From a virus: a stretch of 26,009 nucleotides of DNA. The stretch lies in IMG/VR virus record IMGVR_UViG_3300037882_001739, positions 1 through 26,009 of that record; one strand, written 5' to 3'. Numbering within the stretch: the stretch's first letter is position 1; every line of letters begins with the position of its first letter. Positions 1-26,009 of the stretch are shown here, in pieces. The translations under genes were made by a program, and so were the position numbers. The notes beneath the pieces are model-generated. The model was not told the DNA's origin. It did no database searches and worked only from the letters and a program-made list of their open reading frames with translations.

Positions 1-228
1 GCGTTGTCAGAAGTAGTCAGTTTGTTCTCTCTGTCTGAACTCATGGAAGAACTCTCCGAAGATGCCCGCAAGTTGGTAGAGTTGGCCATCTCCCCACCTG
101 CTACCGTGGCTTGTACAAAAGAATGCATTCCGAAGCGTATTAGTTTGATGGCAGCCGCCCGCCGTTTGTATGGATGGTCCAACGAACAGCTCGCAGAACT
201 CTGGGAAGAGATCGGTGACAGCCTGTGA
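1..228 (+). CDS. Hypothetical protein, 5' end probably outside the window
   Basis: The reading frame is open from the first base, so the gene probably starts upstream; the only start seen inside the window is TTG at 4, giving 74 residues. The protein is acidic and helical in character and ends in a short segment rich in Trp, Leu and Glu (LYGWSNEQLAELWEEIG). No family is recognised. Its TGA (226-228) overlaps the GTG start of the next gene, the same coupling seen throughout the window, which supports it being a real gene. An antisense frame over the same bases is judged a shadow. Confidence 0.55.
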   Translation, partial: ALSEVVSLFSLSELMEELSEDARKLVELAISPPATVACTKECIPKRISLMAAARRLYGWSNEQLAELWEEIGDSL

Positions 229-515
229 CACCAAGACAACGACAGAGTAAGAAGTGGGACAGTCTGGACAGTATTGTGTCCATGCTAACCATCACTGGTG
301 AAACACCAGAACTGAAAGCAAGAGCCCTTCTCGCAATGGGAAGGGCTCTGACGGACCATCAAAAACGACTGCTACAGGAGTACGACCTGTCCTACCATGC
401 AGCGTACAGAGAAGCAGCGGCACTGACAGCGTTGCAGGTGAAGTGCCACGAGTTAGAGTCCAAAGCAGAAGACGACGCCATCTGCGAACAGAGAAGGGTG
501 CAAAGTGAAGGTTAA
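225..515 (+). CDS. Hypothetical helical protein (96 aa)
   Basis: Starts at a GTG that overlaps the preceding TGA as GTGA. The product is charged and mostly helical, with long Ala/Leu/Glu/Lys stretches (about residues 30-85) and no Cys/His metal site or membrane segment. No family is recognised. Its 3' end (505-515) overlaps the start of a short frame that matches the N-terminus of the SNF2 helicase further downstream. So before the endonuclease insertion this gene was probably translationally coupled directly to that helicase. Confidence 0.6.
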   Translation: MTPRQRQSKKWDSLDSIVSMLTITGETPELKARALLAMGRALTDHQKRLLQEYDLSYHAAYREAAALTALQVKCHELESKAEDDAICEQRRVQSEG

Positions 516-585
516 AACAAAACCACTCCCACACCAAAGAAAGGGTGTAAAGCTCATCTCGAAGTTCAATGGCGATGTGCTATGA
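505..585 (+). pseudogene. Remnant 5' end of the SNF2 helicase gene (26 codons)
   Basis: From GTG 505 the frame encodes a 26-residue peptide containing PLPHQRKGVKLIS and FNGDVL, then TGA at 583-585. It matches 20 of 26 residues of the first 26 of the helicase that starts at 1070 (PLPHQREGVRLIS, FNGDAL). AGAAGG at 491-496 is a suitable ribosome binding site for GTG 505. The frame breaks just before the position of the helicase Walker A motif (DEMGLGKT), exactly where the endonuclease ATG (582) begins. At DNA level the two copies differ at many silent sites, so this is not a fresh tandem duplication. I read it as the original helicase start, cut off by the inserted endonuclease gene. Confidence 0.75.
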
Positions 586-1073
586 AAAGACCTTCGGTTA
601 AAAAGATCATGGCGTCTTTATTATACGAACCCGAAACGGGAATCCTTCTATGGAAGCGTACCAGAAAAGGAACTAGGGGTTTTCGCAAACCAGCGGGGAG
701 TTACTGTGACCGTGGATACCTGTATGTGACTATCAATGGTGTTAAGTATTCTGGTAGTCATTTAGTGTGGGTGTTGGCGAAAGGATGTTGGCCGGAAGAA
801 GAAATTGACCACAAAGACGGAAATCCCATGAACAACAGAATCGACAATTTAAGACCTGCCACACGTATTGTCAATTCACGGAACTTGAAACTATTCAAAA
901 ACAACACATCAGGTCATGCCGGTATCCAATACAAGATGTCTTCGAAACGGTGGCAAGTAAGAGCTGGGAAGTGCCACATTGGTGTGTATGATACATTAGA
1001 AGAGGCAATCAAAGCACGCAAAGCAGCAATCAAAAAATTGGGTTATCATTCAAATCATGGAAAGACAAGATGA
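582..1073 (+). CDS. HNH homing-type endonuclease with AP2 DNA-binding domain
   Basis: 163 residues. The N-terminal part (about 1-60) has the Y-x-P-E-T-G-x-L-x-W pattern common in phage HNH proteins. The HNH core lies near 75-100 (EIDHKDGNPMNNRIDNLR, then N-x-R-N), with the DH pair and trailing Asn/His-type ligands. The C-terminal 50 residues (SGHAGIQY, RWQVRAG, GVYDTLEEAIKARKAA) form an AP2-like DNA-binding domain. This domain pair is typical of free-standing selfish endonucleases in phages. It starts with ATGA overlapping the truncated helicase 5' copy and ends with ATGA overlapping the intact helicase start. It therefore sits between two versions of the helicase N-terminus without breaking the operon. 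Confidence 0.9.
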   Translation: MKRPSVKKIMASLLYEPETGILLWKRTRKGTRGFRKPAGSYCDRGYLYVTINGVKYSGSHLVWVLAKGCWPEEEIDHKDGNPMNNRIDNLRPATRIVNSRNLKLFKNNTSGHAGIQYKMSSKRWQVRAGKCHIGVYDTLEEAIKARKAAIKKLGYHSNHGKTR

Positions 1074-2416
1074 AAATAAAAACAGTGCCGTTACCACACC
1101 AACGCGAAGGCGTGCGGTTAATAAGTGCATTTAATGGCGATGCATTGTTGAGTGATGAAATGGGTCTGGGCAAGACCTACACATCTCTCTTGTGGATTGT
1201 GGAGAACGAACAGTGGCCGGTTGTCATCATCTGTCCGGCCGCGTTGAAGTACAACTGGCAACAGGAAATACGACAACACTTTGATAGTCCTTCTCTTGTT
1301 CTTGAAGGCCGGGACACATCCCACCAGAAGCGACACCTGCAAAGACACAAGTTCATCATTCTCAACTTCCAAATTTTGCAGGCTTGGCTTCCTCTTTTGC
1401 GGAAGCTGCGACCGACCACTCTAATTCTGGATGAGTGCCAAGCCATCTCCAACCGTACGTCGCAAGCGTACCACAACTTCGCTTCTATCAGGAAACGATC
1501 ACATAACTTGCTCGCCCTGTCAGGAACACCATTGACCAACAAGGCGGCAGAACTCTGGCCTGTTCTCAACTTTCTCCGTCCAGACATATGGCCATCGTTT
1601 TGGACCTATGCTGTCGAGCATTGCGAGCCGCGGAGTGTTAATGGGAAGCTGGAGTACAACGGCTCACGCAATCTGGAAGTGCTGCATAAGAAGGCGAAGA
1701 AGTATTGCATGATTCGCCGACTGAAGAAAGACACCATTGTACTCCCACCAAAAGTGAGGCAAGTGGTGTCACTACCCTTCGAGGAAAACAGCGACTACCT
1801 GAAAGCGGAACGAGACTTTCAGGGGTGGTACAAGAGGAACAAGGGACTGAGTGCATTTGTCAAGGCATCCAAGTCCCTATCCATTGTGAAGGTCAATCAC
1901 TACAGACAACTATGCGTTGAAGCCAAACTGCCATCAATCCTCAAATGGGTGGAGAACTTTCTATCAGAGAGCGATGATAAGTTGGTTCTCATGTTCTCCC
2001 ACACCGATCCAATTCATCAGGTAATGAAAAAGTTCGGCAAGATAGCAGTCAAAATCAATGGCGAGATTACGGGACGGAAGCGTCAGGACGCAGTAGATCG
2101 CTTCAAAAAAGATCCACGGTGTCGCCTAGCGGTGTGCAACACGGTTGCAGCGGGAGTCGGACTGACACTGACTGTTGCTCATCATCTTGCGTTTTGTGAG
2201 TTCCCTTGGACACCGGGTGGGGTGAAGCAGGCGGAAGACCGTGTTCACCGTATGACACAAGAGGAAACATCATTCATCTACTACTTGGTAGCAAAGGGCA
2301 GCATCGAGGGCAAGATTGCGAAACTCATTGCAAAGAAAGACGACACCCTCAATACTGTGCTGGATGATGGAAAGAACGAACGTTGGCAAGTGGCCTCTAT
2401 GATGAAGGATATGTGA
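1070..2416 (+). CDS. SNF2-family DEAD/DEAH-like helicase
   Basis: 448 residues, superfamily 2 Snf2-like ATPase. Visible motifs: Q-like N-terminus (PLPHQREGVRL), Walker A DEMGLGKT at 29-36, motif Ia around VVIICPAALKYNWQQE, Walker B LILDECQ (118-124), motif III LALSGTPLTN (148-157), and a second RecA lobe with CNTVAAGVGLTLT and FPWTPGGVKQAEDRVHR (motifs V and VI). The length fits the compact phage versions that lack long insertions. These enzymes act in phage replication, repair or recombination; the exact role is not visible here. The start codon at 1070 follows GGAAAG (1059-1064) and overlaps the endonuclease stop. The first 26 codons duplicate an upstream fragment at 505-582. The TGA (2414-2416) overlaps the next ATG. 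Confidence 0.93.
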   Translation: MKIKTVPLPHQREGVRLISAFNGDALLSDEMGLGKTYTSLLWIVENEQWPVVIICPAALKYNWQQEIRQHFDSPSLVLEGRDTSHQKRHLQRHKFIILNFQILQAWLPLLRKLRPTTLILDECQAISNRTSQAYHNFASIRKRSHNLLALSGTPLTNKAAELWPVLNFLRPDIWPSFWTYAVEHCEPRSVNGKLEYNGSRNLEVLHKKAKKYCMIRRLKKDTIVLPPKVRQVVSLPFEENSDYLKAERDFQGWYKRNKGLSAFVKASKSLSIVKVNHYRQLCVEAKLPSILKWVENFLSESDDKLVLMFSHTDPIHQVMKKFGKIAVKINGEITGRKRQDAVDRFKKDPRCRLAVCNTVAAGVGLTLTVAHHLAFCEFPWTPGGVKQAEDRVHRMTQEETSFIYYLVAKGSIEGKIAKLIAKKDDTLNTVLDDGKNERWQVASMMKDM

Positions 2417-2595
2417 TGACTGCTGCATTCCCAAACGGATATATTTTGTTCATGTTGGCTTTTGGTTTGTGGTTCATCGTTGACGTAATTATTGCCATCA
2501 AAACGGCAAGAACCATCCTCGACGAACACGAACGGGTAAAGAACAAGCCCCCCTTCATTGCCCCGGAAAATGACGAAGAAAGTTGCTCAGTATGA
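2416..2595 (+). CDS. Small membrane protein (59 aa)
   Basis: ATG 2416 overlaps the helicase stop as TGATG, which I prefer to an upstream in-frame TTG. One hydrophobic helix spans about residues 7-28 (YILFMLAFGLWFIVDVIIAI), followed by a charged cytoplasmic-type tail rich in Arg, Lys, Glu and Asp. No family is recognised. Its stop overlaps the primase start (ATGA at 2592-2595). A single-span protein within the replication operon might anchor replication proteins to the membrane, but nothing in the sequence proves this. Confidence 0.6.
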   Translation: MTAAFPNGYILFMLAFGLWFIVDVIIAIKTARTILDEHERVKNKPPFIAPENDEESCSV

Positions 2596-3491
2596 GAGGC
2601 GAAATGGATTTCATTGCGTTCTGTGAAAAGTACAGAATTGAGTATAGGACCAGCGGGAACCACACGCGAAGAGGTTGGGTGCAAATACACTGTCCCTATT
2701 GTGGCGGGGGCAACGACAGCTTTCATATGGGGTTCTGTCTGAGTTGGCCTCGCGTATCGTGCTGGAAGTGTGGCAAGCATCCACTTCTCCAAACACTGAA
2801 AATGGTGGCACGAGAGACAGACGCCAATCTGCATACCATCATCAACAAGTTCCCGCGAGAACGAGTTGTCGAGAAAGAGGAAGTCACAGGGGTTCTGAAT
2901 CTGCCAAAAGGACTTGCCCCTATGAAACGTTGCCACAGAGAATACCTTAGGGAGCGGCGTTTCAATCCCGACACCATTGAACGGGTGTGGGGTGTGAAAG
3001 GTCTTGGTCTTGACGGTCAATGCAAAACATCGAGAGGTATGGTCAATCTGGCATGGAGGCTTTTCATTCCAATAGAATCAAAAGGAGTTGTGTCGAGTTG
3101 GACAACGAGATCTATTGCGGACAACGCATCTATTCGGTATATCTCGGCGGGTAAAGAACACGAACGGATTAGTCATAAGGAATTGTTGTACGGTGAAGAC
3201 TATGCAGGAACCACAATCATCATTGTCGAAGGCCCAACCAAAGCATGGAGAATTGGACCGGGAACTGTCTGTACGTTTGGGACAAGGCCGACGCCCGCTC
3301 AAATTGTACGAATGGGAAGGTACGCTAAGAGATATGTTTTGTTTGACCACGGGGCAGAGCGTTACAGTCAATCTCTTGTCCAGCAACTGTCAGGGTTCGG
3401 CGGAGAAACCTACAGCATAGAGATTGACGCTGCCGATCCAGATGACATGTCCAAAAAAGAACTACGTCAAGTAAGGGGGTTGTTGCAATGA
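2592..3491 (+). CDS. DNA primase with N-terminal zinc finger and TOPRIM domain
   Basis: 299 residues. The N-terminus carries a CHC2-like zinc site: HCPYCGG (Cys34, Cys37) and CWKC (Cys57, Cys60), typical of primases that read template DNA. The C-terminal half contains a TOPRIM-like core: IIIVEGPTKAW with the catalytic Glu near 213, VLFDHGAE (249-256) in place of the usual D-x-D strand, and DPDD at 282-285. It lacks a fused helicase domain, and a DnaB-like helicase is encoded separately at 5887. I chose ATG 2592 over TTG 2583 because it overlaps the previous stop as ATGA. It should make RNA primers for lagging-strand synthesis. Confidence 0.85.
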   Translation: MRGEMDFIAFCEKYRIEYRTSGNHTRRGWVQIHCPYCGGGNDSFHMGFCLSWPRVSCWKCGKHPLLQTLKMVARETDANLHTIINKFPRERVVEKEEVTGVLNLPKGLAPMKRCHREYLRERRFNPDTIERVWGVKGLGLDGQCKTSRGMVNLAWRLFIPIESKGVVSSWTTRSIADNASIRYISAGKEHERISHKELLYGEDYAGTTIIIVEGPTKAWRIGPGTVCTFGTRPTPAQIVRMGRYAKRYVLFDHGAERYSQSLVQQLSGFGGETYSIEIDAADPDDMSKKELRQVRGLLQ

Positions 3492-4135
3492 CCATGAGTA
3501 CCAGAGACTTTGGTGGTTTGAACTACGGGGTAGTTGTTCCCCGCCAGATGAAAGAACGTGAATGTCTTCTGCACAACATGCGAAATGCGATTGCATCAAA
3601 CATGGACAGCGACAAGGAAGCATTCGAAAAAGCCGACATGCAAGTACTAGAACAAACATATGAACTGGTACTCTCCGGGGCTATCACTTATCAAGGAGAG
3701 GGGTTCTTTGCAGGTCATGGGTATTTGTTCCACATCGACGGAGACCCTTGTGTGTTGCTTCCGGGTGTATTTCCCTCGATACGCATTTCACATGCTGTCT
3801 CCAATCTGGGTCCGAACTTACAGCGAAGCTTGGCACGCATGAACGAAGCATTTGCTTCACTGGCAAGAAACTCGACACAACTGCCGAAAAAACGAAGGTG
3901 TTTGCCGAAGCGGCGGAACGCATGGAACCCACAGAAACCGAGCCAGTCTCGGCCTTCCAGTGGGTGTTCTGGTTCTAGGGGTGGTTGTCGTCCTGCTTTT
4001 GCTTACCCATGCCGCCATTTAAGGAGCCGGGGGCTTTATTCGGGGTTGCAAGGCGGACGCAAGACAGTACAATGGCCCAACACCAGCAAACCATTTTCAA
4101 TCGTAGGGGATCTCGCACATCCAAGACGATACTAA
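3488..4135 (+). CDS. Unknown protein, probably frame-shifted near its 3' end
   Basis: Starts with ATGA over the primase stop. About residues 1-135 look like normal protein (for example FFAGHGYLFHIDGDPCVLLPG) and then end at QLPKK. After the A6 run at 3887-3892 the same frame becomes Arg/Ser/Pro/Gly-rich, like an out-of-frame translation, up to TAA 4133-4135. One base back (-1), the sequence continues sensibly as TKVFAEAAERMEPTETEP and stops at 3976-3978. A further -1 frame (3960-4022) reads as a strongly hydrophobic helix, VLVLGVVVVLLLL. Either the ribosome slips at A6, or the gene is decayed, or the assembly has an indel. No family is recognised. Confidence 0.5.
   Translation: MTMSTRDFGGLNYGVVVPRQMKERECLLHNMRNAIASNMDSDKEAFEKADMQVLEQTYELVLSGAITYQGEGFFAGHGYLFHIDGDPCVLLPGVFPSIRISHAVSNLGPNLQRSLARMNEAFASLARNSTQLPKKRRCLPKRRNAWNPQKPSQSRPSSGCSGSRGGCRPAFAYPCRHLRSRGLYSGLQGGRKTVQWPNTSKPFSIVGDLAHPRRY
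3960..4022 (+). other. Orphan transmembrane-like reading frame
   Basis: In the third frame, GTG 3960 to TAA 4020-4022 encodes a 20-residue hydrophobic helix (VGVLVLGVVVVLLLLTHAAI). No ribosome binding site or ATG is in frame upstream. It lies directly behind the -1 frame end of the preceding gene, so it may be the C-terminal membrane anchor of that protein after a second frame change. It could also be chance. Confidence 0.25.
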
Positions 4136-4196
4136 TACAACACTGCGAAGTGTTAAAGAAGCCCCGGTGGGATGTGCGAGATCCTGCCGGGGTTTT
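4108..4196 (+). ncRNA. Structured RNA segment with nested, mutually exclusive hairpins
   Basis: GGATCTCGCACATCC (4108-4122) is perfectly complementary to GGATGTGCGAGATCC (4170-4184), giving 15 bp. Between them is a hairpin with a GNRA loop, AACACT-GCGA-AGTGTT (4139-4154). CCCCGG (4162-4167) pairs with CCGGGG (4187-4192) followed by TTTT (4193-4196), an intrinsic-terminator shape whose 19-nt loop contains the entire 3' arm of the 15-bp helix. The order is A, B, A', B', a pseudoknot topology. With only 2 nt on either side of A', both helices probably cannot form fully together. The element ends 4 nt before ATG 4200. It may be an attenuator, a switch or a small RNA. A 64-codon frame (4009-4203) also crosses it, so a coding explanation is not excluded. 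Confidence 0.6.
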
Positions 4197-4199
4197 CTT

Positions 4200-4574
4200 A
4201 TGACTGGAACGCACATGACAACGAAACAAAGCCAACAACTCGCTCTCGCAATGTGGAACATACTTCAAATCCTTTTGAAGAAACTGGAGAAAGACAAGTA
4301 CCCCCGACTGTCATCGCATACTGGAATACTCCCAGAACCCGTAGTGTATGGTTCGGTCCCATCAATGAAAGTCGAAGACATTAAGAGCGGGCAAAATGTG
4401 CTGATGTCAGTGGGCCTTATGTCTGTGGTAGACGTCATTCTCGACTCCGATCGAAACGTAGTTCTTTCCTACTTTGTGTCCTTCGAAAAAGAAGGACCGC
4501 CAATACAAAAGTGGTCGTATACACTACATCACAGCCTCAAAGGCGACTCTGGGTATTTGAAGAGAGTCGTGTGA
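4200..4574 (+). CDS. Hypothetical protein (124 aa)
   Basis: Begins at ATG 4200 directly after the terminator-like hairpin; ATG 4215 is an alternative, with GGA a short distance upstream. The N-terminus is helical (about residues 7-33), and the C-terminal part is beta-like with alternating hydrophobics (NVLMSVGLMSVVDVILD, NVVLSYFVSFEKEG). No family is recognised. The GGGG that could serve as its ribosome binding site lies in the 3' arm of the hairpin, so translation may be controlled by that RNA. Its TGA overlaps the next ATG as TGATG. Confidence 0.6.
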   Translation: MTGTHMTTKQSQQLALAMWNILQILLKKLEKDKYPRLSSHTGILPEPVVYGSVPSMKVEDIKSGQNVLMSVGLMSVVDVILDSDRNVVLSYFVSFEKEGPPIQKWSYTLHHSLKGDSGYLKRVV

Positions 4575-5890
4575 TGCCAGCAACACTGGAACAAGTGATA
4601 AACATACTCCCACGACTTCCGTCAGCAGTGATGTTGTATCGGATAATTGCAGAGTATGACGGCAAAAAGGGATTTCCTTGTGGACTGTCCGCTACGGAAA
4701 TGGGGTTCCTTTTGGGTGTTCGGATGAAACGCACGTCATACAGCGTTAAGTTAATTGAAAAAAACCTAAAAACACTTCGCAATGTGGGTTTAATTCAGAC
4801 GTGTATTTTGCAATGGAAAAGCAGGGACCTCCTGATCCCTACTGGACAGTTCGCAAAGGAACAAAAGACAATACACTTCGCAAGAGGTGGAGAAGTGGCA
4901 AATTTGCCGGTTATTCGCGTAAATCTGTCGATCTATTATGAAAAAAGAGACATACCTAAGGGAAGTAAATGGACCTTGATCCCTACTGAAAATGGGGAAT
5001 ATGTATTTATACTACATATAAATAATAACAAGAAGAGAATAAATTCTTTTCTGGGTGAGTTGAAAGAAGACGAAGTAAAAAGGATATCCAATATGATTGG
5101 GTTTCACGAAATCTTTTCAAAAAAAGAGAGCAACCCCATCTATGACGAAATGGCCCGTCGCTTTTACATAGTTGTCAGGAAGAAAGTAGTCGGCAAACGC
5201 ACTTCGCTAGCGAAGTGGTCTACCGAGTTGGAACGCATAGCGAACAGACATAAAGAACAATTCCCACTTGTGTTCGAGTGGCTTATGGAGAATATCCCAA
5301 AACAGGATTGGTTATGCCAAGCCGTCCAATCGCCATCGTCGATTGGAAAGAAGTGGGATAGGATAGTTGGCTGGATGGAACGAGACAAGCCAAAGAAGTC
5401 CAAGTACGAACTCCCAGAAGATTACGAAGACTACCGAGAAGCCATAGAGGGAGACATTGATCACTTCCGAAAGAAGTACGAAGACGTGATAGATATGGTA
5501 GTGTCCATTCACCCCAATCAAATGCAACGTGCCATCTATGACAGTTATCAGTTGATTAACAGGGTGATTGAGAGTTTGACCAACATCCCATACCCAAACC
5601 GTACAAAGATGTCAGAATGCGTTGGAAGTGTCCATCCCTATCTGGTGAGCGAGAAAACCTACAGGGTTCAGATGGGGATCAATCTGGAGCGACTTAGGGA
5701 ATGGTCGGAAACAGGATGGAAAGGTCACTTGTGTGGGAGGAACAACATAGCTCTCGTTCAGATAGATGATTGTGTGCAGGTGAGCAACCCAGCTAAAACC
5801 TACCTCACCAATCTGTTGAAGAAAACCACGGCAAGCCCTGCCATACGTGACAGGGTGTTTAACGACATAATAGGAGAAATTGAGACGTGA
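4574..5890 (+). CDS. Putative replication initiator or helicase loader, winged-helix N-terminus
   Basis: 438 residues from ATG 4574, which overlaps the previous TGA. Residues about 10-80 look like a winged helix (LSATEMGFLLGV as helix and turn, SVKLIEKNLKTLRNVGLIQ as recognition helix and wing), a fold used by phage and plasmid initiators. The remainder is long, charged and unrecognised. Its stop overlaps the helicase start as GTGA. It carries internal CACTTCGC repeats and an AT-rich block, as lambda O carries its origin. The initiator role is inferred from position, fold pattern and repeats; no signature motif proves it. The middle (about 4990-5060) has a base composition unlike its neighbours. 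Confidence 0.55.
   Translation: MPATLEQVINILPRLPSAVMLYRIIAEYDGKKGFPCGLSATEMGFLLGVRMKRTSYSVKLIEKNLKTLRNVGLIQTCILQWKSRDLLIPTGQFAKEQKTIHFARGGEVANLPVIRVNLSIYYEKRDIPKGSKWTLIPTENGEYVFILHINNNKKRINSFLGELKEDEVKRISNMIGFHEIFSKKESNPIYDEMARRFYIVVRKKVVGKRTSLAKWSTELERIANRHKEQFPLVFEWLMENIPKQDWLCQAVQSPSSIGKKWDRIVGWMERDKPKKSKYELPEDYEDYREAIEGDIDHFRKKYEDVIDMVVSIHPNQMQRAIYDSYQLINRVIESLTNIPYPNRTKMSECVGSVHPYLVSEKTYRVQMGINLERLREWSETGWKGHLCGRNNIALVQIDDCVQVSNPAKTYLTNLLKKTTASPAIRDRVFNDIIGEIET
5001..5050. other. AT-rich patch, candidate DNA unwinding element
   Basis: Only 8 of 50 bases are G or C, whereas flanking genes look close to balanced. It lies within the initiator-like gene between CACTTCGC copies at 4874 and 5200. 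It still encodes a plausible peptide (FILHINNNKKRINSFL), so it is coding as well. Confidence 0.4.
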
Positions 5891-7332
5891 AGATAAAGCG
5901 TAACAGGGATCAGGTTAGAGAACTGGTGGTCATCGGTGCCATCATGAATGACAATCAAATATGTCATGCCGTCTCCATGTGGCAAAGCCAGTATCAGGAA
6001 GACCTGTTCCTGTCCCAGAGTCATGAACGAATCGTATCGTGGGCTGTTGATCACTACCGGGAGAAGAAGGGGGCTCCGGGTGCCAAAATACTCTACACGA
6101 CTTGTTACGAACCGTGGGAGGAAGAATCCGGCGGAACAGAAAAATGCGAGCTTGTTTCTGGTTTGATGGAAAGGGCTCAGGAAGCCTACAAGGCTGCGAA
6201 GTTCCACAAAGACCAACTGTTCGACCTTACAGAAGATGTGCTGCGACGGCAGCAAGTGCTTATTGCGTCTGACAGGGTTGGTGGGAGTTCTTCGGCCAAG
6301 CTCATCTCAGACATTGTTCCGGGTGCTGTGGCTGTCAGTTTGGCGAGAGAGCCCGAATATGACAACTTCTTTGAGAACCCCGAAGTCGCACGCAATGCAG
6401 AAGCATCCATCTATCCGGTATTTAGTTTCAAAGATGATGTAGTAAATGCGTTCTTCGATGATACCTTTGCTCCCGCCACCTTCACTACCTTTGCCGCACC
6501 AGAAAAGAGAGGCAAGTCGCAGTGGCTTTTGGAATGCACCATTGCCGCTCTTACCAGCAAAAAGAAAGTGCTATACTTTGACGCCGGGGACATGACAGAA
6601 GATCAAATCTTTACCCGATATGCGGCACGAATGCTCAAGAGACCGTTCCGTGGGAGCGAAGATGTTCCGTCCTCCCAACTTGTATTCACCGACCTGTACA
6701 TGGACGGAGACTCTCTTCATGCGAACCATGATGAAATAGAACACACCGTAGGCATCACCCAAAAGCAGTTCAACAAGGTTAAGGCCAAATGTGCATCGAT
6801 GTTCAAGGGAAAGCTATTCACCCGCAACTTTCCCAGAGGCACATTGGCTGTTGATACAATGCGATCCATATTGGACAACCTCTCCATGAGAGGCATTGGG
6901 ATTGACGTTGTCATTGTGGACTATGCCGACATATTGCGTCCCTCCAAATCTAAGTACAGTGACAACCGCCATGCCATCACTGAGATATGGGGCGACATGC
7001 GAACGCTATCCATGTCTTACGGCATTGCTTTGATCACAGCCACCCAGACAGATGCCGCAACGTATGACAACGAGATTGGTCAAAGTAGCTTCACTGAATC
7101 CAAGACCAAGAACGCATTCATCTCGGCTGAGATCGGTATTGATCCGACAGAATTTGAAGGTGTGTTCAAGTTGAAGTATGTCTTCCGCCGATCGGGGTCT
7201 TTATCCAAGTTCATCTATGTTGCTTCCGACTTGGCAACCTACCGACCAGCAATGATGGCTGTATGGGGTCCAAAGGCCGGGAATGGGGGCAGGAAGATGT
7301 TGGGAAAGTTCCGAAAAAAAGATAAACCGTAA
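5887..7332 (+). CDS. DnaB-like replicative helicase
   Basis: 481 residues, starting at a GTG coupled to the preceding stop (GTGA). The N-terminal 150 residues are helical, as in DnaB N-domains. A RecA-type ATPase core follows: a variant Walker A, APEKRGKS (204-211), VLYFDAGDMTEDQI as the H1a-like strand and catalytic acidic region, Walker B DVVIVDYADIL, then IALITATQTD with the motif H3 Gln and a C-terminal basic segment. The P-loop lacks the usual G-x4-GKT spelling, having Ala and Arg where Gly is common, but GKS is kept. It should unwind DNA at the fork, partnering the separate primase at 2592. The family assignment is by motif order. Confidence 0.78.
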   Translation: MKIKRNRDQVRELVVIGAIMNDNQICHAVSMWQSQYQEDLFLSQSHERIVSWAVDHYREKKGAPGAKILYTTCYEPWEEESGGTEKCELVSGLMERAQEAYKAAKFHKDQLFDLTEDVLRRQQVLIASDRVGGSSSAKLISDIVPGAVAVSLAREPEYDNFFENPEVARNAEASIYPVFSFKDDVVNAFFDDTFAPATFTTFAAPEKRGKSQWLLECTIAALTSKKKVLYFDAGDMTEDQIFTRYAARMLKRPFRGSEDVPSSQLVFTDLYMDGDSLHANHDEIEHTVGITQKQFNKVKAKCASMFKGKLFTRNFPRGTLAVDTMRSILDNLSMRGIGIDVVIVDYADILRPSKSKYSDNRHAITEIWGDMRTLSMSYGIALITATQTDAATYDNEIGQSSFTESKTKNAFISAEIGIDPTEFEGVFKLKYVFRRSGSLSKFIYVASDLATYRPAMMAVWGPKAGNGGRKMLGKFRKKDKP

Positions 7333-7359
7333 TTGCCAATCACGACGACTGTTTGGTAG
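7331..7359 (+). repeat. Intergenic motif, copy 1
   Basis: AATTGCCAATCACGACGACT followed by GTTTGGTAG is nearly repeated at 9452-9481 (AATTGCCATCTCGACGACT, AT, GTTTTGTAG). Both copies lie in gene-free spacers ahead of small operons. TTGCCA resembles a -35 box, but no matching -10 box occurs at the same spacing in both. It could be a phage promoter or a regulator site. Confidence 0.4.
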
Positions 7360-7432
7360 AACACGCCAGCAATTTCAGAAAGGCGACCACAACGCTTGAC
7401 CGGGAGAACTGCAATGCATAACTAATACTCCC

Positions 7433-7530
7433 CAGAGAAAGCTGGATTCGTGGCGATAGGTTCCGGCCAAGTCACGAACGCTTCCCGACACGGGAGAGGC
7501 TCGGGAATCAAACCAGCTCTCTCTGTTTTT
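7433..7530 (+). ncRNA. Three-way-junction RNA ending in a U-tract
   Basis: P1: 7433-7445 pairs with 7513-7525 over 13 positions with one A·C mismatch. P2: 7447-7454 pairs with 7471-7478 (8 bp including one G-U), with a 16-nt loop. P3: TTCCCGA (7482-7488) pairs with TCGGGAA (7501-7507); a rival hairpin, TCCCG/CGGGA, uses 7483-7487 and 7491-7495. TTTTT follows P1 at 7526-7530, so P1 also acts as a terminator stem. The element is 3 nt after the last P1 base away from nothing but the ribosome binding site AGGA (7536-7539) of the gene at 7546. It could be a riboswitch-like leader or a small RNA with its own terminator. TTGACC at 7396-7401 is a possible -35 box, but its -10 is poor. Confidence 0.6.
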
Positions 7531-7545
7531 CCAACAGGAACTCCA

Positions 7546-7758
7546 ATGGCAAACAAATACATTTACGACCACGTTGGTATCATACGTCATCTAGCGACCA
7601 AGCAAACCAGAAACGTCAATCTGGCAGTGTGCAAGTCGCAATGGCGTACTGAGAGTGGGTTGTTGTTTCGGAAAGAAGACGGACTTCCTAGAGGACACGC
7701 CACCACGGCGACGTGGGTGCAAGACCTTTCTACTGTGAAACCAAAAGAGACCCTGTAA
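7546..7758 (+). CDS. Hypothetical protein (70 aa)
   Basis: ATG 7546 has AGGA a suitable distance upstream; an in-frame ATG-less extension upstream runs through the structured RNA and is not believed. The product is basic, with no recognised motif (starts MANKYIYDHVGIIRH). Its TAA overlaps the ATG of the KTSC gene (TAATG), so the two are probably co-translated. The structured leader immediately upstream suggests control by RNA folding. Confidence 0.55.
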   Translation: MANKYIYDHVGIIRHLATKQTRNVNLAVCKSQWRTESGLLFRKEDGLPRGHATTATWVQDLSTVKPKETL

Positions 7759-7967
7759 TGCACATGCAATCTGTCAAATCTTCCAACCTGAAAGAAGTTG
7801 GATATGAAGAGCGTTCTTCTCGGCTTCGTATTGTTTTCCACAACAACGTCGCTTACATCTACACCGATGTTCCGAAAGGAACATTCAACGCACTCATCTC
7901 CGCCGAATCTGTTGGTGAGTTTTTCACCAAGCACATTCGAAGCAAGTTTCCTTACACCAAGGAATGA
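7758..7967 (+). CDS. KTSC-domain protein
   Basis: 69 residues matching the small KTSC fold: SSNLKEVGYEERSSRLRIVF, then YIYTDVPKGTFNALISAES and a final FTKHIRSKFP. In this family a beta sheet with a conserved Y-x-Y and V-P pattern makes up nearly the whole protein. KTSC proteins occur alone in phages and bacteria or fused to replication and repair enzymes, including lysyl-tRNA synthetase; their function is poorly known. The start overlaps the preceding stop, and AAGGA near its end may serve the following tiny frame. Confidence 0.75.
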   Translation: MHMQSVKSSNLKEVGYEERSSRLRIVFHNNVAYIYTDVPKGTFNALISAESVGEFFTKHIRSKFPYTKE

Positions 7968-8090
7968 ATGCATTTCCAACCTTTTGCCGACGCGGAGCGA
8001 AGAAGCCGTCGCAACTGTAAAGCCCGCTGGCAAGCGGCAAAAGAGACGCCACACGTCAACCACTATGGTTGTGGAATACCCAACCTGTGA
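7968..8090 (+). CDS. Possible small basic protein (40 aa)
   Basis: ATG 7968 directly follows the KTSC stop (TGA 7965-7967), with AAGGA at 7959-7963 as ribosome binding site, and the frame runs to TGA 8088-8090. The peptide is Arg-rich in its first half (ERRSRRNCKARWQAAKE) and ends HYGCGIPNL. It is too short to test by composition. A rival start at 7964 gives only an 18-residue peptide. Confidence 0.35.
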   Translation: MHFQPFADAERRSRRNCKARWQAAKETPHVNHYGCGIPNL

Positions 8091-8101
8091 GACTAGTAGA
8101 T

Positions 8102-8154
8102 AGGGGCATCAGGGAACTGCCCCTCCAATTGGAAAAGGTTTCTTGCCGGAAACC
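8102..8154 (+). other. Two hairpins upstream of the ligase gene
   Basis: AGGGGCA (8102-8108) pairs with TGCCCCT (8118-8124), and GGTTTC (8137-8142) pairs with GAAACC (8149-8154). Neither has a U-tract. With the terminator at 8178-8213 they fill the 140-nt gene-free spacer, so a compact structured RNA is possible here. The palindrome CCAATTGG lies between the two hairpins. Confidence 0.45.
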
Positions 8155-8177
8155 ACCCTGACGTGTGTTCTTTCAGA

Positions 8178-8213
8178 AGAGACCGAACAGGAACATGTTC
8201 GGTCTCTATTTTT
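8178..8213 (+). terminator. Intrinsic terminator before the ligase gene
   Basis: AGAGACCGAACA (8178-8189) pairs perfectly with TGTTCGGTCTCT (8196-8207), 12 bp with a 6-nt loop, followed by ATTTTT. It ends 17 nt before the ligase ATG, leaving no space for a promoter after it. Confidence 0.85.
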
Positions 8214-8230
8214 GACTCGAAAGCAATCAA

Positions 8231-9121
8231 ATGAAACCATTTCGACCTCTTCTTGCTGCTGACGCAACCATTGATGACGTAGTGCTTCCTTGCGTCGCAA
8301 GTCCAAAGCTGGACGGTATACGATGCTTGTGTCTTGGCGGAGATGTCCTTACCCGCTCGATGAAACTACTCCCAAACAAACACGTTCGCGAAACAATTCA
8401 AGCCCATCCCGAACTATTCGATGTTGATGGGGAGTTGATGACTGGCACCACGTTCCAGCACTGTCAGTCTGCTTTCCTGTCACATGGCGGAAAGCCCGAC
8501 TTCACTTACCACGTGTTTGACGTACCGACCAGGGAAGACGGTCCTGAGTTTTCGTTCCGTGCCCGTCATACAGATTTGAAGAGCCGAAGACTGCCCGACT
8601 TCTGCGTCAGAGTCCAGCAGAAACTCATCTACACTGTAGAAGAACTTCACGCCTACTACGCACTTATGCTGTCTCGTGGGTATGAAGGTTTGATTCTCAG
8701 AAGCCCACATGGAAAGTACAAACTCGGTCGCAGTACCATCAGAGAGCAAATCATGCTCAAGCTCAAACCAATGGGAGACAGCGAGGCAATCATCATTGGT
8801 TTCGAGGAACAGCTTCACAATACCAATGAAGCCACTATCAACGAACTCGGTCGCAGCAAGAGAAGCAGCAAGAAAGAAGGAATGGTTGGTGCTTCTACGT
8901 TGGGTAAGTTCCTAGTCAAAGGCGTAGGGCATCCCTTCGAAGGACAGGAGTTCTCGATTGGGACTGGGAGAGGTTTAGACCAATCACTGCGACAACAAGT
9001 CTGGAACAACCAACAAGCCTACATCGGCAAGTTGATTAAGTTCAAGTATCAGGAGATGGGGAGTTTGAACAAACCCCGCATCCCTATTTTTCTAGGTTTC
9101 CGTTCACCACTAGACATGTGA
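8231..9121 (+). CDS. ATP-dependent DNA ligase
   Basis: 296 residues, a compact phage-type ligase. Motif I is SPKLDGIR, with Lys26 as the AMP-accepting residue; motif III is FDVDGELM; then YHVFDVP, motif IV YEGLILRSP and motif V IMLKLKP. The C-terminal part, from about 200 on, forms the OB-type domain (FLVKGVG, EFSIGTGRG, IKFKYQE). It seals nicks between Okazaki fragments, fitting its place among replication genes. A strong terminator lies directly upstream, so expression may depend on read-through. The next gene starts 7 nt after the stop. Confidence 0.92.
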   Translation: MKPFRPLLAADATIDDVVLPCVASPKLDGIRCLCLGGDVLTRSMKLLPNKHVRETIQAHPELFDVDGELMTGTTFQHCQSAFLSHGGKPDFTYHVFDVPTREDGPEFSFRARHTDLKSRRLPDFCVRVQQKLIYTVEELHAYYALMLSRGYEGLILRSPHGKYKLGRSTIREQIMLKLKPMGDSEAIIIGFEEQLHNTNEATINELGRSKRSSKKEGMVGASTLGKFLVKGVGHPFEGQEFSIGTGRGLDQSLRQQVWNNQQAYIGKLIKFKYQEMGSLNKPRIPIFLGFRSPLDM

Positions 9122-9128
9122 GGACACT

Positions 9129-9356
9129 ATGGCGAAAGCCAAGTCAGAAAAGAGAGACAAGCCGAAGAAGACCAAGAAAGTCAAAGTTACCCAGATTGCT
9201 CTGCTGTCGGACATGATGGGCGGGCTTCGGGCACTGCGGGGAGTTGTGGCAGAACTCAAGACAGAAGTCGGGTACTTGCGAGCCGTACTGCTGGACAAGC
9301 CAATCCCATCCGCCGAACCAAATCCCCCAGAAGATGCAGAACGAGAAGCGGAGTAA
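9129..9356 (+). CDS. Small protein with basic N-terminus and helical core (75 aa)
   Basis: Starts 7 nt after the ligase stop; GAGGAC just upstream may bind the ribosome. Residues 1-20 are nearly all Lys, Arg, Ala and Ser; residues 22-52 form a leucine-rich amphipathic helix (LRALRGVVAELKTEVGYLR) that could be a coiled coil; the tail is Pro/Glu-rich. No family is recognised. The layout suggests a DNA- or RNA-binding oligomer, which is only an impression. Confidence 0.6.
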   Translation: MAKAKSEKRDKPKKTKKVKVTQIALLSDMMGGLRALRGVVAELKTEVGYLRAVLLDKPIPSAEPNPPEDAEREAE

Positions 9357-9382
9357 TCACTCAACACGTTTCCGCTTCTCGT

Positions 9383-9415
9383 GAAAGGGAACAGGGAATC
9401 CCTGTTCCCTTTTCC
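9383..9415 (+). terminator. Intrinsic terminator
   Basis: AAAGGGAACAGGGA pairs over 14 bp with TCCCTGTTCCCTTT around a minimal loop, followed by T and TCC. A second hairpin (TTTCCTTGC and GCAAGGAAA, about 9411-9438) overlaps its U-tract. It closes the ligase operon. Confidence 0.85.
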
Positions 9416-9451
9416 TTGCCAATCAGCTTGCAAGGAAAAAGTTTTGTGGTA

Positions 9452-9481
9452 AATTGCCATCTCGACGACTATGTTTTGTAG
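9452..9481 (+). repeat. Intergenic motif, copy 2
   Basis: Second copy of the element at 7331-7359, sharing AATTGCCA, CGACGACT and GTTTTGTAG-like blocks with small gaps. The palindrome GGCCAATTGGCC (9481-9492) follows immediately, and the next gene starts 48 nt downstream. The position after a terminator fits a promoter or operator. Confidence 0.4.
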
Positions 9482-9528
9482 GCCAATTGGCCGTAACCGT
9501 TTTTACACCAGACTAAGGAACAAGAACT

Positions 9529-10107
9529 ATGAAAGTCGCCCGTCCAGCCCTTGTGGCTCTTCTCAACAAGCACGATATTGGGACTTCCAAGAAGAACAAG
9601 CCGTTCAGCAACGAACGCCTCATGGAACTCCTCAAAGAAAACATCGACACGATGACCGAGGGGGATGATGTTGATCCTCTTGCCGCCTCTCTGGCTGCCG
9701 CCATCGAAGAAGACGCGAAAATCAAGATCACGGGCGACGATCCGACCGTTGCGAAGCAGGCAGAAGCCCCAGCGAAGGGCAAGGGCAAGGCCGAGAAGGA
9801 AGAAACTTCCGGCAAGAAAAAGAAGAAGGACAGCGAAGCCAAGCCCGAGAAGAAGAAAGAGAAGAAAGAGTCCGCCGAACGCGACAAGTGGAACTCCAGT
9901 CCTGAGTCGTCTGCCGGACGGATCAACGCTGTCTTCTTTGCAAACAAGAAGCCGCTCACGATGGATCAGATTGTCGAAGCACTGGCCGACGAAGACATCA
10001 GCCGTTCCCGTGTACGCGACCACTTGCGACGTCTTGTCACCGACGGCATTCTGGCCAAGGACGACAAGGACCGCTTCGTAGTTCCGAAGAAAGCCAAAGA
10101 CGAGTAA
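9529..10107 (+). CDS. Lysine-rich linker protein with C-terminal winged helix
   Basis: 192 residues in three parts. Residues 1-60 are helical (ARPALVALLNKHDIG, NERLMELLKENIDTM). Residues about 80-125 are a low-complexity, strongly charged linker of Lys, Glu, Ala and Asp (KGKGKAEKEE, GKKKKKDSEA). Residues 128-192 resemble a winged-helix DNA-binding domain (LTMDQIVEALADEDISRSRV, HLRRLVTDGILAKDD). It has its own spacer and is followed by a strong terminator, so it may be expressed separately and at a high level. A histone-like or transcription-related role is possible; no family is recognised. Its charge blocks recall the proteins at 21545 and 22791. Confidence 0.7.
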   Translation: MKVARPALVALLNKHDIGTSKKNKPFSNERLMELLKENIDTMTEGDDVDPLAASLAAAIEEDAKIKITGDDPTVAKQAEAPAKGKGKAEKEETSGKKKKKDSEAKPEKKKEKKESAERDKWNSSPESSAGRINAVFFANKKPLTMDQIVEALADEDISRSRVRDHLRRLVTDGILAKDDKDRFVVPKKAKDE

Positions 10108-10134
10108 ACGCACGTCTTTGATGCACTTCCGACA

Positions 10135-10167
10135 AACAGCCAGCAATCCAACTTGCTGGCTGTTTTC
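10135..10167 (+). terminator. Intrinsic terminator before the queD-like gene
   Basis: AACAGCCAGCAA (10135-10146) pairs with TTGCTGGCTGTT (10153-10164), 12 bp with a 6-nt loop and TTTT. It ends about 26 nt before the ATG at 10193. Confidence 0.85.
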
Positions 10168-10192
10168 GTGACCACTCTTTTAAGGCACTTCC

Positions 10193-10783
10193 ATGCAGAT
10201 CGAGAAACTCTATCACTTCCATGCGGCACACCGCAATGAGTTGCTACAGGACAAGTGCTTCAACGTTCATGGACACACCTATCATTTGAAGGCAGTGTTT
10301 GATGTTGTACGGGACCAAACCGACCCCAACATATCAGTCCTGTTCTCCAACTTCGATACAATCGAACAAATGTTGAAGGCCGACTGGGATCATGCTCTGT
10401 TAATGAATGTGGAAGATCCACTTCTCGCTTACTTGATGGCATTCACGCGAGACACTCAGCAAGCACTAAAAATTGTAGTTCTCCCCCGTGCAACATCCGT
10501 CGAGAATGTGTGCTACACGTTGTTCGGCATCATTACAAAGATGGGGTTCGGGCTTATCCGGCTGGAACTGAAAGAGACCACCACTTCAACCGTGTCCTAC
10601 ACCAAAGAGGATTGGGAGCGGGACACCGTGTTGTTTGATGAAGGTGTGAAGTGGTGCGAGTGTGTGTTTGTTGACAACGAACAACGATGTAGTGTTTGTG
10701 ACAGAACCAAATGGGAATTCAAACTAGCAAAGAGGAGACGAGGGCATGAACAATCAACCGAGAGAACCGCTAACGAACAGTGA
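10193..10783 (+). CDS. queD: QueD-like 6-carboxy-tetrahydropterin synthase
   Basis: 196 residues. The T-fold zinc ligands are visible as His13 (FHAAH) and His26/His28 (VHGHTYH), with the nucleophilic Cys22 four residues ahead of HGH, as in QueD. ATSVENVCYTLF matches the P-T-x-E-N substrate-binding stretch, and LELKETTTS carries the pterin-binding Glu. Family members turn dihydroneopterin triphosphate into 6-carboxy-tetrahydropterin, the second step to preQ0. The C-terminus is extended by about 50 residues and has four cysteines (CEC, RCSVCD), a possible extra metal site. It overlaps the next gene by 38 nt, in an operon with queE and folE. Confidence 0.85.
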   Translation: MQIEKLYHFHAAHRNELLQDKCFNVHGHTYHLKAVFDVVRDQTDPNISVLFSNFDTIEQMLKADWDHALLMNVEDPLLAYLMAFTRDTQQALKIVVLPRATSVENVCYTLFGIITKMGFGLIRLELKETTTSTVSYTKEDWERDTVLFDEGVKWCECVFVDNEQRCSVCDRTKWEFKLAKRRRGHEQSTERTANEQ

Positions 10784-11450
10784 TCCGAACGTACTGGACG
10801 TTCATTCCATCTTCCACACCATTCAGGGAGAAGGACCATTCACAGGACACCCAGCGGTGTTTGTTCGCTTGGCTGGATGCAACCTGCAATGTGCCAACTG
10901 CGACACCAACTACACAACGGGGCGTCGCATGATGACAATCGACGAAATTGTACAGCCCATTTTCGAAAGCGAGTCAAGACTTGTTGTGATCAGTGGCGGA
11001 GAGCCCTTCCGACAGAACTTCTCAGGACTTGTTGAAGTTCTCCAAAAACAAGGGTATACCGTTCAAATTGAATCAAACGGAACGATCTGCCCCGATTGGG
11101 TTGGTTACTTTGCAGATGACCACCACCCCAACAGAAATTTACATTTTGTGATCTGTCCGAAGACAGCCCAAATTCATCGTGGGTGGTTGCAAGTTGATCC
11201 GAGCATCGTGTCATATAAGTATGTCATGAATGCAGAACATGTCTCTGATGCCGATGGACTTCCCCTGTCCGTACTTGGCCAAAACGTACGACCATTCCGT
11301 CCAGCGAAAAGTGACCGCATTTATCTTCAACCAGAAGACAACCTCGACACTGCGATCAACGGACTCAACGTTGACGCCTGTATTGCGTCATGTCTGAAGT
11401 TCAATTACATTTTGTGTCTGCAAGTTCACAAAATCGTGCAGCTTCCGTAA
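10746..11450 (+). CDS. queE: QueE-like 7-carboxy-7-deazaguanine synthase (radical SAM)
   Basis: 234 residues. The N-terminus has the QueE signature HTIQGEGPFTG followed by the iron-sulfur motif C-x3-C-x2-C (Cys45, Cys49, Cys52 in GCNLQCANCD), consistent with the shortened cluster loop of QueE. VISGGEP is the SAM-binding GGEP motif, and QIESNGT follows. The enzyme rearranges carboxy-tetrahydropterin to 7-carboxy-7-deazaguanine. The ATG at 10746 lies inside the 3' end of the queD-like gene, with GGAGACGAGG just upstream. Confidence 0.9.
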   Translation: MNNQPREPLTNSDPNVLDVHSIFHTIQGEGPFTGHPAVFVRLAGCNLQCANCDTNYTTGRRMMTIDEIVQPIFESESRLVVISGGEPFRQNFSGLVEVLQKQGYTVQIESNGTICPDWVGYFADDHHPNRNLHFVICPKTAQIHRGWLQVDPSIVSYKYVMNAEHVSDADGLPLSVLGQNVRPFRPAKSDRIYLQPEDNLDTAINGLNVDACIASCLKFNYILCLQVHKIVQLP

Positions 11451-12259
11451 AAGCCCTGTCGCAGCGACAATTACCCACAACCTTAAAACCACTACCCCCG
11501 GAACCGAAACAACGGAGCCGGGCAACCAGAAAGCCCCATATGTGCACGGAAGACACTTCCGAAGATATACCAGAAGCCCGAGATCCCTTTATCCGTGATG
11601 GTATCCCCGAAGATGCAACGCCAGAAGAACAGGCTCGCATATTGATGGGCTTCACTGAGACAGATCCGCGGACTTCACCAAAGTGGACCATCGTCGAACA
11701 GGCCGAGGAACAGGGACTCGACCGAGCTATCCGTCACATGATTACTTTGGTCGGCGACGACCCTGAACGAGAAGGGTTGCTGGACACACCAGACCGAGTT
11801 ATTCGTTCATGGCGAGAGTTATACGCCGGATACGACACAGACGTCGGCTTGTTGTTTACGCAGTTCGATTCCGAAGAATACTCAGAGATGATTATTCTTG
11901 AAGGCATCGAATTTCAATCCATGTGCGAACACCACATGTTGCCTTTCTACGGGCAAGCATGGGTCGCCTACATTCCCAATGAGAAAGTTGTGGGTATCAG
12001 TAAACTGGTTCGAGTCGTAGAGGCGTTCTCGAAGCGACTCCAGAATCAAGAACGCATTACGTCACAAGTCACGGAAGCGTTGGAAACATATTTGAAGCCG
12101 TTGGGTGCGGCGTGTGTGCTAAAGGGACACCACATGTGTATGGGGTGTCGGGGTGTGCGTCAGCCTTCTACGGTAATGACCACATCTTCTTTAACAGGTG
12201 CGTTCAAGGCGGACGCACAAACACGGAACGAATTTCTCTCCTTCGTTAACAAAGGGTAG
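11390..12259 (+). CDS. folE: GTP cyclohydrolase I (FolE type)
   Basis: The core of about residues 100-289 matches FolE: SMCEHHMLPFYGQAWVAYIP with zinc ligands Cys179 and His182, GISKLVRVVEAFSKRLQNQE, and HHMCMGCRGV with Cys250. The enzyme opens GTP to dihydroneopterin triphosphate, the first step of the 7-deazaguanine path, feeding the queD-like enzyme. The N-terminal 100 residues are an unrecognised Pro/Arg/Glu-rich extension. The start is uncertain: ATG 11390 overlaps the queE-like gene by 61 nt and lacks a good binding site; ATG 11540 (239 aa) and ATG 11645 (204 aa) are alternatives. The stop is 2 nt from the next ATG. Confidence 0.9.
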   Translation: MSEVQLHFVSASSQNRAASVKALSQRQLPTTLKPLPPEPKQRSRATRKPHMCTEDTSEDIPEARDPFIRDGIPEDATPEEQARILMGFTETDPRTSPKWTIVEQAEEQGLDRAIRHMITLVGDDPEREGLLDTPDRVIRSWRELYAGYDTDVGLLFTQFDSEEYSEMIILEGIEFQSMCEHHMLPFYGQAWVAYIPNEKVVGISKLVRVVEAFSKRLQNQERITSQVTEALETYLKPLGAACVLKGHHMCMGCRGVRQPSTVMTTSSLTGAFKADAQTRNEFLSFVNKG

Positions 12260-12261
12260 TC

Positions 12262-13185
12262 ATGCCGAAGTCAACATCTGTTGTAATGCGGTTTCAGTTT
12301 GAAGGGTGGCACAAGTGGGGAGCCGCCCCTCACGAACATCGTTACTTGCGATACCCCCACCGTCACATGTTCCAAGTGGAAGCCCGCAAGGAAGTGGATC
12401 ACGAAGAACGCCAAATCGAGATCATTGCCTTCAAACGAGAAATGGAAACGTGGGCGAGTCGCGAGTACGGAATTGGATCAGTCACTGACGAAGACGATTG
12501 CACCGACTTCAATACTTGCTCCGATGACAGTTGCGAAACCATCGCAAGGAAGTTGTGCGAACGGTTTGGTCTGTGGGCTGCAACCGTTATGGAAGACGGA
12601 GAGAACGGGGCAGAGTGCCTGGACTATGATGACATGTCCTCTCTGGCTATCGATGACGTCGTCCCTTCCAAAGCGACAAACCGACGATTCCCCGCCACAA
12701 TCTTCAAAGGAACAGAAGCCGAAGGCCCGCACCGGGGGATTGAGACCATCTTCGTTCCGGGGGATACCCCACAGGAAGAAGTGTTGGAGATGCTCGACGC
12801 TATTTCGGGAAAAGACCCGTATCAGCTTCGCAACATTTACTTTGGTGCGGACAACCGACCGTGCGAAAACCTTCAATCCGTGATTGCTGTGATTGAGAAA
12901 GCAAGAGTACGCTTCCTATCACGGTTTAACTTTATCTGGGTTGAATTGCGTCGATGGAAGGAGGAGTACTACATCCCATGTCCATTGGAAGGTCTTATGT
13001 TCTGTGTCGTATGTCCGAAGACAGAAGAAGACCGGACAGTCATCCCTGATGGACCCCATGTGTTCTTCAAAGAGGTGACGGCGACCAACATCGTCTGGAC
13101 TTTGGCAAACGACGACTGCGGCGAAAGCTGGGCTACCCCTACCAATGACCCGTTGTTCGAACAAGACGCTAAACTCCACTACTAA
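12262..13185 (+). CDS. Divergent QueD-like protein with unknown C-terminal domain
   Basis: 307 residues. The first 130 resemble a 6-pyruvoyl-tetrahydropterin synthase fold: His17 (FEGWHKW) and His33/His35 (YPHRHMF) occupy the zinc-ligand positions, SCETIARKLCERF corresponds to the S-E-x-L-A helix, and VMEDGENGAE to the pterin-binding Glu. HGH has become HRH, and no Cys precedes it, so the usual nucleophile is missing and the chemistry must differ. Residues about 150-307 form a second domain, unrecognised, that contains GIETIFVPGDTPQEEVLEML and CPLEGLMFCVVCPK. It lies between folE and a glycosyltransferase gene and may carry out a later step on the deazaguanine. Confidence 0.6.
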   Translation: MPKSTSVVMRFQFEGWHKWGAAPHEHRYLRYPHRHMFQVEARKEVDHEERQIEIIAFKREMETWASREYGIGSVTDEDDCTDFNTCSDDSCETIARKLCERFGLWAATVMEDGENGAECLDYDDMSSLAIDDVVPSKATNRRFPATIFKGTEAEGPHRGIETIFVPGDTPQEEVLEMLDAISGKDPYQLRNIYFGADNRPCENLQSVIAVIEKARVRFLSRFNFIWVELRRWKEEYYIPCPLEGLMFCVVCPKTEEDRTVIPDGPHVFFKEVTATNIVWTLANDDCGESWATPTNDPLFEQDAKLHY

Positions 13186-13196
13186 GGAAATCGGCT

Positions 13197-14366
13197 GTGA
13201 ACAACCTTACCCCGACAGGACGACGTCTCTTCTACGTCCCTTTGGAACCACTACAGGGTCGCTATACAGAACAGCTCTCAAGAGCCAACACCGGCTGGAA
13301 TGAGCGGAACTGGAAAGCAGCACAGATCCCGTACGTTCGCATAGAGGGGCCAAACCCAACAGTGGAAGCGTCTCTTGCCGGGGGAAAGGTTATCAACACG
13401 GTACGACGTTGTGAGTGGGCGTTTGCTCAGACGTCAAAACTTGTACAGATGATTGCTGACGGAACTATAACGTCCTCTGACGCGATTTACTTCGACGACT
13501 TCTGGCACCCCGGTCTTGAAATGATCGGGCAGGCCATTGCTGAGGCACAGTGCCCCCCGTCTTTGTATAGTTTTTGTCACGCTCAATCTGTGGACATGTT
13601 TGACTTCATGTGGGACAGAAGACGATGGGCTTCTCACATCGAACATGGGTTTGCCCGCCTGTACGACAGAGTGTTTGTGAACAACGACACTCTGGCTGAA
13701 TTATTGCATGTGAGATACGACAACGCATATGTCGTCAACTGCGGTCATCCTTTTTCCACAGAAGAAGTGGTATCCACTGTCCCACTGAACTACCTCATCC
13801 CCAATTCAAAAAGCAACACGGTTGTGTTCAGTTCGAGGTTTGACCGCGAAAAGCAACCCCACCTATTCATGGACATCGTAGAAGCCACACTCAAAAAGAG
13901 CAGCAACATCAAATTTGTTGTGTGCAGCGGCGGACCCCTGCGGAGCGATGACGACTCCGCAGTGTCACGAGCAATTGAGATGGGCCTTCAGGGGAAACTG
14001 ACACTTGCGACCAACCTGACAAAAGCGGCGTATTACAAATGGTTGAAGCACGCAAAACTTCAACTGTCCACCAGTCTTCAGGATTGGGTGAGCTATTCCT
14101 TACTTGAAGCCCTCTCGTTCGGTTGTTATCCTGTCTATCCAAACTACCGATCATTTCCAGAAGTGTTTGGTCCCTATGCCAATCATCTGTATCCTTTCCA
14201 CCCCACTATGGACAGAGGGTATATTGTCAATGACGTGTCAAACCGAATCATCAATCTGTGCAAACACGAAACAATACAGATGAAGGACGCCATCGCTGAT
14301 TACGTTTTGGGGCACCACAACATGACGTGGGCTCGGATGGCAGTTGAAATGGATCTTCTAGTATGA
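13197..14366 (+). CDS. GT-B fold glycosyltransferase
   Basis: 389 residues from GTG 13197, preceded by AAGGAAA. The C-terminal half shows a GT4/GT1-like nucleotide-sugar-binding domain: VVFSSRFDREKQPHLFMD (about 209-226), IKFVVCSGGP, then SYSLLEALSFG and YRSFPEVFG, with the two glutamates (304 and 322) in the E-x-n-E arrangement typical of GT4 enzymes. The N-terminal half (HPGLEMI, YSFCHAQSVD) would bind the acceptor. It sits between the second QueD-like gene and the DpdA-like gene and overlaps the latter (ATGA). That points to glycosylation of a deazaguanine nucleotide or of phage DNA, which is an inference. Confidence 0.75.
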   Translation: MNNLTPTGRRLFYVPLEPLQGRYTEQLSRANTGWNERNWKAAQIPYVRIEGPNPTVEASLAGGKVINTVRRCEWAFAQTSKLVQMIADGTITSSDAIYFDDFWHPGLEMIGQAIAEAQCPPSLYSFCHAQSVDMFDFMWDRRRWASHIEHGFARLYDRVFVNNDTLAELLHVRYDNAYVVNCGHPFSTEEVVSTVPLNYLIPNSKSNTVVFSSRFDREKQPHLFMDIVEATLKKSSNIKFVVCSGGPLRSDDDSAVSRAIEMGLQGKLTLATNLTKAAYYKWLKHAKLQLSTSLQDWVSYSLLEALSFGCYPVYPNYRSFPEVFGPYANHLYPFHPTMDRGYIVNDVSNRIINLCKHETIQMKDAIADYVLGHHNMTWARMAVEMDLLV

Positions 14367-15388
14367 CAGCTACTCCAATATACCCAACGAAGACCCGCGA
14401 GACAAAGACGGAACGGGCAGAAGAACGTATCAACGAGTTCTTCCTAGACTCCGGGGCTCACTCTCTGTACAACAAGTACGTTGGGCATCATGGTTCCATT
14501 GGAGAAGAAATCAAAGCCCACATGGACGCAATGACTCCGATGGAACGGTTTGCCATCAGACGTCAAATGCCCACGACCTTCAAAAAGAAGCGTACAACAT
14601 CCTATGAGTTCTATGACACGCAAGAGTTCTGGGACTACGTTGACACCTACTGCCAGTTCATCATCGACTACAAACACGCAATCGACTACTATGCGACTGT
14701 TGACGTGTTGTTCCACCCAAAGAAGAGCTGGCGTGTTTTGAAGTATATGGAAAAGGAATGGGGACTCAACCCGGTTCCTGTTATCCACTTCAATACGGAC
14801 ATTAGGTGGGTAGAGAAGCACCTCGATGCTGGGTATGACTACATCGGTATCGGGGGGCTCGGACAGGAGATTACGAAACAGAACTACTTCGCGTGGGCTG
14901 ACCCTGTCTTCAAGATGCTCTGTGACTCCAACGGAATGCCACTAGTCAAAACCCACGGGTTTGCAATGACAGCACACGAGTTGCTTGTTCGCTATCCGTG
15001 GTATAGTGTTGACTCCGCATCGTGGGCAAAGGCTGGTGCGTTCGGTCGTCTTTATATCCCGCGACAAACGAAGGGGCACTACAACTTCCTTGCATCTCCC
15101 TACACTCTAAATGTTAGTTGCGAATCTCCAACCAAGCACAAAAAGGGACGCAACTTTTCCACCATGAGTAACGAAGAGCAGCGGGTGGTTCGCAACTGGC
15201 TGGAGTTGATCGACGTCCCTCTTGGCAAGAATGACAGAGAGGGCAAGAGAGTTGAGAAGGGGGTTATCAACTATCACGGAAGTCGCAAGATTGCAAACCT
15301 CAAGTTCTACGAAGCAATGATTGCCAGTTTGCCCGATTGGCCTTGGCCGTTCAAAGAGGGGGTAAAGAAAGTGCGAGGTTTCCATTAA
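14363..15388 (+). CDS. dpdA: DpdA/TGT-like transglycosylase for 7-deazaguanine insertion
   Basis: 341 residues. The pattern matches phage DpdA and queuine tRNA-ribosyltransferase relatives: FFLDSGAHS (Asp29), YYATVDVLFHPK, PVPVIHFNTDIRWV, the glycine-rich GYDYIGIGGLGQ, KTHGFAMTAHELLVRYPW and YSVDSASWAKAGAFGRLYIP (Asp217). Two conserved Asp residues (29 and 217) are candidate catalytic residues of the barrel. The C-terminal zinc cluster of bacterial TGT is not seen, as in phage forms. DpdA exchanges guanine for preQ0-type bases in DNA. ATG 14363 overlaps the glycosyltransferase stop. Confidence 0.8.
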   Translation: MTATPIYPTKTRETKTERAEERINEFFLDSGAHSLYNKYVGHHGSIGEEIKAHMDAMTPMERFAIRRQMPTTFKKKRTTSYEFYDTQEFWDYVDTYCQFIIDYKHAIDYYATVDVLFHPKKSWRVLKYMEKEWGLNPVPVIHFNTDIRWVEKHLDAGYDYIGIGGLGQEITKQNYFAWADPVFKMLCDSNGMPLVKTHGFAMTAHELLVRYPWYSVDSASWAKAGAFGRLYIPRQTKGHYNFLASPYTLNVSCESPTKHKKGRNFSTMSNEEQRVVRNWLELIDVPLGKNDREGKRVEKGVINYHGSRKIANLKFYEAMIASLPDWPWPFKEGVKKVRGFH

Positions 15389-15596
15389 ACCCAAAAGCAA
15401 AAAGCCCGTCAATGCGAAAGTGGGGCAGAAACTAAAACTGTTCTACAGTGGATCTACAAGCGGCGAGTCGCTTCCAGAGCAAGCATTGAAAGACAAGCCT
15501 TGTGACCTCATGCTGACATTTTTCGAAATCATTACCAAGCGGGGCGACACCAAAACCCGTTTCTTCCGTCACGAAAGAAAACGAAGACCACAATGA
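15384..15596 (+). CDS. Small basic protein with unclear, possibly ATT, start
   Basis: The frame ends in TGA 15594-15596, overlapping the clamp ATG (ATGA). No ATG occurs in frame. GAGG at 15375-15378 sits 5 nt before ATT 15384, which would give a 70-residue protein; GTG 15420 gives 58 residues but has no visible binding site. The product is basic, with KPKSKKPVNAKVGQKLKLFY at the N-terminus, a middle with LMLTFFEIITKRGD, and a tail RHERKRRPQ. No family is recognised. The tight link to the next gene and the lack of another explanation for this 204-nt gap support it being a gene. Confidence 0.55.
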   Translation: MKPKSKKPVNAKVGQKLKLFYSGSTSGESLPEQALKDKPCDLMLTFFEIITKRGDTKTRFFRHERKRRPQ

Positions 15597-16609
15597 TCGA
15601 ATGCAACAGAAAAGAACTGCTATCCCAACTCGACATCATTAGTCCCGGACTTGCCCCCCGTGACATCGTGGAACAAAGCAGTTGCGTAGTGTTCAAAGAT
15701 GGTCATATCATGACCTTCAATGATGAAATTGCCTGCCGCATGAAAACGAACCTCAAGTTGGAAGGGGCCATTCAAGCCGCTACTCTGATCGAAACACTGC
15801 GGAAGATGACAGAGGACATCATCCGCGTTGACGTACAAGAAAACCAGATTGTGGTACATGGCAAACGTCGCCAAATTGGGATTGGGCGAGAAGCCACCAT
15901 TTTGCTGCCAATTGACACGTTGGAAGAACCGGGGGAATGGCACCCACTACCAGACCAGTTCAGTGACGCTGTTGATATGGTGTTGCCTTGCTGTGGCAAG
16001 GACGAGCAGAAGACGGCACTGACTTGTGTTCATATGTTCCGCAAAGGTATCGACGCCAGCGACAACTACCAGTACGGTCACTACCGGATGAAAATGCCTG
16101 TCCGGGAAGACGTGCTGGTTCGTGCATTCAGCATGAAACATGTCGTACCGATGGGCGTGAACGAGATTGCCCTGTCCCCTAGCTGGGCTCACTTCAAGAA
16201 CAGCCGGGGGCTTGTCATCTCCTGCCGCCGTTGTTCTGAAGACTGGCAGAACTATGAGAGCTTTCTGGAACAGGAAGGGACCGCCGCCAAGTTCCCAAAG
16301 GCTCTCGCAAAAGCGGCGGAACTGGCAGCGGGAATTAGCGGTCAAAACGCTGACAACAACCAAGTGACCATTACCATCAAGAACAGCAAACTCAAAATAC
16401 AGGCTGATGGGGTTGGGTGCTGGTCCAAAGAATGGAAGAAAGTATTGTACGAAGGCGACGACGTAACTTTCCGCATCGATCCAACTCTTCTCCAACGTAT
16501 TTGCAACTCACACAACAACATCGAGATCAATGACCGTGTTATCATTGTCCGTGGAAATCGATTCACCTACGTGACCTGTCTCGGGGAAGCAACAGAAGCG
16601 AAGTCTTAA
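15593..16609 (+). CDS. Sliding clamp, DNA polymerase III beta-like
   Basis: 338 residues. The N-terminus has the order of a DnaN clamp domain (MIECNRKELLSQLDIISPG, then SSCVVFKDGHIMTFNDEIAC and an L-I-E-T-L-R-K-M helix). The C-terminal end repeats the pattern (KVLYEGDDVTFRIDPTLLQR, IEINDRVIIVRGNRFTYVT). Middle-domain similarity is weak. Clamps encircle DNA and hold the polymerase. It fits the context, next to a clamp loader (19796) and a family A polymerase. It is shorter than bacterial DnaN (about 366), consistent with phage versions. The match is by pattern, so a different clamp family is possible. Confidence 0.65.
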   Translation: MIECNRKELLSQLDIISPGLAPRDIVEQSSCVVFKDGHIMTFNDEIACRMKTNLKLEGAIQAATLIETLRKMTEDIIRVDVQENQIVVHGKRRQIGIGREATILLPIDTLEEPGEWHPLPDQFSDAVDMVLPCCGKDEQKTALTCVHMFRKGIDASDNYQYGHYRMKMPVREDVLVRAFSMKHVVPMGVNEIALSPSWAHFKNSRGLVISCRRCSEDWQNYESFLEQEGTAAKFPKALAKAAELAAGISGQNADNNQVTITIKNSKLKIQADGVGCWSKEWKKVLYEGDDVTFRIDPTLLQRICNSHNNIEINDRVIIVRGNRFTYVTCLGEATEAKS

Positions 16610-16624
16610 CCCTGAGAGAGTCCA

Positions 16625-17863
16625 ATGTCTGGTTTCTTCCCGGAAGGGGTGTTCAAAACATCCCGTGAGTTCTCGAACACAAGCCGATGCGGTGCTTGTG
16701 GTCTGTACAAGAAGTGTGCCAACCCTAAACTCTCCCCGCAAGGGGACGGACACAAGAAAATACTGATCGTACTTCCACCCATCACGGAAAGGGAAGACGC
16801 CACAGGAAGATTCTTGCGGTCATCTATGGGGGAAACGGTCAAGACGGTTTTGAAGCAGAATGGCATAAGTCCGATGGACGACTGCCATTTTACTTCTGCC
16901 ATCATCTGCGGAACCGAAGCACCGACCAACGAGCAAATCGATCACTGCTCTTTCAAGCTGAAGAGTACTATCGAAGACCTCCAGCCAAACGTGGTCATAC
17001 CAATTGGTCCAGCAGCAATTCGTTCCATCATCCAGTTCACATGGAAAAAGTCTGCCGGTCTGTATGAACGATGGTGTGGGTATCAAATACCAGCACAAAC
17101 CATCAACTCGTGGGTGTGTCCGACTTACGTTCCATATGGTGATGATACCAACCTCACACCGTTCTTCATGGAACGCCACATCAGCGACGCACTTGAACTG
17201 TGTGACGCCCCGCCGTGGCAAACAATCCCCAACTACCAAGACCGCATTGAACTGATATGGTCGGAACGCAAACTTGAGAAGGTTTTGTCGCGGTGGATAA
17301 ACAAGCCCTTCGTCGCTGGTTTCGATTATGAAACGGTCTGCCTGAAACCGGACAAATCCAACGCACGGATTGTTAGCGGCTCCTTATCTTTCAACGGTCG
17401 GGAAACTTACGCCTTTCCGTGGTTTAGCAATGCGCCGGGCCTGCTGAAAGCCCTTTCCCGAAACCCTCGGGGGGCTTTCATTGGTTCGAACATGAAATAC
17501 GAAGAACGGTGGTCAAAAGCCGTCCTAGGGTTCACGATTCGTAATTGGGTGTGGGATACCATGCTCGCTGCTCATGCGATCGACAACCGGGGTGGTGCAG
17601 ACGATGAGACAAGGTCTAATGGTGGCGGGGGTTTGAGCAGTGTGAAGTTTCAGGCTTTCGTCTTGCTGGGACAGCCAATATATGACGACCACTTGAAAGA
17701 ATACTTGAAGGGCAACGGAAGCTACGGATTGAATTCGATCAAAGAAATCCCAATGAAGGATTTGCTCCTCTACAACGGAATGGACAGCCTTCTCTGCTAC
17801 CTTGTGGCAAAGGAACAAATGCGTCGAATGGGACATCCTCTTTTGAAAAGACTGAAAGTATGA
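16625..17863 (+). CDS. Uracil-DNA-glycosylase-like domain fused to 3'-5' exonuclease
   Basis: 412 residues. Residues about 20-190 resemble a family 4-type UDG: Cys22, Cys25 and Cys31 (RCGACGLYKKC), then EREDATGRFLRSSMGE in place of the G-E-x-P-G loop region, and NVVIPIGPAAIRSI. From about 225 a DnaQ-like exonuclease follows: AGFDYETVC with the D-x-E pair, IGSNMKYEERW, WDTMLAAHAID, and YNGMD with the Y-x3-D catalytic pattern. In SPO1-type phages these domains are fused to a family A polymerase; here the polymerase is separate, at 18020. It would give proofreading and perhaps recognition of uracil or a modified base. AGAGAG precedes ATG 16625. Confidence 0.78.
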   Translation: MSGFFPEGVFKTSREFSNTSRCGACGLYKKCANPKLSPQGDGHKKILIVLPPITEREDATGRFLRSSMGETVKTVLKQNGISPMDDCHFTSAIICGTEAPTNEQIDHCSFKLKSTIEDLQPNVVIPIGPAAIRSIIQFTWKKSAGLYERWCGYQIPAQTINSWVCPTYVPYGDDTNLTPFFMERHISDALELCDAPPWQTIPNYQDRIELIWSERKLEKVLSRWINKPFVAGFDYETVCLKPDKSNARIVSGSLSFNGRETYAFPWFSNAPGLLKALSRNPRGAFIGSNMKYEERWSKAVLGFTIRNWVWDTMLAAHAIDNRGGADDETRSNGGGGLSSVKFQAFVLLGQPIYDDHLKEYLKGNGSYGLNSIKEIPMKDLLLYNGMDSLLCYLVAKEQMRRMGHPLLKRLKV

Positions 17864-18027
17864 TCGATCCATCACTAGATCAAATGGCCGCTCAACTTCG
17901 AGAAGTGTTCCCCGCCATGTGGTGGGCTTTGTACAGTGGCATGTTAGAAAAAGGATTCACAGCAGAACAATCTCTCGATCTGCTGAAAACATACATCTCA
18001 ACTGCGTACAGGCCCAAACATGAGTAA
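17860..18027 (+). CDS. Small acidic helical protein (55 aa)
   Basis: ATG 17860 overlaps the exonuclease stop (ATGA), and the frame ends at TAA 18025-18027, 8 nt inside the polymerase gene. It is shorter than 60 codons and easily missed. The pattern AMWWALYSGMLEKGFTAEQSLDLLKTYI is like small phage proteins with W-A-L-Y-x-G-x2-E-x-G-F-T-x-E-Q-A that accompany replication genes; function unknown. Coupling on both sides supports a real gene. Confidence 0.7.
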   Translation: MIDPSLDQMAAQLREVFPAMWWALYSGMLEKGFTAEQSLDLLKTYISTAYRPKHE

Positions 18028-19402
18028 GTGTAGTTCACCCGAAGCCTACCAACTTCTCCATGACGGTTCTCTTGCCCTTGCACAAGTAGAGCATAACGGC
18101 ATACGAATTGACGTAGACTACTTGAAACGCACGCGAATCGCCATTCAGCAAGACTGCAAGGAAAAAGAAGCATGGATGCGACAGCACCCCTATTGGAAAA
18201 TATGGCGAAAGCGTTTCGGCCAAAAGGCAGCACTCAGCAGCAGTGACCAGCTCGCCCACGTCTTGTTCAAGGAACTCAACTACGAAGTCACCGGCTTAAC
18301 CAAAAAGGGGAAAGCCAGCACAGACAGAACAGCCCTTGAGAAAATTGACGACCCTTTCGTTCGTGCTTACACCGAGTGGGCGGAACTGATGAAAGCCGAT
18401 GGGACGTTTCTGTCGGGCATTGAACGAGAGACCATTGACTCCATCCTACACCCCATCTTTAACCTTCACATTGTAAAGACGTTTCGCAGTAGTTCCGAGG
18501 CACCCAACTTCCAGAACTTGCCAGTTCGTAATGGGAAGATAAGTAAACTCGTGCGATCTTGTTTCATCCCTCGACCGGGACGTCGTTTGGTGGAAATCGA
18601 CTACGGTGGTATTGAAGTCAAGGTGGCGGCTTGTTACCACCAAGACCCCACAATGCTGACCTACATTCACGACCCCACAAAAGACATGCATCGTGACATG
18701 GCGGCCGAGATTTACAAATGCGATCCGTCCAACGTAAACAAGATGTTGCGATATGTGGCGAAGAACCGCTACGTCTTCCCAGAGTTCTACGGATCATACT
18801 GGGCGAGAGTTGCTCCCGATCTGTGGGGTGCAATTGAGTTGTTCAAAATGACCATCGACAAGGGGGACAAACAAATTCCCGTTGCAAAGTGGTTGGCCAA
18901 GAGGGGTATTGAGGAACTTGGCGATGAGCACGACTCCAACTCGTTCATGTACCACATCAAGAAAGTAGAAGCCAACTTCTGGGGCAAGCGATTCCCTGTT
19001 TATGACGAGTGGCGTAAGAAATGGTACAAAGAATATTTGAGAACTGGTGGATACCGCACACTGACTGGATTCTACATTGAAGGCATCTACAAAAAGAACG
19101 ACGTTATCAACCACCCTGTACAGGGAAGTGCTTTCCATTGTCTGCTGTGGTCCCTGATTGAAATACAGAAGGAACTGAAACAGCGGAGAATGAAGACAAA
19201 GGTTGTTGGTCAGATTCATGACAGTATTGTTGGTGACGTAGTTGAGAAAGAGTACGATAGGTACTTACGCATCTGCAAAGAGATCATGACGGAACGGATT
19301 CGAGAAGAGTGGGACTGGTTGATTGTCCCGCTCGAAATTGAAGCGGAAGCGGGCGAAGTTGATCAATCTTGGTTCGAGAAAAAGAAAGTAGAGTTGAACT
19401 AA
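18020..19402 (+). CDS. Family A DNA polymerase, polymerase domain only
   Basis: 460 residues. Motif A is VEIDYGGIEVKVAA (191-204, Asp194; DYGG replaces the usual DYSQ), motif B is RYVAKNRYVFPEFYGS (244-259) and motif C is QIHDSIVGD (398-406, Asp401). SSEAPNFQNLP (159-169) and NHPVQGSAFH (364-373) are also typical. No exonuclease domain is present in this protein; it lies in the gene at 16625. About 190 residues precede motif A, corresponding to the thumb and early palm. The main replicative polymerase of this phage is therefore likely a two-chain enzyme. ATG 18020 overlaps the previous gene's end; the stop overlaps the next ATG. Confidence 0.92.
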   Translation: MSKCSSPEAYQLLHDGSLALAQVEHNGIRIDVDYLKRTRIAIQQDCKEKEAWMRQHPYWKIWRKRFGQKAALSSSDQLAHVLFKELNYEVTGLTKKGKASTDRTALEKIDDPFVRAYTEWAELMKADGTFLSGIERETIDSILHPIFNLHIVKTFRSSSEAPNFQNLPVRNGKISKLVRSCFIPRPGRRLVEIDYGGIEVKVAACYHQDPTMLTYIHDPTKDMHRDMAAEIYKCDPSNVNKMLRYVAKNRYVFPEFYGSYWARVAPDLWGAIELFKMTIDKGDKQIPVAKWLAKRGIEELGDEHDSNSFMYHIKKVEANFWGKRFPVYDEWRKKWYKEYLRTGGYRTLTGFYIEGIYKKNDVINHPVQGSAFHCLLWSLIEIQKELKQRRMKTKVVGQIHDSIVGDVVEKEYDRYLRICKEIMTERIREEWDWLIVPLEIEAEAGEVDQSWFEKKKVELN

Positions 19403-19791
19403 TGAGCGAAGGAATTTCTATAAACGTCAACCAATCTCAGGTACGAAATGCTGTTCGCGACATTGTAGACAAACTTCTCCAACCAGAGGCGGCAAAACAA
19501 TCCTTTGACGTCCATGTAGAAAAGCAAAAACAACGACTTACAGAGAAAGTTGATACCGTCGTAGATGGGATTGTCGTGCCGAAAGCGACTGTCGAACGGA
19601 TGGTGGATCACAAACTTCAAAGAGATTTGGATAGAATGGTACGAGATATAGTCAAACATACAGTGGAGGAATTGGTAAGACAAGAAGTTTCCGTGGCTCT
19701 TCGCCATATTGTTTCCAGCGGGCTGACGATCGAGCTTGGCACTGGCTGGAAGAGAACCACAACGATTAAAACCGAATTGAAGGAAGGTTGA
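19402..19791 (+). CDS. Hypothetical coiled-coil protein (129 aa)
   Basis: ATG 19402 overlaps the polymerase stop (TAATG); an earlier in-frame start inside the polymerase gene is not preferred. The protein is almost all helix, with regularly spaced Val, Leu and Ile among Asp, Arg, Lys and Glu (VRNAVRDIVDKLL, MVRDIVKHTVEELVRQEV). It ends in a short beta-like stretch, LTIELGTGWKRTTTIKTELK. No family is recognised. It lies between the polymerase and clamp-loader genes and could be an adaptor, on position alone. Confidence 0.65.
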   Translation: MSEGISINVNQSQVRNAVRDIVDKLLQPEAAKQSFDVHVEKQKQRLTEKVDTVVDGIVVPKATVERMVDHKLQRDLDRMVRDIVKHTVEELVRQEVSVALRHIVSSGLTIELGTGWKRTTTIKTELKEG

Positions 19792-19795
19792 GCTA

Positions 19796-20716
19796 ATGTC
19801 AGGACAGGAATTGTATAAAAAGTACAGACCACAATCACTGAAGACTGTTTTCGGACAGGAATCAGCGGTCAAACAGATGAAAGGGATGATCGACAAGAAA
19901 TCCATCCCACACACAACTCTGTTCACAGGTCCGTCCGGTTGTGGCAAAACTACACTGGCCCGCATCTTGGCCAAGGAATTGGGTATTGATCCGCACGACG
20001 TGTCCGAGATCAATGCAGCCAACTCCAAAGGGATTGACATGGTTCGTGACATTACGAACCAACTCGGCTTCCGCCCCCTGAAGTCCAATGCGAAAATGTA
20101 TATTATCGACGAAGCACAGCAGTTGACTGCCGCGGCTCAAGACAGCTTCCTGAAACCCCTTGAGGACACCCCATCGCACGTTTACTTTGCAATCTGCACT
20201 ACCGATGCCTCTCGCCTGAAAGCCACCATTAAAACGAGATGTACGGAGATTGCCGTAGCGTCCATGTCAAACAAACATCTGGAAGACATGATTTCCTACG
20301 TCTGCAAGAAAGAGAAGATGACTATCGATGAAGACGTAGTCACCAAGTTGGTGAACGTGTCTGTGGGCAGTGCAAGAAAGGCACTCGTACTGCTGCATCA
20401 AATCAGGGACTTGTCGTCACAAGAAGAACAGATGGAGTGTTTGTTCAAGCAAGACGCGGAATCGGCGGCAATTGACTTGTGTCGGGCTTTGTTTGACACG
20501 CGAAACAAGTGGGCAGACGTTGCTGCCATACTTCGCAATGTGCAGCAAGACCCGGAAGCGGTGCGACGTAGTGTATTGGGCTATGCGAGTTCCATTTTGC
20601 TCAAGAGCGACCACAAGCGTGCCGCGTTGGTGCTGGAATCTTTTGAACTGAACGTGTTTGATTCGGGCAAGGCTGGATTGGTCTTGCGTGCCTACAACTG
20701 TTTCTCTACAAGGTGA
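19796..20716 (+). CDS. Clamp loader ATPase, DnaX/RFC-like
   Basis: 306 residues of the AAA+ type. YKKYRPQSLKTVFGQESAV is the classic clamp-loader start. Walker A is GPSGCGKTT (about 43-51), Walker B is MYIIDEAQQL, sensor 1 is FAICTTDASRL, and KTRCTEI carries the Arg of the S-R-C type motif. No zinc module (four Cys) is seen, unlike bacterial DnaX. Only one loader gene is visible, so it may act as a homo-oligomer or with partners elsewhere. It should place the clamp (15593) on primed DNA. AAGGAAGG and a start 4 nt after the previous stop fit the operon. Confidence 0.9.
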   Translation: MSGQELYKKYRPQSLKTVFGQESAVKQMKGMIDKKSIPHTTLFTGPSGCGKTTLARILAKELGIDPHDVSEINAANSKGIDMVRDITNQLGFRPLKSNAKMYIIDEAQQLTAAAQDSFLKPLEDTPSHVYFAICTTDASRLKATIKTRCTEIAVASMSNKHLEDMISYVCKKEKMTIDEDVVTKLVNVSVGSARKALVLLHQIRDLSSQEEQMECLFKQDAESAAIDLCRALFDTRNKWADVAAILRNVQQDPEAVRRSVLGYASSILLKSDHKRAALVLESFELNVFDSGKAGLVLRAYNCFSTR

Positions 20717-20719
20717 TGT

Positions 20720-20920
20720 ATGATTAAGCTCACTGGCGGACCCCACGATGGGATGAACGTAACAGAGTTGGTCTTTGCAGGAGTTCGCTTGTTCTCCGTC
20801 TATGACAAGAGAACCAAAACACTCAGTGTGTATGAACGGCGTACAGAGCACTCTCCGTTCGAATACTGGACGGAATCCAAGGGAAACACGCTCAACACCA
20901 TTTTGTTTGTTTTGGGTTAG
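20720..20920 (+). CDS. Small hypothetical protein with GGPHDG motif (66 aa)
   Basis: Starts 3 nt after the clamp-loader stop. The N-terminus LTGGPHDGM resembles small phage and actinobacterial proteins beginning with G-G-P-x-D-G. The rest is short beta-like strands with aromatic residues (RLFSVYDKR, LSVYERR, FEYWTE). No function is known. Followed by a 39-nt spacer with a strong ribosome binding site for the next gene. Confidence 0.55.
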   Translation: MIKLTGGPHDGMNVTELVFAGVRLFSVYDKRTKTLSVYERRTEHSPFEYWTESKGNTLNTILFVLG

Positions 20921-20959
20921 TTTTCCAGCGTCAATGCGACAATGTGTTGGAGGAAAATT

Positions 20960-21421
20960 ATGGCCAAAAATCCATTTGCTATTGACTTGTATGCTCTGGA
21001 CAAAGAATGCCAGAAGCAACCCCAACTTGTCAGCGACTATAGTCGCGTGTTGGCAGAAGCCAAGAAAGCACTCGCTGACAAGGAAAAGGAATACAAGTTA
21101 TTCCGGGAAAAACTGGCGTCGCGTGTCCGGCAGTATCCCGGAAAGTACAAGATCATGAAAGTGACCAATGACGCTGTGATGTCTGCGGTTTCGAATCATG
21201 AAAAGGTCGCAGAGTTTTTGGAAGCCATCTCAGACTTGACCTACGCTGTGGATATGGCATGGGCTGACGTCCATGCTGTGAACTCGAAGCAAACATCCCT
21301 GTCCGATTTGGTACGGTTGCATGGTCAAGCCTATTTCGACACAATAGCCACAACCCGAGAGGGGGTGGAATCCATTCGGAAGGACGCAGCCCGTCATAAG
21401 GGAGGAGTTCGGAAAAAATGA
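20960..21421 (+). CDS. Coiled-coil protein, possible recombination mediator
   Basis: 153 residues from ATG 20960, which has GGAGGA at 20949-20954; an earlier in-frame ATG at 20942 is less likely. It is a long helical protein (VLAEAKKALADKEKEYKLFREKLASRVRQYP) with a conserved-looking end LVRLHGQAYFD seen in a phage family near SSB and RecA genes. Its neighbours here are the SSB and, further on, the recombinase. A UvsY-like mediator role is possible from size, helix content and position, but no motif proves it. Its stop overlaps the next ATG (ATGA). Confidence 0.65.
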   Translation: MAKNPFAIDLYALDKECQKQPQLVSDYSRVLAEAKKALADKEKEYKLFREKLASRVRQYPGKYKIMKVTNDAVMSAVSNHEKVAEFLEAISDLTYAVDMAWADVHAVNSKQTSLSDLVRLHGQAYFDTIATTREGVESIRKDAARHKGGVRKK

Positions 21422-21615
21422 CCTTGCAGTTCTGGTTGTTTGTATTGGTCACACCCCTAATCACATACCTGAATTTTCGCTACGGTGTGTACGGTCTGCT
21501 TTGTGGGCAGGCTAAATTTCATGCGAAGGAAAAGAGGAGCCGAAATGGCATCGAAGAAAGACCGGGTCAAGAAAAAACAACGGTTGTCGTCAGCACAACG
21601 GGCAGCCACTCATAA
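21418..21615 (+). CDS. Possible small membrane protein (65 aa)
   Basis: ATG 21418 overlaps the preceding stop. The first 35 residues contain a hydrophobic helix (LQFWLFVLVTPLITYLNF) and the remainder is charged. The last 71 nt overlap the SSB gene in another frame, which lowers confidence in the tail. The coupled start and membrane helix are the support; no family is recognised. Confidence 0.45.
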   Translation: MTLQFWLFVLVTPLITYLNFRYGVYGLLCGQAKFHAKEKRSRNGIEERPGQEKTTVVVSTTGSHS

Positions 21616-22618
21616 CGTGGGACGTGACTTTGCTGCAATGGTGATCCCGAAAGGGCTCAACCTTATCCGCATCAAAGAGGACTGCAAGAAGAGTTGGTCC
21701 ATTGTTCCGTTCACCGCTACGGACAAGAACCCACTGGCTGTGAAGTACGAACTTGTGGGCGAGCCATACTTCGAGCGAACCTATTGGGTTCATGGACAGG
21801 TCGGACCTAACAACGACTCCTACGCATGTCCAGCTCGCAATACAGCCCACCTGCCAGCCAAGCGACGGGAGAAGTGCCCTATCTGCGAAGAGTGGGCTCG
21901 GCTTGCCAAGGGGCAGGACGTTGACGAGGATCTGTTGAAGTCGCTGCTCCCAAAAGAGCGACAGCTTTGGTTGATCTACGACCATGCGGACACTGAGAAG
22001 GGTGTCCAACTGTTCGAAGCATCGTACCACGGACTGGGCAAGGATTTGGACGAAGCTGTTCGCAGTGACATGTCCGAAGAAGAACCGGAAGGCTTCGAAT
22101 ACTTCGCAGACACGGAGGAAGGGTATGTCCTTCGTATTATGTTCAAGGAAATGAAAACGGGGGGTCGTGGGAAGTGGTATCCGCCTTCTCGTATCGACTT
22201 CAAGCCGCGTGCCAAGCCACTACCTGACGAGATCGTTGACCACGGAATTAAGGTTGACGACATCATCAAAGTGCTGTCGTACAAGGAACTTGCCGAGATC
22301 TTCCTGCAAGAAGTCGCAGAAGACGAAGACGACGAAAAGCCAAGGAAGAAAGACAAGAAACCGTCCGATGACGATGATGATGACGATGACGAGGAAGAAC
22401 CTTCCCCACGGAAGAAGTCATCCAAGAAACGTCCACTAGTGGACGATGACGATGATGATGATGACGATGAGGAAGAAGAACCCCCTCGAAAAAAGTCATC
22501 GAAGACGAAGACTACGCAAAAGAAGTCTTCAGATGACGATGATGATGACGATGACGATGATGATGACGATGATGACGATGATGACGATGACGTTCCTCGT
22601 CGCAAGAAAAAGAAATAG
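21545..22618 (+). CDS. Single-stranded DNA-binding protein with zinc site and poly-Asp blocks
   Basis: 357 residues from ATG 21545, preceded by GAGGAG (21535-21540); an upstream frame start is not used. The core of about residues 20-250 resembles T4 gp32-like phage SSBs: a region with CPARN and CPICEEW (three Cys plus nearby His, a zinc-finger pattern), then LWLIYDHADTEKGVQLFEAS and FKEMKTGGRGKWYPPSRIDF. The C-terminus has three Asp runs (8, 9 and 20 residues) separated by Lys/Ser-rich segments, and ends with RRKKKK. SSBs normally end in an acidic tail that recruits partners; here acidic blocks alternate with basic ones. A short hairpin terminator follows. Confidence 0.75.
   Translation: MASKKDRVKKKQRLSSAQRAATHNVGRDFAAMVIPKGLNLIRIKEDCKKSWSIVPFTATDKNPLAVKYELVGEPYFERTYWVHGQVGPNNDSYACPARNTAHLPAKRREKCPICEEWARLAKGQDVDEDLLKSLLPKERQLWLIYDHADTEKGVQLFEASYHGLGKDLDEAVRSDMSEEEPEGFEYFADTEEGYVLRIMFKEMKTGGRGKWYPPSRIDFKPRAKPLPDEIVDHGIKVDDIIKVLSYKELAEIFLQEVAEDEDDEKPRKKDKKPSDDDDDDDDEEEPSPRKKSSKKRPLVDDDDDDDDDEEEEPPRKKSSKTKTTQKKSSDDDDDDDDDDDDDDDDDDDDVPRRKKKK
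22367..22591 (+). repeat. GAY codon microsatellites in the SSB gene
   Basis: Runs of GAT/GAC triplets at 22367-22390 (8 codons), 22442-22468 (9) and 22532-22591 (20). The two codons are mixed irregularly, and triplet slippage may change the length. The antisense frame reads as poly-Ser and is a by-product. Confidence 0.9.
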
Positions 22619-22634
22619 GGCGAAAGCCCTTTCC
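22617..22634 (+). terminator. Short terminator after the SSB gene
   Basis: AGGGC-GAAA-GCCCT, a 5-bp stem with a GNRA-type loop starting in the stop codon, followed by TTCC. The U-tract is poor, so termination may be partial. Confidence 0.5.
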
Positions 22635-22637
22635 TAT

Positions 22638-22748
22638 ACTCAAGTAAGCGGTTCAGACGGGTAACCGGATGGATGGCTGGGAAGGCTGCATAAAAGCCTA
22701 TTGCGAGCATCATAGTGCGAGTACCACAAAAGCCCTTGAGTCCTTTTT
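22638..22748 (+). other. Gene-free spacer with possible branched RNA
   Basis: ACTCAAG (22638-22644) is complementary to CTTGAGT (22735-22741), which is followed by TTTTT at 22744-22748. Inside are two small hairpins (CGGTT 22649-22653 with AACCG 22663-22667; AGGCT 22683-22687 with AGCCT 22695-22699). The shape, a closing stem plus U-tract, recalls 7433-7530 but is weaker. No gene is seen between 22619 and 22790. Confidence 0.35.
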
Positions 22749-22790
22749 GTCTGTTCCCTTTCTGTTTCAATTGAACTGGAGTTTTGTGTT

Positions 22791-23183
22791 ATGGCGAAGT
22801 CGAAACTGACAACAGCTATTGAGTTGCTTGCTGCGGCATTGGTGGAAGAGATCGCATCGTCTGCTACTCCGCCTGCCGCAAAGGGCAAGCCAGCGGCGAA
22901 GGGTAAGAAGCCCTCCGATGATGATGATGACGATGATGATGATGACGATGATGATGACGATGATGATGATGACGACGAACCTGCTCCAAAGAAGGGCAAG
23001 GGCAAAGCCGCACCACCAGCGAAGGGCAAGGGCAAAGCAAAGCCTGCCGACGATGATGACGATGATGACGATGATGATGATGATGATGATGACGTCGATG
23101 CCGCATTCGACGATGACGATGATGACGACGACGAACCTGCTCCAAAGAAGGGCAAAGCCCCTGCAAAGGGCAAGAAGAAGTAG
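22791..23183 (+). CDS. Poly-Asp/Lys-rich low-complexity protein (130 aa)
   Basis: ATG 22791 with GGAG nine bases before it. A helical N-terminus (residues 1-27, LTTAIELLAAALVEEIA) is followed by alternating basic blocks (AKGKPAAKGKK, KKGKGKAAPPAKGKGKAK) and long Asp runs. DDEPAPKKGK occurs twice, showing internal duplication. The basic blocks recall histone-like tails; the acidic ones recall the tail of the SSB gene just upstream. It could be a DNA mimic, chaperone or partner of the SSB. No family is recognised. It has its own spacer and a strong terminator, so it may be highly expressed. Confidence 0.65.
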   Translation: MAKSKLTTAIELLAAALVEEIASSATPPAAKGKPAAKGKKPSDDDDDDDDDDDDDDDDDDDDEPAPKKGKGKAAPPAKGKGKAKPADDDDDDDDDDDDDDDVDAAFDDDDDDDDEPAPKKGKAPAKGKKK

Positions 23184-23206
23184 TCTAGTCTGACTCGATG
23201 GCACCA

Positions 23207-23240
23207 AAAGACCGGGGAGAAATCCCCGGTCTTTCTTCTC
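23207..23240 (+). terminator. Intrinsic terminator before the recombinase gene
   Basis: AAAGACCGGGGA (23207-23218) pairs with TCCCCGGTCTTT (23223-23234), 12 bp around a GAAA loop, then CTTCTC. It ends about 15 nt before the next ATG. Confidence 0.85.
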
Positions 23241-23252
23241 GTTAGGGACCAC

Positions 23253-24281
23253 ATGTCAAAAGATACAAGCAACTTCCTTTCAACAGGCATAACACTGTTG
23301 AACTGTTTACTGACAGACGACCCTTTCTGCGGATTCATGAAGGGTAGTTACAACTTCATCGTGGGTGACAGTATGTCGGGCAAGACATACTTCTCAATGG
23401 GTTTGTTTGCTGAGGCATCCCACGACGAGAACTTCTCTGACTACGACATGGTATTTGATGAGCCAGAAGACGGGGCTCAGATGGATGTCGCAAAGTGCTT
23501 CGGGGAAGCCACCGAAGACAAAGTAAGACCCCCCTTCCTTATGGAAGATGAATCGTGGGGCAGTAGTGAAACGGTAGAAGAGATGTACAGTCGAACGAAG
23601 AAAGCATTCAAAGCTGGACCGACCATACAAGTCGTGGACAGTATGGACGCTCTGACGTCTCTTGCCGAAATGAAAAAGGCTGATCAAATATCAGACGCCA
23701 TCGAAGATGACGGCGACGTCAAAGGTATTATGTCTGACGGAAAAGCCAAAGTGAACAGCATGATGCTGCGTCAAATAATGAAGCCTATGCAGAGACACGG
23801 GTCAATGTTGTTCATCATCTCCCAGACAAGGGACAGCGTTGGGAAGTTGTTTTCTGCAAAGACACGTTCCGGCGGAAAGGCTCTTCGCTTCTATGCAACC
23901 ACCGAATTGTGGTTTAGTGTGAAGCAAACAATCAAAAAAACCATCCGCAAGAAAGAACGTGAAATTGGGAAGTTGATTCAGATCAAGGTGGAAAAGAACA
24001 GAAACAGCTCACAGCGGGGCATGGTCGAAATCCCACTCATCCACGACTACGGGTTTGACGACATTGGTGGGTGTGTGGCTTGGCTTGCTGACAACCACTG
24101 GAAAGGGACCAAAAAGCTGGAGTGTGGAGAGTTCAGCAAAACACCTCTTTCGGCTACAGAGTTGATTGCGTTCATCGAAGAAAAAGAGTCGCGGTACGAG
24201 AAGTTGCAAAACCTTGTTGGAGAGGTGTGGAATGACATTCGAGAAGCCACCCGCCCAAAACGACGTGCCCGCTATTCCTAA
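23253..24281 (+). CDS. RecA/UvsX-like recombinase
   Basis: 342 residues. Walker A is GDSMSGKT (38-45). DMVFDEPEDGA matches the strand with the catalytic Glu region, Walker B is IQVVDSMDAL, and MLFIISQTRD is the motif with the sensing Gln. KALRFYATTELWFSV and IQIKVEKNRNSSQRG resemble the later L2 and C-terminal core of phage RecA proteins. It should pair homologous strands, working with the SSB (21545). RAD/UvsX subfamily choice is not certain. AGGGACC precedes the start; its 3' end overlaps the next gene by 50 nt. Confidence 0.85.
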   Translation: MSKDTSNFLSTGITLLNCLLTDDPFCGFMKGSYNFIVGDSMSGKTYFSMGLFAEASHDENFSDYDMVFDEPEDGAQMDVAKCFGEATEDKVRPPFLMEDESWGSSETVEEMYSRTKKAFKAGPTIQVVDSMDALTSLAEMKKADQISDAIEDDGDVKGIMSDGKAKVNSMMLRQIMKPMQRHGSMLFIISQTRDSVGKLFSAKTRSGGKALRFYATTELWFSVKQTIKKTIRKKEREIGKLIQIKVEKNRNSSQRGMVEIPLIHDYGFDDIGGCVAWLADNHWKGTKKLECGEFSKTPLSATELIAFIEEKESRYEKLQNLVGEVWNDIREATRPKRRARYS

Positions 24282-25395
24282 CAACGCCCACAACCTGATG
24301 GGTAGAACATTTGGTCGTTTAGAGGTTGTCGCCCATGCGGGTCGTTTCGGAAACGGAAAACACAAATACCATGCATGGAGAGTGCAGTGCAAGTGCAACG
24401 GACCTGACAGCAGCAAAATTGTATATGGGGCTGACCTTGTCAGCGGCAAAACGCCAAGTTGTGGGTGTATTCGACGTGGGATTGTCTTGGAGGGTGTTGA
24501 CGTGGCAAGGTGGCTTGTTCTGGATGTCAGCTTTCTGTGCTGGCGGGTTTTCCATTCCAGTTTGAAAAAACTGTCATACAAGGAAATCCCAACAGGTGTG
24601 ATGTTTGGTTTCATGCGAGACCTGCTTCACTTTCAAGAGGTGCATCGAACCACAAACGTCGCTTTCTGTTTCGACTCGCGACACTTGATAAGGAAGGACG
24701 TACTGCCTTCCTACAAGTCAACCCGCGAGAAAAAGAGAGAACAGGAGACCACGGAAGAAAAGAAGTCACGACAGGGCTTGATGGACCAAATCGTAAAGCT
24801 GCGGACAACACTGCTGCCGGAGATTGGTTTCAAAAACATCTGCTACGCTGAAGGATATGAAGCCGATGACGTCATTGCCTCTTTGTGCCAGAATAAGAGA
24901 GAGCAAGACGAGTTCATTATCATCAGCAGTGACAAAGACTTGCTCCAGTTGCTACAGCCCACCGTCTCCATCTGGGAGCCAAAGGGGCAGAACTTTACCA
25001 CGGTAGAAACATTCCGAAGAGCCTGGGGCGTTCCACCGCGTTTGTGGGCATTAGTAAAGGCCATATCCGGCTGTAATACGGACGATATCCCCGGAATCGA
25101 TGGAGTTGCGGAGAAAACCGCTATACGCTTCATCAAGAGACAGCTTAACAAGAAAACGACCACATACTCCAACATCAAATCCAGCAAGCAACAGGTGAAG
25201 GACAATTTACCTTTGGTTCGGCTGCCATACGAAGGCACCCCTTCTTTTGTGTTGCAAAAAGATGAAATAGACGCTACAGTCTGGGATGGCGTATTGGGTG
25301 AATATGGGATGAGATCCCTTCGTACCCGTCCCCCTAAACTGAAACGGCGAGGATTTCATGAAGAAGAAGGTGGTCGTAAAAAGAAAAAGTCCTAA
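24232..25395 (+). CDS. Zinc-ribbon domain fused in frame to flap endonuclease / 5'-3' exonuclease
   Basis: 387 residues from ATG 24232, preceded by GGAGAGG (24219-24225). Residues about 20-82 form a zinc-ribbon-like domain, MGRTFGRLEVV and WRVQCKC then SCGC, with four Cys; such domains usually occur alone or beside HNH nucleases in phages. Residues 91-387 are a PIN/FEN nuclease: LVLDVSFLCWR, FCFDS, GYEADDVIASL, ISSDKDLLQLL and SGCNTDDIPGIDGV (helix-hairpin-helix), with the Asp metal ligands. GTG 24502 (297 aa) has GGAGGG 8 nt upstream and begins exactly where a normal flap endonuclease would. Two products from one frame are possible. It removes RNA primers and 5' flaps. Confidence 0.8.
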   Translation: MTFEKPPAQNDVPAIPNNAHNLMGRTFGRLEVVAHAGRFGNGKHKYHAWRVQCKCNGPDSSKIVYGADLVSGKTPSCGCIRRGIVLEGVDVARWLVLDVSFLCWRVFHSSLKKLSYKEIPTGVMFGFMRDLLHFQEVHRTTNVAFCFDSRHLIRKDVLPSYKSTREKKREQETTEEKKSRQGLMDQIVKLRTTLLPEIGFKNICYAEGYEADDVIASLCQNKREQDEFIIISSDKDLLQLLQPTVSIWEPKGQNFTTVETFRRAWGVPPRLWALVKAISGCNTDDIPGIDGVAEKTAIRFIKRQLNKKTTTYSNIKSSKQQVKDNLPLVRLPYEGTPSFVLQKDEIDATVWDGVLGEYGMRSLRTRPPKLKRRGFHEEEGGRKKKKS

Positions 25396-25834
25396 GAAAA
25401 GAAGGGCTACCCGTGTAGGGAAAACGAACAGAGTCCCAAAGACCAGAGCCAGCGGGACATGGACGGAAGCGGCTTTCTTCGCGTTTCTCCGAAGTGGTCT
25501 GAGAAACATGAGCCGTCGATGGAGACCACTGGTGTGCGATGCTCTTAACCGTGTACGACGAAAAAGCATAAGCAAAAAGAACCCACGACTCAAATGGCAG
25601 TACCAGTGCGAGAAGTGCGGTGGGTGGTTCAGCCGAAAGAATGTAGAAGTCAATCACAAAGATCCCTGCGGTAGTATGAACTGCATGGAAGACCTGCCGG
25701 GGTACGTGTCTCGTCTGTTTTGTGAAGTTGAAGATTTGGAAGTGCTGTGCAAGAAAAAGTGTCACGCCGAACATACGCGGTCGATCAGAAAAAAGCCGGT
25801 CACTGCGAAGATAAAGTGTAAGGGCTTGCTGTAG
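25358..25834 (+). CDS. HNH nuclease with zinc-finger-like CxxC pairs
   Basis: 158 residues, very basic N-terminus (MKKKVVVKRKSPKKRRATR), overlapping the flap endonuclease end by 38 nt. The core is YQCEKCGGWF (C-x2-C), VEVNHKDPCGS (the first His of the HNH with Asn/Asp context), FCEVEDLEVLCKKKCHAEHT (second C-x3-C and last His). The order matches phage HNH proteins of the CEKCG, VDHI, LxVLCxxCHxxKT type. It may be a homing or a packaging-linked nuclease; its place among replication genes suggests homing or recombination use. Stop at 25832-25834. Confidence 0.75.
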   Translation: MKKKVVVKRKSPKKRRATRVGKTNRVPKTRASGTWTEAAFFAFLRSGLRNMSRRWRPLVCDALNRVRRKSISKKNPRLKWQYQCEKCGGWFSRKNVEVNHKDPCGSMNCMEDLPGYVSRLFCEVEDLEVLCKKKCHAEHTRSIRKKPVTAKIKCKGLL

Positions 25835-25848
25835 CAAAGGGGTTTGTC

Positions 25849-26009
25849 ATGGGTGCTGCTGTTCCATCATTTCCGGCTGTTCCAAAAGAGAACACGTTCA
25901 GTTTGTTGATTACTGCCGTCATGGACAGATCAAACGAACACGCCCCATCTCTTTCAACAACAACGGCGACGTTTCTTACGAAGCCGGAAGCGGAACTCGC
26001 AAAGCACAA
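25849..26009 (+). CDS. Hypothetical protein, cut off by the window edge
   Basis: ATG 25849 has AAAGGGG (25837-25843) as binding site, and the frame stays open to the last base (53 codons). It begins MGAAVPSFPAVPKENTFSLL and contains LSTTTATFLTKPEAEL. Nothing is recognised. Confidence 0.55.
   Translation, partial: MGAAVPSFPAVPKENTFSLLITAVMDRSNEHAPSLSTTTATFLTKPEAELAKH

Follow-up and report, generated by a model that had tools for sequence, protein, structure and literature searches.

A phage HNH homing-type gene that appears to have brought a replacement 5' end for the helicase gene it interrupts

The locus described here raises the question of how a homing-type endonuclease gene can lie within the start of a helicase gene and leave that gene intact. 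It is found in IMG/VR virus record IMGVR_UViG_3300037882_001739, a linear fragment (26 kb) from an uncultured virus, and the whole stretch that was analysed (26,009 nucleotides) is referred to below as the window.

Two helicase 5' ends around an HNH gene

The features of the locus, including those assigned by the interpretation developed below, are as follows.

225-515, + strand: upstream ORF of 96 residues, its 3' end overlapping the putative native helicase start by 11 nt
490-498, + strand: Shine-Dalgarno-like sequence AGAGAAGGG, serving the start of the relic and 6 nt before its GTG
505-585, + strand: relic, the putative native helicase 5' end (26 codons from a GTG start, TGA overlapping the HNH start)
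582-1073, + strand: intact HNH_3 homing-type endonuclease gene (163 residues, phrog_99), with the HNH motif near 804-860
583-1147, + strand: putative mobile unit, about 565 bp long and comprising the endonuclease and a substitute gene end, drawn from copy spacing and codon-usage boundaries
1070-1147, + strand: replacement helicase 5' end, codons 1-26, recoded and apparently foreign
1070-2416, + strand: complete SNF2-type helicase gene (448 residues), probably a chimera in which the replacement 5' end precedes the native body
1148-2416, + strand: putative native helicase body, from codon 27

The helicase gene in use is considered complete because it carries both an SNF2 domain (Pfam, E 4e-34) and a Helicase_C domain. 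The first copy of its N-terminus (505-582) reads VKVKTKPLPHQRKGVKLISKFNGDVL and is followed by TGA, and the second (1070-1147) reads MKIKTVPLPHQREGVRLISAFNGDAL and runs on into LSDEMGLGKT. The two agree at 19 of 26 residues literally, or at 20 when the initial GTG is taken as Met. The BLOSUM62 score of the duplicate is 105, whereas nothing else in the six frames of the window scores above 27, which confirms the duplication claimed by the first-pass annotation. The many silent differences that it noted are also present: only 46 of 78 bases are equal (59%), the longest exact match is 10 nt, and a comparison by codon gives 8 identical, 11 synonymous differences and 6 residue changes, the start codons also being different. 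The break was placed just ahead of the Walker A motif, and the first copy indeed ends where LSDEMGLGKT would begin, nine codons short of the Walker A lysine. The endonuclease gene lies exactly between the copies, as first described, with an ATGA at each side: at 582-585 the HNH start overlaps the relic stop, and at 1070-1073 the helicase start overlaps the HNH stop.

The endonuclease contains an HNH_3 domain (PF13392, E 1.1e-11) and matches phrog_99 over residues 3-162 (E 2e-54), and this domain and full-length match place it among the phage HNH_3 homing-type endonucleases. In its C-terminal part it can be aligned to the AP2-like region of relatives, the alignment extending end to end; Pfam AP2 gave no match in the window protein and a sub-threshold match in relatives L316 and L180. 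The gene has its own start and stop, is fused to neither part of the helicase, and sits inside the native helicase boundary. The 96-residue ORF upstream has no Pfam or PHROG match.

Several other features of the window are worth recording. At 24256-24477 a Cys-rich domain (CKCNG...SCGC) lies in frame ahead of a 5'-3' exonuclease and matches part of phrog_374 (E 2e-9); it may be what remains of a further endonuclease gene that became joined to the start of the exonuclease. ORFs resembling QueD, QueE, FolE and perhaps DpdA, located at 10193-15388, suggest DNA modified with 7-deazaguanine, with only PTPS (QueD) confirmed by Pfam and no Pfam match for the ORF at 14363. The family A DNA polymerase appears to be split into two genes (16625-19402), both of which match phrog_17 at different profile positions, and very long aspartate runs occur at 22300-23180, in ORFs 21485-22618 and 22791-23183.

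Probable native and foreign sequence at the helicase start

No DNA-level similarity of the window to phage records was found, and the helicase used as a single query gave no relatives in viral contigs. Relatives were gathered by profile scans of viral contigs using helicase and primase alignments. These identified a phage family sharing the gene order helicase, primase, DnaB-like helicase. The N-terminus is covered in 169 distinct helicases, 165 of which have at least 200 nt of upstream sequence. Within 900 nt upstream of the helicase, these 165 contain neither a related HNH gene nor a second copy of the N-terminus (best score 35, compared to 66 for the window). The gene is thus uninterrupted in its relatives, and the pattern that the first-pass annotation had named as counter-evidence, both 5' copies in relatives lacking the endonuclease, is absent from all 165.

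The closest relative, L411/L412, has the same gene order, with 46% identity in the helicase, 45% in the primase and 52.5% in the DnaB-like helicase. An ORF of 74 residues lies upstream, there is no insert, and the sequence starts directly at the helicase, which begins MKWKSLTKPLPHQVEGFHLIEKFRGTVLIGDEMGLGKS. L411 matches the copy at 505 in 15 of 22 residues and 40 of 66 bases, and the copy at 1070 in 13 of 22 and 33 of 66. This favours the 505 copy as the native 5' end by a small margin, in line with the expectation that relatives without the HNH gene would have a single end of the 505 type. Since the closest such helicase is only 46% identical, the assignment depends on this small margin and on codon usage over 26 codons.

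It is worth adding that two of the SNF2 helicase relatives contain an intein-like C-terminal sequence (VLTHN|T in L011 at 601-680 and VITHN|T in L044 at 4001-4090), positioned exactly ahead of the T in Walker A GKT. The Walker A region of these helicases therefore seems to be a repeated target of mobile elements. In a further relative, L015, the helicase frame is broken by one stop codon (4996-5050). Guernseyvirinae loci with an HNH gene beside a helicase were considered as a precedent and rejected, there being no duplicated end.

Codon usage was scored against the core genes of the window, for 27 gene starts and 6494 scored windows. Helicase codons 2-26 (1070-1147) have a z of -3.46, the lowest of the 27 gene starts, and the segment is within the lowest 0.5% of the 6494. 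The HNH start is second lowest (z -2.92), all remaining gene starts being at -1.7 or above. The 505 copy (z -1.4) and helicase codons 27-52 (z +0.8) are both ordinary. Because codon usage shifts at codon 26/27, the supplied 5' end is seemingly part of the mobile unit, and the simplest reading is that 583-1147 is one foreign unit of about 565 bp, consisting of the endonuclease and the recoded 5' end. The earlier proposal that a replacement 5' end keeps the helicase intact without splicing is supported.

A 3' counterpart and recurrence beside other HNH genes

A second case comes from Sulfitobacter phage EE36phi1, whose ORF8, named in the genome paper merely as an additional endonuclease (PMC2784036), is an HNH gene after RNAP1 that is present only in EE36phi1 and not in the close relative DSS3phi2. 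The RNAP1 genes of the two phages are about 90% identical up to nt 660, and then agree at only 36 of 60 and 44 of 60 bases, the divergent stretch being just about 120 nt. After the HNH gene there is a 19-codon relic that is identical to the native 3' end of DSS3phi2 at 54 of 57 positions (95%), compared to 42 of 57 for the RNAP1 end in use. It follows that the foreign end arrived with the HNH gene and that the native end is the relic. At a 3' end, then, the two phages provide proof from an empty site that is independent of the window.

Flanks on either side of related HNH genes were compared with each other in protein space, first for 134 viral and phage loci and then for 209 that also took in bacterial genomes and the window, with a score of at least 55 taken as strong. 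Duplication of a flanking gene end reached this score in 9 of the 209 HNH genes, the window included, a count that is not an unbiased frequency because these genes, all of one family, were chosen by similarity to two duplication-bearing HNH proteins. Among 3000 mismatched flank-pair controls none reached 55, the maximum being 52. Five strong cases are at the 5' end: the window helicase and genes for a primase zinc ribbon (L316), a P22-like portal (L313), an integrase (L342) and a DUF968 protein (L364). Four are at the 3' end: RNAP1 of EE36phi1 (L010) and genes for a Pam3 gp33-like protein (L180), a lambda-family portal (L403) and NinG (L387). Three borderline cases look the same as these by eye, namely L340 (RuvC-like), L201 (NinB-like) and L338. 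The architecture occurs in phage and prophage genes and in bacterial genome assemblies.

In all 12 cases, strong and borderline, the copies are recoded, with a base identity of 51-74% and a longest exact run of 5-16 nt. The HNH frame is fused to the relic start in L316, L313 and L364, and in the borderline L340 and L201, so that the endonuclease has captured the host start codon; the window differs from the fused frames in that the HNH gene is joined to the relic by ATGA coupling. In L180, and in L338 among the borderline cases, the C-terminus of the HNH protein continues into the 3' end of the relic. The GC content of the replacement end is below that of relic and body, and like that of its own HNH gene, in L316, L313 and L342, and is not lower in L364 and L340 (two of the other 5' cases, of which five were examined).

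These comparisons bear on how the apparently foreign end came to be there. One alternative is that the HNH gene homed into an intergenic site and, by recombination with a related phage, was co-converted together with a long foreign 5' part of the helicase, in which case the boundary would lie deeper in the helicase and there would be no compact unit. Free-standing enzymes of T4 do cut at sites distant from the gene that encodes them, with co-conversion of the flanks (PMC2988022), and HNH genes are often near essential genes (PMC10448857). However, codon usage is normal again by helicase codons 27-52, the divergent stretch in EE36phi1 is short, and in seven of the nine strong cases the copies are spaced by 565-584 nt, as a compact unit predicts. 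We consider this alternative unlikely. A tandem duplication of the native 5' end on HNH insertion, followed by divergence of the copies, would account for the near-identical peptide encoded by both, but it is the selected copy in use that has the odd codon usage and the relic that is ordinary, and in EE36phi1 it is again the relic that resembles the HNH-less relative and the copy in use that is foreign; it is very improbable.

It is harder still to credit a splicing element, either a group I or II intron or an intein, with the 505 copy as exon 1 and codon 26 joined to codon 27. The intein-like sequences in L011 and L044 and one true Tremella intron with an N-terminal duplication (PMC7315562) lend it some plausibility. 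Against it, there is no space outside coding sequence, the HNH gene occupies a different frame and has a start and a stop of its own, and nothing is missing from the downstream helicase. Positions 1-3000 of the window gave no Rfam match at E<=1, and hence no group I or II catalytic RNA structure was found there; an intein is rejected for lack of an in-frame fusion to both host parts. Equally implausible is an assembly chimera of two strains, conceivable for a linear fragment from a metagenome, since identical runs shared by the copies reach 10 bases at most, too few for reads to be misjoined, the junctions are exact ATGA overlaps, and the same architecture exists in cultured EE36phi1 and in bacterial genome assemblies.

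Proposed mechanism and relation to known systems

We conclude that a free-standing HNH gene, together with recoded helicase codons 1-26, was very probably inserted between native codons 26 and 27. This reading, drawn from comparison of sequences, is based on the intact HNH gene, the intact helicase, the truncated native copy, the relatives with a single end, the shift in codon usage and the recurrence elsewhere. The endonuclease is predicted to cut an uninterrupted helicase gene near codon 26/27, as intron enzymes do, and repair of the break would copy the endonuclease and the foreign 5' end as one unit, with the relic serving as left homology arm and the helicase body as right. The carrier would be immune, its target site being divided by the insertion and not rebuilt by the recoded end. 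The low base identity of the copies may in addition hinder deletion by recombination. In translation, the relic, with its native ribosome-binding site and start, would supply the endonuclease with ribosomes through ATGA coupling, and from the endonuclease they would be handed on to the helicase at the second ATGA. The duplex energies of the ribosome sites fit this route, being -5.6 for the relic Shine-Dalgarno (the strongest), -3.3 for the helicase ATG at 1070 and -1.9 for the HNH ATG.

The arrangement would work like the mORF elements of fungal mitochondria, known with C-terminal gene hybrids from Allomyces macrogynus atp6 and from Glomus atp6, atp9, cox2 and nad3 (PMC3630166). Those elements are mitochondrial, use LAGLIDADG or GIY-YIG enzymes and affect 3' ends, whereas the window has a phage gene, an HNH_3 enzyme and a 5' end. 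The features of an mORF are nevertheless found: a host gene end duplicated at either side of the endonuclease ORF (in the window and the survey), an uninterrupted gene in relatives, and a foreign inserted end with a native relic, seen directly in EE36phi1 and indirectly in the window, through codon usage and L411. The fungal comparison made by the first-pass annotation is apt, and 5' versions exist there too: Tremella mitochondrial insertions have N-terminal duplications, and it is proposed for them, as for the window, that the native 5' end is replaced by a foreign one, but they are described as introns, one being a real intron confirmed by cDNA (PMC7315562).

Among phages, ORF8 of EE36phi1 is the mirror image, with an HNH gene, a foreign RNAP1 3' end and a native relic, differing from the window in the end affected. 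Intronless homing in T4 (Seg, Mob) resembles the window in its free-standing endonuclease genes, and nrdA/mobE in a start/stop overlap similar to the ATGA coupling. There the endonuclease genes lie between genes and cut at a distance, or a gene is split into two working parts (mobE in Aeh1 nrdA), and the review mentions no substitute gene end (PMC2988022). The free-standing HNN-AP2 genes of Xanthomonas oryzae phages encode a related type of enzyme, but their authors saw no conserved flanks and proposed sequence-independent spread (PMC2248197). Duplications beside HNH genes in Xop411 were rejected as a precedent, as they turn out to be tail-fibre domain duplications. The strategy has already been described in fungal mitochondria. 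In the open-access literature, with its phage reviews and surveys (PMC2988022, PMC10448857, PMC12724721, PMC2248197), we found no description of duplicated gene ends beside endonuclease genes and no earlier phage report.

Phages probably carry recurring compact homing elements, each an endonuclease gene with a recoded 5' or 3' end of its target gene, which invade important genes without splicing. In many of them the endonuclease would use the start of the host gene (start capture) or its 3' end, and the elements would replace the ends of helicase, primase, portal, integrase, RNA polymerase and recombination genes. Bringing along a spare end would add to introns and inteins a third means by which a homing gene can reside inside an essential phage gene, and one that recurs in phages and prophages at both gene ends. 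Such insertions would account for conserved phage genes that diverge abruptly at their ends, and for wrong start calls and short orphan ORFs beside HNH genes. EE36phi1 and DSS3phi2 offer simple bacterial systems for testing how homing enzymes spread without splicing.

Follow-up and report, generated by a model that had tools for sequence, protein, structure and literature searches.

In phage lambda and the Stx phages P27 and 933W, the origin of replication lies in the middle of the initiator gene, where inverted-repeat iterons stand beside an AT-rich tract (PMC7466680). A related arrangement is found in Bacillus phage SPP1, whose oriL lies within gene 38 and combines repeats with an AT-rich unwinding element, a DnaB-family helicase being encoded nearby (gp38, gp39, gp40; PMC6316719). 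The DNA analysed here, called the window throughout, is the whole of a 26009-base virus fragment from IMG/VR (IMGVR_UViG_3300037882_001739). A first-pass annotation of its sequence had proposed a lambda-O-like origin around 4139-5217, formed by repeated octamers and an AT-rich patch in an initiator-like gene. The comparison with relatives and with known systems given below makes it quite probable that an origin of replication, or one of the origins, lies inside this gene at 4574-5890.

The replication block and its initiator gene

The candidate gene belongs to a replication block with the following components:

2595-3491, plus strand: DNA primase, which opens the conserved replication block (phrog_47, 1.4e-25)
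4215-4574, plus strand: ORF of 119 aa between a leader (4108-4199, described below) and the initiator gene
4574-5890, plus strand: replication initiator or helicase-loader-like gene, 438 aa (relatives' profile, hhalign and structure model)
5887-7332, plus strand: DnaB-like replicative helicase (phrog_19, 1.2e-31; Pfam DnaB_C, 1.9e-6)

The end of the initiator gene at 5890 overlaps the start of the helicase gene at 5887, and the 119-aa ORF has no PHROG or Pfam match. The stretch after the primase (3488-4021) has an apparent frame shift near 3850-3960 toward a hydrophobic tail ending at 4021, and seems to be either a frameshift or two overlapping genes.

Direct searches with the product of 4574-5890 found nothing in PHROGs or Pfam, in viral contigs (IMG/VR, single-sequence search), or in phages by tblastn, and nothing in 35 PolA-linked records, where an empty result carries no weight. 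Since the initiator itself gave no direct match, relatives were sought through its neighbour genes. PolA (18020-19402) retrieved 43 viral contigs, 20 of which were fetched around the helicase, with primase orthologues present in 18 of these first 20 loci; a primase alignment search contributed 80 further loci, and the two routes together yielded counterpart genes from 62 distinct relatives. As single queries in viral contigs, the helicase and the SF2 helicase found no relatives, and a primase scan of bacterial and archaeal genomes returned two distant matches that offered no host clue. The counterpart gene typically lies between the primase and the DnaB-like helicase (in a few relatives it is farther from the helicase), and most relatives share the order SF2 helicase, primase, winged-helix gene, DnaB-like helicase, so that the position of the gene beside the replicative helicase is common to the window and most of the group.

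When the products of 30 relatives were scanned, 21 matched phrog_270 (replication initiation protein), 17 matched phrog_678 (replication initiation O-like) and 17 matched phrog_2514 (DnaD-like helicase loader), with best PHROG matches down to E 4e-24; the O-like families phrog_391 and phrog_9773 were matched as well by relatives whose gene occupies this position. For the window protein, there was no direct match to any of these O-like and DnaD-like PHROGs. It is matched by the relatives' profile (E 8e-10 for one target), and hhalign of the window protein against that profile gave 95.6% and E 1.3e-8 over aa 183-286. Its apparent membership of the O-like / DnaD-like family is therefore indirect, passing through the relatives' profile and then through the relatives' PHROGs.

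Three parts can be distinguished in the protein: a predicted winged helix (about aa 3-100), a linker (about 100-185), and a conserved helical domain (about 186-275). In the AlphaFold model, pLDDT is about 46-73 for the winged helix (aa 3-101) and mostly >90 for the helical domain. Foldseek alone found no match with E <0.001 for the initiator model; the winged-helix call rests on a second-look alignment, in which the modelled part aligned with domains of the Fur, ArsR, and MecI type (Z up to 11.2, rmsd 2.5, 79 residues), and on predicted secondary structure, making an N-terminal winged-helix fold likely. Synteny, profile match, and fold together provide good support for 4574-5890 as an O/DnaD-type initiator, and bear out the first-pass description of an initiator-like gene upstream of a DnaB-like helicase.

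Several other features of the record were observed. The stretch 10193-15388 encodes QueD, QueE, GTP cyclohydrolase I, and a queuine tRNA-ribosyltransferase-like protein, interrupted by a glycosyltransferase-like gene, and resembles a cluster for 7-deazaguanine DNA modification. The ORF at 16625-17863 begins with a UDG-superfamily domain and comes just before the PolA-family ORF at 18020-19402, the two ORFs being separate here. The single ORF at 24166-25395 contains an HNH-like stretch (aa 32-104, phrog_374) followed by a 5'-3' exonuclease (Pfam 5_3_exonuc_N), possibly as a fusion or because the start codon was called too early.

An octamer cluster around an AT-rich patch

The sequence features in and upstream of the initiator gene are as follows:

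4108-4199, plus strand: leader RNA structure as a whole, an inverted repeat around a GCGA-tetraloop hairpin, AACACT-GCGA-AGTGTT
4108-4122 and 4170-4184, plus strand: 15-bp perfect inverted repeat GGATCTCGCACATCC / GGATGTGCGAGATCC in the leader (RNA fold)
4139-4154: imperfect dyad AACACT-GCGA-AGTGTT with one CACTTCGC copy (minus strand)
4161-4199: terminator-like stem CCCCGG...CCGGGG-TTTT with T run, overlapping the 15-bp inverted repeat
4145-4152 (minus), 4773-4780 (plus, within AACACTTCGCAATGTG), 4874-4881 (plus), 5200-5207 (plus), 5210-5217 (minus): exact copies of the octamer CACTTCGC, from an exact count over the window
4846-4897: densest motif group, with ACAGTTCGCAA (4846), ACACTTCGCAA (4873), and inverted GAGAAGTG (4890-4897)
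4998-5050: AT-rich candidate unwinding element, the least stable DNA of the window (stability scan)
5200-5217: perfect 18-bp palindrome CACTTCGCTAGCGAAGTG, two inverted octamers (exact count and palindrome check)

Most of what the first-pass annotation had reported for this region was reproduced. Five exact copies of CACTTCGC fall within 1.1 kb, and no exact copy lies outside 4145-5217 in the 26-kb window; 0.87 copies per window are expected from shuffles, in agreement with the earlier estimate of about 0.8, and none of 100 shuffles reached five. The perfect palindrome and the 50 bp with 8 G/C at 5001-5050, which is the lowest 50-bp content of the window, were likewise found as described. Of the dyads, the one at 5200-5217 is perfect and the one at 4139-4154 imperfect. 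One statement needs correction. The octamers had been placed in or next to the gene; four are inside 4574-5890, but the copy at 4145 lies outside, before the ORF at 4215-4574, within a strong RNA hairpin. A degenerate motif count, which the annotation had suggested as a check, found the exact octamer clustered but its one-mismatch copies (42 against 22.9 expected) dispersed across the whole window. The clustering is limited to the exact octamer.

A near copy, CAGTTCGC, is located at 4847-4854, its extended form ACAGTTCGCAA agreeing with ACACTTCGCAA at 10 of 11 positions, and a further near copy lies inverted at 4890-4897. The in-gene copies are read in different frames (KTLRN, IHFAR, and KRTSL), which rules out a protein repeat as their source. 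Over the 1.1 kb the copies are unequal in spacing and orientation, and their dyads differ in geometry. CACTTCGC is the sole strong repeated word of the initiator locus, where no other tandem repeat or repeated palindrome was found.

As the octamer had been chosen after looking, its significance was corrected by leaving the 8-mer free in simulations. In Markov simulations of the window, from which the Asp-rich repeats were left out, some 8-mer occurred at least five times in 1.1 kb in 3, 1, and 2 of 200 runs (orders 1, 2, and 3, respectively), meaning that such a cluster arises in ~1% of simulated windows. (The Asp-rich repeats are long Asp runs in two ORFs at 22300-23180, coded by GATGAC repeats.) A test with the locus fixed, in which the initiator protein was kept and codons were shuffled (n=2000), gave at least five occurrences of any 8-mer in the gene plus upstream region in 2/2000 shuffles (p ~0.001), at least four within the gene alone in 55/2000, and a palindrome with arms of at least 8 in 4%. 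The two octamers of the palindrome at 5200-5217 are not independent of each other. The octamer signal is genuine though of moderate strength, draws much of its support from location, and is the weakest link of the origin mechanism proposed below.

The AT-rich patch stands out more strongly. At 50 bp, the stability z of 4998-5050 relative to the window mean is -5.7, against -3.7 for the runner-up, and at the 200-bp scale it is 5.6 SD below the mean, against 2.7 for the runner-up; the gene at 4574-5890 contains four of the five 50-bp spots with the lowest GC in the window. GC skew shows no turning point near 4-5 kb. The patch sits in the predicted linker of the initiator gene, with the motif group at 4846-4897 ~100 bp before it (5') and the palindrome at 5200-5217 ~150 bp after it, so that the window, like lambda-type origins, has a putative AT-rich unwinding tract beside its candidate sites.

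Upstream, the leader RNA folds with a z of -3.8, and none of 200 shuffles was equally stable. Its two folds, the 15-bp inverted repeat and the terminator-like stem, overlap and are therefore presumably mutually exclusive, and the leader, which has no match in Rfam, looks like an attenuator upstream of the initiator operon. Since octamer copy 4145 is part of the GCGA hairpin within the 15-bp stem, and that stem overlaps the terminator-like one, this copy could be a piece of an RNA attenuator for the operon; it may instead be an outlying initiator site.

Iteron arrays in the relatives

Arrays were scanned for as ungapped tandem repeats measured against Markov simulations (score >11.5, period 17-28, p up to 0.02). 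The initiator genes of 31/62 relatives contain such tandem arrays, compared to 2/61 primase and 0/58 helicase genes. Among the 31, the period is 22-24 bp in 25 and the array centre falls at codons 101-178 in 29; the motif group of the window (codons 91-108) is at the low edge of this range. The units are mostly palindromic (mean perfect arm 5.8, against 3.5 in shuffles), examples being CCGAGAAAACTCGG in three copies (L078), GTAGGCGAAAACGCCTAC (L079), CCGAAATATATTTCGG in three copies (L085), and TTAGCAAAAATGCTAA in three copies (L101). In 23/30 cases (4.9 expected), the array is closely followed on its 3' side by the 40 bp of lowest GC in the gene. In 11/29 array-bearing relatives (3.3 expected) and 7/30 array-less ones (3.1 expected), the initiator gene contains the 100 bp of lowest stability in the fetched locus; in the array-less group this stretch is not concentrated in the linker. 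Judged from sequence, the array-bearing relatives thus have the layout of lambda, palindromic iterons and an AT-rich tract inside the same gene, and they also match the lambda ori in gene O in its placement between the DNA-binding and helicase-recruiting parts (PMC7466680).

In close pairs of relatives, the sequence of the array follows the winged helix, the pattern that reading of the array by the winged helix would produce. L162 and L136 are alike in both winged helix and array; L162 and L150 are alike only in the C-terminal half, and their arrays differ; L110 and L133 have the C-terminal part in common and different arrays, the N-terminal difference being partial. Taken as an observation in its own right, these five relatives suggest modular exchange of the DNA-binding part together with its target iterons. 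Two more relatives, L130 and L167, carry arrays just upstream of the called gene; they were relabelled on the tree only and stand outside the 31. In L130, eight copies of AGCTTGTC, most of them spaced by 21 bp, occupy 8511-8700, just ahead of the initiator gene as called (8900-9733). Candidate origins can be found through initiator-gene repeats, from sequence alone, in about half of these viruses, and in this group dozens of naturally occurring combinations of a winged helix with its target repeat are available for following how initiators and origins change together.

The window is different in this respect. Its initiator gene has no tandem array (p 0.38; p 0.19 when restricted to the usual codons and periods; none by TRF), and elsewhere in the window there is none besides the Asp-codon repeats at 22.3-23.1 kb. 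A hidden degenerate array in the gene is likewise not supported, given the restricted p of 0.19. By the same test arrays are missing in half of the relatives as well; a search of these array-less relatives for dispersed words gave mostly nonsignificant results and established no dispersed subclass. The octamer cluster is common to none of the 62 relatives and the exact 18-bp palindrome occurs nowhere in IMG/VR outside this record. In a tree of primase and helicase, the window sits on a long branch next to lineages that bear arrays (support 0.91), a position that weakly suggests loss or replacement of an array, the branches being long.

The proposed origin and its comparison with known systems

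The best explanation, which we favour on balance, is an O/DnaD-type initiator gene with an octamer-bound origin inside it. It builds on the family and position of the gene, on the clustered motif and the low-stability patch, and on how origins are laid out in the relatives. In the mechanism that these features suggest, the winged helix would bind CACTTCGC, chiefly at the group 4846-4897 and the palindrome 5200-5217 that flank the patch; the bound complex would melt 4998-5050; and the helical C-terminal part would pass the adjacently encoded DnaB-like helicase onto the melted strand, followed by the phage primase and PolA, with replication starting here. That CACTTCGC is the binding word of the initiator is somewhat favoured by the evidence, with less assurance than the placement of an origin in this gene.

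An alternative with a low but appreciable probability also puts the origin in the gene, opening at the AT patch, and takes CACTTCGC not to be the binding word: the initiator sites would be degenerate palindromes of the linker and the cluster would be chance. The frequency of free-octamer clusters in simulations is compatible with this, as are the putative sites of the relatives, palindromes of varied sequence, and the other dyads in and near the patch of the window itself (e.g., 5004-5024), but it leaves aside that the octamer is the only strongly repeated word of the locus, with no repeated palindrome or tandem repeat in its place. A coincidental cluster, with the origin elsewhere and the AT patch a low-complexity linker, is improbable. 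With a record that is a 26-kb fragment, the origin might lie outside it; the post hoc significance of the cluster is modest, and arrays are absent from the window and half of the relatives. Against this, the patch is unique, at 5.7 SD below the mean, and lies in the very gene where relatives carry origin-type arrays. Least probable is that the octamers are operators of a transcription regulator, possibly the initiator autoregulating its own operon, with no origin involved, for although the operon is preceded by copy 4145 and the attenuator-like leader and the winged helix resembles the Fur, ArsR, and MecI repressors in fold, four of five copies fall within the coding sequence, as far as 640 bp beyond its start, where relatives have origin-type arrays and the AT tract is placed as in lambda.

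The analysis narrows the likely origin in a group of phages that has no known cultured representatives to a few hundred bases, and the group includes one lineage in which the usual array seems replaced. We regard it as a tentative and rather doubtful possibility that this lineage, among uncultivated phages whose clade has iteron origins of the lambda type, replaced its tandem array by dispersed octamers over 1.1 kb around a strong unwinding element. If true, one initiator family would have two origin layouts, array and dispersed, the latter closer to a DnaA-box arrangement.

The lambda-O-like origin of the first-pass annotation survives in its O/DnaD-type gene, its low-stability patch, and the iterons of its relatives, but not in a tandem array, and the octamers are dispersed and unshared. 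Tandem inverted-repeat iterons in the initiator gene, present in 31/62 relatives, were tested for and not found in the window, so its candidate origin is not filed as lambda-type, though it would work like one. Lambda has four 19-bp iterons side by side, whereas the window has scattered octamers. Lambda borrows the host DnaB through P; by contrast, the window carries its own DnaB-like helicase and primase genes next to the initiator gene, and no separate loader gene is seen between them. SPP1 oriL resembles the window candidate in having the origin in the initiator gene, repeats with an AT-rich unwinding element, and a DnaB-family helicase of its own nearby (a comparison of layout, not of protein sequence), and differs in its direct repeats and in the presence of a second origin, oriR.
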